Part shown: positions 1 to 64,000 of the stretch, piece after piece
How the letters are laid out: the number at the start of each line of letters is the position of its first letter
Position numbering within the stretch: the stretch's first letter is position 1
Source: Meridianimaribacter flavus
GTDB lineage: Bacteria > Bacteroidota > Bacteroidia > Flavobacteriales > Flavobacteriaceae
Direction of reading: 5' to 3'
Assembly: GCF_004366715.1 (NCBI RefSeq)
Contig: NZ_SOQZ01000004.1
Coordinates: 186,001 to 250,000, forward strand
Length of the DNA: 64,000 nucleotides
The notes under the pieces: model-generated
Seen by the model: the letters and a program-made list of their open reading frames with translations, nothing else
Databases searched by the model: none
What the model was told of the DNA's origin: nothing
Made by a program: the position numbers and the translations under genes

Positions 1-1
1 C

Positions 2-607
2 TATATGGATGTCGATTATCAAGCGAATATGAATTTACTTGCTGAAGCTAAAAAGTCTGGTGTAAATCACTTTGTTTATGTGTCTGCTATTAATGGCGAT
101 AAACATCGACATTTGAAAATTTTTGAAGCCAAAGAAAAGTTTGTTGATGCTTTAAAAACATCAGGATTAAATTATACCATTATTAGACCTAACGGTTTTT
201 TCTCAGATATGAAAGATTTTCTGCAAATGGCTAAATCGGGTCGTGTGTATTTATTTGGATCAGGAAATCAAAAATTCAACCCAATTCATGGAGAGGATTT
301 AGCAAAAGCTATTGTCGATAACTTAGAAGATTACAATAACGAATTAACCGTTGGAGGTCCTGATATATTAAGCTTAAATGATATTAGTAAACTCGCACTG
401 ACTTCATTAAACAAGCCAATAAAAATAACGCATTTACCAGATTGGATAAGACGATTCATCATTTGGACTTTAAGAACATTTACCAGCGTTAAAATCTATG
501 GTCCGATTGAATTTTTCTTAACGTTAATGGCAGACGATAATGTGGCGCCTACCTATGGAAAATATCATTTAAAAGACTATTTTAGAGAAGAAGCTAAAAC
601 GCTATAA
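2..607 (+). CDS. NAD(P)-binding SDR-like protein, 3' part only
   Basis: The frame is open at the left window edge, so the N-terminal Rossmann part with the glycine-rich nucleotide loop lies outside. The visible 200 residues resemble the C-terminal half of atypical SDR proteins of the NmrA/NDUFA9-like kind. Early on there is a beta strand ending in YVSAING, then EAKEKFVDALKTSGLNYTIIRPNGFF, the usual strand-and-loop after the active-site helix. The canonical YxxxK is not obvious. The stop codon lies 3 bases before the next gene, which suggests co-transcription with the acetyltransferase. The substrate cannot be told. Confidence 0.75.
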   Translation, partial: YMDVDYQANMNLLAEAKKSGVNHFVYVSAINGDKHRHLKIFEAKEKFVDALKTSGLNYTIIRPNGFFSDMKDFLQMAKSGRVYLFGSGNQKFNPIHGEDLAKAIVDNLEDYNNELTVGGPDILSLNDISKLALTSLNKPIKITHLPDWIRRFIIWTLRTFTSVKIYGPIEFFLTLMADDNVAPTYGKYHLKDYFREEAKTL

Positions 608-610
608 ATT

Positions 611-1228
611 ATGAATATTCCAGATCCAAATACCGTTTTCCCGTTAGCCAATTACAATAAGCTTTGTTTTTTGAAAAACTACATTAAAAATCCGAACATT
701 GAGGTTGGTGATTACACCTATTACGACGATTTTGAAACGGTTTCAAATTTTGAAAAAAATGTAAAGTATCATTTTGATTTTATTGATGATAAACTCATCA
801 TTGGAAAGTTTTGCATGATTGCTTCTGGTGCAACCTTTATTATGAATGGTGGTAATCATTTAACCGAAGCCACATCTGCTTACCCTTTTGCCATTTTTGG
901 TGGTGCATGGCAACATGCTATGGATGACAAAACCTATCCAACCAAAGGGAATACTATAATTGGGAATGATGTGTGGATTGGTCACGACGCTACCATTATG
1001 CCTGGTGTAACCATTGGTGATGGAGCAATAATAGCCACAAAAGCAGTTGTTACAAAAAGTGTAGAACCCTATACTATTGTAGGTGGTAATCCTGCTAAAC
1101 CTATTAAAAAACGTTTTTCAGAAGACACCATTTCTAAATTATTAGAACTTAAATGGTGGGATTGGGAGATTGAAAAAATCACTAAAAATGTAAATAAACT
1201 TACTTCCCATCCCGAGGAGTTGTTATAA
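611..1228 (+). CDS. Vat/CatB-type hexapeptide O-acetyltransferase
   Basis: A 205-residue left-handed beta-helix acetyltransferase of the xenobiotic (CatB/Vat) group, which transfers acetyl from acetyl-CoA to a hydroxyl group. Visible are the early GDYTYYDD segment, the loop MNGGNH with the likely catalytic His83, hexapeptide repeats around [20 protein letters not shown], the [12 protein letters not shown] exit and the KWWDWE C-terminal motif. These also occur in Vat streptogramin A acetyltransferases, and the full length matches that family. It starts 3 bases after the SDR gene and ends at a clear hairpin terminator. It may be a housekeeping relative that does not inactivate antibiotics. The family call is firm, the substrate open. 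Confidence 0.85.
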
Positions 1229-1247
1229 ATAAACCCTAAGAACTAAT

Positions 1248-1280
1248 AAAAGGCTTAATAGTAAAACTGTTAAGTCTTTT
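1248..1280 (+). terminator. Rho-independent terminator after the acetyltransferase
   Basis: The arms AAAAGGCTTAA (1248-1258) and TTAAGTCTTTT (1270-1280) pair with one G-T position and an 11-base loop, followed by a T-rich tract. It sits 20 bases after the stop codon. Confidence 0.7.
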
Positions 1281-1424
1281 TCTATTCATGTAAAAATTAA
1301 GGATTAGTACTAAATATCAAAAAGGTACCGAATCATAATTCAGAACGATTAGCCTTCACTTCTACTGCATCTTTGTACCATCAAAATTTCAATCAAAAAA
1401 CGAACAATTTAAACATCAATCACA

Positions 1425-2069
1425 ATGAAAAAATTAGTAATTATCTGCCTGTCACTTTTTACATGTAATGTTTTTGCACAACAGATCTCAGAGTCATCTA
1501 ACCAAAGTGACAATGAATTAAAATACAGAGTGAGCTTTCCTGCTATTATCTTATCCAATATAGGTGACGGAGGAAAAAGAACCAACACGCAACACATTGA
1601 ATTACATCTAAAACGTGAGCTTGACGCCAAAAACATTGTTGGTGTAAAATTTGCCACTTGGCGTTTGTTTCAACCTATGGGAATTCAATGGTGGGATGGA
1701 CTTACAGATAAAATAGATTCTGAAACCGAATTTTATCCTGGTTATTTACGTGAAACCGGTATTGGTATCTCTTATCAACGTATGCTTTGGAAAGGGTTGT
1801 TTGCTTCAGTTGAAGTTTTACCATTATACAAAACCTATTTAGACCTTGATGACAAAAAAACAGCCAACGGTTTTAAACTTTACAATTCGTATCATATTGG
1901 TTATCATTTTGCTTTTGGTAAAAAGAAACAGTTTTTTATAGAACCACAATTTCATTGTAATGTTTGGCATTTTGACACCAATACGCCAGATTCATTTAAA
2001 CAACTCGACAACAAATGGGATTCTTATTTCCTATTTGAACCCAACCTTTATATCGGTATAAAATTTTAA
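1425..2069 (+). CDS. Secreted protein of unknown function, probable outer-membrane barrel
   Basis: A 214-residue protein with a Sec signal peptide (MKKLVIICLSLFTCNVFAQ, cleavage after FA). The mature part alternates polar and aromatic residues (for example GIGISYQRMLWKGLFASVEVLPLYKTYL and YNSYHIGYHFAFGKKKQFFIEPQFHCNVW) and ends in a phenylalanine (YIGIKF). That ending is typical of proteins inserted by the BAM complex. I do not recognise a named family. It precedes a serine hydrolase by 36 bases and may share its transcript. A small outer-membrane beta-barrel is inferred from strand pattern only. Confidence 0.7.
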   Translation: MKKLVIICLSLFTCNVFAQQISESSNQSDNELKYRVSFPAIILSNIGDGGKRTNTQHIELHLKRELDAKNIVGVKFATWRLFQPMGIQWWDGLTDKIDSETEFYPGYLRETGIGISYQRMLWKGLFASVEVLPLYKTYLDLDDKKTANGFKLYNSYHIGYHFAFGKKKQFFIEPQFHCNVWHFDTNTPDSFKQLDNKWDSYFLFEPNLYIGIKF

Positions 2070-2105
2070 CTTATAAGACTATCTTAAAACTCAAAAACTA
2101 ACATT

Positions 2106-3230
2106 ATGAAACATCTGTTTCTAGGTTTAATATTTTTAGTTGGATTATCAGCTATTGCTCAGCAAACAACAGAAACAACAATTAAACAACGCTTTAAAAC
2201 TGAGTTAGAAAAGGAAAACATAAAAAGCGGTTTACTACATGTTTATTCTGAATCTCGTGGTATCGATATTCAGTTAGCTGAAAGTAAAGAGGATTCTATT
2301 TCAATAGATTACCCATTTTACACAGCTAGCATTACCAAGATGTTCACCGCAACAGCAATTGGTATTTTAAAGGATCAGAATAAATTAAATTTTGAAGACA
2401 AAATCGCTCAATACTTACCAGATTCACTGGTGAATAACCTTCATGTTTTGAATGGTAAAGACTATTCAAAAGATTTAACCATTGCTCATTTATTACAACA
2501 CACCTCTGGCTTACCTGATTATTTTACAGACAAAACTAACGACGGAAGTCCAAATGTCATTAATCAACTATTGATGATTCTGGATAAAACATGGTCTGCA
2601 GAAGAATTGATTCAGTTTTCAAAAGAGAAGATGAAACCACACTTTATTCCTGGTGAAGGTTATCATTATACAGATACAGAATATGTGCTTTTAGCCTTAA
2701 TTATTGAAAATGTAAGTGGTTTAACTTTAGATGAGTTTTTTAAGCAGCATATTTTTCAACCTTTAAATATGAATAGTTCTTATGTTAACTTAAAATCGTC
2801 TTCTATAGAAAACAAACTTCCAATCGTTAAGTTTTATGCTAGTCAATACGAATTGTCATCACTCAAAAGCTTAAGTGCCGATTGGGGCGGAGGCGGTTTA
2901 GTCTCAACTACGCATGATTTAATTGCATTTTTAAAAGCCTTCAATACCGATAAAATTGTAAAGAAAGACACACGTTTAGCCATGCAAAATTGGGTTATTG
3001 AAACAAAAGGAATGGAATACGGCTTTGGGATAAGACAAGTGTCTTTAGGTGAATTAACCAATACAGAAAGCGACTTGCAGCTTATTGGTCATTCTGGATC
3101 TACAGCTTCCTTCTTATGGTACTGCCCAGAATTAGATACATATATTTCGGGTACTTTTAATCAATTAGAAGTTTCAAAAAATGCTTTACTTTTGGTTATT
3201 GATGTACTAAAAGCAGTAAAAAGAAAATAA
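2106..3230 (+). CDS. Serine hydrolase, beta-lactamase/PBP class C fold
   Basis: A periplasmic 374-residue serine hydrolase of the beta-lactamase family (Pfam Beta-lactamase, class C/esterase type). It has a signal peptide ending in SAIAQ. The SxxK motif is S75-I-T-K78. HTSGLPD is the family signature that follows, YTD takes the place of the usual YxN tyrosine motif, and HSG near the C terminus replaces the KTG/HxG triad. Members act as peptidases or esterases on D-amino acid or other esters and amides, and few are true beta-lactamases. It lies 5 bases before the S41 peptidase gene, so the two exported hydrolases are probably co-transcribed. Confidence 0.85.
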   Translation: MKHLFLGLIFLVGLSAIAQQTTETTIKQRFKTELEKENIKSGLLHVYSESRGIDIQLAESKEDSISIDYPFYTASITKMFTATAIGILKDQNKLNFEDKIAQYLPDSLVNNLHVLNGKDYSKDLTIAHLLQHTSGLPDYFTDKTNDGSPNVINQLLMILDKTWSAEELIQFSKEKMKPHFIPGEGYHYTDTEYVLLALIIENVSGLTLDEFFKQHIFQPLNMNSSYVNLKSSSIENKLPIVKFYASQYELSSLKSLSADWGGGGLVSTTHDLIAFLKAFNTDKIVKKDTRLAMQNWVIETKGMEYGFGIRQVSLGELTNTESDLQLIGHSGSTASFLWYCPELDTYISGTFNQLEVSKNALLLVIDVLKAVKRK

Positions 3231-3235
3231 GTTTC

Positions 3236-4492
3236 ATGAATACATTTCAAAAAAAAACAACCTGTCTTTTAATTCTTTTTGTCTCGATGTTAAGTACAAT
3301 GTTAGCTCAAACACCAAACAAAATAGATTGGAAAGAAGACTTACAAATTTACAAAGCATCTTTAGAAGACAAACATATAGACCTTTACCATTCTATAACT
3401 GAAGAAGAATTTAATGCAGAATGGAGTAAAATTTATGATAGCATTGGTTTATTAAACGATTTTGAAATTACCTTAAAATTAATGCAATTAACAAGGCTTA
3501 TAAATGATGGGCATACAGCTGTATCACTTCGTAACTATGATATCCACGACTATCCCTTCAAAATAAAACATATAGAAAATCAATGGCGCGTTGTAAAAAT
3601 TAATAATACTAACAAAAACCTATTAAAATCTACACTTGTAGCTATTGATGGTGTTCCAATAGACGAGGTTATGTCTAAGGTTTCAAAAGTTACTCAATTT
3701 GTTGAAAACGAACATTCATTATTAGTTAGAACTGGAAACTATGCAACCATAAGCGAATTGTTATATGCTCTTGGTATTACAAAAAAATCAAACTCAGCAA
3801 CATTTACTTTTCAAGACATAAACCATCAAAGTATAGATATAAGACTTGACGCTTTAAATCAAACAACTTCAAACTCTGATTCTTTTCAAGAACTTGTTAT
3901 TGGCATTCCTGAAATCATTAAGCCTGAAAACCTCTCTTTTGAGTATTTATGGTATGCTCCTATTCAAAACACAAATGCGGTTTATATCCGATTTGATAGT
4001 TATCCTTCTTTTGAAAAAATGCAACGTTTTAGCGAAGAACTGTTAGGCTTTATTTCTAAAAATAAAATTGAAAAAATTGTAATTGACATGCGCAATAATG
4101 GTGGTGGCGATTTGTATGTTGGCATAGCACTAGCTTATGCTCTAAATTTGTCTGATACTGTAGATTGGAAACAAGGCGTTTATGTTATGACTGACGCTGT
4201 AACATTTTCAGCAGGAACTAGTAATTCTGCTCTTTTTAAACAGTTACTAAATGCAAAAATAATTGGACAACCAACAGGTTCCAACCCAACTGGTTATCAA
4301 GACATGGATCAGTTTGAATTACCAAATTCTAAACTTGTTATTACCTATTCTAAACGAAGATTCAATTTATCAGAAACGGTAACCCAAGGTATTTATCCAG
4401 ATGTAATATTAAATTACAATTGGAAAGACTATAAAAATGGTTTAGACACTATGCTGCTATGGGTTATAAAAGACATTAAAAAGAAGGAATAG
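3236..4492 (+). CDS. S41-family peptidase (tail-specific protease fold)
   Basis: A 418-residue secreted protein with a signal peptide ending MLAQ. The C-terminal half has the S41 core: a strand NAVYIRFDSYPSF, then KIVIDMRNNGGGD, and the nucleophile motif VTFSAGTSNS, where the serine after F is the likely nucleophile. The central region of about 80 residues (STLVAIDGVPIDEVMSK) looks like a divergent PDZ segment. It follows the serine hydrolase directly and its stop abuts the stop of the convergent DUF983 gene with no spacer. Substrates are unknown. Confidence 0.82.
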   Translation: MNTFQKKTTCLLILFVSMLSTMLAQTPNKIDWKEDLQIYKASLEDKHIDLYHSITEEEFNAEWSKIYDSIGLLNDFEITLKLMQLTRLINDGHTAVSLRNYDIHDYPFKIKHIENQWRVVKINNTNKNLLKSTLVAIDGVPIDEVMSKVSKVTQFVENEHSLLVRTGNYATISELLYALGITKKSNSATFTFQDINHQSIDIRLDALNQTTSNSDSFQELVIGIPEIIKPENLSFEYLWYAPIQNTNAVYIRFDSYPSFEKMQRFSEELLGFISKNKIEKIVIDMRNNGGGDLYVGIALAYALNLSDTVDWKQGVYVMTDAVTFSAGTSNSALFKQLLNAKIIGQPTGSNPTGYQDMDQFELPNSKLVITYSKRRFNLSETVTQGIYPDVILNYNWKDYKNGLDTMLLWVIKDIKKKE

Positions 4493-4849
4493 TTATACCT
4501 TATCCTTATAAAATATATAAATCCAAATAGACCTCGACAATTTAAAGTTAATGGTTCCTAATAAAACAGCTATTGTAGCAATAATAGCAAAAACTCGTAA
4601 AGGTGATAAATCAATAAAATACCAGAACACCACAAGACTCGCAATCATTTGCGCTACTGCAAGTCCGTAACTCACAAACATAGCTCCAAAAAAGAAACCA
4701 GTTTCGCGCTCAAACTTATAGTTACAAACAGGACATTTATCATTCATTTTAGGAATATTTAACAATAAGAGATTACCTCTATTATTAAAAATTTTACCGT
4801 TTTTACATTTAGGACATTTACAAGTCAACGCAGCAATAACATTACGCAT
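4493..4849 (-). CDS. DUF983 family membrane protein
   Basis: A 118-residue protein starting at the ATG (MRNVIAALTCKCPKC); a TTG two codons upstream is less likely. An N-terminal zinc-ribbon-like pair of CxxC motifs (CPKCKNG and CPVCNYKFERETGFFFGAMFVSYG) is followed by two transmembrane helices, the standard layout of DUF983. The function of the family is not established. It converges on the S41 gene with stop codons on adjacent bases and stands alone on its strand. Confidence 0.85.
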   Translation of the reverse strand: MRNVIAALTCKCPKCKNGKIFNNRGNLLLLNIPKMNDKCPVCNYKFERETGFFFGAMFVSYGLAVAQMIASLVVFWYFIDLSPLRVFAIIATIAVLLGTINFKLSRSIWIYIFYKDKV

Positions 4850-4941
4850 AAGCAACTATTTTATTAGCAACAAAAGTAAAACCTCTAATCCTTTTTACAT
4901 ATATAGAATTTACACTATTATTTGTACTTTTAGGACATATT

Positions 4942-5814
4942 ATGCAACTTCCTGTTTTAAATATTAGTCAGTTTAAAGAATCGGCACCTCTTAATGAAGT
5001 GTATATCAATTCATTTTCAAAACATATACAGCGTAATAAAGATTTAATAAGTAAACCACACAGTCATAATTTCTATCTGTGTGTACTATTTACCAAAGGT
5101 ACTGGTACCCATGAAATAGATTTTGATTCTTATACGATTAATCCAGGTAGAGTGTTTTTTTTAAAACCAGGACAAACTCATTTTTGGAAGTTTAAGACAC
5201 AACCCGAAGGGTATATCTTTTTTCATTCGCAAGAATTTTATGACCTAAAGTTTTTAAATCATACCCTACATTCATTTCCGTTTTATTACTCCTATCAAAA
5301 TCCTCCTGTAGTAGATTTAACAAGCCAACAGCTCTCATTACTACAACTTAAGTTTAAAGAGGCTTACACCGAATATATGCAACCTAACCTTTTAAGAGAA
5401 TTAAAAATAGTAAACTTGTTTAGTGACATTTATATTGAACTCACTAGAGCATATACCACTAATATTAATTTAGAAAAGCTTAAAACATCTCAATATTCGC
5501 AAATATTAGAGAAGCTAGAGCATTTAATAAACAACCATTTCCTTAAAGAAAAACTACCAAAGTTTTACGCACAAGAACTTAATATAACTACCAAGCATCT
5601 TAATAGAGTGGTTCAAAAAACCATTAACAAAACTACAAGTCAGCTTATCTCAGAGCGAGTCATTTTAGAAGCCAAACGATTAATTGTGCATTCTCATGAT
5701 AACTTAGCTACAATTGCTTATCAGCTCGAGTTTTCAGACTATGCCTATTTTTCAAAAGTATTTAAATCCAAAACCGGACTAACTCCTTTAGAGTTTAGAA
5801 AAAATTATAACTAA
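4942..5814 (+). CDS. AraC-family regulator with cupin head
   Basis: A 290-residue transcription factor. The N-terminal cupin sensor domain (about residues 20-110) shows KPHSHNFYLCVLF and NPGRVFFLKPGQTHFW. The C-terminal AraC DNA-binding domain (about 190-290) has two helix-turn-helix units, ending in FSDYAYFSKVFKSKTGLTPLEFRKNYN. The effector is unknown. The next gene on the strand is an SDR oxidoreductase 137 bases downstream, which may be a target but is equally well placed under the second AraC gene. Confidence 0.9.
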   Translation: MQLPVLNISQFKESAPLNEVYINSFSKHIQRNKDLISKPHSHNFYLCVLFTKGTGTHEIDFDSYTINPGRVFFLKPGQTHFWKFKTQPEGYIFFHSQEFYDLKFLNHTLHSFPFYYSYQNPPVVDLTSQQLSLLQLKFKEAYTEYMQPNLLRELKIVNLFSDIYIELTRAYTTNINLEKLKTSQYSQILEKLEHLINNHFLKEKLPKFYAQELNITTKHLNRVVQKTINKTTSQLISERVILEAKRLIVHSHDNLATIAYQLEFSDYAYFSKVFKSKTGLTPLEFRKNYN

Positions 5815-5951
5815 CAAACAGATTAACCTTTTAATAAACCATACAGAATTATATATAACAACGTAGATTTAAACAAGACAAACGTAGATTTGGAAAACTA
5901 ACTCTTTTAGTATTTGCTCAACTTTGTATTATAATTTAAAAACACAGTAAC

Positions 5952-6707
5952 ATGAAACAAAAAACAGCAATTATTACAGGAGGCAGTAGAGGTTTGGGAC
6001 GCGACATGGCTCTTAATTTGGCACAAGATGGAGTCAACATCATTTTTTCATATCACAGTAACCAAAATAAAGCCAACGAAGTTATTTCTGAAATTGAAGC
6101 TATGGGTCAAAAAGCAGCAGCATTTCCTTTTGATGCCAACAACCCTAAAAGCGGACAAGATTTCATTAATAAAGCAACCAACTATTTACAACAAGAAAAT
6201 GGAAGCAAAAACTTTGATTTTTTGGTTAACAATGCAGGTACTGGAATGTTTAACTTAGTGTCTGACACTACTGAAGTTCAATTTGACGAAATGATGAACA
6301 TACATCTAAAAAGCGTCTATTTTTTAACACAAGCAGCTTTACCATATCTCAATGAAGGCGGAAGAATCATTAATATATCAAGTGGTTTGGCACGTTTTAG
6401 CTTACCAGGAATGTCTGCCTATGCTATGATGAAAGGTGGAATTGAGGTCTTTACACGTTACTTAGCTAAGGAACTAGGTAAACGTAACATCACAGCCAAT
6501 GTGATTGCTCCTGGAGCCATCGCAACCGATTTTGCTGGAGGCAGCAACAAAGACAAAGAAAAAGCAGACTTAATCTCTAGCATTACAGCACTTGGTCGTG
6601 TAGGTAAAGCCGAAGATATTGGAGGAACCGTCGCTTTCCTTTGCTCTAAAAAAGCAGGTTGGATTAACGGACAGCGTATTGAAGTATCTGGTGGTATGTT
6701 GGTGTAA
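5952..6707 (+). CDS. SDR-family oxidoreductase (FabG-like)
   Basis: A classical short-chain dehydrogenase of 251 residues. The nucleotide-binding TGGSRGLG is at the N terminus, followed by NNAG, the catalytic serine in INISSG, and YAMMK as the YxxxK motif. The late PGAIATDFAGG segment and GRVGKAEDIGGTVAFLCS are usual for FabG-like enzymes. It reduces or oxidises a carbonyl/alcohol with NAD(P)(H); the substrate is not evident. It is flanked by two AraC regulators, and the one 24 bases downstream is probably in the same transcript. Confidence 0.88.
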   Translation: MKQKTAIITGGSRGLGRDMALNLAQDGVNIIFSYHSNQNKANEVISEIEAMGQKAAAFPFDANNPKSGQDFINKATNYLQQENGSKNFDFLVNNAGTGMFNLVSDTTEVQFDEMMNIHLKSVYFLTQAALPYLNEGGRIINISSGLARFSLPGMSAYAMMKGGIEVFTRYLAKELGKRNITANVIAPGAIATDFAGGSNKDKEKADLISSITALGRVGKAEDIGGTVAFLCSKKAGWINGQRIEVSGGMLV

Positions 6708-6731
6708 AATCTTTTCTTAATTTTATAGCTA

Positions 6732-7649
6732 ATGAAAGACTTAAAACACTTTAAAAAGGTAAGTGATTACCATAAACAAGCCAATATAGCTGCACCTGAA
6801 CATCCATTAATTAGTTTGGTGGATTACAGTCAGGTGCAGTATCCTTCAATTATTGAATCTCTAAAATGGAAACAAGATTATTACACTATTGGCTTAAAAC
6901 GCAATGTGCCTTACAAGTTCTTTTATGGTCAACAAGAATATGATTTTGATGAAGGTGTGATGACTTTCATTGCACCTAATCAAATTATGAGCTTAGGAGA
7001 AAATCCTAACATTAAAACCAACATACCTTCGGGTTGGCTCCTATTGGTACATCCTGATTTTTTATGGAACTCGTCCTTAGCAAAAACCATAAAGCAATAT
7101 GAGTTTTTTGGATACACCGTAAACGAAGCATTATTCCTTTCAGAAAAGGAAGAACAAATGATGTTAAATATTTTAATGCAAATTCAAGGAGAATACCAAT
7201 CTAACATAGATAAATTCAGTCAGAAAATCATAATTGCGCAAATAGAACTACTCCTCAATTATGCTGAACGTTTTTATGAAAGACAATTTATTACCCGAAA
7301 CATTACTAATCATCAAGTATTAAGTCAACTAGAAAAGGTACTTGCAGAATATTTCACTAAAAACCAAACAATTGAAAACGGCATACCTACCGTACAAGAT
7401 GTTGCAGACCGCTTAAACTTATCGCCTAACTATTTAAGCAGCATGCTCAAATCCTTAACAGGACAAAGCACACAACAACATATTCATAATACAATTATAG
7501 AAAAAGCTAAAGAGCAATTGGCAACACCGCTACTCTCTATTAGTGAAATAGCCTACAACTTAGGCTTTGAACATCCAGCTTCATTTACCAAGCTTTTTAA
7601 AAATAAAACAGACATGTCTCCTTCAGAATTTAGAAAGACGTATAATTAA
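6732..7649 (+). CDS. AraC-family regulator
   Basis: A 305-residue regulator with an N-terminal cupin-like ligand domain (PYKFFYGQQEYDFDEGVMTFIAPNQ around residues 60-85) and a C-terminal AraC helix-turn-helix pair (about 215-305). The domain includes VQDVADRLNLSPNYLSSMLK and the closing signature NLGFEHPASFTKLFKNKTDMSPSEFRK. It directly follows the SDR gene, a common arrangement for a regulator of its neighbour. The inducer is unknown. Confidence 0.9.
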   Translation: MKDLKHFKKVSDYHKQANIAAPEHPLISLVDYSQVQYPSIIESLKWKQDYYTIGLKRNVPYKFFYGQQEYDFDEGVMTFIAPNQIMSLGENPNIKTNIPSGWLLLVHPDFLWNSSLAKTIKQYEFFGYTVNEALFLSEKEEQMMLNILMQIQGEYQSNIDKFSQKIIIAQIELLLNYAERFYERQFITRNITNHQVLSQLEKVLAEYFTKNQTIENGIPTVQDVADRLNLSPNYLSSMLKSLTGQSTQQHIHNTIIEKAKEQLATPLLSISEIAYNLGFEHPASFTKLFKNKTDMSPSEFRKTYN

Positions 7650-7740
7650 TAACTAGAGTAAATAGCAATCAAATATTTACTTAAATAACTATTCTTAAAA
7701 AGATGCTTCTATAGCTTTTCTTTTTGGTTTCTAGTCATCA

Positions 7741-10700
7741 TTATTTGTTAACATCCATAAACAATTGATCAACTTTAGACCTCAACGCATCATTTGGTAG
7801 CACTTTGTAAAATTCCTCAAGTAAGTCTAAAGACGTTGGTTTTTTTGGATATTTATTATTAGCTAAAAAACTTCTTAGCGCTTGATTGACTTTGTCTTCA
7901 CCAATCAATTCAGATAATTCTACCATAGCAATCGCACCTTTTGAGTAAGCTATATGTGTAGCTCCATAAGGCACTTTGTACAACGGTGGATTTCCGTAAA
8001 GTCCTTTTTCATTATCATAAATTTGTTGATGAATTTGCACACGTTGCATCATAGGCTCTTTACCATACAGTTTTTTGTAAATCATCATTTCGGTATACAT
8101 GGCTAAAGATTCTGTAAGCATGGACGCTCCTTCCCTTTCATCTGGGTTTATTTGGCTATTTCCCCACCAAATATGAGCCAACTCATGACCTGCCAATTCA
8201 TTGATAACATCTTTACTTGGATCACTATCGATATTAGCATGGAAAATCATGTTTTCGATCATAAAAATGGTAGCAGGATATGCTGTAGCTGCGAATCCGC
8301 TTGTAAAAGAAGACACCTCAACAAAGCTTATTTTTTCATATGGGTAAACATTAAAATTATCGATGCAATAATCTAAACTTAAAACCGCATTTTTCAGTAG
8401 TCGGTTTACATTTTCAAAATGCCTGTCATGATAAAGCACTTCAATCTCAATATTACGATGCTTGATAGATTGCTTTTGGTATTTAGCGGAAGCTACTGCA
8501 AATCGAAATGGAATACCATCGGCTTTATATTTCGTATATGTCCGATCGTTTTCAGACCACGTTTTAACGACATCACCTATTCCCATAGGTGTTTGATTGT
8601 TTTCTGTAGACACCATCATATTTAAATCGATAAAGTCATTTTTGAAAACTTCTGGTGCTTCAAGTTTCTTTAAAGTTGTTGGATTACCAAGTTCGTAGGC
8701 TTCTCGTTTTTGCTCATCCTCTATCTCTTTATCTGGCTGATATCCCAATGAAGGATAATAATTACTAATACGCATAAACGAACCATTATTAACGATAGCA
8801 TTAAACGATTGATGTCCATTGACAGCATGCCATTTGTATGATAAATTAAATTCTAGAATCGCTGTGTCACTTGGCAATAAAGGTTTGTTAAGCTTGATTT
8901 CTGACACATGCTTATCGATTGAAATCTCTTCATTCTTTATTTGTAGTGTTGCGTTCTCTAATTTTAAATCAGAATGAAAATTGAGTAAAATCTTATTTAT
9001 GGATTCATCTGACAAATTTTGAAGTCTATACTTGCCTTGGATTGTATATGCATTTTCAGAAGGATGCAAATCTATTTTTGTGTCTACATCTGTAATTGTA
9101 GGCTGAGATATGTTTTCATAATGACGGTAATTTTTTTCATAATTAATAGCTTCAATAAGTTGAGCATCTTCGCTTTTTGGTAAATAACCATTCATAAAAT
9201 TGAATCCAGTAAAAACGCTCAATCCAAAGAAAATAATGACAATAAATGATTTGATTTTTGACCATTGGTTTGATTTCAAATATGAATTAAAAATCCACAA
9301 CAATCCTAAAAGGCATATTCCAAAAAGCAATCTATTTGAAAAGGCTGACAGGTAAGCGCCATAACCATTTAGGTCACTAAACACACCCTTAAACCCTGAA
9401 AAAACATGTAATAATGGATAAGGCAACAACATCTTTATTAATGGTGTTGTAAACACTAAAACCGCTAAGATTGAAACACCTAAGGCTACATATTTACTCT
9501 TGATTATACTATTGATGAGAAGTAACAATGTACCAAAAAGGAAAAGCGGAATAGTATTGAATATGATGACTCCAAAATAAGCCAACCAATCAATTTGGGT
9601 ATATCCATAACCGATTTGAAACACTAATGCTAATACTATGAGCAGTGTAGTTAAGAATACTAACAACGCAGCCAATGACATTAAATGACCTTTCAGTTTT
9701 GCTTTTGAAAAAAATGCACTGTCTTCTATTAAGTAAAAATTTGCTGAACTACTTCGCCAATACATGTCATTAATAAAATACACTAAAACGAATGCACCCA
9801 ACAAGTGAAAACTTTGAGAAATAGCAGTCGCCAAAAGTCCAGAACTGGCATAATAATTTGGCAAACGTATGCCTTTATCGATATCTGAATACATTTCCAT
9901 ACCAACGAAGAACACCAATAGCATAGAAACGGCAACTATAGTTACGCTTTTAAACAGGTAAATTAAATCAACTTTCGCAAAGGAAATGATTGCGTTCAAT
10001 TCAGACTTAAAACCAAAATCAAGAGCAGGCGTTTTGACTTCTGTTAATCTTACAATTGCTACTTTAACGTTAAGTTTTTTGCGCTTCAATACCTTTTTAC
10101 TTGTCGCTTTATTGAACACATAAAAACGATAAGAAATCGCCAAAAACAGCATTGACAACACCGCATAAACGATACGATTGATAGCCAAAAAGCCTTTTAA
10201 TGGCACGATGAACTGATTTTTTTCAGAAACACTTAAGTCTCTAGCTTCAAAGAAATAGGCAGATGTTCCAAAAGGGTCTAACAAAGATGATAGTTGTTGT
10301 ACTTCAATAGATTGCGGAATGCTTCCTGCCATAAATGGCGAATTAGAAAACACCAATAACACCATATAAAGCACATACAGAAGTAAACCTCCAATGACCA
10401 CTAATAACTTCTTACGTGTTGTATAAGCAATCATAAACAAGACACTACAAACGAAAAAGCAGTTTAAAACCCCGAAAATTAAAAAGGGATAGAGATACGA
10501 CCAAAGACTAAACCCTAACTGCATTTCGCTTCCTGTTCGTATGTTTTGACCAATGACGAAACCAATAATTAAGATTGAAAAGCTTAAGAAAGTTTTTAAT
10601 GTAAATCCTGAAAACTTCCCTATTAAATAGGTTTTAAGGGAAACAGGATATGAGAATAACATGATATCAAATTTTGTATCCCATTCCTTAAACAGAATCT

Positions 10701-10917
10701 CTAAAGCGAATAAAATAGCCAAAAATATCATGGACAGACTCAACAAAGCCATCATAAACCCAATGGTGTATGGTGAATTTAGATAAATACCTTCACCAGC
10801 AGTTAGGTTAAATTTGTAACCACAAAACCATCCTACAACCAGTAATATTACGCTTGTTAACCCTAAAACATAACGATTTCCGCTATGCTTTAATTGAAAT
10901 TGAAGTATAGCATTCAT
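7741..10917 (-). CDS. ABC transporter permease fused to M1 aminopeptidase
   Basis: A 1058-residue fusion. Residues 1 to about 560 hold at least ten hydrophobic helices of an ABC-2 type permease. The C-terminal part is an M1 metallopeptidase with the zinc motif HELAHIWWGN and a downstream glutamate in SMLTESLAMYTE, slightly further away than the standard 18 residues. The peptidase should face the periplasm. This fusion is a known Bacteroidota family. The ABC ATPase gene lies 2 bases upstream, so both form one exporter operon. The substrate is not known; a peptide processed during export is an inference. Confidence 0.88.
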   Translation of the reverse strand: MNAILQFQLKHSGNRYVLGLTSVILLVVGWFCGYKFNLTAGEGIYLNSPYTIGFMMALLSLSMIFLAILFALEILFKEWDTKFDIMLFSYPVSLKTYLIGKFSGFTLKTFLSFSILIIGFVIGQNIRTGSEMQLGFSLWSYLYPFLIFGVLNCFFVCSVLFMIAYTTRKKLLVVIGGLLLYVLYMVLLVFSNSPFMAGSIPQSIEVQQLSSLLDPFGTSAYFFEARDLSVSEKNQFIVPLKGFLAINRIVYAVLSMLFLAISYRFYVFNKATSKKVLKRKKLNVKVAIVRLTEVKTPALDFGFKSELNAIISFAKVDLIYLFKSVTIVAVSMLLVFFVGMEMYSDIDKGIRLPNYYASSGLLATAISQSFHLLGAFVLVYFINDMYWRSSSANFYLIEDSAFFSKAKLKGHLMSLAALLVFLTTLLIVLALVFQIGYGYTQIDWLAYFGVIIFNTIPLFLFGTLLLLINSIIKSKYVALGVSILAVLVFTTPLIKMLLPYPLLHVFSGFKGVFSDLNGYGAYLSAFSNRLLFGICLLGLLWIFNSYLKSNQWSKIKSFIVIIFFGLSVFTGFNFMNGYLPKSEDAQLIEAINYEKNYRHYENISQPTITDVDTKIDLHPSENAYTIQGKYRLQNLSDESINKILLNFHSDLKLENATLQIKNEEISIDKHVSEIKLNKPLLPSDTAILEFNLSYKWHAVNGHQSFNAIVNNGSFMRISNYYPSLGYQPDKEIEDEQKREAYELGNPTTLKKLEAPEVFKNDFIDLNMMVSTENNQTPMGIGDVVKTWSENDRTYTKYKADGIPFRFAVASAKYQKQSIKHRNIEIEVLYHDRHFENVNRLLKNAVLSLDYCIDNFNVYPYEKISFVEVSSFTSGFAATAYPATIFMIENMIFHANIDSDPSKDVINELAGHELAHIWWGNSQINPDEREGASMLTESLAMYTEMMIYKKLYGKEPMMQRVQIHQQIYDNEKGLYGNPPLYKVPYGATHIAYSKGAIAMVELSELIGEDKVNQALRSFLANNKYPKKPTSLDLLEEFYKVLPNDALRSKVDQLFMDVNK

Positions 10918-10919
10918 AA

Positions 10920-11801
10920 TTAACTGTTTTGAGAAAGCACATTAAAGTAAACATGCTCTAATATTGGATTAACTGGTGAAAACCCTTCAGGTTGTGAAGG
11001 TGCAACTACTGTAATTTGAAGTTGGCGTTCTATAAGCTGTTGACTGATAACATTGAGATTAGATTGGTACATTTCCAACTCAGCATTTTCAATACTTTTT
11101 GACCAGATTTTACCTTCTAATTCTGTGATTAATTCTTTAGGCTTTCCTGTTTTAAGAATTTGACCTCTGTTCATTACAGTCATTTCAGAACACAAGTTTT
11201 TCACGTCTTCAACCAAATGAGTAGATAAAATCACAACAACCTCACTACTAATATCACTTAAAAGCGTATTAAACCGATTACGTTCTTCTGGATCCAGTCC
11301 TGCTGTTGGCTCATCTACAATGATGATTTTTGGATCGCCAAGTAAAGCTTGAGCAACTCCAAAGCGTTGTTTCATACCACCAGAAAACGTATGCACCTCT
11401 TTATCTCTAAAATCCCAAAGGTTCACTTTTTCTAACAAATATTGAATCTGTTTTTGACGTTCAGTTTTGTTATTAATCCCTTTCAAAATGGCTATATGAT
11501 TTAATAAATCATAAGTATTTACTTTAGGGTAAACTCCAAAATCCTGTGGTAAGAAGCCTAGATTTTTTTTAATATAATCTGCATCTTCTACAACATTAAT
11601 ATCATTAAAGGTAATTGATCCTGAAGTTGGTTTTTGTAAACCTACAATGGTTTTCATTAAAGACGATTTTCCAGCTCCATTAGGACCTAACAAACCAAAC
11701 ATCCCATTCTTTATTTCTAGGGAAATTCCGTTAATGGCATTATAACCATTTTTATAAGTTAGATTTAGGTTGTCGATTTTTAATGTATTCATAATGTTCA
11801 T
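10920..11801 (-). CDS. ABC transporter ATP-binding protein
   Basis: A 293-residue ATPase. The Walker A is GPNGAGKSSL, the signature FSGGMKQR, the Walker B IIIVDEPTAGLDPEE and the H-loop LSTHLVED, all intact. Residues after about 230 are a short tail. It starts at ATG, with a second ATG three codons later equally possible. It energises the permease-peptidase fusion encoded 2 bases downstream. The CcmA-like sequence fits drug, polysaccharide or peptide exporters. Confidence 0.9.
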   Translation of the reverse strand: MNIMNTLKIDNLNLTYKNGYNAINGISLEIKNGMFGLLGPNGAGKSSLMKTIVGLQKPTSGSITFNDINVVEDADYIKKNLGFLPQDFGVYPKVNTYDLLNHIAILKGINNKTERQKQIQYLLEKVNLWDFRDKEVHTFSGGMKQRFGVAQALLGDPKIIIVDEPTAGLDPEERNRFNTLLSDISSEVVVILSTHLVEDVKNLCSEMTVMNRGQILKTGKPKELITELEGKIWSKSIENAELEMYQSNLNVISQQLIERQLQITVVAPSQPEGFSPVNPILEHVYFNVLSQNS

Positions 11802-11823
11802 TTTTGATTGATTATTAATTGCT

Positions 11824-13044
11824 TTAGTTTTTACGCAATTTTTCTATTTCCTTTTGCAAATCATCTTCTTGTCCAAGTTTATATCGTTTTGAAACTTCAA
11901 CTCCGAGGAGATAAGTGTCGATCGCTTTTTCCTTTTGGTTGGTCTTTTCATATAATTTTGCCAATTGCGTCAATAATCCAATGTACATTGGATAGGCTTC
12001 TGAGGCTTTTTTTAGTACAGTTATAGCTTCTAAGTCATTCTCTTTATTGACCAGAACCGAAACAAGATTAAAATAATCTTCAGCAGGTCGTCTTGCCATA
12101 TTGCCATACTTGGTTTTCAATTGTTCTTCAGCATCTAAAAAGCTATTATCACTAAAATTACTGATTAAGTCTTCATTTAGTTTTAAATCAGAAAACAAAA
12201 ACTTTAAACCATTGTAGCTCAACAGTAATCTAGATGCCATATGACCTTCATCACCTACCTCTTCATGAAGCCATCTAAAGTTTTTTGGTTGGTATTGTTT
12301 TACAACATCAACATACCTGATCAACTCTTGTTGCATTCCCCAACCGTCTCCACCACCAATTCCGAAGTAGACTGTTTTGTTTAGTATCCTATTGGATTTG
12401 AAGAAGGTTTTTGCCTTTTCAGTCATTTCTTCTTTATTCCACCAAAGTGCTGGTGATTGAATAATAAACGCATCAAAAAGTTCTGGGTTTTCCATGAGCG
12501 TGTAAACGCTAAACAAACCTCCAAAAGAATGACCTTCTAAAATACGATAAGGATGTGTTCGATAATTGTTATCTACAAAAGGAATCAACTCTTCACTTAA
12601 AAACTCTAGAAATTTTGGTGCACCTCCACTCAGTGGTATTCCTGAATTTCCAGTGCTTCCTTGTAAATCCTCTCCAGCTTTTGAAGGAGTAAAATCTCTA
12701 TTTCTGTCTAAACTTTCTATACCAACCACAATTATAGGTGGAATTAATCCCGACTCGGTTAACAGCTCAACAGTACCAACTGTGTGTTTTATGTTTTGCA
12801 AACCATCTAAGACATATAGCACTGGATATTCTGCTTGGTTATCATGATAGCCTACAGGTAAAGAAATAATTACAGGGCGTTCTTCCTTTAAAATATCAGA
12901 CTGAATTTTGTGTTGAGTTCCTAAACCCAACAATTGATAATCTTCAGTCATTTCTATTTTATTAGCTAACTGTGCGTTTGATTGATGACAAGACAAAACC
13001 ACAATGGTAATAAGTATAATATGCTTAATTAATTTAGCTTTCAC
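11824..13044 (-). CDS. Esterase D-type alpha/beta hydrolase with TPR tail
   Basis: A 406-residue secreted hydrolase. It has a signal peptide with lipoprotein-like LSC (IVVLSCHQSNAQ). The esterase fold carries VLYVLDG as oxyanion strand and GHSFGG with the nucleophile serine. Acid and histidine come later (DEGHMASR). The last 90 residues look like TPR helices (AITVLKKASEAYPMYIGLLTQLAKLYEK). The start is GTG, overlapping the previous stop as GTGA, which supports translational coupling with the DUF4386 gene. Such proteins cleave acyl or siderophore esters; the substrate here is unknown. Confidence 0.83.
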   Translation of the reverse strand: MKAKLIKHIILITIVVLSCHQSNAQLANKIEMTEDYQLLGLGTQHKIQSDILKEERPVIISLPVGYHDNQAEYPVLYVLDGLQNIKHTVGTVELLTESGLIPPIIVVGIESLDRNRDFTPSKAGEDLQGSTGNSGIPLSGGAPKFLEFLSEELIPFVDNNYRTHPYRILEGHSFGGLFSVYTLMENPELFDAFIIQSPALWWNKEEMTEKAKTFFKSNRILNKTVYFGIGGGDGWGMQQELIRYVDVVKQYQPKNFRWLHEEVGDEGHMASRLLLSYNGLKFLFSDLKLNEDLISNFSDNSFLDAEEQLKTKYGNMARRPAEDYFNLVSVLVNKENDLEAITVLKKASEAYPMYIGLLTQLAKLYEKTNQKEKAIDTYLLGVEVSKRYKLGQEDDLQKEIEKLRKN

Positions 13045-13766
13045 AATGCTAATTCTTTTAAATTCTTATAGGATTTTGTTGTTCCCTTTGTAATCATATA
13101 AAATGTTAATCCTACCTCACCAAGAGCAGCTGCAACTCCAACTATTAATGCGGTATAACCTTCATAACCTGGAACATTAAAATTTCCAAAAGTTTCAATA
13201 AGATAACCAGCTGCAGCACCTAACAACAAACCGCCAAATAGTTTTGGAAACACATTGGATTTGTATATAAGCATAGCCAGTAACAAGCAATGAATACCAA
13301 AAAATCCACCAGCAATTAAGTATCCGTAATGATGCGCTTCCATCAATAGACTGCTCATTTCCTGAGCTTGTGCTTCACTAAATGCGCTTGACATTCCGCT
13401 TGTTCCAAGCACCTTCAAAGCCATGTAGTGATTCAATAAATTTAAACTCCCTATCGCTGGATGTGCGATAAGTCTAAAGGCCGAAGACACCATGGCTAAA
13501 GTTTTATTGAAAGGTTTAAAAATCTGATACAAGAATACCGAAATGACAACATCTAAAAGGAATGCTATTAAATCTGTTGTTAAACCTAATTGAAACAAAC
13601 CTTTATTTTGAAGTATATTATTTGCGGTTTGTACAGCATTACCTGGCACAATAAGAGTTCCTCTAACATACCCTTGACTAAAACCAGCACAAATTATAAC
13701 CAACAAGTAAAGTAATCCTGTGAGTCTAATCTGTTTTATACTCGCTAACGCTTTTACACTTTTCAT
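13041..13766 (-). CDS. DUF4386 membrane protein
   Basis: A 241-residue integral membrane protein with about six hydrophobic helices, starting at ATG (MKSVKALASIKQIRLTG). It matches DUF4386 by the opening RLTGLLYLLVIICAGFS, the FQLGLTTDLIAFLLDV helix and the middle segment FRLIAHPAIGSLNLLN. The function is unknown. Its stop overlaps the start of the downstream esterase by 4 bases. Confidence 0.82.
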   Translation of the reverse strand: MKSVKALASIKQIRLTGLLYLLVIICAGFSQGYVRGTLIVPGNAVQTANNILQNKGLFQLGLTTDLIAFLLDVVISVFLYQIFKPFNKTLAMVSSAFRLIAHPAIGSLNLLNHYMALKVLGTSGMSSAFSEAQAQEMSSLLMEAHHYGYLIAGGFFGIHCLLLAMLIYKSNVFPKLFGGLLLGAAAGYLIETFGNFNVPGYEGYTALIVGVAAALGEVGLTFYMITKGTTKSYKNLKELAL

Positions 13767-13888
13767 GATTTCGACGTTTTGATTTATAAGCAAAATTCAG
13801 AAATAGGCACTTGTTTTTATTGACTGTTAGTGCCAAAGATTTGATAATTTGGGACAACGCACTTGTATACGTTTATGTCACGCAGTAA

Positions 13889-15007
13889 TTAGTTCAACTC
13901 TTTCAATAATTTCTCTGATTCTTCTTTCATCAAATCTTTAGAAATCAAATCGTTTGCAATGCGTCTTGCTTTATCTTTCTCGCCTAACGACACATAGGTT
14001 TTGGCTAATAAATACTGTAGATTTTCATTAAAAAAGTGAGGTGACGTCAATTCTACTAATGCAATACCTTTCTTCAATTCCTCATTATTTTCAGTCGATG
14101 CTAAAATCTTGTAATAACCATACGCAGCTACTAATGGTAAATCGTAATTAGCATTATTCTTAGCGAGTTCTTCTTCAGCCCAAGCTATAGTTTTGGTGTT
14201 ATCCAACACCTCCTGAATTAAATAAGCACTCCTTTCGTCATTATAAAATTCCCTTTTTACAGGCGTAAGCCCTAAAGATTCCACAACAGCTTCTGCTGAT
14301 TTTGTTGTTGAAAAAGGATTTTGACCTGTTACAAATTTTCCTGAAACAACAACTTTTGAAAGCATAAAATCGGTTTGTTTAAAAATAGCTCCTCTGGATT
14401 CTAATTTGGTTTCTAAACTAAATGGAAACTCCTTTACCCATTTTTTTCCAAAAAGTTCTTCTTCTACGTTACAAAAGCTAGTTAATTCTACACCATTTAT
14501 AATGTAATCTTTATCATCAACCACATTTACAAAAGCTGCTGGACCGTGACACACAGATGAAATAACAGTATGTTCTCTTTTGTATAAATTCAATATAATT
14601 TCCTGAAGAGAAGGGTCGAAAGGCAAATCAAACATAGCACCTTTACCTCCAACAATATAAATAGCATCGTAGTCATCGGCATTTATGTTTGCCGTAGCTA
14701 TGGTGTTGTCTAATAAGCTTAAAGCCTGTTTGTCTTCCAATAGAGTTTTGTTGTATAACTTTTCACTGTTATACTTATCAGGTTCTGCTTTGCCGCCTTT
14801 TGGACTAGCAATATCAATAGATAAATTATTGTTTTTAAAAATTAAATACGCTTGAGAGAATTCATCAAACTCATAACCTGGTCTTACAGATCCCATATCT
14901 TTTCCATAACTGCTTACCACCATCAAAACCTTTTTCTTGGTATTTTTTGTTTGAGAAAGTAGGATGATTGGTAAAAAAAGAACGATACATAAAATAGTTT
15001 TTTTCAT
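13889..15007 (-). CDS. DJ-1/PfpI (Hsp31-like) protein, exported
   Basis: A 372-residue protein with a signal peptide (IILLSQ) and a type 1 glutamine amidotransferase-like DJ-1/PfpI domain. KVLMVVSSYG opens the fold. DAIYIVGGKGAMFDLP and SSVCHGPAAFVNV carry the acidic residue and nucleophile cysteine-histidine pair. The C-terminal 90 residues form TPR-like helices. Relatives act as glyoxalases, chaperones or peptidases. Export is unusual for the Hsp31 group but known in Bacteroidota. It stands alone with an AraC gene 150 bases downstream. Confidence 0.82.
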   Translation of the reverse strand: MKKTILCIVLFLPIILLSQTKNTKKKVLMVVSSYGKDMGSVRPGYEFDEFSQAYLIFKNNNLSIDIASPKGGKAEPDKYNSEKLYNKTLLEDKQALSLLDNTIATANINADDYDAIYIVGGKGAMFDLPFDPSLQEIILNLYKREHTVISSVCHGPAAFVNVVDDKDYIINGVELTSFCNVEEELFGKKWVKEFPFSLETKLESRGAIFKQTDFMLSKVVVSGKFVTGQNPFSTTKSAEAVVESLGLTPVKREFYNDERSAYLIQEVLDNTKTIAWAEEELAKNNANYDLPLVAAYGYYKILASTENNEELKKGIALVELTSPHFFNENLQYLLAKTYVSLGEKDKARRIANDLISKDLMKEESEKLLKELN

Positions 15008-15159
15008 TTTTTGATTGTTTTGATTGAATAAAGAACACGAATGAAAAGCAAATTTGTTACTTCAAACGTTTTTTGTTCAATGACAAATGTCAAACAATCT
15101 ATGTTTTATGTATTGACCTTTTAAGCCAAAAAATTGATTATTGAGGACAGTATAATTGG

Positions 15160-16137
15160 CTACAGGTTTTTGCGATATTCATTAGGCGCTTGACCTGTCC
15201 ATCTTTTAAACGCTCTATTAAAAGCGCTTTGTTCAGAAAAGCCTGTTAAAAAGGCAATTTCACCAACCGATTGTGATGAATTGGAAAGTAATTGAGTAGC
15301 TGTTTCGTGTTGATTTTTTTGAATAAGTTCTCTAAAAGACAGATTTCTATCTGCTAATCTTCGTTTTAAGGTTCTTGCACTCATACCCAAATAGTCACCA
15401 ACCTGTGAAATACTTGGTATACCACTAGACATGGATTCTTTTAGTAGCTTATTGATTTTAGAAGTGAGCACATCTTCTTGTTCGCTTAATTTTGATTTTT
15501 CCTGCTCCATACGTTCTAGCAGAAATTGATGAATAAATTTATCGGCTTTTATTGTTGATACCTCTAGTGTGTTAGAGTTAAAAATCAAAGTATTTTCAAT
15601 TGCATTAAAGTTTACAGGACAGTCAAAATATTCAGAAAAATAATCACTATCAGAAAATGAGTGCTTAAAATTAACCTCAATAGGCTTAATGTTTTTACCT
15701 GTTACTTCATTTAAAATTCCAACCAACATCACAAAAGAGGCTTCATTAGCTGTTTTTATACCAGTTCTATAAACCTCTCTGTTTAAAACAAGTTTAGTTT
15801 TATCTTCACATACTTCCAGCTCCATACTGCCATCATCAGTAACCAGAACCATGTAACGTTTTACATTGTTTAACACGTCGATAGCTTTTAAGCATGTTTT
15901 CCAAGATAAACCTAACGTTCCATAATCTGTAGTATCTAGTTGCTTGCCTTGTCGTAATCCAAAACCTGCTTGTAGCTTATCTGCTGCTAGCTCATACACT
16001 TCTAGCAACAATTCCATTGGCACACGCTTATTCTCTACTTTATAATCTATGTAGTAGTTAAGATGCTCTTTAGTTAAACCTTCGGATAAGGCAAGTTGAA
16101 TAGCTTTGTTATATATTGTTGAAAAAACAACTGCCAT
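15160..16137 (-). CDS. AraC regulator with arabinose-binding-type sensor domain
   Basis: A 325-residue regulator starting at ATG (MAVVFSTIYNKA); an in-frame GTG three codons earlier is less likely. The N-terminal 190 residues fit the Arabinose_bd/OruR-type ligand domain. The C-terminal AraC domain ends GFSEQSAFNRAFKRWTGQAPNEYRK. An inverted repeat AAGGAC-N7-GTCCTT lies about 40 bases upstream. Adjacent DJ-1 and DUF885 genes are possible targets. Confidence 0.88.
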   Translation of the reverse strand: MAVVFSTIYNKAIQLALSEGLTKEHLNYYIDYKVENKRVPMELLLEVYELAADKLQAGFGLRQGKQLDTTDYGTLGLSWKTCLKAIDVLNNVKRYMVLVTDDGSMELEVCEDKTKLVLNREVYRTGIKTANEASFVMLVGILNEVTGKNIKPIEVNFKHSFSDSDYFSEYFDCPVNFNAIENTLIFNSNTLEVSTIKADKFIHQFLLERMEQEKSKLSEQEDVLTSKINKLLKESMSSGIPSISQVGDYLGMSARTLKRRLADRNLSFRELIQKNQHETATQLLSNSSQSVGEIAFLTGFSEQSAFNRAFKRWTGQAPNEYRKNL

Positions 16138-16178
16138 AAAAGACACTAGGTTTTTAATGACTTTAAACTACTTTATTT

Positions 16179-16197
16179 AAGGACATTGACAGTCCTT
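16179..16197. promoter_or_regulatory. Inverted repeat upstream of AraC gene
   Basis: AAGGAC (16179-16184) and GTCCTT (16192-16197) are perfect inverted arms with a 7-base loop, about 40 bases upstream of the AraC start. It could be an operator. The loop spacing also allows a weak hairpin. Confidence 0.35.
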
Positions 16198-16472
16198 TAT
16201 GAGTGTCTAAATATCAAAAATTGAAACCAAAAAGATAAACAATTTTTATTATCGCTAATTCTTTTAGGGGATATTTTGGTTGAATTGCTTTTTAAGTGAG
16301 TTGTTTCCCGACACATAAAGTAACGCTACCTGTATTCATTGTCATAGCGAATGTACAATACAAATTTGGTGTAACAGATAATAAGTTAGCTTAAAAATAG
16401 AATAAAGAACAATAGATGATAGTACTTATCTAACCAGAATTTAGCCTTCATCCGTACTATAAGTATTTAAAA
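16198..16472. other. Intergenic stretch, nothing else recognised
   Basis: This is the rest of a 335-base gap between the AraC start and the DUF885 stop. It is AT-rich, with no open frame, RNA-like fold or terminator that I can support. Confidence 0.5.
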
Positions 16473-17768
16473 TCAATCACTTTTCAGGTTAAATTCTAAA
16501 AGGGAAACAGGTATGTCTCCATACTTCAATAACTCATTATGAAATTTTATATATTCAAAGCCTTCTTTCCTTTTTGCTTCATTCAAAAATTTAAGAAATA
16601 CATCTGAGCCATACTTATAGGTAATAACCTGTGCAGGCCAGCGTTTCATTCGATTAATTTCTCGCCAGCCAATAGCATCTTGATCTACGATATGCGCTTT
16701 CCAAAAAGAAATTGCCTTTTCGTCTGACCAGCCATAATAATTTATACCCACATCTAAAACAACTCTAACAGAGCGTATTAAATCCCATTCCCATTTACCG
16801 TATTTATCATAGATGGTTTTATAAACACCTAACTCTTTACCAAAATGTTCCACATAAGCACCCCAACCTTCTACAAAACCAGAGTACCAAAACAATTGCT
16901 GTATATCTGTACGTTTTATAATAGCATTAACCATAATTTGGTAATGATGCCCTGGAATGCCTTCATGAATATAAATCCAATCTAACTGACGCTTATTAAA
17001 AGGCTGGTCAAAATAATTAAAATAGAATGTGCTATTGTTATAATATGCTGGAACTTGTGAAAGAGACTCATTAGTACCTTGAGTTATATTTACATCAGGT
17101 ATACTATCAATATATGGGAAAAAATTTGTTGCTTTTTTGGCAACTTCTCTTTTGGTGTTCTCAAATGCTTGCTGAATATCCTCAACATTATGCAAAAAGA
17201 ATGAAGCATGGTTTAAATATTCTTGAAAGGCTTGCTTTGAAAGTCCAGACCTAACTTGCAAATCTTTCATATTGGACTTAACTTTTTCAATCTCATCTAA
17301 TCCAAATTGAAACATTTCGTCTGGTGTTACAGTTATATCAACCCATTTTTTCAATAAATAAGCATACCAATTTTTTCCATTCTTAATAGTGTAAATACTC
17401 TTTTTATCATCCAACTCAGTTGCATCATCCCATTGTTTTTCCAAAGAGATACGTTCTAAATTCAATGCAACTTCGTAATTCATAATGTGATAATCTAATT
17501 GCTGATATTCATTTAAGTTTTTAACATCCACATTAGTTAATTGCTTTGCAACCGTTTTAAAAAAAACCTCCTGCTGAATTATATTTTCAATTGGCTTAAT
17601 CGACTTTAAATTCTGTACATAATTAGCTTGATGATATGGTATTTGTAATGCGATATAATTCTTTACAAAATCTTTGCGAACAGTTTCAAAGCTTTTATTC
17701 TGAGAACATAATAGTTGTGAAACCAATAAAAGAATCACTACACTATGTAATTTACTATACTTCATCAT
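16473..17768 (-). CDS. DUF885 family metalloprotein, secreted
   Basis: A 431-residue protein with a signal peptide (LLLVSQLLCSQ). The zinc-binding motif HEGIPGHHYQIM and the later glutamate segment GFVEGWGAYVEHFGKELG are the signature of DUF885, a group with a thermolysin-like gluzincin fold. Members are taken to be carboxypeptidase-like enzymes. The usual length is 550-600 residues, so this is a shorter form. It is monocistronic, with a 174-base gap before the next gene upstream. Confidence 0.83.
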   Translation of the reverse strand: MMKYSKLHSVVILLLVSQLLCSQNKSFETVRKDFVKNYIALQIPYHQANYVQNLKSIKPIENIIQQEVFFKTVAKQLTNVDVKNLNEYQQLDYHIMNYEVALNLERISLEKQWDDATELDDKKSIYTIKNGKNWYAYLLKKWVDITVTPDEMFQFGLDEIEKVKSNMKDLQVRSGLSKQAFQEYLNHASFFLHNVEDIQQAFENTKREVAKKATNFFPYIDSIPDVNITQGTNESLSQVPAYYNNSTFYFNYFDQPFNKRQLDWIYIHEGIPGHHYQIMVNAIIKRTDIQQLFWYSGFVEGWGAYVEHFGKELGVYKTIYDKYGKWEWDLIRSVRVVLDVGINYYGWSDEKAISFWKAHIVDQDAIGWREINRMKRWPAQVITYKYGSDVFLKFLNEAKRKEGFEYIKFHNELLKYGDIPVSLLEFNLKSD

Positions 17769-17942
17769 CTCAATCTTCTGTATTAAATTGAACTGTAATT
17801 GTTAATGCTATTAAAAGCTGGAGTACTTTTCTTTCTTAATGATACAAACTTTACCTCATTAGATGAATTAGCAACCTATGTGAGTTTAATGAGCTTACCA
17901 TTATCACACCATATAAAACAATTAGCATCTTTCTTTTTGTTA

Positions 17943-19310
17943 CTATTTAACTTTTGCTTTCATCCATTTAATACTCTCTTTTCCTAACGCGACACTATAA
18001 TTGTCACGTGCATGTGTCATGTAAGTACCATTTCCTAAAGTTTCGGCGTTATGTTGCATTGAGTCAAAATTTACAAAACCATGGTCAGCTTTCTTAACTA
18101 CAATAAACTCTCCTTTACCTCCATTTTTATTAACTATATCAGCTATTTTTTCTGCACTTTTTGGACTGATTGCTTGAATATCAAACTCTCCGTACATTGC
18201 CAAAACATTGGTCTTTACTTTTGTCCAGGCTTCAGGAATATTAACATCTGCTAAACTTTGCCAAAAATCGAAATGTCGTCCTATGTATTGGTTTTGTCTA
18301 AAATTGACTTCATTATCTCTAAAAAAATTGGCATAAGCTTCGTTCTCAAGAATTTCTGAACCTGAAAGTTTATTAATTAAAAAGTCTTCATTAAACTTTA
18401 AATTAACCTTATTATCTTCTTTAATTTGAGAATCTGAAACACCAAAATGCTTTGGTTGTATGGTATATAAATCTACCATATAATCGTACCAATTCTGAGC
18501 TATGCTTCCATAGGTTAAAATGCCACGAGGTGATTTCATATCGTTTAGAAGTGGAGCAATGACACCTCCCATTGAGTGTCCAAACATAAAGATGTTATCA
18601 GTATCTATTGTTTCTTGTTTCAATAAGTCTTTATAACCTTCTTTAAATGCAGTAAGCTCTTCATCAAAACTTATTTGCATACAATGCTTACTGCTCTTAC
18701 TATCTCCTACGCCTGGTTTTTCAACCCTATAAACTGCAAAACCAGCATTAACCCAATCAGATATTAACTTTTTTGCCGGATTATCATCGGTAGTTGTTTC
18801 AACAGTTCCGCAGGTATAACCTTGTAAAAAATACACAACAGGAGCCTTAATTTTATGTTTAGGTGTTACCAGAATACTTCTTAGCACATTACCTTTATAA
18901 ACCACTTCTCCATAGGTAACATCTCCATTTTCAAAAGTTTCTATAGGTCTACCAAATAAAGCAGTGGATTTAATTTTCTTTGAATTACCTGAATAAAATT
19001 CAGCTTCAATGTGATCACCTTCATACAGCTCACTAGTAATTGCCAAAACATCTTGAATTGTTCTAACAGATGACCCATTCAATTTTGTAAGTACATCATC
19101 TTGCTTTACTCCTAAATTTGCAAATGTTGAGTTTGGCATAACAGCAGTAATATGCACTCCTGTTTTAACTTTAAAATTGTGCTGCATTGCAATACTGTCG
19201 GTTAATGTTTGCATCATAATCCCTAACATACCTTTACGCTTTAATGTTTGAGATTGTAATGTTGTTGAAGCAACTAATACAATGAGAATATATAAATATT
19301 TAATTTTCAT
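17943..19310 (-). CDS. PDZ-domain alpha/beta hydrolase, secreted
   Basis: A 455-residue protein starting at MKIKYLYILIVLVAS to give a proper signal peptide; the ATG ten codons upstream would bury it. The N-terminal PDZ-like domain (about 30-110) contains TFANLGVKQDDVLTKLNG. The C-terminal alpha/beta hydrolase has FLQGYTCG, the nucleophile elbow GHSMGG and a late histidine in VKKADHGF. The substrate is unknown. It is probably an exported esterase or peptidase. Confidence 0.82.
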   Translation of the reverse strand: MKIKYLYILIVLVASTTLQSQTLKRKGMLGIMMQTLTDSIAMQHNFKVKTGVHITAVMPNSTFANLGVKQDDVLTKLNGSSVRTIQDVLAITSELYEGDHIEAEFYSGNSKKIKSTALFGRPIETFENGDVTYGEVVYKGNVLRSILVTPKHKIKAPVVYFLQGYTCGTVETTTDDNPAKKLISDWVNAGFAVYRVEKPGVGDSKSSKHCMQISFDEELTAFKEGYKDLLKQETIDTDNIFMFGHSMGGVIAPLLNDMKSPRGILTYGSIAQNWYDYMVDLYTIQPKHFGVSDSQIKEDNKVNLKFNEDFLINKLSGSEILENEAYANFFRDNEVNFRQNQYIGRHFDFWQSLADVNIPEAWTKVKTNVLAMYGEFDIQAISPKSAEKIADIVNKNGGKGEFIVVKKADHGFVNFDSMQHNAETLGNGTYMTHARDNYSVALGKESIKWMKAKVK

Positions 19311-19431
19311 GTTTAAACTTGTTGTTATATTGATTATCATATTAAAAATGGGAGAGATTTATCTTGATGAGAAGCAACCAGCAAACTTCCTTTAATTTTA
19401 CAAACTCTTCCTATTTCATTCAAAGATTTCT

Positions 19432-20535
19432 TCAGCTTCTTGGTAATTTGTAAGTGTTATTTTCAATTTCGATAATAATTTCCTTTAATCGCGATTGAAA
19501 TTGTTCTGGTGTTGTATTTAGTGCTTTTCTTACATCTTTTAAGGCCGCTTTCTTATTGTTCAAGAAATATTGACTAAGCCCTCTATTTAACTCTAAAAAC
19601 CACGTATCAGGATTTGATTTAAGTGAAATGTTACAATACTCTAATGCGTCCTGATAAAAACCATTTTGAAGCAAGAATCTGCTAAAACCATTTGCCTCAT
19701 AAACTGTAGCATTCAATTGCTTTGCTTCTGCTATAGTCGTTTTGGCTTCTTCAGTTTTGTTCAACTTTGTTAACAATCTGATCTTTGTTGAGATATTTGT
19801 TAAATTCTTATCTGCTGCAAAACCTCCATAACCGCCATTTATGGAACGATTAACCCACTGCAGTGCTTCTTCTAAATTGGTGTTATGTTCTAAACACCAT
19901 GATGCGGCATCATTCCATGACTGCCAATGATACGTGTTAATACCTCGTAATTCACTTCTAAAACTTTCCACAACAGTTGTATTTAAATCAACTTCTACAG
20001 TAAACGGAATTCGTTTTTCTCCCCATTCCAATCCGATAACCAATGTGTTTTCAGTTCGATTTAAAAACTCGTAGTCAAGTTGTTCTGACTTCGGACAAGA
20101 TTCCGATGGTACAGAAATCCGAAGGCTAACATCATTTTCTACATCTAAATAATAACTTCCCCATTGGTCATAATTGTGTGCGAATAATAAATCATAGGTG
20201 TCACCTTTAGGTATTATATGGAATCCATATTTACCAGATTTTAATAATTTACCTTCAATTTTCACATCTGTACTAAATTCAATAACAGTTGCCATATTAG
20301 CTCCTGCTCTCCATGGAATAGGATTACCTTGCTGTGGAATGATACCTGAGTTGTTCCAAACATCCCTACCTTTTAATGCTGGACTACTATAATCTATTGT
20401 GATTTTTGTGACTCCAAGCATTTGGCTCTCTTGAATCTTAGGGCTGGTTTGAGGTATACTTAAAGTGTGAAATTGCGCATATAGACTTATGGTGCACAAC
20501 AATGTAATAGCTGAAAATACAAACGATTTATTCAT
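19432..20535 (-). CDS. DUF2911 protein with TPR tail
   Basis: A 367-residue secreted protein with a signal peptide ending SLYAQ. The DUF2911 core has IDYSSPALKGRDVWN, VPWRAGANMATVIEFS-type residues (here IPWRAGANMATVIEFS) and the closing VEWGEKRIPFTV equivalent. The C-terminal 130 residues are TPR-like (EALQWVNRSINGG, ALEYCNISLKSNPDTW). The function of the family is unknown; it is common in Bacteroidota periplasm. Confidence 0.84.
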   Translation of the reverse strand: MNKSFVFSAITLLCTISLYAQFHTLSIPQTSPKIQESQMLGVTKITIDYSSPALKGRDVWNNSGIIPQQGNPIPWRAGANMATVIEFSTDVKIEGKLLKSGKYGFHIIPKGDTYDLLFAHNYDQWGSYYLDVENDVSLRISVPSESCPKSEQLDYEFLNRTENTLVIGLEWGEKRIPFTVEVDLNTTVVESFRSELRGINTYHWQSWNDAASWCLEHNTNLEEALQWVNRSINGGYGGFAADKNLTNISTKIRLLTKLNKTEEAKTTIAEAKQLNATVYEANGFSRFLLQNGFYQDALEYCNISLKSNPDTWFLELNRGLSQYFLNNKKAALKDVRKALNTTPEQFQSRLKEIIIEIENNTYKLPRS

Positions 20536-20656
20536 TTTTAGTTTTTTTAAAATTTTAAGCTAAACTATGCTGATAAAGGTTGTTTAATCTCCTAATTCGT
20601 GAAATGTGGAGATATTTTTATGAGGATTTTAACAGAATCATTTGAAATCGAATAAA

Positions 20657-20664
20657 TATATTTG
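20657..20664 (+). promoter_or_regulatory. -7 box TATATTTG
   Basis: TATATTTG fits the Bacteroidota -7 consensus TAnnTTTG and lies 15 bases before the ATG of the membrane AraC gene. A TTG at a standard -33 distance is not seen. Confidence 0.45.
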
Positions 20665-20678
20665 TAAAAAAAGGTAGG

Positions 20679-21668
20679 ATGGACACATCAATAGCGTTAA
20701 TAGTTTTTTCAAGTATTGCAGTTACTTCCTGTGTCTTTTTGGCTAGTTATTTTTTGTTTATTAGGAAAGAATCCAAACTACAAGATTTGACTTTAGGACT
20801 GTTGTTCATAGCTATTGCGCTAAGAATTTTAAAGTCTATTTTTTATTATGTCTTACCAGAAATTTCGCCTATTGGAACTGCTTTAGGCTTTTTAGGTTTT
20901 GCTCTTATTGGACCTTTGACTTTTACTTATCTTTCGCTTAACAAAAACAATCATAAAATCTTAAAACCAATTCTATTATTGCATGTTTTATTCCCAGTGA
21001 TTGGTTTTGTTATCATACTCATCAATAGCAATTTTGCCTATGATATGTATTTATTAGCAAACGTTAGTTTTGCTACCTATCTGGTAATATCTGCTATTAC
21101 ATTCATTTCAAAACCAAAAGAAAATAATTTAACCCAATGGCATAAAGCTTTGTTTTATGGTTTAGTAGCTTTATCAGCAGTATTGATTTATCAGCTTTTA
21201 GGAGAAACAATTTCTGCATATGCAACAGGTATTGCTCTTTCTTCAATAGTTATTTACTTTTTATTTTTCTATGCATTACAATCGCCTTCAGTTGTAAAAA
21301 AATCAAGTTCTAAAGTTATACCAGAAAAAATGATAAGAAAAATTACAAAGGCAATGGAAGACGACAAGATTTATTATCAACCTGGTATCACATTAGCACA
21401 ATTTGCTGAAGCGATTGATGCTCCTAATTACTTAGTTTCTAGAGCTACAAAAAAAATATATAACAAAAGTTTCCCTGAAGTCATCAATAGTTTTAGAATT
21501 AAAGCTGTGAGAGATAAACTATCACAACCTGAATTCATGAACGAAAAAATTGAAGATCTCGCTTACGATGTAGGATTTAATACCTCTTCTGCTTTTTACA
21601 ATGCCTTTAAAAAAGAAGTCGCTATGACACCTAGAGAATATCAAACCTCAATTATGACTAAGAATTAG
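20679..21668 (+). CDS. Membrane-anchored AraC-family regulator
   Basis: A 329-residue protein. The first 210 residues contain six to seven hydrophobic helices and the C terminus is an AraC DNA-binding domain (about 230-325) ending DVGFNTSSAFYNAFKKEVAMTPREYQ. Membrane-integrated AraC regulators are common in Flavobacteriia, where the membrane part presumably senses a signal directly. It is divergent from the DUF2911 gene and is the last chromosomal gene before the integrated element. Confidence 0.87.
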   Translation: MDTSIALIVFSSIAVTSCVFLASYFLFIRKESKLQDLTLGLLFIAIALRILKSIFYYVLPEISPIGTALGFLGFALIGPLTFTYLSLNKNNHKILKPILLLHVLFPVIGFVIILINSNFAYDMYLLANVSFATYLVISAITFISKPKENNLTQWHKALFYGLVALSAVLIYQLLGETISAYATGIALSSIVIYFLFFYALQSPSVVKKSSSKVIPEKMIRKITKAMEDDKIYYQPGITLAQFAEAIDAPNYLVSRATKKIYNKSFPEVINSFRIKAVRDKLSQPEFMNEKIEDLAYDVGFNTSSAFYNAFKKEVAMTPREYQTSIMTKN

Positions 21669-21713
21669 AGCAAATAAAGTACTTTCAGGACTTTATAAAT
21701 GTTGACAACACTA

Positions 21714-21728
21714 TTACTTCCCGATACA
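21714..21728. other. Distal attachment-site core (attL-type)
   Basis: TTACTTCCCGATACA is identical over 15 bases to the copy at 58495-58509. Read on the minus strand it is a relict of the mnmE 3' end (TGT ATC GGG AAG TAA) with no mnmE sequence next to it. This is expected for the far end of an element inserted there. Confidence 0.88.
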
Positions 21729-21765
21729 ATATTTAACTTTTCTTTATAATAAAGGGTTTATCGTG

Positions 21766-21800
21766 TTTGGGCAACAAATAGGATACAAAAAACTCATAAA
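21766..21800. repeat. Candidate integrase arm-type sites, distal end
   Basis: TTTGGGCAACAAAT (21766-21779) and AAAAACTCATAAA (21788-21800) both recur exactly, in the same orientation, just inside the other end of the element (58356-58369 and 58442-58454). Shared short motifs inside both termini fit arm sites of a tyrosine recombinase. Confidence 0.55.
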
Positions 21801-21853
21801 AAGAGTAAAACAAGAGCAATCATTAATAAATTCATTTACGAATATAGCATAAA

Positions 21854-21878
21854 AAAACCGCTCGATTTGAGCGGTTTT
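21854..21878. terminator. Bidirectional hairpin terminator
   Basis: AAAACCGCTC and GAGCGGTTTT are perfect 10-base arms with loop GATTT, flanked by an A run and a T run. It lies just past the stop of the DUF6266 gene on the minus strand. Confidence 0.8.
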
Positions 21879-21898
21879 CAAATAAAAGCACCAAGCTA

Positions 21899-22540
21899 TT
21901 AATTGGCTATCCCAGAGCCTAAATAAGTACTGTTTGATACTTGGCTACCATCGGCAGTTATAAATGCCATAAATAGCTCTACAGTATCTCCTGCGTAGGT
22001 TGTTGGTATTGCAACAATTTGAGTTCCTACTGTTCTGTCTGCTCCATCTGTTAAAGAAATAGATTCTTTCTTTGATGGATTGTAAACCAATAACATTGCT
22101 TTATCGGTAGCATTGGCGTTACCTTCAGCAGAGTTATCATCCCAGTTAAAAGTTACCTCTCCAGCTGTTGCAAGATCTGTAGAAGGGTTCAAAGCAGCTG
22201 ATAAACCTCCCCTACTTACTAATGCGGTTGCATAATCCACCTCAAAGTCTGGTTCGACTCCTGTAATGGCATTATTCAACACATAAGACATCGCAGCATT
22301 AAATGCTGTTTTCTTCACTGCTAAAAACTTATATCCTTTTTGGATGAATGGTTTTACAGCCTGAATAAATTCTAAAGTCACAGTAAACTTGGTTCTTTGG
22401 TTTACCTGACCTACTGTTCTTGGATTGGCTACACTTGAAGGTTTAATTCTGATGTAGTCAATACCTTTCCAGCTTCCACCGATAATGTTTCCAACCTTAC
22501 CGGAAAGCCCTCCTAAAATTCCTTGAGCAATTTTACCCAT
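21899..22540 (-). CDS. DUF6266 family protein
   Basis: A 213-residue protein without signal peptide or membrane helices. The opening MGKIAQGILGGLSGKVGNII followed by GGSWKGIDYIR and the NQRTKFTV segment are typical of DUF6266, found almost only in Bacteroidota, often in mobile regions. The second half is a beta-rich, Ig-like region (ATAGEVTFNWDDNSAEGNANATDKAMLLVYNP). The function is unknown. It is the outermost gene of the element on this side and is followed by a strong terminator. Confidence 0.8.
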   Translation of the reverse strand: MGKIAQGILGGLSGKVGNIIGGSWKGIDYIRIKPSSVANPRTVGQVNQRTKFTVTLEFIQAVKPFIQKGYKFLAVKKTAFNAAMSYVLNNAITGVEPDFEVDYATALVSRGGLSAALNPSTDLATAGEVTFNWDDNSAEGNANATDKAMLLVYNPSKKESISLTDGADRTVGTQIVAIPTTYAGDTVELFMAFITADGSQVSNSTYLGSGIAN

Positions 22541-22801
22541 AACATAAATGATTTAAATGAAACTTACTTTTCTTCGGACTTGGTACGGACTTGACACGAA
22601 GTTGTACATTCCGTTGAAATATATGGCAACTTTTATGCTATTCGTTAGATATGGATTTTGTTGCTTTAGATTGCTTCCTTTTGCATCAGAAATAAAAAAA
22701 TGAATATTTTTTTTACAAAGAAAAAGAGAAAAAAGAAAGCCGTTTCTTTGATGGCGTTGACATACTGTCAAGTTTTTTGGAAAAAATATTGCTGATGGAA
22801 A

Positions 22802-22852
22802 GGGTTTTGAAATTTGCGCCTTACCAAAGGTGCAAGATTTTTTTCAAAACCC
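22802..22852. other. Long two-tier hairpin
   Basis: The outer arms GGGTTTTGAAA (22802-22812) and TTTCAAAACCC (22842-22852) are perfect. Inside, TTGCGCCTT (22814-22822) pairs with AAGGTGCAA (22827-22835) with one G-U pair and a 4-base loop. An internal AT-rich bulge separates the tiers. There is no T-run after it in either direction, so a simple terminator is unlikely. It may be an RNA structure or a DNA-processing site. Confidence 0.6.
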
Positions 22853-22902
22853 GTAGGGCTTGAACTTTATAGTATGATGAGCGTAGGATGAAGGTAGCCA
22901 TC

Positions 22903-22910
22903 TATCTTTG
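22903..22910 (+). promoter_or_regulatory. -7 box TATCTTTG before the YegP-like gene
   Basis: TATCTTTG fits TAnnTTTG and lies 54 bases before the ATG at 22965, leaving a leader of about 45-48 bases. No clear TTG is found at -33. Confidence 0.45.
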
Positions 22911-22964
22911 CAATCTTTTTTTTCCTTTTCCGTATATTTAAGGATAATTATAAATAAAAGCATT

Positions 22965-23291
22965 ATGGCAAAATTTGAAGTATATCAAGATGCTCGAAAT
23001 GAGTATCGTTTTAGGTTAAAAGCTAACAATGGTCAAACCATATTAGCAAGTGAAGGTTATTCAGCAAAAGCTGGTTGTATGAATGGTATTGAATCTGTTC
23101 GGAAAAATTCGCAAGATGATAGTAAATTCGATAGAAAAATATCAAGTAATGGTAAACATTATTTCAATTTAAAAGCCAGTAATGGACAAGTGATTGGGAC
23201 CAGTGAAATGTATGAGTCTTCCTCTGGAATGGAAAATGGTATAGCTTCTGTTAAAACTAATGCTCCAAATGCTTCTGTTGTGGAAGTTTAA
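22965..23291 (+). CDS. YegP-like protein with two DUF1508 repeats
   Basis: A 108-residue cytoplasmic protein starting at ATG (MAKFEVYQDARNEYRFRLKA); a TTG further upstream is rejected because it would overlap the promoter box. Two tandem DUF1508 units are visible: YRFRLKANNGQTILASEGY with the following MNGIESVRKN, and YFNLKASNGQVIGTSEMY with MENGIASVKTN. YegP folds as a tandem-repeat dimer of unknown function. It ends at a terminator. Confidence 0.87.
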   Translation: MAKFEVYQDARNEYRFRLKANNGQTILASEGYSAKAGCMNGIESVRKNSQDDSKFDRKISSNGKHYFNLKASNGQVIGTSEMYESSSGMENGIASVKTNAPNASVVEV

Positions 23292-23320
23292 GTTTAAACT
23301 AAAATCAACACCATAATAGT

Positions 23321-23350
23321 AAAGCCCTCTTTTCGAGGGTTTTCTTTTTT
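23321..23350 (+). terminator. Terminator after the YegP-like gene
   Basis: CCCTC (23325-23329) and GAGGG (23335-23339), flanked by AAAG and TTTTC, form a hairpin followed by a run of Ts, 30 bases after the stop codon. Confidence 0.7.
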
Positions 23351-23431
23351 CGACAATGTTTCTTTAGCAGGTAATCGCGTAGCGTATGGCGATAGCCATA
23401 ATAGCGAGCCGCCAGCGAGTTGAGCAAGGGT

Positions 23432-23466
23432 GGTGTGGGAAAATAGCCCGATAGGGCTACCACACC
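23432..23466. other. Compound hairpin with GATA loop
   Basis: GGTGTGG (23432-23438) pairs with CCACACC (23460-23466), and inside TAGCCC (23444-23449) pairs with GGGCTA (23454-23459) around the tetraloop GATA. A 5-base bulge sits on one side only. A smaller stem with the same GATA loop lies 32 bases to the left (23385-23400). Confidence 0.6.
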
Positions 23467-23943
23467 TACGTTGAAAACGCAAGGGTGGCGCAGGTTTTTG
23501 ATGCCGGTGGCTTTAGCGTGGGTGTAGCGTGGGAAAGCAAGTGTAACAATTGAATGAAGCTATTGAAGGGTGGCTACCTTTTTTAAATTTTAGCAATTGT
23601 GAGTGCTTAACGCTATTTAATTATAAGGATTTAAGTAGATTAAGGAAATTGAGGATTATAAAATTTACTAACGAGCAATTGCCAATTTAAAAATGGGTTG
23701 TGTCGTGGCTGAAATAGCTGACTGAATGCGTTACTCTTGCTGTGCGTTTGCAATATAGAATAATCCGCTTTTGGGTTTTAAAATCTATTTAATCAGCTAT
23801 TAAAGCGGTTTTAAAAGTATGCGCATACTTCAAATTTCTTGAAGCGGTTATTGTATATGCAAAATGGCTGCCTTCAAAAACTGTGACACCCTGATTAGCC
23901 CGCAGCGAACAGCAGGCGAGCCAAATTATTAAGCAGCGGTTGT

Positions 23944-23990
23944 ACCCCAATTTATGTTTTGTGTGCCACGAGCACACACCTTATTGGGGT
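23944..23990. other. Compound hairpin
   Basis: ACCCCAAT (23944-23951) pairs with ATTGGGGT (23983-23990), and GTGTGC (23961-23966) pairs with GCACAC (23972-23977) around loop CACGA. No T-run follows, so it is not a standard terminator. Confidence 0.6.
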
Positions 23991-24231
23991 TTGGGGTGCA
24001 AGAGTAGCTGCGGGTGAGGAAGTTGTGTAGTGTGTGAAGTAAAGCAAATACATAGTGCTAACGAGGATGTGTCACCGCAGTAGTGCTATGTATGGTAAGC
24101 ACCAATGCAACGCATTTGTGATTATGCTTTATGGAACAAAATGGAACAACTGACGAACACCTTATTACCTGCCCTTTTAAAATTAAAATGTAAAAAAAGA
24201 GCCTTCCGAAAAAGACTCTTAAATTATTTGC

Positions 24232-24675
24232 TTAATGATCGTGATTTGAATGGACATCACTTTTCATTTCACCAGATTGATTCATCATCATTTCGTGATC
24301 GTATTGGCAACAACCAGGTAAATTTTTATAGGCTTCTTCATTTCCTGCTACTTTTTCAGTATCATACCCTGAAGCTGCGATTGCATTATGAATTGCCATT
24401 GCATCTGTTTTGGTATCATCAAAAGAAACATCAATTTTCTTTTTATCAACATCCCAATTGGCACTTGCCACACCTTCTACACTATTGGCTGCTTTTTCAA
24501 TGGTAGTTTTACACATACCACAATTACCTCTTACGCCAAAAGATAAATCTGTCATTGCGATTTCTTTTGATACTTCCGTTGTTGTAGTTTCTTCAACTTT
24601 TTTAGTTTCGTTTTTACAACTTGTTAATCCCATAGCTACTATTACAGCTACACTTAAAATTACTTTTTTACTCAT
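24232..24675 (-). CDS. HMA-domain lipoprotein, periplasmic metal binder
   Basis: A 147-residue protein starting at MSKKVILSVAVIVAMGLTSC, which gives a lipoprotein signal with the lipobox cysteine; two upstream in-frame ATGs are possible but place charged residues before the signal. A heavy-metal-associated ferredoxin-like domain has the site GNCGMCKTTIEKA, then NLPGCCQYD and a histidine-rich tail (HSNHDH). It should bind Cu(I) or a similar ion outside the inner membrane. It is a paralogue of the gene at 31278. It is the last gene of the copper block, 33 or more bases after the CusB-like gene. Confidence 0.85.
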   Translation of the reverse strand: MSKKVILSVAVIVAMGLTSCKNETKKVEETTTTEVSKEIAMTDLSFGVRGNCGMCKTTIEKAANSVEGVASANWDVDKKKIDVSFDDTKTDAMAIHNAIAASGYDTEKVAGNEEAYKNLPGCCQYDHEMMMNQSGEMKSDVHSNHDH

Positions 24676-24752
24676 AATTTCCATTTTTTTTAATTTGTTT
24701 TCGTGAATCTTCGATTTCATTGTTTAAAAATTTAATTATTATCTGTGTTTAT

Positions 24753-26528
24753 TTATTCTATTGTTTGTTTAACCTCACCACATTTAAGCATTGCATCACC
24801 AAAATATGGATTCAAGATTTGTTCTTCTTTACTTAACCAATAGGCTCCGTTATTGTTATCTGCCATAGGGCAAAATTCTACATATACCTTTTCATTTACA
24901 CCAAATATTTGAACCGCTTTTATTAAATGTGATGATAAATGTTTAAAATGGTCTCTTTGTGATTTTATATCGGACGTTTCAGAAATTGAAGTTGCAGAAG
25001 ATTTTATTTCATCTACTAATGGCATCCAATGATTGTGCGCTTCATCTTTAAGCAATTTCATATCTACCCTACTCAAATTTGATAGTAAAGATGATGCATT
25101 TTGTGAACTACCTTTTGAGTCTTCTTTTACTAAAGCATCTTTTAAATTGATGTAATCATTGTATATCTCTTTTAATTGCTCTTGAAATTTCTCTGATACT
25201 TTTAAGCGTTCATTCATATTAGTATGGTCACTTTCTTTTTTTGATGTATTATTATCCATACCTAAATGACCTTCGTGACCTGTCATTGTTTTACCACCTT
25301 GCTTGTTCATCATTGACTTTTTGCCCTGTAGTTGTGCAGCAGCATCCACCGTAAACGTTCCGTTGGTAACAATTTCATTTCCTGTAAATAATCCCTCTAA
25401 TACCTCATAATTATCACCGATTTTATTACCTAAAGCCACTTCTTTCAATTCAAAAACAGGTTCGTTTGGATTTGCTTTGAGATAGACTACAGAGCGTTCG
25501 CCTGTCCAGAGTACTGCTGATGATGGAATTGTCAACACTCCATTTCTATCAGTTTGAGTACTTTTAATTTCTGCGGTCACAAACATTCCTGGTTTAAATA
25601 TATCATCGGTATTATTAAGAACTACTCGTAAGGTTACAGTACGTGTTTTTGTGTTTAAAACAGGGTTTATAAAATCTACTGTGCCTTTAAACTGTTTATT
25701 AGGATAAGCATTTGTTGATACGGAAACTTCTTGCCCTTTTTTGAATTGTTCAATTTGATTTTCATACACATCAAAATTTGCCCAAACCGTATTGAGATTA
25801 GCAATTTTCAACAAAGGCTGACCTTGCTTAATATAATCGCCTTGTTCCACTAATTTTTCAGTCACCGTGCCTGAAACGGTAGCATACACAGGGAAATTTT
25901 CAATGACTTTTCCAGAGGATTCAATTTGGTTGATTTGAGTTTCAGACAATTTCCAAAGCTTTAATTTATTACGAACCGCTTTGTATAAAGCAGGTTGCGA
26001 TGCTTTTAAAGAAGCCGCTGTAATCAATTCTTGTTGAGCTGCATATAATTCTGGTGAATAGATTGTTGCCAACAATTGACCTTTACGTACTTCTTCACCT
26101 GTAAAACTGATATTCAACCGTTCAATTCTACCAGAAAAATAACTCACTTGTACTGCATTTGCTTCTTCATTTTCAGCTATTTTACCCGATAGTTTGATGA
26201 TTCCATTTTCTGCTGAACCATTACCTACAATTGTAGTTTGAATGTTTGCTAAAGCCATTGCATTAGCTGTTAATTTAAACTGGTCTGCTGTTAATCCATC
26301 TGCACCAGCCTCGGCAGGAATTAAGTCCATTCCACAAATGGGACAATCGCCTGGTTCTGGTTGCATAATTTGTGGATGCATAGAGCAAGTCCACATTTGA
26401 TTAGTTTGTGCAACTTCATTGTGATTATGGTCTGCTTCTTCTTTTGATGAACCGCCAAATAGCAACCAACCTAATAATAAACCAACTGCTAATATTCCTA
26501 AATAGATTAGTATCTTATTTGTTTTCAT
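24753..26528 (-). CDS. cusB: CusB-type RND adaptor with metal-binding head and DUF3347 tail
   Basis: A 591-residue periplasmic adaptor. After one membrane anchor comes a heavy-metal-binding domain (WTCSMHPQIM with CPICGMDL, about residues 47-70). Then follow the lipoyl/barrel-sandwich, coiled-coil (SPELYAAQQELITAASL) and beta-barrel parts. The C-terminal DUF3347 domain (about 450-591) ends with VYVEFCPMADNN and MLKCGEV cysteines. In CusB systems the adaptor links CusA and the outer channel and passes on Cu(I)/Ag(I). CusA and the channel are encoded about 8 kb upstream in the same block. Its start overlaps the DUF305 gene by 14 bases. Confidence 0.88.
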   Translation of the reverse strand: MKTNKILIYLGILAVGLLLGWLLFGGSSKEEADHNHNEVAQTNQMWTCSMHPQIMQPEPGDCPICGMDLIPAEAGADGLTADQFKLTANAMALANIQTTIVGNGSAENGIIKLSGKIAENEEANAVQVSYFSGRIERLNISFTGEEVRKGQLLATIYSPELYAAQQELITAASLKASQPALYKAVRNKLKLWKLSETQINQIESSGKVIENFPVYATVSGTVTEKLVEQGDYIKQGQPLLKIANLNTVWANFDVYENQIEQFKKGQEVSVSTNAYPNKQFKGTVDFINPVLNTKTRTVTLRVVLNNTDDIFKPGMFVTAEIKSTQTDRNGVLTIPSSAVLWTGERSVVYLKANPNEPVFELKEVALGNKIGDNYEVLEGLFTGNEIVTNGTFTVDAAAQLQGKKSMMNKQGGKTMTGHEGHLGMDNNTSKKESDHTNMNERLKVSEKFQEQLKEIYNDYINLKDALVKEDSKGSSQNASSLLSNLSRVDMKLLKDEAHNHWMPLVDEIKSSATSISETSDIKSQRDHFKHLSSHLIKAVQIFGVNEKVYVEFCPMADNNNGAYWLSKEEQILNPYFGDAMLKCGEVKQTIE

Positions 26529-27000
26529 TTTCTAATCGTTTTATCATTGCTTTCATTTCTTCTATTTCCTTGCGTTGTGCTTCAATAATATCTTCTGCCA
26601 GTTTTTTTACTTCTGGGTCTTGAATATCTGCCCTTTCACTTGTTAAAATAGCGATAGAGTGATGAGGAATCATTGCTTTCATCCAAAGGACATCACCAAT
26701 AATTGGTGCTTGTGCTCTTACTAACCCTAAAGCCCCTATAAACAGAATAAAACTACCTGCAAGAATTGCTATATTTTTCTTTCTATCATTATACATTTTT
26801 CGCATAAAAAACCACATTATTACTGCCATTGCTGAAATACCCAAGCAAGTCATATAGAATCTTGTTAAACTAAAATACACGTGGTCTATTGAATAGGTAT
26901 TTAAATACATTGTAATGTACATTGCTACAAATGAGCAAGCCAACATTATAAAGAAGGTTTTATAGTTTCCTTTGTTTGAGTGTTCTTTTGAATTTTCCAT
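26515..27000 (-). CDS. DUF305 membrane protein
   Basis: A 161-residue protein with about three hydrophobic helices, then a DUF305 region with MIPHHSIAILTSERA, the family hallmark (MxxHH), and a helical tail (EAQRKEIEEMKAMIKRLENE). DUF305 proteins are often found with copper efflux genes, and the histidines suggest metal binding. It overlaps the adaptor gene by 14 bases and lies 17 bases after copA, so it is part of the same transcript. Confidence 0.82.
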   Translation of the reverse strand: MENSKEHSNKGNYKTFFIMLACSFVAMYITMYLNTYSIDHVYFSLTRFYMTCLGISAMAVIMWFFMRKMYNDRKKNIAILAGSFILFIGALGLVRAQAPIIGDVLWMKAMIPHHSIAILTSERADIQDPEVKKLAEDIIEAQRKEIEEMKAMIKRLENENK

Positions 27001-27017
27001 ATTATTTAATTTTATGG

Positions 27018-29528
27018 TTATACTTTAATTGTTCTTAATCGTAATGCATTACCTATAACTGAAACAGAACTAAAACTCATTGCTAAAGCTGCAATCATTG
27101 GTGATAATAAAATTCCAAAAAATGGAAATAACACACCTGCCGCTATAGGAACGCCCAATGTGTTATAGATAAGTGCAAAAAATAGGTTTTGTTTAATGTT
27201 CTTCATTACTGCACTACTTAAATGACGAGCTTTAACTATACCGTGTAAATCACCTTTTACCAATGTAATCATAGCACTTTCAATAGCGACATCTGTTCCT
27301 GTACCCATTGCAATACCTACATCACTTTTTGCCAATGCAGGTGCATCGTTGATACCATCGCCTGCCATAGCAACCACTTTACCATTGTTTTGAAGTTTCT
27401 CGACTTCTTTTAATTTATCTTCGGGTAACATACTCGCTTTAAAATCTGCCAGATTCAACTCTGATGCTACCGCTTGGGCTGTATCGTGATTATCTCCTGT
27501 AAGCATTATCACATCAACACCATTATTTTGCAGTTCTTTTATAGCTTTTGCACTGGTATATTTGATTTTATCACCTATAACTACATAACCAACCACTTTT
27601 TTATCGATAGCTAAATATGAGACTGTTTTCCCTTGTTTTTGATAGGTTTTAGCTTCTTCCTTCATTTTAGAGGTGATTTCAGCATTTGCGTATTCCATCA
27701 TTTTTGGATTACCTAAAGCCACTTTTTTATTATCAATTTCAGCTTCTACGCCCTTTCCTGTAACTGCACTAAAATTGGCAGATTTTAAAATTTCAGCATT
27801 AAGTTCTTTACCATATTTTACTGTTGCTTCTGCTAATGGATGTTCACTGTTGGTATTTAACGAGACGATGTATTGAAGTACCTTTTTGTCGTTATAATTA
27901 TCACTAAAAGAACCTACGGTTTCAACTGTGGGTTTACCTTCTGTTATAGTTCCTGTTTTATCTACAATAAGGGTATTTACCTTATTCATTTTTTCTAATG
28001 CTTCTGCATTTTTAATCAATACACCATTTTGAGCACCTTTACCCACACCAACCATAACTGACATTGGTGTTGCCAAACCTAAAGCACAAGGACAAGCAAT
28101 AATTAATACTGCGATGGCATTAACAAACGCATATACATAGGCTGGTTCTGGCCCCCAAATACCCCAAACAATAAAAGTGATAACAGAAATAATGACTACC
28201 ACAGGTACGAAGTAACCCGATACTTTATCTGCAAGATTTTGAATAGGGGCACGACTTCTACTAGCATCGTTTACCATATGTATGATTTGGGAAAGTAATG
28301 TGTCGCTACCTACTTTTTCCGCTTTCATCAAAAAGGCTTGGTTGCCATTTATTGTACCGCTACTGACTTTATCTTCTTTAACCTTATTAACTGGGATAGG
28401 TTCACCAGTAATCATTGATTCGTCAATACTGGTTTCTCCCTCTGTAATAATACCATCAACAGGGATTTTATCACCTGGTTTTACTTTAAGAATATCGTTA
28501 AGTTCTATCTTGTCAATACTCACTTCAACCTCTTCACCATCAACTATTTTTATAGCTTTGTTAGGTGCTAATTTCAGTAATTCTTTTACAGCGGAATTGG
28601 TTTTACTATGCGCACGAGCTTCCAATAATTGACCTAACAATACCAAGGTTAAAATAACTGTTGCCGCCTCAAAATACACGTGAACTGCTCCCGATTCGGT
28701 TTTAAACTCATTGGGGAACACATCAGGAAATACCATACCTACCACACTAAATAACCACGCTACACCTGCACCTATACCAATAAGTGTAAACATATTGAGG
28801 TTCCACGTTTTTATACTTCGATAAGCACGTTCAAAAAACATCCAAGTTGCATAAAATACCACTGGAATGGATAAAACGAATTGTACCCAATTCCAATATT
28901 TCTGTTGCATTATATTGTATAAAGGATTGTTATTAAGCATTTCGCTCATTGCTATTAAGAAAATAGGCAAAGTAAAGGCTGTTGCTATCCAAAATTTTTT
29001 CAATAGTTTTTTATAGGTCTTTTCTTCAGCAGAAAGGTCTGGTTGCATTGGTACTAAATCCATACCGCAAATAGGGCAAGAACCCGCTTCATCTTTTACG
29101 ATTTCTGGATGCATTGGACACGTCCATTGCTCTTTTTGCGATGTAGAAATATTTTGTTCTTCAACCAAATCCATACCGCATACAGGACAATCACCTGGTT
29201 TGTCGTAGGTTTTATCACCCTCGCAATGCATTGGGCAATAAAATGTGCCTGTTCCTTTGCCTTTTGGGGTTTTCTCCGTTTTAGGTTTTGAATGGTGATG
29301 ATGTTCACCTTGATTATGGATACTATATCTACCACCATCATCTTTTAAAGCCTTTTGAAAGGATTCTAAAGAAATATGCTGTTCCATTTCTATAATGGCT
29401 TCGGCTTTTTCTAAATTAACCGATGCCTTTGAAACACCTTTTACTTTTGAAAGTGTTTCTTCAACGTGACTGCGACAACCGTTACAAGTCATTCCGTGTA
29501 TATGATATGTATGTTTCATTGTTTTCAT
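27018..29528 (-). CDS. copA: Cu(I)-exporting P1B-1 ATPase with two HMBD units
   Basis: An 836-residue copper ATPase. The N-terminal HMA domain carries MTCNGC. Two heavy-metal-binding units follow (CPMH...CPVCGMDL and CPMH...CPICGMDL, about residues 95-165). The membrane ATPase core has the A-domain TGEP, the CPC motif (ACPCALGLATP), phosphorylation motif DKTGT, and GDGINDAPAL. TM7 carries YN (LIYNTLG) and TM8 has MSFSS, the pattern of P1B-1 Cu(I) pumps. It pumps Cu(I) from cytoplasm to periplasm. A second ATG three codons in is an equally good start. Confidence 0.94.
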   Translation of the reverse strand: MKTMKHTYHIHGMTCNGCRSHVEETLSKVKGVSKASVNLEKAEAIIEMEQHISLESFQKALKDDGGRYSIHNQGEHHHHSKPKTEKTPKGKGTGTFYCPMHCEGDKTYDKPGDCPVCGMDLVEEQNISTSQKEQWTCPMHPEIVKDEAGSCPICGMDLVPMQPDLSAEEKTYKKLLKKFWIATAFTLPIFLIAMSEMLNNNPLYNIMQQKYWNWVQFVLSIPVVFYATWMFFERAYRSIKTWNLNMFTLIGIGAGVAWLFSVVGMVFPDVFPNEFKTESGAVHVYFEAATVILTLVLLGQLLEARAHSKTNSAVKELLKLAPNKAIKIVDGEEVEVSIDKIELNDILKVKPGDKIPVDGIITEGETSIDESMITGEPIPVNKVKEDKVSSGTINGNQAFLMKAEKVGSDTLLSQIIHMVNDASRSRAPIQNLADKVSGYFVPVVVIISVITFIVWGIWGPEPAYVYAFVNAIAVLIIACPCALGLATPMSVMVGVGKGAQNGVLIKNAEALEKMNKVNTLIVDKTGTITEGKPTVETVGSFSDNYNDKKVLQYIVSLNTNSEHPLAEATVKYGKELNAEILKSANFSAVTGKGVEAEIDNKKVALGNPKMMEYANAEITSKMKEEAKTYQKQGKTVSYLAIDKKVVGYVVIGDKIKYTSAKAIKELQNNGVDVIMLTGDNHDTAQAVASELNLADFKASMLPEDKLKEVEKLQNNGKVVAMAGDGINDAPALAKSDVGIAMGTGTDVAIESAMITLVKGDLHGIVKARHLSSAVMKNIKQNLFFALIYNTLGVPIAAGVLFPFFGILLSPMIAALAMSFSSVSVIGNALRLRTIKV

Positions 29529-29595
29529 ATTTTAAAGTTAACCCACAAAACTACCTTTCACTTGCCAGTATGGTTTTCCTAATATTGGATAATAT

Positions 29596-30153
29596 TTATA
29601 CAATTTGGTCTAATGGTTTTCTGCTATCAATTTGTAGGTTTTTAAAATCAGTCATAGACATTCCCGTTACTTGCTTAAACTGTTTTGCCAAATGGCTACT
29701 GTTTTTATAATTGAGACTATATGCTATTTCTGAAAAATTCAGCTCTTGCAACTGGATATATTCCTTAACCTTTTCAATTTTTAGGTTGATAAAGTATTTT
29801 TCTAATGTTATACCTTCTGACTTACTGAAGGTTTTACTCAATATGGAATAGCTCTTGCCCATTTCACTTTCAAGTTTAGCGAGTATAACATTTGTATCGT
29901 TCTTTTCTATGTGTTCAATAAGATTCACCTTAATCTTTTCAACCAATGCTTTTGTAGGGTCTTTAATCAATTCAAAACCTAGAACATTTAAATTCTTTTC
30001 AAATTTTAAATAATCATTATTTGGATTTTCTTTAACTGTTATTTTTCCAAGTTGGATAGCTTCTACTTCAAAACCTTCATCATTTAAAAGTTTAAGAATT
30101 GACATTTTACAGCGATTACAAACCATATTTTTTATAAATAATGTATGTGTCAT
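29596..30153 (-). CDS. AraC-type regulator with CxxC metal-sensor-like head
   Basis: A 185-residue protein starting at ATG (MTHTLFIKNMVCNRCK); the TTG two codons upstream is less likely. The first 70 residues resemble an HMA ferredoxin-like domain with MVCNRC in the metal loop. The C-terminal AraC helix-turn-helix (about 90-180) includes the second-helix segment FSEIAYSLNYKNSSHLAKQFKQVTGMS. It has no cupin. It sits between copA and a haem-binding protein gene, so it is a good candidate for a copper-responsive regulator of the block. Metal sensing is inferred from the CxxC only. Confidence 0.82.
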   Translation of the reverse strand: MTHTLFIKNMVCNRCKMSILKLLNDEGFEVEAIQLGKITVKENPNNDYLKFEKNLNVLGFELIKDPTKALVEKIKVNLIEHIEKNDTNVILAKLESEMGKSYSILSKTFSKSEGITLEKYFINLKIEKVKEYIQLQELNFSEIAYSLNYKNSSHLAKQFKQVTGMSMTDFKNLQIDSRKPLDQIV

Positions 30154-30166
30154 TGCCAAAAAGGTT

Positions 30167-30622
30167 TTAGTTTAAACTATCTTTTAATTGATTAAAATAT
30201 TTGATGATTTCTTGTTTTTTAGTATTTGTAAATACGGCATTACTATGAATAAATGTATATGATTTTAAAGGCATTTTGTCATCCTCTATTTGGCTGATTA
30301 TTGACCTCAACTTACTATTCTTCCGTCGGCTGGAATAAGAATCCCATTCACTAAAATTCAATTCTTCTTTTCCTTTTTTAATATGTCCTTCAAGAAACCA
30401 AGCAACAGGTTGCACCTTATTGTACCAAGGATATTGTGTGTTATTACTATGGCAATCGTAACACGAAACCTGCAACGATTTTTCAACCGTTACAGGTACG
30501 TTGTTCACGAGCATAAAATCGGTTTGTGGTATGGTTTCACTTTGGTTGTAATCCACAGGAAAAAACTGTATGGCAACCAAAGCAATTAATGCTATCCACG
30601 CTATGATTTTTACAATCTTCAT
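30167..30622 (-). CDS. Haem-binding (CxxCH) periplasmic protein
   Basis: A 151-residue protein with one N-terminal membrane anchor (IAWIALIALVAIQFFPV) and a single haem c site CYDCH, followed by NNTQYPWYNKVQPVAWFLEGHI, the signature of the Haem_bd family. The tail has DDKMPLKSYTFIHSNA, which may supply the distal ligand. The role in copper resistance is unknown; such genes recur next to DUF3347 and copper genes in Flavobacteriia. It is separated from the DUF3347 lipoprotein gene by 0 bases. Confidence 0.83.
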   Translation of the reverse strand: MKIVKIIAWIALIALVAIQFFPVDYNQSETIPQTDFMLVNNVPVTVEKSLQVSCYDCHSNNTQYPWYNKVQPVAWFLEGHIKKGKEELNFSEWDSYSSRRKNSKLRSIISQIEDDKMPLKSYTFIHSNAVFTNTKKQEIIKYFNQLKDSLN

Positions 30623-31258
30623 TTAGTTGATTTCACGCTGTACTTTACCACATTTTAGCATTTTATCACCGAAATAGGGATTTCTGATTTCTTTGTTCAT
30701 ACTCAACCAAGCACCACCCTTGTTGTTATCGTACATTGGACAATACTGCTGGTAAATGGTCATTGATGTTCCGGTGATTTCTACCATATCAACCATATCC
30801 TTGCTCAATACTTTAAAATGTTCTCTTTGGTGCGCTATGTCACTTTCTGAAATATGTTCTGCGTGTTCAGTGGCATCTTCAATAATATCCTTTAGTTCGC
30901 TTTGCTTATCATCTGAATATTTAGAAGTATCAAAAGCCTTAAGTGATTTAGCCAATGTGCCTCCTAAATTTTTCGCTTTTGCGTTGTCATCGGCTACCAA
31001 AGCATCTTTAAGGTTGAAATAATCATTTAATACGACTTGTGAGGTACCATTTCCATTCATTGCCATTTCCTTTTTATCACCATCGTGATGACCATCGCTA
31101 TTATCGTGATTCATTTTTGAATGGTCTCCATCTGCATTCATCTCTGAATGATGCTCTGTTGAATCATTCTTGTCTGTTTTGGCATCTTTACAAGACACTG
31201 CTGTAAGGGCTACAAATGCTATTGCAACTACTCCGAATACTAATTTTAATTTGCTCAT
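30623..31258 (-). CDS. DUF3347 lipoprotein, histidine-rich
   Basis: A 211-residue protein with a lipoprotein signal (VALTAVSC). A His/Asp/Met-rich stretch of about 45 residues follows (HHSEMNADGDHSKMNHDNSD), then a DUF3347 domain (about 75-211) with YCPMYDNNKGGAWLS and MLKCGKVQ. It is paralogous to the tail of the CusB-like adaptor at 24753. It probably binds copper in the periplasm. It is tightly packed with the haem-binding gene. Confidence 0.85.
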   Translation of the reverse strand: MSKLKLVFGVVAIAFVALTAVSCKDAKTDKNDSTEHHSEMNADGDHSKMNHDNSDGHHDGDKKEMAMNGNGTSQVVLNDYFNLKDALVADDNAKAKNLGGTLAKSLKAFDTSKYSDDKQSELKDIIEDATEHAEHISESDIAHQREHFKVLSKDMVDMVEITGTSMTIYQQYCPMYDNNKGGAWLSMNKEIRNPYFGDKMLKCGKVQREIN

Positions 31259-31277
31259 TTTGTTTTGATTTTAACTA

Positions 31278-31646
31278 TTATTTGTTTTTTGTTTCTTTTG
31301 GTGCTGATAGTTCCATTTCCCTATCATACTGACAACATCCTGGTAAATTATTATAAGCATTTTCATCTGCTTTTACTTTTTCTGTGTCATAACCTGATTT
31401 TGCTATTGCTTTATGTAAAGCCATTACATCTGTTTTTGTATTATCATAAGAAATAGACATTTGTTTGGTTTCTTTATCCCAAGATGCTTCAAAAACACCA
31501 TCGATATTATTTACAGATTTTTCAATGGTTGATTTACACATTCCACAATTACCTCTAACACCAAAAACAGTTTCTGTTTTTGATTGTGCAAAGCCTACTG
31601 TTAGTGTCATAATTAATACGATTGATGTTAAAATTGTTTTTCTCAT
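31278..31646 (-). CDS. Secreted HMA-domain protein
   Basis: A 122-residue protein with a signal peptide ending VGFAQ and an HMA domain (GNCGMCKSTIEKSV), then NLPGCCQYDREM. It is a close paralogue of the lipoprotein at 24232 but lacks the lipobox cysteine, so it should be soluble in the periplasm. It lies between the multicopper oxidase and DUF3347 genes. A periplasmic copper chaperone is likely. Confidence 0.86.
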   Translation of the reverse strand: MRKTILTSIVLIMTLTVGFAQSKTETVFGVRGNCGMCKSTIEKSVNNIDGVFEASWDKETKQMSISYDNTKTDVMALHKAIAKSGYDTEKVKADENAYNNLPGCCQYDREMELSAPKETKNK

Positions 31647-31684
31647 TTTTTCTTTTTTTAATTATTACTTATTTACATTTTAAA

Positions 31685-34039
31685 TTAGAATCTTGCTAAA
31701 AGACCACCACCCCAACCATATCGGTTGTTATAGTTTCCTTGAATTGAAAAGTTTCTTGACAGGATGTAAGAAAGGCCAACCAACCATTGTGTTTCACTCT
31801 CATAAGAGCTATTCCCTATATCATTTACCCATCCAAAGTCTGCTCTATATTCATACTCACCTTCCAGAAAAATTCTTGGGAAAAGCAATAGCTCTCTATC
31901 CAAACGTACTCTTGGGCGTAGCTGATTATCCATACTCACATCTACATTAAACCTATAAGGTGTAAAGTATTTTACACCAATAAGACCAACTGTATTGAAC
32001 TCATCGAAGGAATTTGGTATTTCTGTTTCTGTATTAACACCTACGTAGAGACGTACCCAATCATTTAGGTATCTATCATAGTTTACTTCGGCTTCAAGAT
32101 TTCTGTCATAATCGAACTCTGCTCGTAAACCAAATCCATTTCGGATATTAGTTGACATCAAAAAGAGTTCGTTAAAGTTTGAGCCTGCACGCAACAATCC
32201 CCAGGAATAGTAATGGTCTGTTTCATCAACGAGTTTTTGAGCGGGAAAATCCTTCATCCTTACATCCCTTGGGGTATCATAACTAAATACTCTTGCCATA
32301 CCACCCATCATATGATATAGGACGTGACAATGAAAAATCCAATCACCATATTCTTCGTTGTAGAACTCTATAACCACTTTTTGCATTGGCGGCACGTTAA
32401 CCGTATGCTTTAATGGTGAACGTTCTCCATTTTCGTTAATCACTCTAAAATAATGACCGTGAAGATGCATTGGGTGATGCATCATTGTTAAGTTATTTAA
32501 TGTTATTCTGGTAACCTCTCCTCCTTTAATTTTAATCTTATCTGTTTCAGATAATGGCACGCCATTTATACTCCACACATAGCGTTGCATATTACCTGTT
32601 AGGTTGAGTAAAAGGTCATTTACAGGTAAATCTTCCTTATAAGTGGTATTTTCTTTTGCCTTTAAAAAATCATAGTTGAAATAGGTTTTACGTGTATTGT
32701 AATCAAAAGACCTAGAGTCTTTCTCCATCATAGACATATTATGGCTCATTGGCATAGAATCCTTTTTCATATCCATCTTTTTGTCCATTTCCATTTGCAT
32801 ATGATTATCATTCATATTCATTTGGTTATCCATCTTACCATCTTTCATCGACATCTTATTATTCATATCCATATTCATCTTACCATCTTTCATATCCATT
32901 TGCATTCCATACCTTTTCATTAAAGCTTCAGGTGTATTTTTCTTTTGATTACCTGCCATTGCTGGCGCTCCCATTTTCATATCCATTTTGGCCATTTGCT
33001 TCATCATAGCGACCTTGTCTGGTCTCTCCATTCTTTTTGCTGGATATAGCGTTCCCTGACCCAATCGTAAGGAAGTGCTTCCAGAGCCATCCTGTGTTGT
33101 GGCGGTAACTTCTAAAGTACCATCGGGAATGGTTACGATAACATCGTAGGTTTCGGCAATACCAAATAGAAATCGGCTTTTAGATACGGGTTCCACATCG
33201 ATACCATCTCCTGCAACAATCATAGGGTTTCCACCACCAAAGTCCATCCAATAATAGGTAGAGGCAGATGCATTGATAAAGCGAAGCCGTACTTTTTCGC
33301 CTGGTTTGAATTCTGGATATTCTGCTAACGACTTTCCATTGGTTAGAAAGGCGGGATAGTAGATATCGCTAATATCAGCCCCTTCCATACGGTCTCTCCA
33401 AAATTTCAGTTGAGCACCAAAAGCACCTTCTGAAATGACTCTACTCAATGGTACTGCTGTACCTTTTTTAACTTGATACCACTCGTTACCTCTTTTAAGG
33501 TTTCGTAGCACGTTCAATGGTTTCTCGTTTGTCCAATCAGAGAGTAGCACCACCAAATCTTTATCATATTCCAAAGTTTTTTCTTTTGGATGAATGATAA
33601 TAGACCCATAAACACCTTTCTGTTCTTGTAACATTGTATGGGAATGGTACCAATACGTACCTGACTGGTTGATAGGGATTCTGTATTGAAAAGTCTCTCC
33701 TGGTTCGATTGGGGGTGTATTTAAATAAGGTACGCCATCATAGAAATTTGGAAGTATCAACCCGTGCCAATGCACAGAGGTTTCCACATCCATTTTGTTG
33801 GTAACATTAATAATAGCAAGGTCGCCTTCATTAAATTCCAAAACTGGTCCGGGAATACTACCGTTGATAGTCATACCTTTGGCGGTTACACCAGCTAGTG
33901 TCATTTCATTTTCCTCAATAGTGAGATTATATTCTTTTATTTTCCTTCCTTCTTCATTTCTATCATCTCCATTTGTCCCTACTTGGGCAAATGCAATTGA
34001 CGTTAGGAATAATAGAAGTATTGTGTTTAATGTTTTCAT
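31685..34039 (-). CDS. Multicopper oxidase fused to an outer-membrane barrel
   Basis: A 784-residue protein with a signal peptide (IAFAQ). Residues about 30-585 form a CopA/PcoA-type multicopper oxidase: HWHG, HSH, a methionine-rich insert (about 330-450, with many MxM and MKM units), MHHPMHLHGH and FHCHVLYHMMGGM bring together the type 1, 2 and 3 copper ligands. Residues about 600-784 are a beta-strand-rich region, with FGLRAEFDYDRNLEAEVNYDRY and a terminal phenylalanine, like the CopB/PcoB outer-membrane barrel. It should oxidise periplasmic Cu(I). The stop of the upstream channel gene lies 3 bases before its start. Confidence 0.88.
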   Translation of the reverse strand: MKTLNTILLLFLTSIAFAQVGTNGDDRNEEGRKIKEYNLTIEENEMTLAGVTAKGMTINGSIPGPVLEFNEGDLAIINVTNKMDVETSVHWHGLILPNFYDGVPYLNTPPIEPGETFQYRIPINQSGTYWYHSHTMLQEQKGVYGSIIIHPKEKTLEYDKDLVVLLSDWTNEKPLNVLRNLKRGNEWYQVKKGTAVPLSRVISEGAFGAQLKFWRDRMEGADISDIYYPAFLTNGKSLAEYPEFKPGEKVRLRFINASASTYYWMDFGGGNPMIVAGDGIDVEPVSKSRFLFGIAETYDVIVTIPDGTLEVTATTQDGSGSTSLRLGQGTLYPAKRMERPDKVAMMKQMAKMDMKMGAPAMAGNQKKNTPEALMKRYGMQMDMKDGKMNMDMNNKMSMKDGKMDNQMNMNDNHMQMEMDKKMDMKKDSMPMSHNMSMMEKDSRSFDYNTRKTYFNYDFLKAKENTTYKEDLPVNDLLLNLTGNMQRYVWSINGVPLSETDKIKIKGGEVTRITLNNLTMMHHPMHLHGHYFRVINENGERSPLKHTVNVPPMQKVVIEFYNEEYGDWIFHCHVLYHMMGGMARVFSYDTPRDVRMKDFPAQKLVDETDHYYSWGLLRAGSNFNELFLMSTNIRNGFGLRAEFDYDRNLEAEVNYDRYLNDWVRLYVGVNTETEIPNSFDEFNTVGLIGVKYFTPYRFNVDVSMDNQLRPRVRLDRELLLFPRIFLEGEYEYRADFGWVNDIGNSSYESETQWLVGLSYILSRNFSIQGNYNNRYGWGGGLLARF

Positions 34040-34042
34040 TGT

Positions 34043-35278
34043 TTACTGAATTAAATAATTAATTATGACACTTTGAACATAGTAGGTTTTAATGGATTCT
34101 ATTTGGTTCATTTGAAACTTTAACTGCAATTCTTGAATATCAAGGACATCGTTAAAATCAATCGTGCCAGTTTCGTAGCTTTTGATGAGAATTTGCTCTG
34201 CATCTTTAGCTTGTTTTAGGTTTTTTGTTGCTGTATTATTGCTTATTCTTGCTGAAATTCGGTCGTTAATAGCTTTATCTAATACCGTTTTTAAATTGTT
34301 TAAACGCTCTTGTTTTTGATAATTGATTTCTTGCTGTTCCAGTTCGTTTTGTTTGGAAATAGATTTGTACTTTTTATTGAATATTGGAATTGACACCGAT
34401 ACCATTGGCATTACAATATCTTTCCCGTTATCCGAGAAATTCATATCTGGTCTTTCGGAAACATTTATATAATCTAATCCAAAACCAATCATTGGACTGC
34501 TTTCTTTTTGATTTAGTAATTCTGACTTTTCTACAGACTGGTAGAGTTTATCAAACTTTACTAATTCAGGATGTATTGATAAATTTTCAGTATTGATTTC
34601 AAAATCTTCTATCGGAATTGTTAAGCTATCTACCACAGTAACTACAACATCATTTTTCCTATTCAAAAGGTTATTAAAATTAGTTTGTTCTGCTAAAAAC
34701 TGTTGTTGCAACACATCTTTTAATTGCTGTAAATCGTTTTGTCGCATTTGCAAACGCAATACATCTACTGCTGACGCTTTACCTACCTCAACAGAAGTCA
34801 ATGCCATTGTTTCGTAGGTTTCCAACAATTTAATATTATCACTCAATATTTGCTTTTTTGCTTGGTTTGCATACAGTTTGTAATAGGATTGCGATACTGA
34901 AGCCATTAGTTTACGTTTGGTAATAACGATGTCTTCGTATTTCGCATCTGCCAATGCGGTTACATAATCTTCACGAGAGGTAATTGTACCAAACCAAGGT
35001 AACATTTGTTTTGCTGATACTTTAAACCTTTGAGCGCCTGTGCGTGTTTCGGGTTCGCTAACAAAGTAACCGACGCCAAATTCGGTGTTTGGAATGGTGT
35101 TGACTTCATTCACTTTTTCTGAAACTCGTTTGTATTGCAACTCAAATTTTTGAATTTCGGGATTGTTTTCTAACGCTTCATCAATTAATGTTTCTAATTG
35201 TTGAGCGTTTACAAAAAGACTCAAGAAACAAGAGCCAAGAGCCAAGACGATTTTTATGTGTATTGATTTATATTTCAT
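34043..35278 (-). CDS. cusC: TolC-family outer-membrane channel of the Cus system
   Basis: A 411-residue outer-membrane efflux protein. It has a signal peptide ending VNAQ, two OEP repeats with long coiled-coil helices (KKQILSDNIKLLETYETMALTSVEVGKASAVDVLRLQ and the C-terminal counterpart) and beta segments around FGVGYFVSE and IGFGLDYINVS. It forms the exit duct for CusA. Its start overlaps the cusA stop by 4 bases (ATGA type), implying translational coupling. Confidence 0.87.
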   Translation of the reverse strand: MKYKSIHIKIVLALGSCFLSLFVNAQQLETLIDEALENNPEIQKFELQYKRVSEKVNEVNTIPNTEFGVGYFVSEPETRTGAQRFKVSAKQMLPWFGTITSREDYVTALADAKYEDIVITKRKLMASVSQSYYKLYANQAKKQILSDNIKLLETYETMALTSVEVGKASAVDVLRLQMRQNDLQQLKDVLQQQFLAEQTNFNNLLNRKNDVVVTVVDSLTIPIEDFEINTENLSIHPELVKFDKLYQSVEKSELLNQKESSPMIGFGLDYINVSERPDMNFSDNGKDIVMPMVSVSIPIFNKKYKSISKQNELEQQEINYQKQERLNNLKTVLDKAINDRISARISNNTATKNLKQAKDAEQILIKSYETGTIDFNDVLDIQELQLKFQMNQIESIKTYYVQSVIINYLIQ

Positions 35279-38200
35279 TTTGATGCTCTTTTAAGTTGAA
35301 CTTCGGCTTTCAAGCTATATAAAACTGGCACAACAAATAAGGTGATTAAAGCTATTAACATTCCACCGAAACTCGGTATTGCCATAGGAATCATAATATC
35401 ACTACCTCGTCCTGTTGATGTGAGTACAGGCAAGAGTGCTAAAATGGTTGTTGCTGTAGTCATTAAACACGGTCTAATACGTTTTTCACCTGCTTCTACA
35501 ATAGAGGCTCTAATTTCCTTTTTTGTTTCTGGTGAATTTCTGTCAAATGTTTGTGTTAAATAGGTTGCCATTACTACTCCGTCATCGGTTGCTATACCAA
35601 ATAGAGCAATGAAGCCTACCCAAACAGCTACACTTAAATTAATGGTGTGCATTTGGAATAAATCACGTAGGTTTTCACCAAAGACACTGAAGTTTAAAAA
35701 CCACGATTGTCCGTATAACCATATCATTAAAAAGCCACCTGCAAAAGCTACTGCAATCCCTGTAAAAACCATTAAGGATGTACCCACCGAACGGAATTGG
35801 AAATACAGAATTAAGAAGATGATAGCCAATGCTAATGGTACAACTACCGATAAGGTTTTTTCGGCACGTAATTGGTTTTCGTAAGTTCCTGTAAATTGAT
35901 AGTTAATGCCTTTTGGAACTATTAATTCGCCTGCATCAATCTTACTTTGTATCATGGCTTGTGCATTTTCTACTACATTTACTTCTGCATAGCCATCCAT
36001 TTTATCAAACAACACATAGCCTACTAAAAAGGTGTCTTCACTTTTAATGACTTGTGGCCCTTGCTCGTAACGAATGGTTGCCAATTCGCTTAAAGGTACA
36101 GGACTACCTTTTTCAACAGGCACGTAAATTTGCTGTAAATCGGTTGGGTTGGCTCTTAATTCTCTTGGGTAGCGCACACGAACGCCATAACGCTCACGAC
36201 CTTCCACGGTTTGGGTTAAGGACATACCACCAACAGCTACTTTTAATACGTTTTGCACCTCTTCAATACTTACACCATAACGTGCAATTTTTTCTCTATC
36301 AATATCAATTAGCAAATACGGTTTACCCACAATACGGTCTGCAAAAACGGCTTCATCCTTTACACCTTCAGCTTCTTTTAAAATGGTTTCTAACTGCATT
36401 CCAAAAGCTTCAATTTCTTTTAAATCTTGCCCTTTTATTTTGATTCCCATTGGTGCACGCATTCCTGTTTGTAGCATTACCAATCGGGTTTCAATAGGTT
36501 GTAGTTTTGGTGCTGATGTGACGCCTGGTAATTTGGTGACTTTTACAATTTCGTTCCAAATATCGTCTGGTGATTGTATTTCTGGTCGCCAGTTTCGGTA
36601 AAACTCGCCATCATCGTCTGGGATTAATTGTTCTTTTACATTTAGAGATTGCCACGCTTCACGTTGTTCCGCTCGCAATGACATTCCGTTTTTTAATACA
36701 TACTCACCATCATTGTTGACCTTATAGCGTTGACGCCCTCCTTTATCATTCAGCATATATTCAGGTTTGTATTGAATGATGTTTTCATACATTGATAATG
36801 GTGCAGGATCTAAAGCTGATTCTGTTCTTCCTGCTTTACCCACAACGGTTTCAATCTCTGGAATACTGGCTACTGCCATATCCAATTGCTGTAAAACGCG
36901 CTTATTTTCTTCTACTCCAGAGTGTGGCATTGAAGTTGGCATTAATAGAAAAGAACCTTCGTTTAAGGATGGCATAAACTCTTTACCTGTGTTTTTCATT
37001 ATGAAAAAGCCTGCTATGACAATTGCTGTAGGTATGGAAAGAAATAATAATTTATTGTCTAAACACCATCTTAAAATACGTGTGTAGTATTTAATGAATA
37101 ATCCAAATACACCTAACAAGCCAAAACAAATAATAGCTACAAAAATGAGGTTTAAGAAGATGCTTTCGTTTACTCCTAACGGTCGCCAATATTCTGCTAA
37201 TAAGAATACAATTGCCGAAGCAGAAATGATGATGTTGGCAAAGTTTGCTTGTTTATCTGAAATCTTGTTTTGAAGATTTAATAAAGCTGTGACACCAAAA
37301 GCGATGAGTATGACACCTAACCAATATCCATAAATTATTGCTGCTATTCCTAATACTATTAAAACACCGTTTAAAGCATATTTAAAATGTTTTTGAATGC
37401 TCTTTTTTCGGAATAAAAAGGCCGCAAACGGTGGTATTAGAAATAAGGCTACAATTATGGACGCTGTTAAAGCAAAGGTTTTAGTAAATGCTAATGGTCT
37501 AAATAGTTTTCCTTCTGCACCAATCATTGTAAATACAGGAATAAAACTGATAATGGTTGTCATTACTGCGGTTACGATTGCACCAGATACTTCTGCTGTT
37601 GCGTTGTAAACGACTGTGTTTATTGGTAATTTGTTTTCGTTTTCGTCTAAATGCCTTACGATGTTTTCTGAAAGTATGACACCAACATCTACCATTGTAC
37701 CAATAGCAATAGCAATGCCTGATAGTGCTACAATATTGGCATCGACACCAAAGAGCTTCATTGCTATAAATACCATTAACACCGCAACAGGTAATAGCCC
37801 TGAAATCAATACGGAAGCACGAAGATTAAATACCATTATGATAATGACCAAAATGGTAATGAGTATTTCTAAAGTTAAGGCTTCATTGAGTGTACCCAAT
37901 GTTTCTTGAATCAATTCTGTACGGTCGTAAAATGGTACTATAGTTACTTGTGATGTTCTACCATCTGCCAACGTTTTTGTAGGTAGTCCTGCGCTTAATT
38001 CGTTTATTTTGGCTTTTACATTATTAATCACTTCCATTGGGTTAGCGCCATAACGTGCTACTACAACACCACCAACCACTTCTGCACCTTCTTTGTCTAA
38101 AATTCCACGTCTTGTTGCAGGACCTAAAGACACTTTTGCCACATCTTTAATTTTGATAGCTGTGTAATCTTCTGAAGTTACAACTGCATTTTCGATGTCT

Positions 38201-38976
38201 GCTATGGATTTCACATAACCCAAACCACGTACCAGATATTCGGCTTGATTGATTTCTAAAGTCTGTGCTCCAATATCTCGGTTACTTTCTTTAACTGCTT
38301 TTACAATATGGTGCAAGCCAATATTATATTGACGCATTAACTCTGGGTTTACATCAACTTGATATTCTTGCACGTAACCACCAATAGATGCAACTTCAGA
38401 TACACCACTTGCAGATGACAATGCATATTTTACATAGTAATCTTGAATACTACGTAATTCGTGCAAATCCCAACCACCCGTTACATTTCCATTTTCATCA
38501 CGACCTTCGAGTGTGTACCAAAATATTTGACCTAATCCTGTAGCATCTGGTCCCAAAGCAGGATTAACACCATCAGGTAATAAACCACTTGGTAAGGAAT
38601 TTAGTTTTTCGAGAATGCGACTTCGACTCCAGTAAAACTCTATATCTTCTTCAAAAATGATGTAGATACTGGAAAAGCCAAACATAGACGAGCTACGAAT
38701 GGTTTTTACTCCAGGAATACCCAATAATGATGTGGTTAATGGATAGGTAATTTGGTCTTCTATATCTTGTGGTGAGCGACCATCCCATTTGGTAAAAACG
38801 ATTTGTTGGTTTTCGCCTATATCTGGTATGGCATCTACAGCAACTGGATTACTTGGTAAGAAACCAGTATCCCTATTGAAAGGTGCATTAACCGTTCCCC
38901 ATCCTACAAAAAGGACGAGTAGCAGAACTGCAACGAGTTTATTTTCTATTAAAAATTTGATGCTTTTATTGAGCAT
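35275..38976 (-). CDS. cusA: CusA-type Cu(I)/Ag(I) RND pump
   Basis: A 1233-residue heavy-metal RND pump. It shows the N-terminal TM1, porter domains, IAIAIGTMVDVGVILSEN in TM4 (the HME4 pattern of monovalent-metal pumps) and methionines near the putative binding site (FLLMPTSMPHSG). A segment of about 95 residues (about 530-625) adds three or so extra hydrophobic helices between TM6 and TM7, so the protein is about 190 residues longer than E. coli CusA. It exports Cu(I)/Ag(I) to the outside with the cusC channel and the cusB adaptor. Confidence 0.92.
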   Translation of the reverse strand: MLNKSIKFLIENKLVAVLLLVLFVGWGTVNAPFNRDTGFLPSNPVAVDAIPDIGENQQIVFTKWDGRSPQDIEDQITYPLTTSLLGIPGVKTIRSSSMFGFSSIYIIFEEDIEFYWSRSRILEKLNSLPSGLLPDGVNPALGPDATGLGQIFWYTLEGRDENGNVTGGWDLHELRSIQDYYVKYALSSASGVSEVASIGGYVQEYQVDVNPELMRQYNIGLHHIVKAVKESNRDIGAQTLEINQAEYLVRGLGYVKSIADIENAVVTSEDYTAIKIKDVAKVSLGPATRRGILDKEGAEVVGGVVVARYGANPMEVINNVKAKINELSAGLPTKTLADGRTSQVTIVPFYDRTELIQETLGTLNEALTLEILITILVIIIMVFNLRASVLISGLLPVAVLMVFIAMKLFGVDANIVALSGIAIAIGTMVDVGVILSENIVRHLDENENKLPINTVVYNATAEVSGAIVTAVMTTIISFIPVFTMIGAEGKLFRPLAFTKTFALTASIIVALFLIPPFAAFLFRKKSIQKHFKYALNGVLIVLGIAAIIYGYWLGVILIAFGVTALLNLQNKISDKQANFANIIISASAIVFLLAEYWRPLGVNESIFLNLIFVAIICFGLLGVFGLFIKYYTRILRWCLDNKLLFLSIPTAIVIAGFFIMKNTGKEFMPSLNEGSFLLMPTSMPHSGVEENKRVLQQLDMAVASIPEIETVVGKAGRTESALDPAPLSMYENIIQYKPEYMLNDKGGRQRYKVNNDGEYVLKNGMSLRAEQREAWQSLNVKEQLIPDDDGEFYRNWRPEIQSPDDIWNEIVKVTKLPGVTSAPKLQPIETRLVMLQTGMRAPMGIKIKGQDLKEIEAFGMQLETILKEAEGVKDEAVFADRIVGKPYLLIDIDREKIARYGVSIEEVQNVLKVAVGGMSLTQTVEGRERYGVRVRYPRELRANPTDLQQIYVPVEKGSPVPLSELATIRYEQGPQVIKSEDTFLVGYVLFDKMDGYAEVNVVENAQAMIQSKIDAGELIVPKGINYQFTGTYENQLRAEKTLSVVVPLALAIIFLILYFQFRSVGTSLMVFTGIAVAFAGGFLMIWLYGQSWFLNFSVFGENLRDLFQMHTINLSVAVWVGFIALFGIATDDGVVMATYLTQTFDRNSPETKKEIRASIVEAGEKRIRPCLMTTATTILALLPVLTSTGRGSDIMIPMAIPSFGGMLIALITLFVVPVLYSLKAEVQLKRASK

Positions 38977-39085
38977 TGGCTTTGATTATTAAACAGTTAG
39001 ACATTGGTGTAAGAAAAACACCGAATACAGCAAATTATCCTTACGACATTGCAGTCATAGGATAAAAAAGTCTATTGTTTAAAAA

Positions 39086-39499
39086 TCAAATTAAGTATGT
39101 TTCGTCAATCTTGTAGAGTTGCCTTATGACGAGTGGCGGTTTATATTCTTCGTAAGTAGAAACGTTATTTTCTAAACCTTCAAAAAGGTTAATGTAAGTG
39201 TAAACAAATGAAGCCAAAAATACTTGTTGTTCAAATGTGATTTTGTCAACTTGCAATTGTAATTCGTCTTGACCTTCAATTGCTAATTGTTTATCATCAC
39301 AACAATTTTTCTTGGTAATAGAACATCCTTCGGTTGAAGGCTTTTCCATTTCCATTCCGCACCCTTTGGCTTTATGAAAAATAGCAGTTTCTACTAACGT
39401 ATCTCCGCAATAATGCATATTCACAGTAAATGACATTGTAGAGAATAACACTACAAAAGCCATTGCGAAAGCCATTATTTTATGCAATACTTTTTTCAT
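39086..39499 (-). CDS. HYC_CC_PP family small secreted protein
   Basis: A 137-residue protein starting at ATG (MKKVLHKIMAFAMAFVVLFS); a TTG ten codons upstream is unlikely because the -7 box lies there. After the signal peptide it has MHYCGD, then KNCCDDK and, near the end, the KPPLVIRQLYK segment, which together define HYC_CC_PP proteins. They occur next to metal-efflux genes and probably bind metal through the cysteines. It sits between the zinc ATPase and cusA genes. Confidence 0.83.
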   Translation of the reverse strand: MKKVLHKIMAFAMAFVVLFSTMSFTVNMHYCGDTLVETAIFHKAKGCGMEMEKPSTEGCSITKKNCCDDKQLAIEGQDELQLQVDKITFEQQVFLASFVYTYINLFEGLENNVSTYEEYKPPLVIRQLYKIDETYLI

Positions 39500-39507
39500 T
39501 GTAATTG

Positions 39508-39515
39508 CAAAGTTA
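39508..39515 (-). promoter_or_regulatory. -7 box TAACTTTG for the HYC_CC_PP gene
   Basis: On the minus strand TAACTTTG fits TAnnTTTG and sits 8 bases before the ATG, implying a very short leader. It could drive the cusA-cusC-oxidase part of the block. No -33 TTG is seen at the usual spacing. Confidence 0.4.
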
Positions 39516-39559
39516 CGAAATTTTAACAAATACTTATTTAATTAACAGAAGTTTAATGC

Positions 39560-41512
39560 TCAACTCCATTTCATTTTCTGTAACCTTACCGCATTTAGAA
39601 TTGCTAATAAAGCCACGCCTACGTCTGCAAATACAGCTTCCCACATTGTTGCCAAACCTCCTGCTCCCAAAATCAGTACAATTACTTTAATACCAAAAGC
39701 CAAAATGATATTCTGCCATACAATTTTTCGAGTGGAACTGCCTATTTTAATAGCTCTCACTACTTTTGAAGGTTGGTCGGTTTGAATGATAACATCGGCT
39801 GTTTCTATGGCTACATCGCTACCTAATCCGCCCATTGCTATACCTACATCACTTGCTGCTAAAACAGGTGCATCATTAATACCATCACCAATGAAGGCTA
39901 CTTTATTTTGTGGATTTTTCTTTAATGCTTCAACTTCATTTAATTTATCCTCTGGCAATAAACCTCCCTTGGCATTTTCTATTTTTAAATCCTTTGCCAC
40001 TTGTTGAGTTATGGAATCTTTATCTCCTGAAAGCATCATTATTTTTTTAATCCCTACCCTATGTAAACTTGATATGGTTTCTTTAGCATCCTCCTTTAAT
40101 TCGTCCGCAATTACCACATAACCTGCAAAAACATTATCAATAGCTACCAAGACAATAGATTCCACGATAGATTCAGTTTCATTAGGCACTTCTATATTAT
40201 TGGATACCATTAAAGCCTTATTTCCAACCAAAACTTCTTTACCTTTTACCATACCTTTTAACCCTTTTCCTGCAACTTCAGAAACCTTATTTGCTTCAAA
40301 ATTGTTGGTTCCTTTCTGGTATTCCATAATAGCTTTAGCAATAGGATGTGTAGATTGCTCTTCCATTGCCATTAGATAGTTCATAAATTCTTCTTCATCC
40401 CAATCAAAGGTCTTAATGCTTTTGATTTTGAAAACTCCTTTGGTTACCGTTCCTGTTTTGTCCATTACCAAAGTATTTATCTTGGTCATTGCATCTAAAA
40501 ATGAAGCACCTTTAAATAATATTCCATTTTTTGAAGCTGCTCCCAATCCACCGAAATATCCTAATGGAATTGAAATCACTAACGCACAAGGACAAGATAT
40601 TACCAGGAAAATTAATGCTCTGTATAACCAATCTCTAAACACATAATCATCTACAAAAAAGTATGGTATAAAAGTTACACCAATAGCTAAAAACACTACA
40701 ATTGGTGTGTAGATACGAGCAAACTGTCTGATGAATAATTCTGTTTTAGACTTACGAGCTGTAGCATTTTGAACCAAGTCTAATATTCTCGCAATAGAAC
40801 TATCTTCAAAGGTGTTGGTTACCTCAACTTCAACAACACTTTCTAAATTGATACTACCTGCGTAAACCTTTGCATCTTTCTGAATAGAATCTGGTTTGCT
40901 TTCGCCTGTTAATGCTGCGGTGTTTAGAGATGCTTTTTCGGATAATAAAATACCATCCAATGGAATTTTTTCACCTACTCGAATTTGTATTTTCTCGCCA
41001 ATATTTACAGCTTCTGGCGACACACTTATATAATCACCATCACGAAATACATTAGCTTCTTTTGGTCGAACATCTAATAAGGCTTTAATATTTCCTTTTG
41101 CTCTATTAACTGCTGCGTTTTGAAATAATTCTCCTACTGCATAAAATAGCATTACTGCAACACCTTCGGGATATTCGCCAATGATAAACGCACCAATGGT
41201 GGCAATAGACATTAAAAAGAACTCGGTAAAAACATCGCCTTTTATAAGACTTTTCCATCCTTCTTTAATTACAGGAAATCCAACTGGAATATATGCTAAA
41301 GTGTACCAAACTACTCGAATCAATCCTTCAAATTGAGGAATCGCATCAAAATAATCTACAGCGATACCTACCATTAACATAACAAAACTTATAATAGCAG
41401 GAATGTATGTCTTGAATGCACTTCCATCTCCGTGGTCGTGACCATCATCGTGAGAATGTTGTTCTTCTGAATTTGGTTTTAAATCTCTTAAATTGACTTT
41501 CTTTTTTTTCAT
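39560..41512 (-). CDS. zntA: P1B-2 Zn/Cd/Pb-exporting ATPase
   Basis: A 650-residue ATPase without an HMA domain. Instead it has a short His/Asp-rich head (HSHDDGHDHGDG). It shows SCPCALVIS in TM6, DKTGT, TGESKP, GDGINDAPVL, a lysine in TM7 (FGIKVIVLIL) and DVG in TM8 (FADVGVALLAI). The CPC, K and DxG set marks the divalent zinc-type P1B-2 subgroup. It exports Zn(II)/Cd(II)/Pb(II) to the periplasm, where the CzcBCA pump can take over. It follows the GDCCVxC gene by 11 bases. Confidence 0.92.
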   Translation of the reverse strand: MKKKKVNLRDLKPNSEEQHSHDDGHDHGDGSAFKTYIPAIISFVMLMVGIAVDYFDAIPQFEGLIRVVWYTLAYIPVGFPVIKEGWKSLIKGDVFTEFFLMSIATIGAFIIGEYPEGVAVMLFYAVGELFQNAAVNRAKGNIKALLDVRPKEANVFRDGDYISVSPEAVNIGEKIQIRVGEKIPLDGILLSEKASLNTAALTGESKPDSIQKDAKVYAGSINLESVVEVEVTNTFEDSSIARILDLVQNATARKSKTELFIRQFARIYTPIVVFLAIGVTFIPYFFVDDYVFRDWLYRALIFLVISCPCALVISIPLGYFGGLGAASKNGILFKGASFLDAMTKINTLVMDKTGTVTKGVFKIKSIKTFDWDEEEFMNYLMAMEEQSTHPIAKAIMEYQKGTNNFEANKVSEVAGKGLKGMVKGKEVLVGNKALMVSNNIEVPNETESIVESIVLVAIDNVFAGYVVIADELKEDAKETISSLHRVGIKKIMMLSGDKDSITQQVAKDLKIENAKGGLLPEDKLNEVEALKKNPQNKVAFIGDGINDAPVLAASDVGIAMGGLGSDVAIETADVIIQTDQPSKVVRAIKIGSSTRKIVWQNIILAFGIKVIVLILGAGGLATMWEAVFADVGVALLAILNAVRLQKMKWS

Positions 41513-41523
41513 TTAGTTTTGTT

Positions 41524-41730
41524 TTAGCAACAACTTTTGTTTTGTTGAATTGGTGGACAAGGAACTGTACCATAAGAACAATACACACAACAATCTCCTT
41601 CGATTGGTTTCAAAACCGTTTTACAATGCTCACACTCGTAAAAGAATTGACAAGCGTTAGTTGGCATATCTTCTTTCTTTTTATGACCACAGGTTGGGCA
41701 AGTGATTTCCGATTTTAATATAGTTTGCAT
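41524..41730 (-). CDS. GDCCVxC-domain small metal-binding protein
   Basis: A 68-residue cytoplasmic protein starting at ATG (MQTILKSEITCPTCGHKK). It has three cysteine clusters: CPTC, CEHC and GDCCVYCSYGTVPCPP, the last being the family signature, plus a CC tail. This small putative heavy-metal-binding family travels with MerTP genes. It is 5 bases after the merTP stop. Its exact role is unknown. Confidence 0.83.
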   Translation of the reverse strand: MQTILKSEITCPTCGHKKKEDMPTNACQFFYECEHCKTVLKPIEGDCCVYCSYGTVPCPPIQQNKSCC

Positions 41731-41735
41731 CAATT

Positions 41736-42323
41736 TTAATTTTTATCAGTTACTTTATAACCCGTAGAATTAATTGCTTTCTCAATTTCTAATTCATTAG
41801 TTTTAGTTTGGTCATACTCAATGATTGCGTTACCATTCTTGTATGATGTTTTTGAGTTTACAATTCCGTTAAGTTTATTTACTTCGTGGTTTACGTGAGC
41901 TTCACAACTGGCACAAGTCATTCCACTTATTTTATACTCTGTTGTTTTGATATTTGATTTATCAACGATAACAATTTGTTTCTCTGAATTTGGATAAAAC
42001 ATACTTGAGTAGTATGGTAATGCCAACATCACTATTGCGAATACTGTTACAACTCCTAAAAAGGTTTTTGACTGAATAAATTTTGGTTTTTTATCCGTTT
42101 CACATTCACAGTCGATTTCTTTTTCTGGTTTTAATTTTTGATACCAAGCAAAGAGAAGAACTAATATAGTTAGCCCTATTAAGTAAGGTCTAAATGGTTC
42201 TATCCAAGAAAAAGTTGAAGCTACACCACTTGTACCTGCAATTAATGCCAAAACAGGTGTGATGCAACACAATGAAGCTGTGATTGCTGTTAGGATACTT
42301 GTAACCGCTAATTTATTTTTCAT
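41736..42323 (-). CDS. merTP: MerTP-type mercuric transport protein
   Basis: A 195-residue fusion of MerT and MerP. There are three hydrophobic helices; the first contains LCCITPVLAL with the vicinal cysteines that bind Hg(II). A CECE-bearing loop (KEIDCECETDKKP) follows, and the C-terminal HMA domain has GMTCASCEAHV. Such proteins import Hg(II) for reduction by MerA. Neither merA nor merR is present here, so the real substrate may differ. Its start overlaps the DUF3703 stop by 4 bases. Confidence 0.87.
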   Translation of the reverse strand: MKNKLAVTSILTAITASLCCITPVLALIAGTSGVASTFSWIEPFRPYLIGLTILVLLFAWYQKLKPEKEIDCECETDKKPKFIQSKTFLGVVTVFAIVMLALPYYSSMFYPNSEKQIVIVDKSNIKTTEYKISGMTCASCEAHVNHEVNKLNGIVNSKTSYKNGNAIIEYDQTKTNELEIEKAINSTGYKVTDKN

Positions 42324-42682
42324 TCTATATATAATAATTTTTCAATGTCATTTGGAATAGGCATACGTTTTAATGGTGGTACGTTTGCGCCACCTGTGTT
42401 ACCAAGAGGAACGTGATTTATAAATGATTTCCAGCCACCAACAAGCAATCTAATAATTTGACCGAATACTTCTTTAGTATCTTTTTGTCTAAATCCAAAC
42501 TTTAGCATTAGCCAATGTGAATAGGTATGCTCTATAGGATAAGATTGTCCTATTATATGACTACGTTCTAAATGATACCAAGCATTGCTAAAATGCTTAT
42601 TTTCTAAACAGAAACTGTATAGTTTTAATTCTTCGTTATACGCCTGTTTCAGATGTTTAGGTATTTTAGTATTAAACTTCAT
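42320..42682 (-). CDS. DUF3703 protein
   Basis: A 120-residue soluble protein starting at ATG (MKFNTKIPKHLKQAY); the TTG fourteen codons upstream is not credible. WYHLERSHIIGQSYPIEHTYSHWLML and NTGGANVPPLKRMPIP identify DUF3703. The family is a regular neighbour of MerTP and GDCCVxC genes in Bacteroidota. Its function is unknown; the histidines could bind metal. Confidence 0.84.
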   Translation of the reverse strand: MKFNTKIPKHLKQAYNEELKLYSFCLENKHFSNAWYHLERSHIIGQSYPIEHTYSHWLMLKFGFRQKDTKEVFGQIIRLLVGGWKSFINHVPLGNTGGANVPPLKRMPIPNDIEKLLYIE

Positions 42683-42738
42683 ATCCACTAATTTTGGATA
42701 AATGTACTTTAATAGTAAGTGCAATGGAAGTGCAATTA

Positions 42739-43152
42739 TTAGCCACTACACTTATCGCAAATACCTTTTACCACCAAATTTACATTCTCTGACACAAAAC
42801 CATCAGGTACTTTAATTTGCGGTATTTTATGTTCTGTTAGGCAAATCGTTTCATTGCAATTGTTACAATGGAAATGTAAGTGTAAATCGGTTTTTATATC
42901 ACAATTACATCCCTTTTCGCATAACGCATATTTTGTTATCCCTGTGCCATCGTCTATTTGATGTACAATATCATTTTCCTCAAAAGTTTTTATTGTTCTG
43001 TAAAGCGTTGTTCTATCTGCTTTTCCAAAAGCATTTTCAATATCACTTAAGGTTACTGCAACATTCTTTTCCGCAAGAAACTTATAAATTAGCAACCGCA
43101 TTGCTGTTACGCGAATATCTTTTGACTCTAATACTTGTTCTATCGTTTCCAT
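42739..43152 (-). CDS. Fur-family metal regulator
   Basis: A 137-residue regulator with an N-terminal winged helix (RVTAMRLLIYKFLAEKN, DRTTLYRTIKTFEENDIVHQI) and a C-terminal domain with HLHFHCNNCNETICL and CDKC. These provide the regulatory histidines and the structural CxxC pairs. It is Zur- or Fur-like, and the neighbours (CzcBCA, ZntA, MerTP) argue for zinc or another divalent metal. It starts 2 bases after the CzcB stop, so it is in the operon it may control. Confidence 0.87.
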   Translation of the reverse strand: METIEQVLESKDIRVTAMRLLIYKFLAEKNVAVTLSDIENAFGKADRTTLYRTIKTFEENDIVHQIDDGTGITKYALCEKGCNCDIKTDLHLHFHCNNCNETICLTEHKIPQIKVPDGFVSENVNLVVKGICDKCSG

Positions 43153-43154
43153 AA

Positions 43155-44360
43155 TTAATGAGCGTGTTCTGCTTCTCCTTTTTTCATTTCTGCTATAAGG
43201 TAATACGCATTATTGTAAGCAAATTTGGTATTAGCGGATACTTCTTCTGAAAAAGTAACTTCAATCCAATCTCCATCTTTTTCTCCAGTTATTACTTCTA
43301 CAGGCTTAAAAGCCCAAATTTCACCTTCTTTTTCTATCGTAAAAACAAAAAATCTATCGCCATCTTTTACAATGGCACTTTCAGGCAATGCCTTTGTTAA
43401 AGCATTATCGGTTTGTATTCTTCCTTGAATGTACATACCTGGAATGAGATTACCTGATTTATTTTCTATTTCGGCGTGCACGTGAACCGCTTTAGGGTTG
43501 TCTTCAAAGGTTTTGCTTACCGAGTAAATCTCGGCCGTAAGTTCTGCATCTGGTATGGATTGCACACTAAAAGTTACCTTTTGCCCTTGTTTTACTTTAT
43601 AGACATCTTTTTCAAACACCATTAAATCTGCGTGCACGTGGTGTGTGTTTACAATCTCGAACAGTTCAGTTTGTGGTTCTACATATTGCCCTGTCTTAAC
43701 CTCGACTTTTTGCACAAAACCTTCAATGGGGCTTCGTAGCGGAATTTGTTGAGCGATACTCCCATTACGAACTGATGCTGTATTGATATTCAAAATTTTC
43801 AGTTGAGCTGCCAAACCATTTACTAATGCAGTTGAACCTTTGTATTCTGCTTCTGCCTTTTGGAAATTAGCACCAGATCCTACTCCTGCATCGTATAATT
43901 TTTTTTGGCGTTCGTAATTTTTCTTTAAAAGTTCGCTATTGCTATAAGCGTTTAGGTAATCGGTCTGTAAGGCTATAATATTTGGATGTGACAAATAAGC
44001 CACTACCTGACCTTTTTCAACTTTATCGCCTTCAATGACTTTTATGAATGTTACATTTGCTCCTATAACAGAAGTAATAGCAGCTTCGTTTTGGGGTGGT
44101 ACTTCCAATGTGCCGTTTGCCTCAACATAGCCACTCATATTGCGTAAGCCCAAGGTGTCTATTTTCATTTTTAAGGCATCAAACTGTTGCTGATTAAGCG
44201 TTACTTCGCCTTCTTCGTGGTGTTCTTCATTTTCACTGGTTTGTTCTGTTTTATCGTGAGAAAGTCCATCATTTTCTGAATGGTCTTTTTTATTGCCACA
44301 AGACACCATAAAAAGTGCTGCAAAAATGACTGCGATGTATTTGTATGCTGTTTTTTTCAT
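43155..44360 (-). CDS. czcB: CzcB-type RND adaptor lipoprotein
   Basis: A 401-residue adaptor starting at ATG (MKKTAYKYIAVIFAALFMVSC), with a lipobox cysteine; an upstream GTG is not credible because it lies inside the previous gene. It has a His/Glu-rich segment (HHEEGE), lipoyl half-motifs, a coiled-coil hairpin (LLKKNYERQKKLYDAGVGSGANFQKAEAEYKG) and a beta-barrel domain. It bridges the CzcA part and the outer channel of the fused pump encoded directly upstream. Confidence 0.87.
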   Translation of the reverse strand: MKKTAYKYIAVIFAALFMVSCGNKKDHSENDGLSHDKTEQTSENEEHHEEGEVTLNQQQFDALKMKIDTLGLRNMSGYVEANGTLEVPPQNEAAITSVIGANVTFIKVIEGDKVEKGQVVAYLSHPNIIALQTDYLNAYSNSELLKKNYERQKKLYDAGVGSGANFQKAEAEYKGSTALVNGLAAQLKILNINTASVRNGSIAQQIPLRSPIEGFVQKVEVKTGQYVEPQTELFEIVNTHHVHADLMVFEKDVYKVKQGQKVTFSVQSIPDAELTAEIYSVSKTFEDNPKAVHVHAEIENKSGNLIPGMYIQGRIQTDNALTKALPESAIVKDGDRFFVFTIEKEGEIWAFKPVEVITGEKDGDWIEVTFSEEVSANTKFAYNNAYYLIAEMKKGEAEHAH

Positions 44361-44364
44361 AATG

Positions 44365-47300
44365 TTATTGATTGAAATATTGTAATTGAAATGCACTTTC
44401 TAAATAATTGAATAAAGCGTTTTGAGCTTCCAGTTCTGACTGTACGGCTTCTTTTACCAATTGTGTAAAGGTGGTATAATCTATTTCTCCTTCCTTATAC
44501 GCCAACAACGCTCCTGATTTCTGGTCTTTGGTTAACGGTAACACTTGTGTTTCGTAAAATTCCCAAGACAGTTTCCATTTTAAATAATTTTCTTTTGCTT
44601 GTGCATATTGTGATTGTAATTCTTGTTTTTTGAATAACAAATTACTTTCTGCAATAGCATTGTCAATTTTTGCTGATTTAATTCGGGCTTTGTTTGAACC
44701 TGACAGGAATGGAATGGAAATTCCTGCTTGATAGGTATAAAAACCTGAATTACCATTAACTTTTTGTAAACCACCCTGAAGGTTCAATTTCGGTAAATTA
44801 TCGGCTTTTGCCGCTCTCAATTCTGCTTCGGCGACATTCAATTGATTTTCTGAAACAGTAACCATTGGATGTTCATTTGTTGATAAGCTATCAGTTTCAA
44901 TCGTTGCAATGTTTTCCAATTCTTCTGATACAGTATAAATTTCGTCTTCAAATAACCAAAGATTTAACTGTTGTATGGCTATGAGGTAATCTCTGTATGC
45001 CTGTACTTTTTTATTTTGAATTTGAAACACTTGATTTTTTGCCGCTGAATACTCCAATTTAGAAATGGCTTCCACTTCAAAGTTCAGCGTAACTGCTTGT
45101 TCAAAATTACCATAGATGGAATCAAGCTCTTTGTACAACTGAAAGTTTCTCATAGACTGATAACATTTTGCCCACGCTTTTTTCACTTCCAGTTCTACCT
45201 CCAATTCAGATAATTGCAATGCTTTTTGAGACAACTCAATGCGTTGTTGTTGCAGTTTTCGTTTTGCTCCGATTCCAAACACATCCATATTTGATTGTCC
45301 AACACCGACCGTTGTGTAGATTCCTGTTCCATCTTTCACTTCTTCACCTCCTGTAAAGATTTGAGTAGAACCAAAATCATATGCTGTGGATTTTAGGTTT
45401 TCTTGTTTGGTAACTTCCAATTGTTTTTGCTTCAATAGTGGATAGTTCTTTTTAGATAAAGCAACAGCTTCGTTTAAAGTGATTTTAGACAAGGTATCCG
45501 TGATTTGTTGTGCATTACTTCGAGTTGAAAACACAAACATTAAAACCAGTACTGCGGTTGCACTCACTACTTTTTTGTTCGGCTTTAACCTAAAGGTCTT
45601 ATTCTCTACCCAATGATATAAAATAGGCAATACAAATAAAGTGAGTAATGTAGAAGTCAATAATCCACCAATAACTACCGTTGCCAACGGACGCTGTACT
45701 TCTGCACCTGCCGAAGCTGAAACAGCCATTGGTAAAAAGCCCAACACATCTGTAAATGCTGTTAGCATAATAGGGCGTATTCTTCGTTTTGTGCCTTCCA
45801 AAATCCGTTCTTTTAAATTGGTAACACCTTCTTCTTTCAATTCATTTAAGCCACTTATCATTACCAAGCCGTTTAATACGGCCACGCCAAACAATACAAT
45901 AAAACCAACACCTGCCGAAATGCTAAAGGGCATATCTCGTAACCACAAAGCTACCACACCGCCAATGGTAGCCATTGGAATAGCAATGTATATCATTAAG
46001 GTTTGTGGTACTGATTTTAAAGCAAAGTATATCAGTACGAAAATAAGTAGTAAGGCAATAGGTACTACGGTTTGCAAGCGGTTACTGGCACGTTCTAAAT
46101 TTTCAAAAGCACCGCCATAGCGTACAAAATAACCAGAGGGTAATTCTAATTGTGCATCTAATTTGGTTTTAATTTCTTCTACCAACGATTTTACATCACG
46201 TCCTCTTACATTGATGCCTACATAGGTTCTTCTGTTGGTATTGTCCCTACTTATTTGCATAGGTCCCGCTTTATAAGATATATCAGCTACTTCACGAAGT
46301 GGAATTTGTGCCCCTGAAGGCAAATTGATAAACAGATTTTGAATATCTGATATATCCTTACGGTTGTGTTGATTTAAACGAACTACCAAATCAAACCGCT
46401 TTTCGCCTTCAAAAATAACGCCTGCATTTCCTCCTGCAAATGCCGATTGCACCATTTTGTTAAGTGTGTTGATTTGCAGTCCATATTGAGCCAACTTATC
46501 TCTACTGTAGTTTATAGTCATTTGAGGCAGACCTGTTGTGGCTTCGGCTTTCATATCACCAATACCCGGTGTTCCTGCAATTATTTTTGTTATTTCTTCT
46601 GCCTTTTGAGATAAGACCTCGATGTCTTCGCCGTACAACTTAATGGCAATATCTTCCCGCACTCCTTCAAGTAACTCGTTAAAACGCATTTCTATAGGTT
46701 GGGTAAATTCATAATTGACTCCAGGAATAATTTCAACAGCTTCTTTCATTGCTTCAATAAGCTCGTCTTTTGTCTCTACCGTAGTCCATTCACTTTTAGG
46801 TTTCAGTATAACGAATACATCTGCTAAATCCATAGGCATTGGATCGGTGGGTATTTCGGCCACACCAATACGGCTCACAATTTTTTCGACTTCGGGAAAT
46901 TTTGACTTTACAATTTGCTCTATTTTAGTAGTGGTTTCTACTGTTTCAGATAACGAGCTACCCGGTTTTAAAATGGCGTGGAATGCAATGTCGCCTTCAT
47001 CGAGTTGTGGGATAAATTCACCTCCCATTCGGGTAAACATAAAGACTGTTACCGCAAATAGTGCCACTGCAATTCCCACAATCCATTTTCCTTTTAAGAG
47101 TGCTTTTTCCAATAAAGGTTTGTACTTATCTTCAACCCAATGCACAAATTTATCACCATGAGATAATTTGTTGTTTTTTGGTGTTCTCAATACCAAAGCA
47201 GACATCATTGGTACATAGGTAAGACACAAAACCATAGCTCCAATCATTGCGAAAATAAAGGTCAATGCCATTGGTTTGAACATTTTCCCTTCAATACCTT

Positions 47301-48699
47301 GTAAGGCTAAAATGGGAAGAAACACAATAAGTATAATCAACTGACCGAAAAAGGCTGCATTCATCATTCTTTTGGAAGCCGATGCTGCAACCTCATCACG
47401 CTCTTTGGCTGTTATTTTTTTCTTTTTAAGTACTTGGGAAGCGATAAGGAATACCGTAGACTCCACAATAATTACTGCACCATCTACAATAATTCCGAAG
47501 TCTATAGCCCCTAAACTCATCAGGTTTGCCCATACATTAAATACATTCATCAAAATAAATGCAAACAGTAAGGATAGTGGAATGGTTGAAGCTACAATTA
47601 AGCCACCTCGCCAATTACCCAACAAGAAAATGAGAACGAAAATAACGATTAAAGCCCCTTCAATAAGGTTTGTAGCAACCGTTGATGTCGTTTCTCTAAT
47701 TAACTTACTTCTGTCTAAAAGTGGTTCAATAACAACTCCTTCTGGCAGGGATTTTTGTATTTGAACCATACGCTCTTTAACATTGGCAATCACATCATTT
47801 GAATTTGCACCTTTAAGCATCATTACCAAGCCACCGACAACTTCTCCTTCGCCATCTTGGGTTAATGCTCCGTAACGAATGGCTGAACCAAATTGAACCG
47901 TTGCTATATCACCAATGGTAATAGGTACATTATTAATGGTTTTAACCGTAATTTTTTTAATGTCGTCTAAACTTCTTGCCAATCCTTCCCCTCGTATAAA
48001 ATTAGCCTGATGGTTTTTTTCGATATAAGCACCACCCGTATTTTGGTTATTGGCTTCGAGGGCTTCAAATACATCTGTAATGGTAATCCCAATAGATTTA
48101 AGCTCGTTAGGGTCTACAGCAACTTCATATTGTTTTATTTTACCACCAATAGCGTTGACCTCGACAACACCAGGAACCATTGCCATTTGGCGTTGTACAA
48201 TCCAGTCTTGCATTGTACGCACATCTGAAATGGAATATTTATCTTGATATTCTGGTTTTACTTTTAATGTGTATTGGTATATCTCTCCCAGACCTGTGGA
48301 AATAGGTCCCATTGTAGGTTCTCCAAAACCCGCAGGAATTTGTTCTTTTACTTCGTTGAGTTTTTCTGCTACCAATTGCCTTGGAAGATATGTACCCATA
48401 TCATCATCAAATACAATGGTGACAACTGACAGACCAAAGCGTGAAATTGAGCGAATTTCTTCCACATTGGGCAAATTGCTCATTGCCACTTCAACAGGGT
48501 AGGTTATTATCTGCTCAATATCTTCTGTACCTAAATTTGGTGATTGCGTTATTACCTGAACTTGGTTATTGGTAATATCGGGAACGGCATCTATGGGTAC
48601 TTTGGTCATACTCCAGATACCTGCTCCAATAATGGTAAGCGTTAGCAAACCAATAATGAATTTGTTATTGATTGAAAAATCAATGATTTTATTGATCAT
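44365..48699 (-). CDS. czcA: CzcA RND pump fused to its TolC-type channel
   Basis: A 1444-residue protein. Residues 1 to about 1035 are a complete heavy-metal RND pump. TM4 has LGAIDFGIIVDGAVIIVES, the HME1 pattern for divalent Zn/Co/Cd. Residues about 1039-1063 look like a second signal peptide (basic KPNKK, hydrophobic VVSATAVLVLMFVF, then SNA before QQ). Residues 1064-1444 are an outer-membrane efflux protein of the CzcC/TolC type. Inner- and outer-membrane parts of one chain cannot both insert without cleavage, so processing at SNA-Q is likely. The adaptor gene follows 4 bases downstream. Confidence 0.92.
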   Translation of the reverse strand: MINKIIDFSINNKFIIGLLTLTIIGAGIWSMTKVPIDAVPDITNNQVQVITQSPNLGTEDIEQIITYPVEVAMSNLPNVEEIRSISRFGLSVVTIVFDDDMGTYLPRQLVAEKLNEVKEQIPAGFGEPTMGPISTGLGEIYQYTLKVKPEYQDKYSISDVRTMQDWIVQRQMAMVPGVVEVNAIGGKIKQYEVAVDPNELKSIGITITDVFEALEANNQNTGGAYIEKNHQANFIRGEGLARSLDDIKKITVKTINNVPITIGDIATVQFGSAIRYGALTQDGEGEVVGGLVMMLKGANSNDVIANVKERMVQIQKSLPEGVVIEPLLDRSKLIRETTSTVATNLIEGALIVIFVLIFLLGNWRGGLIVASTIPLSLLFAFILMNVFNVWANLMSLGAIDFGIIVDGAVIIVESTVFLIASQVLKKKKITAKERDEVAASASKRMMNAAFFGQLIILIVFLPILALQGIEGKMFKPMALTFIFAMIGAMVLCLTYVPMMSALVLRTPKNNKLSHGDKFVHWVEDKYKPLLEKALLKGKWIVGIAVALFAVTVFMFTRMGGEFIPQLDEGDIAFHAILKPGSSLSETVETTTKIEQIVKSKFPEVEKIVSRIGVAEIPTDPMPMDLADVFVILKPKSEWTTVETKDELIEAMKEAVEIIPGVNYEFTQPIEMRFNELLEGVREDIAIKLYGEDIEVLSQKAEEITKIIAGTPGIGDMKAEATTGLPQMTINYSRDKLAQYGLQINTLNKMVQSAFAGGNAGVIFEGEKRFDLVVRLNQHNRKDISDIQNLFINLPSGAQIPLREVADISYKAGPMQISRDNTNRRTYVGINVRGRDVKSLVEEIKTKLDAQLELPSGYFVRYGGAFENLERASNRLQTVVPIALLLIFVLIYFALKSVPQTLMIYIAIPMATIGGVVALWLRDMPFSISAGVGFIVLFGVAVLNGLVMISGLNELKEEGVTNLKERILEGTKRRIRPIMLTAFTDVLGFLPMAVSASAGAEVQRPLATVVIGGLLTSTLLTLFVLPILYHWVENKTFRLKPNKKVVSATAVLVLMFVFSTRSNAQQITDTLSKITLNEAVALSKKNYPLLKQKQLEVTKQENLKSTAYDFGSTQIFTGGEEVKDGTGIYTTVGVGQSNMDVFGIGAKRKLQQQRIELSQKALQLSELEVELEVKKAWAKCYQSMRNFQLYKELDSIYGNFEQAVTLNFEVEAISKLEYSAAKNQVFQIQNKKVQAYRDYLIAIQQLNLWLFEDEIYTVSEELENIATIETDSLSTNEHPMVTVSENQLNVAEAELRAAKADNLPKLNLQGGLQKVNGNSGFYTYQAGISIPFLSGSNKARIKSAKIDNAIAESNLLFKKQELQSQYAQAKENYLKWKLSWEFYETQVLPLTKDQKSGALLAYKEGEIDYTTFTQLVKEAVQSELEAQNALFNYLESAFQLQYFNQ

Positions 48700-48792
48700 A
48701 AGAATGGTTATAATGAATTTATAAAAGAGATAAGCAACCTATTTTAAATGGGTTACTTGAATTTATAAGACACCTACATACGCAGGTATTCA

Positions 48793-49104
48793 TTAAACCT
48801 GTGGTGGCTGTAAAAGGGTAGTATTGAAGTCTTTTTCAAGACCATCAAAATAATAGAATAATTGAGTTGGAATAACAGTATTAGATAAACTGTAATCTAC
48901 AACATTAAAATGTGTAACGTGAATATGACAACAGTGGCATTGGCAAAATGGTGAGCATAGATCTGCTCCTTGATGTTGATGGTCGTTGTCTAACGCTTGA
49001 GAAATTTCGGTTTTAACCTCATTATCTGGTATACCATTATCTTCACAAGGCACTAAATTGAGCGCAAAGATATAAATAGATAATATGAGTGCTAAAACTT
49101 TCAT
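48793..49104 (-). CDS. DUF6660 small secreted protein
   Basis: A 103-residue protein with a signal peptide (ILSIYIFALNLVPC), then the cysteine/histidine cluster GADLCSPFCQCHCCHIHVTHF and a hydrophobic tail, as in DUF6660. Such proteins recur beside Czc-type genes in Bacteroidota and probably bind metal in the periplasm. It is 93 bases upstream of the pump gene and may be the first gene of the metal operon. Confidence 0.8.
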   Translation of the reverse strand: MKVLALILSIYIFALNLVPCEDNGIPDNEVKTEISQALDNDHQHQGADLCSPFCQCHCCHIHVTHFNVVDYSLSNTVIPTQLFYYFDGLEKDFNTTLLQPPQV

Positions 49105-49109
49105 TGAGA

Positions 49110-49117
49110 CAAAGATA
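49110..49117 (-). promoter_or_regulatory. -7 box TATCTTTG for DUF6660/czc operon
   Basis: On the minus strand TATCTTTG fits TAnnTTTG and lies 5 bases before the ATG at 49104, again a short leader. A TTG lies upstream on this strand, though at a 14-base spacing that is short for the consensus. Confidence 0.4.
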
Positions 49118-49150
49118 AAAATATTTTAATGCAATGGTGTTGCAAAGTAT

Positions 49151-51262
49151 TTATAAAAACCACAACGTATCTTTAGCGTCCTCTGGAACACCGTTTTCGA
49201 AACGAGGTGCTATTTGGGCTACCATTTCGGGATATTTTATGGTAATTGGTACATTTTGTTGGCGTAAGGATTTCCAATACAATCTGCTGAACTGATATAC
49301 TTGGGTTAACAATTCTTCAATCACCTCAACATCTTCAAAAGCGTCTTCATCCGGACTGCTTATTTTTATCTTTATTGGAAATGGATAACCATCTGTATCT
49401 GCATAATAAATATCGTTTGGGTAACGTGCATTATTAAAAAGCAAAAATTTATTTACTCCTATGCGAATGTATGTACCGCTTACAGGCATTAATTTATTAC
49501 CCCAATTTACATCGTAAGCAATCATATCTTCTGCTTCGGTTTTATTGATATTCAGAATATATAAAGGCACTCCTAATTTTAGTTTGTTCATACCATCAAT
49601 AATTGGTTGCAGTTCTTCGTAGCTCATTTCTTTATAAAAATGAATGACTACTTTATCTGCTTGGGCTACTGATGTAAAATCTCTAATTGCTTTTAATATG
49701 CTACCTGCTAATAGTTTTGTTTCGTTTTGGTTGAAGTATTCAAAATTTCTAAACAATCCATTATTTTGAAAACTAAATGCACTGGCAATATACCTTCTGT
49801 TTTCCCCTTGATTGGTAAATGCTCCTACTCCAATTACCAATTCTTTTTTATCAGTTACTGCCAGCTTCCAAGGTGCACCACCTAATTTAGCGTGAATAGC
49901 CAATGCCATATTTTGTAATGAAAACTGAAAATTGTATTGGTCTTGGATGTTTACAATCATTTTTTCGTAATCGACCACTTGGGTTACAATGCCTTCATTT
50001 AAAAACAGTTCTTTAATTCGGATGTAAATTTCCCTATCGTCAGGATCTGGTGTAAACTTATCGAAAGGACTGATGTAAAAGGCTGCATACTTTACATTGT
50101 CGTGGTCAAAAGTTAAACTTTCAAGCTGTTCAACTATTTCAGGTATTGGGTCGTTTTCGTTAGTAAACTCAATAAAATGTTCTCTTGATGCTGTAGCCTT
50201 TATATTTACATAAGCCTCCAATCCTTTGTAATAGTTCTTTTCAGTATTTACACCTTCTTTTAAATTTTGATAGAAAGACAGCACAGAATCTTTATGTGAG
50301 GTATGGCAAATGAAAAATATCTTGATATTTTGATTGCTTGGGCGTCTGTAAGGGTTTAGAATGTTCATTGCCTTTTTAGGCACTAAATGGGTTCTTTTAT
50401 TACCATATTGGTCTTTACCAAACTCTAATAAGCCCAAATTGGGGTTAATGTGATTAATACGATTGCCAGGAACATCTATAAATGCATCTTGCTTAAACGG
50501 AAATAAAGCCTTAAATTCTTCTGTAAACAAGTAGTTTTTAGCAAAAGTAGTGATGAGTGCTACGTATTTTTGGTATCTGTTCTTTGGTCTGTCGGGTTCT
50601 TCAATAGGTATGTTTAAAGCTCTTGCCAATTGTAAATTGAATATTGGGAAGGCTTGACTAAAATCTATGTTATTGTAAAAGTCTTCTTTGTTCTCTGTAT
50701 CAAGGTTCATTTGGTAATTGAAGGTTTTTTGACCATACACACAACGCTTAATATACTCTGTTTCCTCAATATCCTTAACTGATTTTGTGAGGACTTTTGA
50801 CGTACCATCATACGATACCACAAGTTCTGGTAAGTCTGTTAGTGTTGCAAACAGTATTTTGAATGAGAATTTATAGTATAAATTATAGTCTGCTGTATTT
50901 CCTTTTTTTGAAGGCATCCAAACCTGTACATCACGTACAAAGTTTTTGACCACGATGTAACCCTTTTCTAAAAAGTAGGTTTTTAATTGGTGCTTCAGGA
51001 ATTGTTTGTATATGCGTAGTTCTTTGTCCTTTACCAAGTTTATTTTGATACTTGGGGCATTGGGTATTTCTTGGGTAAATGTGGTAAAAATATGCTCTAA
51101 ACCTGATAAATCTGTATCTGGAAACGCCTCTTTTATCTGCTTTGAAAACTTTGATCTATGGATGGGATGGCTACCCTCAATATCTTCTAACGATAGATAT
51201 ATGACAGGTGTACTACTTGGCCATTTAAAATTGAGTATGTTGGTTTTTAAGTGTTCTTGCAT
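49151..51262 (-). CDS. Prokaryotic Argonaute with inactive PIWI domain
   Basis: A 703-residue Argonaute. Residues 1-300 resemble the N/L1/L2 part, with no convincing PAZ. The MID domain (about 305-460) keeps a plausible 5'-phosphate pocket: Y413, K417, Q428 and K459 in YIRIK, TQVV and AKLGGAPW. The PIWI domain (461-690) has VIGVGAF at 476-482, where the first catalytic Asp would be G480. VVIHFYKE (538-545) has no Asp at the usual RDG site, and YPEM (677-680) replaces the last catalytic segment. The chain ends LWFL, like other pAgos whose C terminus enters the MID pocket. It should bind guides but not cut. It lies 46 bases after the HEPN gene. Confidence 0.88.
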   Translation of the reverse strand: MQEHLKTNILNFKWPSSTPVIYLSLEDIEGSHPIHRSKFSKQIKEAFPDTDLSGLEHIFTTFTQEIPNAPSIKINLVKDKELRIYKQFLKHQLKTYFLEKGYIVVKNFVRDVQVWMPSKKGNTADYNLYYKFSFKILFATLTDLPELVVSYDGTSKVLTKSVKDIEETEYIKRCVYGQKTFNYQMNLDTENKEDFYNNIDFSQAFPIFNLQLARALNIPIEEPDRPKNRYQKYVALITTFAKNYLFTEEFKALFPFKQDAFIDVPGNRINHINPNLGLLEFGKDQYGNKRTHLVPKKAMNILNPYRRPSNQNIKIFFICHTSHKDSVLSFYQNLKEGVNTEKNYYKGLEAYVNIKATASREHFIEFTNENDPIPEIVEQLESLTFDHDNVKYAAFYISPFDKFTPDPDDREIYIRIKELFLNEGIVTQVVDYEKMIVNIQDQYNFQFSLQNMALAIHAKLGGAPWKLAVTDKKELVIGVGAFTNQGENRRYIASAFSFQNNGLFRNFEYFNQNETKLLAGSILKAIRDFTSVAQADKVVIHFYKEMSYEELQPIIDGMNKLKLGVPLYILNINKTEAEDMIAYDVNWGNKLMPVSGTYIRIGVNKFLLFNNARYPNDIYYADTDGYPFPIKIKISSPDEDAFEDVEVIEELLTQVYQFSRLYWKSLRQQNVPITIKYPEMVAQIAPRFENGVPEDAKDTLWFL

Positions 51263-51308
51263 AGATAATGGGGTGTTTTTGTATTTACATATAGTGAGTG
51301 ATTATAGG

Positions 51309-52016
51309 TTATAAATAGACATCGTACTTTTCAAGTTTTTCAAATAGACCTAATATATTTTCAATGATTTCATTAATAAAATTCTTGTTGTCAAATACCA
51401 AGTTGTAATAAACAATATCCCTATCTTTCTCCAATAAAATATATCTTCCTTTAGAAAAGGATTTTAGAGTATTATATTTTCTAATTTCATCACCAAAGAC
51501 TGTACTGTTATTGTGTACAATACAATTTCTCACTCTCCTTAAATTATTTATATATGACCAATGAGGTTCTAATTCTTTAATATCAACTTTAGCAGCTCTT
51601 GTTAAAAACAACTTTGCTTTTTCAAATTCACTATTACCACGTAAATCATCCAAACCAAACTCTTTATTATGCATTAAACAATAAGAATTACACACGTCTT
51701 GAATAGTCCGTTCTATAAAAGAAAACAATTGTGTAATCATTGAAGCCCTAAAACTTTGCACAAAATCCCTATCAATTTCGATTACTTTATCAACTAAAGT
51801 ATCCTGTAAATGATTTAAATATTCATCCGCATACTTTTTAGGTTCTGCTTCAATTTTCTTCATTATTTCAGTATATTCCTTTTCGTGATTAGTCAAGGAA
51901 CTATCAAAATGGTCTTCGACAAACTTTGCATAATTGCGAAAGGTTTGTAACTCCAAGTCTAAAAAGAAAATATTGTTATCTTTTCTGAAATTTGAAAGTG
52001 CGTTTATTCTTGACAT
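51309..52016 (-). CDS. HEPN-domain protein, probable RNase effector
   Basis: A 235-residue, largely helical, soluble protein. The HEPN active motif R163-N-C-I-V-H168 (an R-N-x3-H form) follows the helix ELEPHWSYINNLRRV, and an acidic position in SFIERTIQDV on the preceding helix (E102) fits the family. Such HEPN proteins are RNases in abortive-infection and toxin systems. Its ATG overlaps the XRE stop (TAATG), a sign of coupled translation. The Argonaute gene follows 46 bases on. I infer it is the effector arm of the Argonaute unit; the specific HEPN subfamily is not certain. Confidence 0.75.
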   Translation of the reverse strand: MSRINALSNFRKDNNIFFLDLELQTFRNYAKFVEDHFDSSLTNHEKEYTEIMKKIEAEPKKYADEYLNHLQDTLVDKVIEIDRDFVQSFRASMITQLFSFIERTIQDVCNSYCLMHNKEFGLDDLRGNSEFEKAKLFLTRAAKVDIKELEPHWSYINNLRRVRNCIVHNNSTVFGDEIRKYNTLKSFSKGRYILLEKDRDIVYYNLVFDNKNFINEIIENILGLFEKLEKYDVYL

Positions 52017-52315
52017 TATTTACTATTCTTTTCAATCTTACTAATTTTTTCTTCAGCTATTTTGAGGATTTCCGTACTGTCCTTTTCGTTTTTTATCATT
52101 TGTACAATCTGTTCGGACATCCAAAGCTTAATTAATTTGTTCTCATCTTCTTTTAATTCTTTTGCAAATGCTATTACCTGCTCTCGTCTTGCCAAACGGT
52201 TTCCTCGTTCAATCTTGCTTAAATAAGCCACATCCATATTGACGTTTGCAGCCATTTCCCTTAATAACAAATTGCGCTTTTCGCGCAATGAGCGTATGTA
52301 TTCTCCAAACTCCAT
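52016..52315 (-). CDS. XRE-type helix-turn-helix regulator
   Basis: A 99-residue protein with an N-terminal Cro/C1 helix-turn-helix (about 5-60: LREKRNLLLREMAANVNMDVAYLSKIERGNR) and a charged helical tail. It is the first gene of the HEPN-Argonaute unit and is preceded directly by an inverted repeat, so autorepression of the unit is likely. It could also act as antitoxin-like partner of the HEPN protein. Confidence 0.85.
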   Translation of the reverse strand: MEFGEYIRSLREKRNLLLREMAANVNMDVAYLSKIERGNRLARREQVIAFAKELKEDENKLIKLWMSEQIVQMIKNEKDSTEILKIAEEKISKIEKNSK

Positions 52316-52324
52316 AATAGCATT

Positions 52325-52352
52325 AATTAGACTTGTCAGATTTTGTCTAATT
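52325..52352. promoter_or_regulatory. Probable operator of the HEPN-Argonaute unit
   Basis: AATTAGAC (52325-52332) and GTCTAATT (52345-52352) are perfect 8-base inverted arms with a 12-base spacer, 9 bases before the XRE start. The spacing suits a dimeric XRE repressor. Confidence 0.6.
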
Positions 52353-52426
52353 TAAGAAAAGGAAGCTAAAGGAAAACAAAAAGATATAAACAGTTATTAA
52401 CAGAAAGTGAGGAAGTTAAGGATTTA

Positions 52427-52458
52427 AGGAAACACATACGCAAATTCCTTTGTTTCCT
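52427..52458 (-). terminator. Possible hairpin after the DUF3987 gene
   Basis: AGGAAAC (52427-52433) and GTTTCCT (52452-52458) are inverted 7-base arms just past the DUF3987 stop. There is no strong T-run, so termination is tentative. Confidence 0.3.
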
Positions 52459-52466
52459 CAATTTCC

Positions 52467-54221
52467 TTATAATGATTTTGCAGGATTTGAATAGCTATTA
52501 TGTGCTTCTCTATGTATTAATCCTGCTTCTACAAATTTGGTAATGTAGCCTTCTGCCGTTTTATGTGGGATGTTTTGTTTGGTGGCTAAATCTAAATAGT
52601 CTTGTCTGCTAAAATGCTTGGGTAGGCTTTCTAAAAACCGTTCTTTACGATTTAGGCGCTTTACCGCTTTTTGTTCAATAGGTAAATCGTTGAACACTTT
52701 ACTGCTGTGCTTTACTAAAATAGAAATAATAGTTAGCGCATTTTGGAAATCGACATCCTCACATTCTTTTACTTGATTAACATCACCATCATCCATAATG
52801 CGAAATGCTGTAAATAACATCATTAATCGAAATGCTATTAAGCCTAATCGTCTAATGGTTGCAATATACTCTTCCGGTTGTAAGTTGATGTATTTGGTTT
52901 GTAAGGATTCAAAAAACGTATTGAATTGCTGTTGTTGAGTTTCGGATAAACGTATTTCAATCTCCGGGTTATTCTTTAGTGTTTTATACAAGTCTAAAAA
53001 CTCATTACCTAATTGTGAATAGTAATCATCTAACCCAACATTTTTGTTGCTTGAAAATACATTTTTCCAAGTAGGCTTTATATTCATATAATAGAACATA
53101 AAACGACTGAATAAACCATTTTCTGCATTGGGAATCAAGGTTGCTACTTGCTTGGGTGTACCTGACAACACTGTTGACAAACAGGGTTTTTCAATATCCA
53201 CATATTCTCTATCTGTTCTACGATAATAGCTTATTGTTTCGTGATGGAAAGCTTTACGAAAACCATCAGAATAATTACCGTAATCGCTTTTAAATGCTTG
53301 TGCCAAAGTATCTCCTTCTGTTTCAAAGATTAATCCTTTGCCTTCATTATCTGATATTAATTGATAGACACCCGTAACACTATTATTAGCAGGTATGAAC
53401 AACATTCTTTCGGGTGGCTTACCGGGTTTCTCTAAATTTTCATCTTTACCTTTATTCATATTATAGGTTGCCATTTCTGTATTAAATTGTTGCTTTAGCA
53501 CTTTAGCTTGTTCTCGTTTTAACTTGTGTACAGGATCTACCAAATTTTTAATTTGGTTAAGCCTGCCTTTACCTGCAGATGCAGATGCGGTAACAAATAA
53601 ATATAAATTAGCAAAAACTTTACGTTGGTCGTAAATACCAAAGAGTTTAGGAAAACAGGCACTAAAAGCCGTTAAAGCACCCAATAGCAAAATATCTTTT
53701 TCCTCTTGACTGCTCGCAGGATTTACAACTTGTTGTAAAAACTTCGGTAAGGTATTAAATACCTCATCTGGTATTGTTGGCATTGCTTGCTCTATTGCAT
53801 CAACAACAGTTGCAACATTTGTTGCAACCTCGTTGTTATTTGGTTGCTTCATTGGTCTTATACCTGCCTGATGTGCATAATGGTAAAACGTTGCAATGGT
53901 AATGCCGTGCCCTTTGGCATTTAGGCATTTATTGAACTGTTCGTCACATTCTTTTGAATCATAACCTACATAGTTTTTGCTTATTCTGTGAAAATAATCT
54001 CTTCCTGTTTCTCCATATTCTTCAGCAAAAGCAAATCCTAAATCTCTCCAAGTTGCATAATCCTCTGTGATGTCTGTACCTGATTGCTCAATTGCTGAAA
54101 TATAGGTTTCAATGTCGTTATCAGCAACAGCAACAACATTAGTTGTTGCGTTGTTGCTTATTGGTTGCGATTGCTCTTCTGGAACTTCCAACCATTCTTT
54201 CGGATTAAATATTTTTGTCAT
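52467..54221 (-). CDS. DUF3987 replication-type protein with PriCT-2-like head
   Basis: A 584-residue cytoplasmic protein. Residues about 35-120 resemble PriCT-2 (ITEDYATWRDLGFAFAEEYGE, ISKNYVGYDSKECDEQFNKC). The DUF3987 domain (about 150-510) has a Walker A-like loop TASASAGKGRLNQ and a Walker B-like part (FETEGDTLAQAF). A small winged-helix tail follows. Such proteins pair with primase-like partners in Bacteroidota mobile elements and probably unwind DNA or aid replication of the excised form. It overlaps the BT4734-like gene by 4 bases. Confidence 0.84.
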   Translation of the reverse strand: MTKIFNPKEWLEVPEEQSQPISNNATTNVVAVADNDIETYISAIEQSGTDITEDYATWRDLGFAFAEEYGETGRDYFHRISKNYVGYDSKECDEQFNKCLNAKGHGITIATFYHYAHQAGIRPMKQPNNNEVATNVATVVDAIEQAMPTIPDEVFNTLPKFLQQVVNPASSQEEKDILLLGALTAFSACFPKLFGIYDQRKVFANLYLFVTASASAGKGRLNQIKNLVDPVHKLKREQAKVLKQQFNTEMATYNMNKGKDENLEKPGKPPERMLFIPANNSVTGVYQLISDNEGKGLIFETEGDTLAQAFKSDYGNYSDGFRKAFHHETISYYRRTDREYVDIEKPCLSTVLSGTPKQVATLIPNAENGLFSRFMFYYMNIKPTWKNVFSSNKNVGLDDYYSQLGNEFLDLYKTLKNNPEIEIRLSETQQQQFNTFFESLQTKYINLQPEEYIATIRRLGLIAFRLMMLFTAFRIMDDGDVNQVKECEDVDFQNALTIISILVKHSSKVFNDLPIEQKAVKRLNRKERFLESLPKHFSRQDYLDLATKQNIPHKTAEGYITKFVEAGLIHREAHNSYSNPAKSL

Positions 54222-55126
54222 AATGCTTGGTGTCTTTTATGTAAAAAGGCTGTTGGGTCGTATGGTAAAAAACACGCTCTGGAAACGTCTTTACCTGACT
54301 GGTCAACCTCTATGTTATAAGTATGCTTAATGTAATTGGCTACTGCCGTGAAATACTCTGAATGTGTTACTTCTGAAACATCTATCCTGATAATCCATTT
54401 TAGGCCATCGCCAGATGGTGATGTGAATAGCATTTCGGTTTCAAAGTATTCATCGTTTAGTAATTGCTTTTTTAACTCTTGAAGATTATCTAAATGGTCG
54501 AAATCAATAGTTAATAGATTGGAATGCTGTAACAAATTACTATCATTTCGCTTTTCAAACGTTCCTGAAAAGGTGACGTAATCAAAGCGATTCGCTTTGA
54601 ATTTACGTGCTTCTTTTACATCGGTTATTGCTCTTAAATCTTCAGTAATTCTTTTGTATTTATCACTTGTGATTAATGCAAATACTTGATGTAATCGCAT
54701 AGTTTCCGCAGGAAACACATTGCGAACTGGTGCTTTGAAAAAGCTACAATACCCATACCAGGTATCGTCTGGACCATTCAGCCAATCTAATTCGCTTTTT
54801 TCCTTGACTTCTAAATTTAGGTGCAACTCTTGGTTAATCTTATGCAACAATTCTTCTTCATCGGTTATTCTAAAATGGTATTGTGCAAAATCAAATACAT
54901 CTCCGTTAAAAGTTTTTAGTTCTGTATCTCGATGTGTTGCCATTACTCCATCAATATGAATCCGTAAGGTTTCTTTACCTCCATTAAAAGGGTTTCGGGT
55001 TATCCCGCAGTCTCTTCCTTTTACAGAAAGGACTGTTGTTTCAGGATAATACTGTCTTAACACGTAGGCATAAATCTTTATGCCGTAATGTGTTTTGTCT
55101 AAAATTGCCTCTCTACTTACTTCCAT
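54218..55126 (-). CDS. BT4734/BF3469-type primase-like protein
   Basis: A 302-residue protein starting at MEVSREAIL; a further ATG upstream overlaps the helix-turn-helix gene by more. The first part (KGRDCGITRNPFNGGKETLRIH, FDFAQYHF) and the second (LLTIDFDHLDN, then FTSPSGDGLKWIIRIDV) match the BT4734-like family. The DFD and SxSGDG motifs recall archaeo-eukaryotic primase folds. It acts with the DUF3987 protein in element replication, by inference. Its stop overlaps the DUF3987 start (ATGA). Confidence 0.82.
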   Translation of the reverse strand: MEVSREAILDKTHYGIKIYAYVLRQYYPETTVLSVKGRDCGITRNPFNGGKETLRIHIDGVMATHRDTELKTFNGDVFDFAQYHFRITDEEELLHKINQELHLNLEVKEKSELDWLNGPDDTWYGYCSFFKAPVRNVFPAETMRLHQVFALITSDKYKRITEDLRAITDVKEARKFKANRFDYVTFSGTFEKRNDSNLLQHSNLLTIDFDHLDNLQELKKQLLNDEYFETEMLFTSPSGDGLKWIIRIDVSEVTHSEYFTAVANYIKHTYNIEVDQSGKDVSRACFLPYDPTAFLHKRHQAL

Positions 55127-55409
55127 CTTGCTTGAAATTATGGTTGTAATAGTTATCTTGAAGCAATTGCTCCACATCGGAAACCTTGTAATAAAACTTA
55201 CCCTTTACCTTGCTATAAGGTAGTGTTCCGTTATCTCTAAAAGTCTGTAAGGTTCGCTTACTGATGTGTAAGGTCTGCAATACGTCTTGGTTGTCTATCC
55301 ACGTATCTTTTAATACTTCTGCTCTCGAATGTCGTAACAACTCGATACGTGCTTTTAAGTCCTTTATTTCTTGTGAGAGTGCCAAGAGTAAATCGATTAT
55401 TTCAGTCAT
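55113..55409 (-). CDS. Helix-turn-helix protein (HTH_17/excisionase type)
   Basis: A 98-residue protein with a helical head and an HTH_17 domain (about 40-90: QDVLQTLHISKRTLQTFRDNGTLPYSKVKGKFYYK). It overlaps the upstream HTH gene by 4 bases and the primase-like gene by 14. Probably a regulator or excision factor of the element. Confidence 0.83.
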   Translation of the reverse strand: MTEIIDLLLALSQEIKDLKARIELLRHSRAEVLKDTWIDNQDVLQTLHISKRTLQTFRDNGTLPYSKVKGKFYYKVSDVEQLLQDNYYNHNFKQDGSK

Positions 55410-55705
55410 AACTTCACCGCTCCTTTCTTAATTAAGTAATCGGCAGCTTGCTGTTCGATTTCATCTTGTGAATCAACACGGTTAGTTAATAACCATTGCT
55501 CCAGTTCAACTCTGTTGAAATAAATCTTCTTACCATTCGGTTTGTAATGCGGAATGGTTCCGGTACTCGTAAGCTTGTATAAATGGGATTGTGACAATTC
55601 CAAAAATTTACAGGCTTCGTTAAAGCTCAATACGTTTTTTACAATAATGTTTCTGTCTAAAACGTGTGCTTCGATAATTTTAAGACGTTCTAATATTTCG
55701 TCCAT
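55406..55705 (-). CDS. Helix-turn-helix protein (HTH_17 type), first of the replication operon
   Basis: A 99-residue protein with an HTH_17 domain (about 28-75: SFNEACKFLELSQSHLYKLTSTGTIPHYKPNGKKIYF) resembling excisionase-type DNA-binding folds. It is the first gene of the HTH-HTH-primase-DUF3987 run, all overlapping, and has a palindrome 29 bases upstream of its ATG. It is likely to control the run. Confidence 0.83.
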   Translation of the reverse strand: MDEILERLKIIEAHVLDRNIIVKNVLSFNEACKFLELSQSHLYKLTSTGTIPHYKPNGKKIYFNRVELEQWLLTNRVDSQDEIEQQAADYLIKKGAVKL

Positions 55706-55733
55706 AACTAATTAATTTTAAGTAATAGAAATG

Positions 55734-55751
55734 GACATCTGGCCAAATGTC
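55734..55751. promoter_or_regulatory. 18-base near-palindrome, candidate operator
   Basis: GACATCTGGCCAAATGTC reads the same on both strands except for one pair. It lies 29 bases upstream of the HTH gene at 55406, within its promoter zone. Confidence 0.5.
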
Positions 55752-55832
55752 ATTCTTGGTTTTCAAGAACAGGACAAAGGTTTAAAATCAATGATTTTTA
55801 AAGTGTGAGAGTTTTATATGAGTGTGAGAATA

Positions 55833-55859
55833 CAATGAGATTTCTAAATAATCTCATTG
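55833..55859. terminator. Hairpin terminator after the 315-residue gene
   Basis: CAATGAGATT (55833-55842) and AATCTCATTG (55850-55859) are perfect 10-base arms with a 7-base loop, starting 4 bases after the stop at 55864. The A/T-rich flanks include a T-run on the plus strand. Confidence 0.7.
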
Positions 55860-55863
55860 TTTT

Positions 55864-56811
55864 TTATTGTATTTGTTTGAAGATATTATCAATGGTTTCC
55901 TTTTTTAGAGGTGCTTTACTTTTGGTATAAAGATTTTGAGCTGTCAATGGTTTACCCAATTTTGTATAAAATAAACCCGTAGATTCAATTAAAGTGGGTG
56001 TCATATTTTTGAAATGTGGCTGCAACCGTTTAACAACATATTTAAACTCGGTTGTTTTACAATCTAAATAGATTTTCTTTTGAAAACCTTTAAAATCTTT
56101 AGCCACTAATAAATTATGCAAGTCTTTAACATCTGTTTTTGCATCAAGTAAATCAATACTTAATTGAAGCCTGCTCAATATTTTAGACAACCATTCAGAA
56201 TCATCTTTTAAATATCCAAATGAGGTTTTTTGTTTGCTTTTCGGTTTAGATGGCTTTTTAACTACCTCTTTTTTATCTACTTCTAATTTTACAAATACTG
56301 AAGTATCAAAATCAGTATCATTAAAATACTTTTCTGCTATTTCTTGAATTGAGAATAACCCAGTATCTGAAAATTGTCCGTATTGCTCTTGTAATTCGAT
56401 GTACAGGCGAATTGCCGATGCTTTTAAGTAATTGATGATATAATCGGCATCATTGCCTAAATCGTTACTTATAGACTGCTTTTTAATGTAGGTGGCAATA
56501 TCCTTTAAGTACTTATTGAACTTATTAAATTGTACGGTATAGTTATACTTGTTTTCGGGTTCCGTAGCATCTTTTGGGAATTGGGATTTTAATGCTGCTA
56601 ATTCAGTTTCAGTGTCATTTGAAATCAGCTTAAAGTAATATTCTTTTTTACTGTTTAAAGGTCTTTTAAAGTTTACTTTAAAAACCGCATTATCAGCTTT
56701 TGGTGTTTCATTTAATTCAGAGTTCAGAATGTTAAATTCTCGTTCTGATCTATCGTCTCTATGTAATCCGTTGGTAATCGACACCAAACTTGCAAACACA
56801 TTTCCTTTCAT
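55864..56811 (-). CDS. Unrecognised element protein, coupled to integrase
   Basis: A 315-residue soluble protein that I do not recognise. It is rich in lysine and helical. A KPSKPKSKQK linker lies near residue 190 and separates an N-terminal and a C-terminal part. There is no signal peptide, membrane helix or obvious catalytic motif. Its ATG overlaps the integrase stop by 1 base (TAATG). Proteins in this position occur in Bacteroidota integrative elements, so a role in integration or regulation is possible but unproven. Confidence 0.75.
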   Translation of the reverse strand: MKGNVFASLVSITNGLHRDDRSEREFNILNSELNETPKADNAVFKVNFKRPLNSKKEYYFKLISNDTETELAALKSQFPKDATEPENKYNYTVQFNKFNKYLKDIATYIKKQSISNDLGNDADYIINYLKASAIRLYIELQEQYGQFSDTGLFSIQEIAEKYFNDTDFDTSVFVKLEVDKKEVVKKPSKPKSKQKTSFGYLKDDSEWLSKILSRLQLSIDLLDAKTDVKDLHNLLVAKDFKGFQKKIYLDCKTTEFKYVVKRLQPHFKNMTPTLIESTGLFYTKLGKPLTAQNLYTKSKAPLKKETIDNIFKQIQ

Positions 56812-57905
56812 TATAAATCCAATTGAATACGGTTAGCAGCTTCTTTCTTTTTATCATCAATTACCTTTGCATAAATCTGTGTTGTTCTCAATTCTTTATG
56901 TCCTAATAATTTTGATACTGTGTAAATATCTGTACCCAAAGTTAATTGTAAAGTGGCATAGGTATGACGCGCACAATGAAAAGTAATATTTTTAGTAATA
57001 CCTGCTTTTAACATCCATTGTTGCAATTTTAGATTTGACCAAGCACTATAATGTAAGCCTTCAAAAACTTTTGCTTCGGGTTTTCCTGCTTCACCTAATA
57101 ATTCTCTTGCTTGTTCTGATATTGGCAAAGTTTCTGCTCCTTTGGTTTTCTTTTGTCTGAAACGTATGTAATAACCCATTTCTTTAGAGTGTTGGATTTC
57201 TGACCACAACAATTTTTCAATATCTGACCAACGTAATCCGGTAAGGGCTGAAAATATAAACGCATTTTTTAATAATGGTAATTCACATTCTGTGTTAACT
57301 GCTTTTTGTAATTCATCAAGCGTTAAAAATTCTCGTTGAGGTTCTCCTTGTTTGAAATAATCCACACCATTAGCAGGATTAACTTTTAAAATACCATCCT
57401 TAACCGCTTGCTTTAAAGCTGCGCAAAACTTACCATAGTATGAATATTTAGAGTTTTGAGACAATTTTTTACCTGCTCTTGCCATAGCATCTTTGTCTAA
57501 ATACTCTTTGAAACGCTCAACAAATGATTTATCCAAATCTTGAAAACTAACATCTGTAGGACAAAAGGTTTTCAAATGTTTTAGCATACTGTTCCAATTC
57601 CCATAGTTGCCAGAGCTGGTATTTTTCTTTTCCGCTAAAGCTGTAACATAAGTAATAAAACTACCCTTTAATTTCTCTATATCCTGAAAGCCATAAATAC
57701 CATTTTGTATTTCTATTTGGCGTTGTGCGCAAATGGTTTCTGCTAATTGCTTGGTTTTCTTGTTAACCTCTCTTTCGGTTTTAGTTTTAGGATTAGGCGT
57801 AAGGTATAAGCGTAAATACTCGGTTTTGCGTTTTCCTTTATGATAGTAATCTAAATACAGACTTATTTTATCATTCTTTTTGCGTTGTCTTAATGTTACT
57901 TTCAT
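56811..57905 (-). CDS. int: Tyrosine-recombinase integrase
   Basis: A 364-residue integrase. The SAM-like core-binding domain spans about 100-190 and the catalytic domain about 200-360. The catalytic set is visible: R in LTGLRWSDIEKLL, K in QKKTKGA, HxxR in HCARHTYATLQL, H in LLGHKELRTTQ and Y in IYAKVID. An N-terminal arm-binding domain of the usual Bacteroidota type comes first. It lies about 0.6 kb from the mnmE-side repeat and should catalyse integration into the mnmE 3' end and excision. Confidence 0.94.
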   Translation of the reverse strand: MKVTLRQRKKNDKISLYLDYYHKGKRKTEYLRLYLTPNPKTKTEREVNKKTKQLAETICAQRQIEIQNGIYGFQDIEKLKGSFITYVTALAEKKNTSSGNYGNWNSMLKHLKTFCPTDVSFQDLDKSFVERFKEYLDKDAMARAGKKLSQNSKYSYYGKFCAALKQAVKDGILKVNPANGVDYFKQGEPQREFLTLDELQKAVNTECELPLLKNAFIFSALTGLRWSDIEKLLWSEIQHSKEMGYYIRFRQKKTKGAETLPISEQARELLGEAGKPEAKVFEGLHYSAWSNLKLQQWMLKAGITKNITFHCARHTYATLQLTLGTDIYTVSKLLGHKELRTTQIYAKVIDDKKKEAANRIQLDL

Positions 57906-57911
57906 AGGGTG

Positions 57912-58277
57912 CTAATTAAAGAGGTTTTCTATTTGCCATCTGGCTACAATACGTTTTCTTCCAAAAGGGACTGCTTTTAAACGTCCTTGTTGAATCATTC
58001 TTTGAATGGTCCATCTACTTACACCAATCAATTGTGAGGCTTCAGTAACGCTTAAAAAATCTTTATTATTTACCATGTTGAGGTTTGGAACTTGAACAGC
58101 TTCCTTTTGCTGCTGCATATCCTTTGTGAGAGTAGCTTGTACTTTTTCTTTACGCTTACGTGCCTTATAGGCCTTTTTAGCGCAAGTATCACCACAGTAT
58201 TTAGTTACTGTTGTGCGTGCTGTAAAAGCATTACCGCAATGTTTACAGATTTTTGGGATGTATAAATTACTGCTCAT
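57912..58277 (-). CDS. Zinc-finger plus helix-turn-helix protein, excisionase-like
   Basis: A 121-residue protein starting at MSSNLYIPKICKHCG; the ATG eighteen codons earlier lies in the repeat-rich control region. A CxxC...CxxxC zinc ribbon (CKHCG and YCGDTCAKKAYKARKRK) is followed by an HTH_17 domain (SVTEASQLIGVSRWTIQRMIQQGRLKAVPFGRKRI). It may act as recombination directionality factor or as regulator of the integrase gene 6 bases downstream. It is the outermost gene on this side of the element. Confidence 0.84.
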   Translation of the reverse strand: MSSNLYIPKICKHCGNAFTARTTVTKYCGDTCAKKAYKARKRKEKVQATLTKDMQQQKEAVQVPNLNMVNNKDFLSVTEASQLIGVSRWTIQRMIQQGRLKAVPFGRKRIVARWQIENLFN

Positions 58278-58280
58278 AAA

Positions 58281-58326
58281 TGGTGCTTTATGTAGCGTTA
58301 TGGTGCAACGTGGGGCAATATGGTGC
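58281..58326. promoter_or_regulatory. Phased TGGTGC repeats before the excisionase-like gene
   Basis: TGGTGC occurs at 58281, 58301 and 58321, with TGGGGC at 58311, so three consecutive copies are spaced exactly 10 bases. This helical phasing just upstream of the start at 58277 suggests cooperative protein binding at the integrase promoter. Confidence 0.5.
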
Positions 58327-58355
58327 ATCATTTCGCCAATCTTTTAGCCAACAGA

Positions 58356-58454
58356 TTTGGGCAACAAATCCATATTTAAGGCAACAGATATACAACAAAT
58401 TTAGTTAAAAAAGAGCAAAAAAGCAACAAAAAAAAGAAGATAAAAACTCATAAA
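58356..58454. repeat. Candidate integrase arm-type sites, mnmE end
   Basis: TTTGGGCAACAAAT (58356-58369) and AAAAACTCATAAA (58442-58454) match the copies inside the other terminus. Related GCAACA units occur at 58380-58389 (GGCAACAGAT), 58391-58400 (TACAACAAAT) and 58423-58430 (GCAACAAA). Confidence 0.5.
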
Positions 58455-58494
58455 GTCAATAAAATCAATACATTAACAAACAAAAGAAAGTAAG

Positions 58495-58509
58495 TTACTT
58501 CCCGATACA
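58495..58509. other. Attachment-site core at mnmE (attR-type)
   Basis: TTACTTCCCGATACA is identical to 21714-21728. On the minus strand it is TGT ATC GGG AAG TAA, the C-I-G-K-stop of mnmE, so the crossover leaves the protein unchanged. Confidence 0.9.
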
Positions 58510-59886
58510 GAAATTAGCAAAAATATTACCAAGTAGGTCATCATTAGTAATCTCACCTGTAATCTCACCAAAGTGGTAAAGCGTTTGTCGTATATCAATA
58601 GCCAATAAATCTCCTGAAAGCCCAGAGTCTAGTCCATACTTCACTTTCTGAACCTCCTCAAAAGCCTTTAAAAGAGCATCATAATGACGAGTGTTAGTTA
58701 CAATAGTTTCATTATTACGTAAAGCACCTGTATTAATTAAATTCAATAACGAATCGGTTAATTGCTCCACACCAAAACCTGTTTTTGCTGAGAGTAACTG
58801 CACGCCTTCAATCTGTTGCTGTAATGTAGCAAGTTGGCTATCATCAAGTAAATCTATCTTGTTGGCAATAATAAGCAAAGGTTTTTGAGGGTACTTATTT
58901 TTTATTTTTTCAAGTTCTATTTGTATCGATTTTAAATCAGTAATCCCTTTTGTACTGTCAAAGAGGTAGATTGTGACTTGAGATTGTTCAATCTTTTCAA
59001 AAGTCTTTTTAATTCCAATACTTTCAACAACATCTTCTGTTTCTCTTATACCTGCAGTATCTATAAATCGAAACCCAATACCTCCTATAGATAGCTCATC
59101 CTCTATAGTATCTCTTGTAGTACCTGCAATATCACTCACAATAGCACGCTCTTCATTCAATAGCGCGTTCAATAAAGTAGATTTTCCAACGTTTGGTTCA
59201 CCAACAATAGCTACAGGAATTCCGTTTTTGATGACATTTCCAACAGCAAACGAGTCTATCAAACGTTTTAACACAAATACAATACGGTCAACTAAACTTT
59301 TAAACTGTGTACGATCTGCAAACTCAACATCTTCTTCAGCAAAATCAAGCTCTAACTCAATTAAAGATGCAAAATTTAAAAGCTCTTCTCTCAACTTTGC
59401 AATCTCACTCGAAAAACCACCTCGCATTTGTTGCATAGCAATTTGATGAGACGCTTCGTTATCACTAGCTATTAGGTCTGCAACAGCTTCTGCTTGACTC
59501 AAATCAAGTTTTCCATTTAAAAAGGCACGTAGCGTAAACTCACCTGCATTAGCCATTCGACAGCCTTTTCTAAGAAATAATTGAATAATCTCCTGTTGTA
59601 TATAGGCTGAACCATGACAAGACACTTCAACCACGTCTTCTCCTGTATAAGAGTTTGGATTTTTAAATACCGAAACTAATACTTCATCATACACTCGTTT
59701 ATCCTCTACAATATGTCCTAAATGTATGGTATGTGTCGTTTGGTCTTTAAGTGACTTATTGTTTTTTACTGATTGAAAACAACTATCTGCTATTGCTATA
59801 GCGTCCTTTCCAGAAAGTCGTATAATAGCTATTGCACCACTCCCTGATGGTGTTGCCAAAGCTACAATAGTATCTTGATGAAACAT
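58495..59886 (-). CDS. mnmE: tRNA modification GTPase MnmE
   Basis: A 463-residue MnmE, starting at ATG (MFHQDTIVALATPSGSG). The GTG sixteen codons earlier lies upstream of the -7 box. The N-terminal folate-binding domain is followed by helical parts and a G domain with GEPNVGKST, DIAGTTRDT, DTAGIRE and NKIDLL. It ends FCIGK, with the invariant C-terminal cysteine used in wobble-uridine (xm5U34) modification with MnmG. Its 3' end is the integration site of the element. Confidence 0.95.
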   Translation of the reverse strand: MFHQDTIVALATPSGSGAIAIIRLSGKDAIAIADSCFQSVKNNKSLKDQTTHTIHLGHIVEDKRVYDEVLVSVFKNPNSYTGEDVVEVSCHGSAYIQQEIIQLFLRKGCRMANAGEFTLRAFLNGKLDLSQAEAVADLIASDNEASHQIAMQQMRGGFSSEIAKLREELLNFASLIELELDFAEEDVEFADRTQFKSLVDRIVFVLKRLIDSFAVGNVIKNGIPVAIVGEPNVGKSTLLNALLNEERAIVSDIAGTTRDTIEDELSIGGIGFRFIDTAGIRETEDVVESIGIKKTFEKIEQSQVTIYLFDSTKGITDLKSIQIELEKIKNKYPQKPLLIIANKIDLLDDSQLATLQQQIEGVQLLSAKTGFGVEQLTDSLLNLINTGALRNNETIVTNTRHYDALLKAFEEVQKVKYGLDSGLSGDLLAIDIRQTLYHFGEITGEITNDDLLGNIFANFCIGK

Positions 59887-59904
59887 CTTTGATATAATTT
59901 TTAA

Positions 59905-59912
59905 CAAAAGTA
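59905..59912 (-). promoter_or_regulatory. -7 box TACTTTTG for mnmE
   Basis: On the minus strand TACTTTTG fits TAnnTTTG, 18 bases before the ATG at 59886. This placement supports the shorter mnmE start. No -33 TTG is evident. Confidence 0.45.
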
Positions 59913-59977
59913 TTGTAAAATTACTAGTACTCACTAATTGAACCTAGTTTCTTTAGGATTTTATTAAGAAAAAACCA

Positions 59978-60009
59978 TTGACATTCTCCTATATTCATTA
60001 GTATATTTG
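59978..60009 (+). promoter_or_regulatory. Promoter of the TlpA-like gene
   Basis: TTG at 59978-59980 and TATATTTG at 60002-60009 are separated by 21 bases, a good match to the Bacteroidota -33/-7 consensus, with the ATG at 60033. Confidence 0.6.
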
Positions 60010-60032
60010 TGCAACTTTAAAAAGAATATAAA

Positions 60033-61172
60033 ATGAAAAAAATACTTGGTTTTCTATTAGTAAGCTTATTACTAACTGCTTGTGAAACTACCGAAAAGCC
60101 TGATGGATATGTAGTAAACGGAACTGCCAAAGGGGTTTTAAATGGTATTAGAGTGTACTTAAAATCTAGAGATGACAAAGGAAAAGAAATGTTTAAGGAC
60201 ACAGCTATAATTGTAGATGAGAAATTTAAGTTTGAAGGCAAAATTGAAAACCCTCAAATGTGGTTCTTACAAGTAAATAGCGTTCCTGGAAGCAAACCTT
60301 TTATGATTGAAAATGGAGTTATAAACATACAGGTTGAAAAGGACAGTATGCATACTACTAAAGTATCAGGAACAAAGTCCAATAAAGCCTTTGAAGAATA
60401 TAATCTTAAAGTAAAAGAGCTTTCTCAAAAACGCAGAACTTTAAGCATGAATCATAGACAAGCTGAAAGAGGTACAGATTCTGCAAAAACTAAACTAATC
60501 AAAGAAGATCTAGACAAGCTCACTAACGAAATGATGAGCTATCCTTTTGAGTTCATAAACAAAAACAATGACAACTTCTTCTCTTTAGTATTGATTGAAT
60601 CGTTATTAGGAGGTAACAATACCGATTTAGACAAACTCAGCAATGCATTTAACAATCTTGAAAGTGACATTAAACAATCAATCTACGGAATGAGAGTTAA
60701 CACTAGAATAATAACCAAAAAACAAGAAAAAGAACGTTTAGCAAACCTTGAAATAGGAAAAGCTGCTCCTGAGTTTTCAGCACCAGACCCAGATGGAAAA
60801 ATGCTTGCCTTAAAAGATATGAGAGGAAAAGTAACTATTATCGACTTTTGGGCTTCATGGTGTGGACCTTGCAGAAGAGAAAACCCTAATGTGGTAAAAG
60901 TCTACGAAAAATACCACGACAAAGGTCTTGAAATTATTGGTGTGTCTTTAGATAAGCAAGGTCAAAAAGACAGATGGTTAAGTGCTATTGAAAAAGACAA
61001 ATTAACTTGGCATCATGTATCTAACCTAGCTTATTTTAACGATCCTGTAGCTAAACAATATGCGATTAATTCTATTCCTGCAACTTACATTTTAGATGAA
61101 GAAGGAACAATTATAGCAAAAAACCTCAGAGGTCCAGCTTTAGAAAATAAAATTGCTGAATTATTAGATTAA
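60033..61172 (+). CDS. TlpA-family thioredoxin lipoprotein with DUF4369 head
   Basis: A 379-residue lipoprotein with lipobox LLLTAC. A DUF4369-like beta domain spans about residues 28-130, then a helical linker. The C-terminal AhpC-TSA/thioredoxin domain (about 240-379) has WASWCGPCRREN with the WCxxC active site and a cis-proline segment NSIPATYILD. It reduces disulfides in the periplasm, for example for cytochrome or secreted-protein maturation. It is monocistronic, with its own promoter and terminator. Confidence 0.9.
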   Translation: MKKILGFLLVSLLLTACETTEKPDGYVVNGTAKGVLNGIRVYLKSRDDKGKEMFKDTAIIVDEKFKFEGKIENPQMWFLQVNSVPGSKPFMIENGVINIQVEKDSMHTTKVSGTKSNKAFEEYNLKVKELSQKRRTLSMNHRQAERGTDSAKTKLIKEDLDKLTNEMMSYPFEFINKNNDNFFSLVLIESLLGGNNTDLDKLSNAFNNLESDIKQSIYGMRVNTRIITKKQEKERLANLEIGKAAPEFSAPDPDGKMLALKDMRGKVTIIDFWASWCGPCRRENPNVVKVYEKYHDKGLEIIGVSLDKQGQKDRWLSAIEKDKLTWHHVSNLAYFNDPVAKQYAINSIPATYILDEEGTIIAKNLRGPALENKIAELLD

Positions 61173-61192
61173 CAACACACAAGCACTAAAAC

Positions 61193-61222
61193 AAAAAAGT
61201 CTTCATAATTGAAGGCTTTTTT
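61193..61222. terminator. Bidirectional terminator between the TlpA-like and rhomboid genes
   Basis: AAAAAAGTCTTC (61193-61204) and GAAGGCTTTTTT (61211-61222) form a 12-pair hairpin with one G-T pair and a 6-base loop. It serves both convergent genes. Confidence 0.8.
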
Positions 61223-61226
61223 GTTT

Positions 61227-61877
61227 TTATAACTTTCCTGTTTTATGCATCACAAATAAAATAAGTATTGGCACAGCTAATAAACCTACAAATAACAAAT
61301 TGGTTTCAAACAACCAAGGTGCCAGCATTAGAGTTACAATATAGCCTCCTACTGCTCCACCAAAATGCGCATCGTGTCCTATATTTCCTATTCTGTTTTT
61401 CATTCCGTATATAGAATATAAAAGATACCCAATCCCAAAAATATATCCAGGTATTGGAATTGGAACAAAAAACATATAAAGTCCCATATTAGGCTCCAAT
61501 AATATTGCAGAATATAACACACCAGTAACAGCTCCACTTGCTCCTACTGCACTGTAATAATATTCATCTTTATGAAAATATAAAGAGAGTAAGCTACCTA
61601 AAATTAAACTGGCAATATATACTATAATAAAGTTTAAACTGCCTAAATAAGCAATAACAACATCGGCAAAAAAGTATAGGGTAAACATATTAAAAAACAA
61701 GTGCATTGTATCTACATGTAAAAACCCAGAACTAAACATGCGTATTTGTTCTCCTCGTTTTATACTTCCTACATTAAATTTATAGCGCTCAAAAAAGCCA
61801 TAATCATTAAGTCCTTTAAAAGAAATAATAACATTGGCAGCAATAATAACAATTGTAACTAAACTTAAATTACCCAT
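61227..61877 (-). CDS. Rhomboid intramembrane serine protease
   Basis: A 216-residue membrane protein with six hydrophobic helices. The catalytic serine lies in VGASGAVTG and the catalytic histidine in HDAHFGGAVGG. LHVDTMHLFFNMFTLYFF is the family HxxxN segment. It cleaves transmembrane substrates. It is divergent from the acyltransferase gene. Confidence 0.9.
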   Translation of the reverse strand: MGNLSLVTIVIIAANVIISFKGLNDYGFFERYKFNVGSIKRGEQIRMFSSGFLHVDTMHLFFNMFTLYFFADVVIAYLGSLNFIIVYIASLILGSLLSLYFHKDEYYYSAVGASGAVTGVLYSAILLEPNMGLYMFFVPIPIPGYIFGIGYLLYSIYGMKNRIGNIGHDAHFGGAVGGYIVTLMLAPWLFETNLLFVGLLAVPILILFVMHKTGKL

Positions 61878-61907
61878 AAACTGTAAACGTTTAAATAGAA
61901 TATAACA

Positions 61908-61929
61908 TATATTTGCTGATGCAAATCTA
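61908..61929. promoter_or_regulatory. Overlapping divergent -7 boxes
   Basis: TATATTTG (61908-61915) on the plus strand faces the acyltransferase gene. TAGATTTG (complement of 61922-61929) on the minus strand faces the rhomboid gene. The two boxes cross each other, so the promoters may compete. Confidence 0.4.
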
Positions 61930-61939
61930 ATACTAAAAA

Positions 61940-62830
61940 ATGCAATTTCTAGTTTACATTCTGGTTTATCCCTTTTTATGGCTTATTTCTATTTTACCAT
62001 TCAGACTATTGTATGCATTTTCTGATTTTGTATATCTTTTTGTCTTTCGCATTTTTGGTTACCGAAAAAAGACTGTAAAAGAAAATCTTCGATTAGTATT
62101 TCCTGATAAATCAAAAGAAGAAATTAATAGAATTACCAAAGTTTTTTACCACCACTTATGCGACATGATTGTGGAATCTATTAAGTCCATGACCATATCT
62201 GAAGCTGAAATGAAAAAACGCTTCACCTTTACTAATATCGATGTTATAAAAGCTATTGAAGAGCAAAATAAAAGTATCATTTTAATGTGTGCTCATTATG
62301 GGAGTTGGGAGTGGATATTTATTCTTCAAACTTATGTAAAATATAGAGGAAATGCTGTCTACAAGAGATTAGCTAATAAATATTTTGACCGATTAGTAAA
62401 ACGTATTCGTGCCAAATACAACAGCTACCTTATCACTACTAAAGAGACTGTACCAACGCTTATTGACTTAAAACGAAAAGGGATTTTAACGATAAACGGA
62501 TTTGTATCAGACCAATCACCTAAGCCTAGTAAAGCATTTCACTGGAATGAATTTATGGGCTTAAAAGTACCTGTATATACTGGAGCTGAAATGCTAGCTA
62601 AAAAACTAGATATGGCTGTAGTATTTTTTAAAGTGAAAAAGCTAAAACGTGGATATTATGAAACCACTTTTGAAACTATTACACTAAATCCAAAAGAATA
62701 TAAAGACTACGAAATCACTGATATCTTTTTAAAGCTTGTAGAACAACAAATCTATGAAGCTCCAGAGTATTACCTATGGACTCACAAACGTTGGAAACAT
62801 AGAGACAAAGTGCCTGAAAAGTTTTTATAA
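61940..62830 (+). CDS. LpxL/HtrB-type lysophospholipid or lipid A acyltransferase
   Basis: A 296-residue membrane-associated acyltransferase. It has an N-terminal hydrophobic anchor, then KTVKENLRLVFPDKS, the HYGSWEW catalytic segment (HxxxxE form, in LMCAHYGSWEW), SDQSPKPSKAFHW and a C-terminal WTHKRWKHRDK motif. These are typical of the LpxL/HtrB family that adds secondary acyl chains to lipid A. Its stop codon is adjacent to the convergent aminotransferase stop. Confidence 0.88.
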   Translation: MQFLVYILVYPFLWLISILPFRLLYAFSDFVYLFVFRIFGYRKKTVKENLRLVFPDKSKEEINRITKVFYHHLCDMIVESIKSMTISEAEMKKRFTFTNIDVIKAIEEQNKSIILMCAHYGSWEWIFILQTYVKYRGNAVYKRLANKYFDRLVKRIRAKYNSYLITTKETVPTLIDLKRKGILTINGFVSDQSPKPSKAFHWNEFMGLKVPVYTGAEMLAKKLDMAVVFFKVKKLKRGYYETTFETITLNPKEYKDYEITDIFLKLVEQQIYEAPEYYLWTHKRWKHRDKVPEKFL

Positions 62831-64000
62831 TTACAACTTAAACCAATCGTCAATTGGTGTATTATTTGAGTTTGTCGCGTTCTTATGAATAAACTCATTA
62901 GTCATCTTATTGTAGTTGTAATCTTCTGCCCAAACCTTATGGTTTGCTACCAATGCTTTTAAGCTTTCGCAAACATAATTTACTTCTTCAGTTGTTGTTG
63001 TTGGGTGAATAGAAAGTCGTATCCAACCTGGTTTTCGCGTTAGCTCTCCCAATGAAATTTCTTGAGTTAACTCGTGAGAAGTATCATAATCTACATGCAA
63101 CAAATAATGTCCATAAGTTCCTGCACAACTGCAGCCTCCACGTGTTTGAATTCCAAAACGATCATTAAGTAGCTTTACGCCTAAATTATAGTGTAAATCA
63201 TCAATATAAAACGAAAATACGCCTAGTCTTTCTTCATGTTGACCTGCTAAAATATTTAAGTGTTCAACATTGCCCAATTCATTAAAAAGCGTAGTCAATA
63301 GCTCATGCTCTCGCTTTAACATATTGTCAACTCCCATTTGCTCCTTCAATTTAATCGCTAAAGCAGTTTTAATGGTTTGAAGGAAACCTGGTGTTCCACC
63401 ATCTTCTCTATCTTCAATATTATCAAAATACTTATGTTCTCCCCAAGGATTAGTCCAACTTACAGTACCTCCTCCTGGACAATCAGGAATCATATTTTTA
63501 TACAATTTCTTATTGAAAATCAACACACCTGAAGTTCCTGGTCCACCCAAAAACTTATGAGGTGAAAAGAAAATAGCATCTAAGGCTTTTGCTTCGTCTT
63601 TAGGATGCATATCAATATCTACATAAGGTGCTGAACAAGCAAAATCCACAAAACAAACGCCTCCATGTTGATGCATCAGTTTTGCAATATCGTGATATGG
63701 TGTTTCAATTCCTGTAACATTAGAACCTCCAACTACCGAAGCTATTTTTAAGGTTCTATCTTTATATTGATGTAGTAATTTTTCAAGATTTTCTAAACTG
63801 AATAATCCTTCTTCTCCTGGTGGAATTACCTCAACCTTTGCGATGGTCTCTAACCATGATGTTTGATTAGAGTGATGTTCCATATGCGTGATAAAAACAA
63901 CTGGTTTCATTTCGTCAGGAACAGCAGTGTAACTCTTAAGGTTTTCAGGCACTTTCAAACCTAAAATACGTTGAAACTTATTTACAGCATCAGTCATTCC
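62831..64000 (-). CDS. Class V aminotransferase, 5' part missing
   Basis: The frame is open at the right window edge; the methionine at 63997 is internal, and about 100 N-terminal residues are expected beyond it. The visible 388 residues show a PLP-dependent class V fold: THMEHHSN, DFACSAPYVDIDMHP, the PLP lysine in FFSPHKFLGG, and RGGCSCAGTYGHYLL late. It is related to cysteine desulfurases and isopenicillin epimerase-like enzymes, but the reaction cannot be fixed from this part. Confidence 0.88.
   Translation of the reverse strand, partial: GMTDAVNKFQRILGLKVPENLKSYTAVPDEMKPVVFITHMEHHSNQTSWLETIAKVEVIPPGEEGLFSLENLEKLLHQYKDRTLKIASVVGGSNVTGIETPYHDIAKLMHQHGGVCFVDFACSAPYVDIDMHPKDEAKALDAIFFSPHKFLGGPGTSGVLIFNKKLYKNMIPDCPGGGTVSWTNPWGEHKYFDNIEDREDGGTPGFLQTIKTALAIKLKEQMGVDNMLKREHELLTTLFNELGNVEHLNILAGQHEERLGVFSFYIDDLHYNLGVKLLNDRFGIQTRGGCSCAGTYGHYLLHVDYDTSHELTQEISLGELTRKPGWIRLSIHPTTTTEEVNYVCESLKALVANHKVWAEDYNYNKMTNEFIHKNATNSNNTPIDDWFKL

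Follow-up and report, generated by a model that had tools for sequence, protein, structure and literature searches.

How copper is sensed in the cytoplasm of flavobacteria, and of Bacteroidota in general, appears to be an open question, since neither of two recent publications names such a sensor, at least in the portions available. The available text of a 2020 review gives MerR, CsoR, CopY and ArsR as the families of Cu(I) sensors that control efflux, and contains neither the word AraC nor any word beginning with Bacteroid- (PMC7558416). The available part of a 2024 study of Bizionia argentinensis reports MerR- and CopY-type proteins without copper sites and no CopA-linked regulator, and AraC is not mentioned in that part of its main text (PMC11213822). 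The locus analysed here lies in a 64,000-nucleotide stretch of DNA from Meridianimaribacter flavus (the window), where a gene beside copA encodes an AraC-type protein with a head predicted to be of the heavy-metal-associated (HMA) type. The question is whether this protein senses copper. We consider it very likely that it is a cytoplasmic one-component regulator that activates copA transcription in response to Cu(I); copper induction, like the binding of metal and of DNA, is inferred. It thus offers a concrete protein, two residues and one DNA site with which to approach the question of copper sensing.

An AraC-family regulator with a predicted HMA-type head

The preliminary description of this gene proposed an AraC regulator in which the usual cupin is replaced by a small domain carrying MVCNRC, like the metal-binding loop of copper chaperones, and which lies outside the CueR, CsoR and CusR families. 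Each of these points held up. The open reading frame is exactly as described (its ATG is at 30153, and an in-frame TTG at 30159 is a possible alternative start), and a Pfam scan finds an AraC HTH at residues 97-171, with PF12833 (E=1.1e-11) and PF00165 (2.1e-9) both above cut-off. Residues 65-177 of an AlphaFold model also fit AraC domains structurally, with Z up to 14.6. The two-HTH DNA-binding domain that marks AraC/XylS membership is therefore present, while the N-terminal cupin, which is typical of the family but not universal, is absent: neither a cupin nor any other N-terminal Pfam family passes in the scan, and a domain of about 63 residues with the order E-H-E-E-H-E takes its place. 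The same scan finds no MerR HTH, no PF02583 (CsoR), no receiver with winged helix (CusR/CopR) and no PF03965 (CopY/BlaI) in the regulator. The genome contains one full-length copy; four further matches span the DNA-binding part only.

A Pfam scan of the single regulator sequence gives no HMA match at E<=1, and this sequence barely reaches the HMA chain 2kyz (E=0.037). A profile of the family, built from 47 homologues, matches HMA domains over residues ~4-63, namely those of ATP7B (3e-8), Bacillus subtilis CopA (7.4e-7) and CopZ (4.4e-4). Assignment to the HMA domain (PF00403) is thus supported by the family profile, which reaches HMA chains at 3e-8 to 7e-7. The template-free AlphaFold model (mean pLDDT 86.5) has its elements in the same order as HMA domains (E2-8, H13-25, E30-34, E37-41, H48-57 and E61-63, with the AraC helices after them), and NMVCNRC lies between strand 2-8 and helix 13-25, so that the MxCxxC site occupies the loop after the first strand. 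When the model is compared with the structure of CopZ (6ff2), residues 1-63 align with Z 8.7 and an rmsd of 1.9 Å over 63 residues. We rejected the fold alone as a basis for HMA identity, given that ACT-type domains (AcuB, prephenate dehydratase) reach Z 8.1-8.5; because such unrelated domains also score about Z 8, the call rests on the sequence profile. The string IKNMVCxRC is invariant across the 47 aligned homologues, with the caveat that the motif was present in one of the six search peptides. Since this string is invariant and none of the 143 sampled members outside one divergent branch lacks CxxC (see below), the occurrence of MVCNRC is not due to chance. As judged from profile and model, then, the head is an HMA-type (CopZ-like) domain, and that it binds metal is an inference.

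Genomic context in the window

The regulator sits inside a long minus-strand run of copper genes (Table 1), and its adjacency to copA, also put forward in the preliminary description, was confirmed: the neighbouring gene encodes a P1B-1 copper ATPase that scores 583 bits with TIGR01511 (cut-off 397) and has CPC, YNx4P and MxxSS. This run has DUF3347 twice, once as a standalone protein and once as part of the CusB-like adaptor; the domain is also frequent in related copper loci.

Table 1. Features of the copper gene run in the window (positions count from the first nucleotide of the window).
Feature	Position	Strand	Basis or remark
HMA protein; N-terminal signal presumably lipoprotein-like	24232..24720	-	family scan
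CusB-like adaptor with HMBD and DUF3347	24753..26528	-	family scan
DUF305 / CopM-like protein	26515..27000	-	family scan
copA, predicted target of the regulator: copper-translocating P1B-1 ATPase carrying HMA and HMBD domains	27018..29528	-	family scans
TAGTTTTG, predicted as the copA -7 promoter box; fixed distance to the operator	29546..29553	-	motif analysis; -7 consensus TAnnTTTG
Predicted operator, window-clade type, core YCAnAATTAGnAAAA	29573..29593	-	same offset in 21/21 clade members; binding inferred
HMA-AraC regulator	29596..30153	-	185 aa; HMA-like, presumed sensor domain at residues 1-63, AraC DNA-binding domain at 65-177
M-V-C-N-R-C codons (residues 10-15), predicted Cu(I) site	30109..30126	-	sequence and conservation
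Haem-binding-domain protein, 13 bp upstream of regulator ATG	30167..30622	-	family scan
DUF3347 protein	30623..31258	-	family scan
HMA protein	31278..31646	-	family scan
Presumed multicopper-oxidase-like protein	31685..34039	-	label inferred from sequence
Presumed TolC-like (34043-35278) and CusA-like (35275-38976) proteins	34043..38976	-	labels inferred from sequence

Association of the cysteines with copA

We compared the CxxC motif with gene context in a sample of 160 stretches, 40 of them picked for weak or second matches and 120 being mostly the best per genome. These stretches hold 172 distinct members of the family, 147 with CxxC and 25 without. A copA-like gene is found within 6 kb of 123 of the 147 CxxC members, but of none of the 25 CxxC-less members. 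With a stricter copA score the former number is 113 of 147, and with the further requirement that copA be downstream on the same strand it is 103 of 147. Among the neighbouring ATPases, 164 of 173 have CPC(x6)P, and 151 of 173 have all three of what we take to be the P1B-1 signatures.

In a tree of the members built without the motif columns, all 25 CxxC-less members fall, together with four CxxC members, into one branch of 29, none of which is near copA. These four are among the 24 of 147 CxxC members that lack a copA-like match within 6 kb. Outside this divergent branch, all 143 of 143 members of our HMM-based sample retain CxxC; in the CxxC-less members within it, the motif is replaced by YMVSLRC, DINTIC or YMVCLRD, or is lost. 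Independent losses of the cysteines and of copA were considered and rejected, given that all CxxC-less members lie in one branch. For the same reason there was probably a single departure from copper loci, after which, as far as can be inferred from sequences, the cysteines decayed or were replaced. The contrast between the two groups is thus essentially one evolutionary contrast and not 25; only 3-4 independent pairs are available, and a sign test is not significant.

The neighbours of the divergent branch include a receiver protein paired with a CHASE3/PAS histidine kinase, a Dps-type ferritin, DJ-1/PfpI, an ice-binding protein, DUF2959 and HipA (the branch comprises loci L152-L168, L172, L174, L183, L188-L190, L234, L261, L277 and L289). 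Sites of the operator type described below precede two Dps genes (in L172 and L234), beside CxxC-less branch members or their CxxC sister members, so the divergent branch seems, on this sequence evidence, to keep the DNA site.

One further locus, L037, belongs to a set of 80 loci outside the 147/25 sample. The 5′ part of its regulator gene (around 8130) is interrupted by an in-frame stop, and the reading frame opens again at 8133; a copA-like gene and an operator site lie downstream. Because of this stop we rejected it as an instance of a CxxC-less member beside copA.

A predicted operator in the copA promoter

The regulator and copA are separated by about 70 bp here and by a median of 89 bp over n=166 (measured between stop-to-stop ORF edges). 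For motif discovery, 90 gaps shorter than 150 bp were reduced to 68 by dropping regulators more than 85% identical. The main motif, AT.TTACAAATCattTCCA.AATT.TGTAA, contains two RYAA half-sites as a direct repeat 21 bp apart, and its log-likelihood is 422, compared with 88-101 in five dinucleotide shuffles. In the 31 gaps with a site above 12 bits, TTTG follows the 24-bp motif at 28 bp in 17 and at 27 bp in 3, and is not in range in 11; TAnnTTTG is presumably the consensus of the Bacteroidota -7 box. The clade of the window has a variant with the core YCAnAATTAGnAAAA and, at a distance of 38 bp from its C in most members, a sequence like T(A)nTTTTG. The best 48-bp motif of this window type lies at one offset in 21 of 21 sequences (likelihood 391, compared with 96-118 when shuffled).

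One or the other type of site is present in 83 of 96 regulator-copA gaps shorter than 200 bp (61 main type, 22 window type, 13 neither), and none of the 96 reversed gap sequences exceeds the window-type threshold. The PSSMs were partly trained on the gaps in which they were counted; the held-out evidence is a scan of 248 loci (3.29 Mb), which yielded 165 sites above 15 bits, compared with 2 in reversed sequence. These sites mostly follow a CxxC regulator (103), while 2 follow a CxxC-less regulator, 5 precede a CxxC regulator and 55 are elsewhere; of the last group, 19 precede copA-like genes, 2 multicopper oxidase genes and 6 genes for HMA proteins recognized by Pfam. We therefore predict that the conserved direct-repeat site is an operator, its binding by the regulator being inferred. 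As operator and -7 box both lie ahead of the copA ATG (29528 in the window), an internal copA promoter is predicted, despite the position of the regulator within a long run of genes.

On the scale of whole genomes the signal is weaker. In the genome of the window, the window-type pattern with at most one mismatch occurs in 20 places, compared with 17 for the control. Since this is no enrichment, we do not extend the regulon in this genome beyond copA. With two mismatches the counts are noisy: 155 matches (control 69) in 182 genomes with the regulator and 43 (control 27) in 213 genomes without it, six genomes with weak, AraC-type-only matches being counted among the latter. The exact pattern is rare, with 9 matches (control 3) in 7 genomes, all of which have the regulator, and none in genomes without it. 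The genome-wide association between operator and regulator is thus modest. We also considered an operator upstream of the regulator itself in 44 deduplicated sequences, and dropped it because the best motifs barely exceed three block shuffles (47 vs 39-47, 75 vs 57-67 and 93 vs 80-87).

Proposed mechanism and alternative explanations

In the mechanism that we propose, Cu(I) would bind Cys12 and Cys15 of the HMA head and thereby change or stabilize a dimer, possibly through an HMA-HMA contact with shared copper, as in CopZ dimers. This dimer would seat two AraC domains on the direct repeat (half-sites 21 bp apart) a short distance before the -7 box of copA; the site is supported by conservation, and occupancy by the protein is inferred. 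RNA polymerase might then be helped onto the promoter within the regulator-copA gap, in a class-II-like manner, and copA and the genes after it would be made. In other Bacteroidota the same site also stands before further copA genes, multicopper oxidase genes and small CopZ-like genes, which could be controlled likewise. Phylum-wide linkage to copA, a divergent branch that lost both copA and the cysteines, and conservation of the predicted operator ahead of copA all favour the reading as a copper sensor, which is supported to the extent that sequences permit, with the copper response itself inferred.

That the regulator activates rather than represses is inferred from the position of the site only. 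A repressor whose apo-form occupies the site and blocks the copA promoter, and which leaves the DNA once Cu(I) has bound the HMA head, would also be compatible with the evidence for operator and sensor, and the CsoR, CopY and ArsR copper sensors all repress, according to the available text of the review (PMC7558416). Nevertheless, about 26 bp separate the end of the site from the TTTG of the -7 box downstream, a spacing that is usually fixed, and neither the -7 box nor the start is covered. Most AraC proteins, moreover, are activators. The repressor role thus fits the position of the site less well and we regard it as unlikely, but it cannot be excluded. Similarly unlikely, in our judgement, is that the head senses a different thiophilic signal (Ag(I), Hg(II), Zn/Cd or thiol redox), with control of copA being only part of the response. 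HMA and CxxC sites bind several soft metals, the window also encodes another P-type ATPase besides CopA as well as a MerT-HMA fusion, and paralogues of the divergent branch lie beside Dps and DJ-1 genes. However, the neighbouring ATPases are overwhelmingly P1B-1 and the operators precede copA, multicopper oxidase and CopZ-like genes, which points to copper, although Ag(I) is indistinguishable from Cu(I) by the present data.

Known types of sensor might instead control copA. CsoR has no match in the genome of the window, while control genomes gave matches; the best match to CueR reaches 34 bits (cut-off 147) and has no cysteines in its 112-aa frame; and the three BlaI/CopY-family (PF03965) proteins have 0, 0 and 1 cysteines and lack the C-terminal CxCx4-5CxC. 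This search covered CsoR, CueR and BlaI/CopY, and left out ArsR and two-component systems. It thus remains conceivable that one of the latter controls copA, that the AraC protein answers something else and that its HMA-like head is a structural or dimerization leftover, particularly as there are no biochemical data, the divergent branch demonstrates that the build persists without cysteines, and ArsR-type candidates have been proposed in B. argentinensis, in the part of that study available (PMC11213822). Yet the CxxC is invariant in sampled members outside the branch that left copA, and the operator lies in the copA promoter, so we find this explanation improbable. Still harder to sustain is the idea that the conserved gap is an RNA element, such as an attenuator or terminator. 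The element does begin right after the regulator stop codon, but four gaps folded on the coding strand reveal no consistent structure (z = 0.10, -1.88, 0.36 and -0.66), and the site recurs ahead of genes other than the one immediately after the regulator.

Relation to known copper sensors

We file the copper-responsive activator proposed here as an AraC-family member with a new sensor domain, CueR-like in action and outside the known copper-sensor families. CueR, as described in the available part of the review, is also cytoplasmic, activates copA and binds Cu(I) with two cysteines (PMC7558416); the corresponding properties of the regulator are inferred. It differs from CueR in fold and DNA-binding domain: CueR has a C-terminal metal site and works by DNA distortion, and the regulator has no MerR domain. 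CsoR, CopY and ArsR (BxmR) are likewise one-component cytoplasmic copper sensors beside efflux genes, but in the same text they are repressors (PMC7558416) and have other folds, and the regulator matches none of them in Pfam. The AraC-family activator YbtA is also tied to copper, and a CXXC pair (C206, C209) is essential for its activity. However, it answers imported Cu(II)-yersiniabactin and controls siderophore genes rather than copA, and it has a classical large ligand-binding domain, an HMA fold not being reported in the available part of that paper (PMC8725597). The head has its fold and MxCxxC site in common with CopZ, Atx1 and the N-terminal HMA domains of CopA, which are chaperones or pump domains without a DNA-binding fusion. 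The C-terminal domain resembles those of AraC, YesN and AraT (2k9s, 3lsg and 6swi; Z 12-15), whose inputs are sugar or two-component. We found no description of an HMA-AraC copper regulator in the open-licence literature, subscription journals and bioRxiv being outside the scope of that search.

Beyond this locus, we think it reasonably probable that such proteins are the principal cytoplasmic Cu(I) sensor in much of Bacteroidota. They would form a fifth family beside MerR, CsoR, CopY and ArsR, and a second type of activator, in which a chaperone domain could take up Cu(I) through the ligand exchange that also serves CopZ and CopA. They would use a phylum-wide operator with a 21-bp direct repeat, and a branch of paralogues would have retained this operator but not the cysteines, and been rewired to Dps and stress genes. 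If this is true, a copper-sensor family spread across one large bacterial phylum is absent from the textbook list, and a sensor built from a chaperone domain would directly link copper delivery and copper sensing.

Distribution and neighbouring genes

There are 386 confirmed relatives of the regulator locus, and the titles of the best 80 of these all name Bacteroidota groups, with the exception of one Melioribacter MAG. The regulator HMM matches 188 of 395 sampled Bacteroidota genomes at E<=1e-12; six of the 188 have weak matches only (about 1e-13 to 1e-15), probably to just the AraC part. Names given to relatives in their records go no further than 'AraC family transcriptional regulator', 'helix-turn-helix' and the like. 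Matches also occur in 30 plasmid records, all from Bacteroidota genera. Two of eight inspected plasmid matches have no annotated metal-transport ATPase or efflux gene within 5 kb: one on a Runella rosea plasmid, where the relative has SxxC, and one on a Spirosoma linguale plasmid, with a 'Bilirubin oxidase' (multicopper-oxidase type) nearby and no copA.

A Mangrovimonas MAG and Winogradskyella marincola have a regulator 100% identical to that of the window, and Psychroserpens algicola has one that is 96% identical. These near-identical regulators (L001, L002 and L003) are accompanied by a similar gene order nearby, which suggests that the copper block was recently transferred from one genus to another. 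Six loci (L249, L257, L258, L263, L275 and L276) each encode two different HMA-AraC regulators, one of which has the motif NMVCSHC in L249, L258, L263 and L276.

Elsewhere in the window, a second metal block at 39560-48699 (minus strand) encodes a P-type ATPase, a MerT-HMA fusion, DUF3703, a Fur-family regulator, a CusB-like adaptor and an RND pump of 1444 aa that is fused to an outer-membrane efflux (OEP) domain. Adjoining this metal-resistance block and an unassigned 235-aa gene (51309-52016, minus strand), a gene at 49151-51262 (minus strand) encodes a 703-aa Piwi-domain protein (PF02171, 3.7e-11), a possible prokaryotic Argonaute.

Follow-up and report, generated by a model that had tools for sequence, protein, structure and literature searches.

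Absence of the DEDX catalytic residues is the rule in long-B prokaryotic Argonautes (pAgos) (PMC6299218). Downstream of RsAgo, the long-B pAgo of Rhodobacter sphaeroides (PDB 5awh, 6d8p), a nuclease gene is predicted (PMC10620215), and in the BPAN/BPAS/BPAM systems, such as EcAgo and its nuclease, an inactive long-B Ago is accompanied by one fixed effector encoded immediately downstream (PMC10620215). In the og_54 (VirE_N) subclade of long-B pAgos, a VirE_N gene lies 2–8 genes upstream of the pAgo, and its function was left open (PMC10620215). RND pumps have been found in 14% of long-B operons, with a role given as unknown (PMC6299218).

We analysed a stretch of 64,000 nucleotides from Meridianimaribacter flavus (hereafter the window); all of its genes named below are on the minus strand. 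The window encodes an inactive long-B Ago, as in the BPAN/BPAS/BPAM systems. What is new is its setting: the Argonaute is fixed in a copper-resistance mobile element, where it stands at the end of a slot in which defence genes are exchanged.

The Argonaute gene (49151–51262) starts with ATG and is an intact ORF for 703 aa, the length that an earlier sequence-only reading had given. The ORF scored 43 bits against Pfam Piwi (cut-off 28.9), and residues 2–703 matched the PADLOC pAgo model PDLC02385 with 938 bits. Column calls were made from an alignment of 53 Argonautes that included TtAgo. In this alignment Y413 (codon 50024–50026), K417 (50012–50014), Q428 (49979–49981) and K459 (49886–49888) all fall in columns of the MID 5′-phosphate pocket and give the canonical pattern YK..Q..K. 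The TtAgo tetrad D478, E512, D546 and D660 corresponds to G480 (49823–49825), K516 (49715–49717), Y543 (49634–49636) and E679 in YPEM (49226–49228). A further alignment of 29 sequences, with relatives 39–89% identical, showed no variation at Y413, K417, Q428, K459, G480, E679 or the C-terminal LWFL, and next to none at Y543. The sequence-only reading was therefore right that the pocket is kept and that the DEDX residues are lost, with YPEM at the fourth position, and the LWFL end that it pointed out is common to all 29 sequences. Judged by these residues, the protein, like all its relatives, would keep a guide-holding pocket without the residues for cutting. Since the missing DEDX is the rule in long-B pAgos, it is to be expected here.

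Lost catalytic residues could also be the mark of a decaying, non-functional Argonaute. We calculated dN/dS against 15 relatives and obtained 0.03–0.11, which indicates strong purifying selection and therefore not decay. The ORFs are intact across many genera and the pocket is invariant; decay is thus already contradicted, and we regard it as scarcely credible.

In a tree of MID-PIWI sequences, the Argonaute fell in a clade of Bacteroidota (100/99) that belongs to the long-B side (100/98), with the long-A pAgos (100/97) and the short pAgos (100/100) placed separately. RsAgo is not among the tree sequences and was compared through structure and profile only; its plasmid is pRSPA01. The best structural match to the AlphaFold model of the Argonaute (pLDDT 83.5, pTM 0.80) was RsAgo, with Z 29.3 over 605 residues (model 4–702). 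Alignments with RsAgo comprised 605–624 residues and ran over residues 3–703, that is, the whole protein, whereas chains of SPARTA, SPARSA, SPARDA and AfAgo aligned only from about residue 261–277 on. The first 260 residues are therefore an ordinary long-pAgo N-lobe and not an APAZ fusion, and the architecture, read from the model aligned with RsAgo, is N-L1-PAZ-L2-MID-PIWI. Judged by length alone (703 versus 777 aa), the protein is consistent with a shortened PAZ* that lacks the second subdomain. A profile of the clade searched against the PDB found AfAgo, RsAgo and EcAgo, with SPARSA and eukaryotic Piwi weaker and no TtAgo-type pAgo among the clear matches. The similarity of the Argonaute to EcAgo was detectable in sequence as well (E 2e-13).

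The sequence-only reading had seen no evident PAZ and had offered two classes, a long-B-type form or an APAZ-like region fused to MID-PIWI. The first agrees with the tree, the YK motif in MID, the absent tetrad, the full-length match to RsAgo and the profile matches to RsAgo and EcAgo. The alternative of a short pAgo, or of a fusion of APAZ-like type, could draw on the PAZ that was not evident at first and on the tetrad, which short pAgos lack too. It is already contradicted by the separate place of the short pAgos in the tree, by a MID motif that is YK and not HK or RK, and by an RsAgo match that begins at residue 3–4, so that the N-terminal part is not unusual; there is hardly any chance that it holds. 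Fold, alignment and tree all show that the protein is not a MID-PIWI-only form clustering with the short pAgos, and in the tree it does not group with TtAgo and other active long-A pAgos. Neither of the results named beforehand as speaking against the reading, acidic catalytic positions or a place inside active long-A, was obtained. Thus the Argonaute is a full-length, RsAgo-like long-B pAgo without the catalytic tetrad. It shares with RsAgo the fold over the whole length, the YK pocket, the glycine at the first catalytic position and the lack of the tetrad, at an identity of about 15%. Unlike RsAgo with its predicted downstream nuclease gene (PMC10620215), the clade of this Argonaute has no fixed partner.

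The gene for the Argonaute belongs to an integrative element of 36.8 kb, whose insertion target is mnmE (trmE; 58495–59934) at its 3′ end. The 15-bp attachment-site repeat TTACTTCCCGATACA occurs in exactly two copies in the 3.2-Mb genome. One (58495–58509, plus strand) is at the 3′ end of mnmE and covers its stop codon; the other, an exact repeat (21714–21728, plus strand), is at the far end of the element. Read from mnmE, the element encodes an HTH_17 protein between attachment site and integrase (57912–58331), a tyrosine integrase (56811–57905), the DUF6617 element core protein (55864–56811), two HTH_17 proteins (55113–55409 and 55406–55705, together 55113–55705) and a BT4734/VirE_N-type primase N-terminal domain (PF08800; 54218–55177). 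Then come the element replication protein with PriCT_2 and DUF3987 (52467–54221), which served as the element marker in our genome survey, and a 99-aa XRE/HTH regulator (52016–52315), the first gene after this primase, which overlaps the following HEPN gene by 1 bp. The HEPN gene, the Argonaute and DUF6660 complete the order. Downstream of the Argonaute the metal-efflux cargo starts with DUF6660, a CusA/CzcA RND pump and a 413-aa adaptor-like protein (43155–49104), and the remaining copper/heavy-metal resistance cargo (24232–43152) includes a P-type ATPase, a multicopper oxidase and a second CusA; such genes occupy about 25 kb after DUF6660. The integrase adjoins mnmE in 22 of the 23 related loci with enough sequence. 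A search for an empty insertion site in relatives had no success, owing to poor conservation of the flanking gene on the right-hand side. A search of positions 48600–58600 against Rfam gave no match. The 1444-aa RND pump (44365–48699) matches CusA/CzcA over residues 1–1040 and a TolC-type outer-membrane protein over residues 1274–1386, and is predicted to combine an inner-membrane pump and an outer-membrane factor in one chain.

We explored the linkage between Argonaute and element in 299 genomes of the family. An Argonaute of the window's clade is present in 26 of them and the element primase, at 60% identity or more, in 25; the Argonaute was found in 24 of these 25, and in the sole primase-only genome the contig breaks off about 3.6 kb beyond the primase on the downstream side. 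The co-occurrence was very strong (Fisher's test, p = 5e-32), a p-value that is nominal because the genomes are related. The other two Argonaute genomes have a primase of 38% identity about 6 kb upstream, so a DUF3987 primase lies upstream of the Argonaute on the same strand in 26 of 26 clade-positive genomes. Elements with primases below 60% identity (L195–L200) have no Argonaute. We also collected 75 loci with a full-length or nearly full-length Argonaute, the window and the named genomes included. The primase was seen upstream within view in 59 of them, at distances from 245 bp to 8.8 kb, and the association extends to Bacteroidales, Cyclobacteriaceae and Chitinophagaceae. Thus the Argonaute is a fixed backbone gene of the metal-resistance element. 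Viral contigs contained no relative, and plasmids contained only distant long-B relatives (<27% identity).

In the deepest branches of the clade (L248, L252 and L253) the element core was not seen within view; the linkage is therefore not ancestral to the whole clade. Directly upstream of the Argonaute in L250, L252 and L253, which belong to a deeper branch, is a 431–460-aa protein with a helix-turn-helix-like C terminus, with sequence similarity detected between two of the three (E 1e-15). It might act as a partner or regulate a mobile element.

That the Argonaute has a fixed place in the backbone, and that it and the primase each occur with the other, could also mean that it serves the element itself, for example by controlling its copies or keeping a second one out, and not general defence. 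Genomes G140 and G225 each carry two such elements, presumably at different insertion sites, so that any exclusion between elements is not absolute. The two Argonautes share 39% identity in one of these genomes and 62% in the other; they are diverged and not nearly identical, which would suit such a role. Such two-element genomes are just two in number, however, the slot next to the Argonaute is occupied by genes of general defence, and plasmids at large are acted on by related pAgos (PMC10620215). We consider a role confined to the element very unlikely.

The PF08800 gene, of VirE_N type, lies four genes upstream of the Argonaute, within the 2–8 genes that define og_54, and is likely og_54 itself. 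The clade is thus probably the og_54 long-B subclade (PMC10620215). In this setting og_54 appears to be the replication gene of the element and not an effector. This points to both og_54 and the RND pumps as parts of the element, the former its replication module and the latter its cargo. If the Argonaute belongs to the backbone of a metal-resistance element, two unexplained reports are accounted for, that of long-B pAgos with og_54 and that of RND pumps next to long-B pAgos.

Between the primase and the Argonaute, 39 gene families were found in the 59 loci, 21 of them once. Genes of at least 90 aa in this interval are all co-directional in 56 of the 59 loci, with a median gap of 29 bp, and XRE is alone in eight. 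The recurrent families are type IIG restriction-modification (RM), ApeA, AbiD, a ThsB-like TIR protein, a 355-aa membrane-type protein and HEPN; slot neighbours belong to known defence families. Argonautes 96–98% identical to that of the window have unrelated neighbours, namely AbiD in L065 and the membrane-type protein in L066. The gene downstream is DUF6660 (36 loci), HEPN (11) or one of many others. Thus the primase, XRE and exchangeable defence genes make up a slot that resembles an operon; the Argonaute bounds it on the 3′ side, and the metal-efflux cargo is next. The defence hotspots of P2 phages and P4 satellites (PMC9122126) likewise have high-turnover defence genes between two conserved anchors; unlike there, one anchor here is a defence-type protein, the Argonaute.

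In the BPAN/BPAS/BPAM systems the effector immediately downstream is fixed, whereas here the neighbours differ between nearly identical Argonautes. No fixed effector gene immediately downstream was found across the related loci, a comparison that covers Argonaute neighbourhoods, so that an effector encoded elsewhere would escape it. The proposal that the protein has no effector therefore stands as far as a fixed gene of this kind is meant; it does not describe an Argonaute whose gene is lined up with exchangeable defence genes much as in an operon. The Argonaute of L074 is 96% identical to that of the window in its first 200 residues and 82.5% identical in the remainder, and it has a nearly identical HEPN gene upstream. 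Therefore cassettes may be exchanged through recombination within the Argonaute gene.

It is conceivable that the Argonaute is a general guide-directed sensor which switches on whichever effector is its current neighbour (HEPN, AbiD, ApeA or the membrane protein). Such an arrangement of one sensor and exchangeable effectors would differ from the one-to-one pairing of described pAgo systems, and we think it quite unlikely. Co-adaptation between the Argonaute and its upstream neighbour was weak: the gain of within- over between-group identity was at most 0.03, uncorrected. Because nearly identical Argonautes naturally occur with different neighbours or with none, the choice of effector can be tested.

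In the window the exchangeable cassette is a 235-aa putative RNase of HEPN type (51309–52016), with an invariant RNxxVH motif (R163–H168). Its helical model is nearest to HepT toxins and the HEPN domain of Csm6, at Z of only 7–8; Pfam HEPN was below the cut-off and Foldseek gave no significant match. Motif and model thus suggest, but do not prove, a HEPN fold and RNase identity. The gene is flush with the Argonaute in all 18 loci that have both (five upstream, 13 downstream), and 11 of the 13 HEPN places at 32% identity or more in the 299 genomes are flush with an Argonaute. This contact, with the invariant motif, would suit a dedicated two-gene system in which the Argonaute senses invader DNA and activates the HEPN RNase, so that the infected cell is halted. 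However, two close copies have no adjoining Argonaute: one 89% identical to that of the window in L192 (G129), and one of the downstream type (98%), with its DUF4238 companion, in L193 (G162). As the gene is thus also found in two other elements without Argonaute, HEPN as an obligate partner was rejected. In addition, the Argonautes 96–98% identical adjoin AbiD, ApeA or the membrane protein instead, and some have no such neighbour. A dedicated pair is therefore unlikely, and the best reading of the HEPN gene is that of a defence cassette in its own right.

A DUF4238 protein (L086:12863–13963 and similar) lies 3–12 bp after the downstream-type HEPN gene in most loci. The two probably form a two-gene defence cassette, as both have moved into the Argonaute-free L193. 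In L192, a different integrative element, the same HEPN gene occurs together with metal-efflux cargo and a type IIG RM gene but with no Argonaute; cargo therefore moves between element families.

We favour, with moderate confidence, a reading in which this dead RsAgo-like long-B Ago, fixed in an element that targets mnmE, protects element and host by guide-directed binding of invading DNA. It builds on what was observed here, namely the long-B identity, the intact pocket, the missing tetrad, the element ends, the linkage and the turnover of neighbours. A single transcript would start before XRE. The Argonaute would most likely load a short 5′-phosphorylated guide, probably RNA directed at a DNA target as in RsAgo and EcAgo (PMC10620215), and could then bind invading DNA. 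Because it cannot cut, it would either block the invader directly or activate a toxic effector, possibly whichever adjoins it at the time, and element and host would gain against rival plasmids, phages or elements. Against this reading, characterised long-B pAgos mostly work with one fixed effector (PMC10620215).

The slot between primase and Argonaute is also a place to seek new defence genes. A 107-aa protein with no Pfam or PADLOC match (L064:9445–9765 and 11 other loci) often lies there with the type IIG RM gene on one side and the Argonaute on the other, commonly 29–31 bp before the latter.
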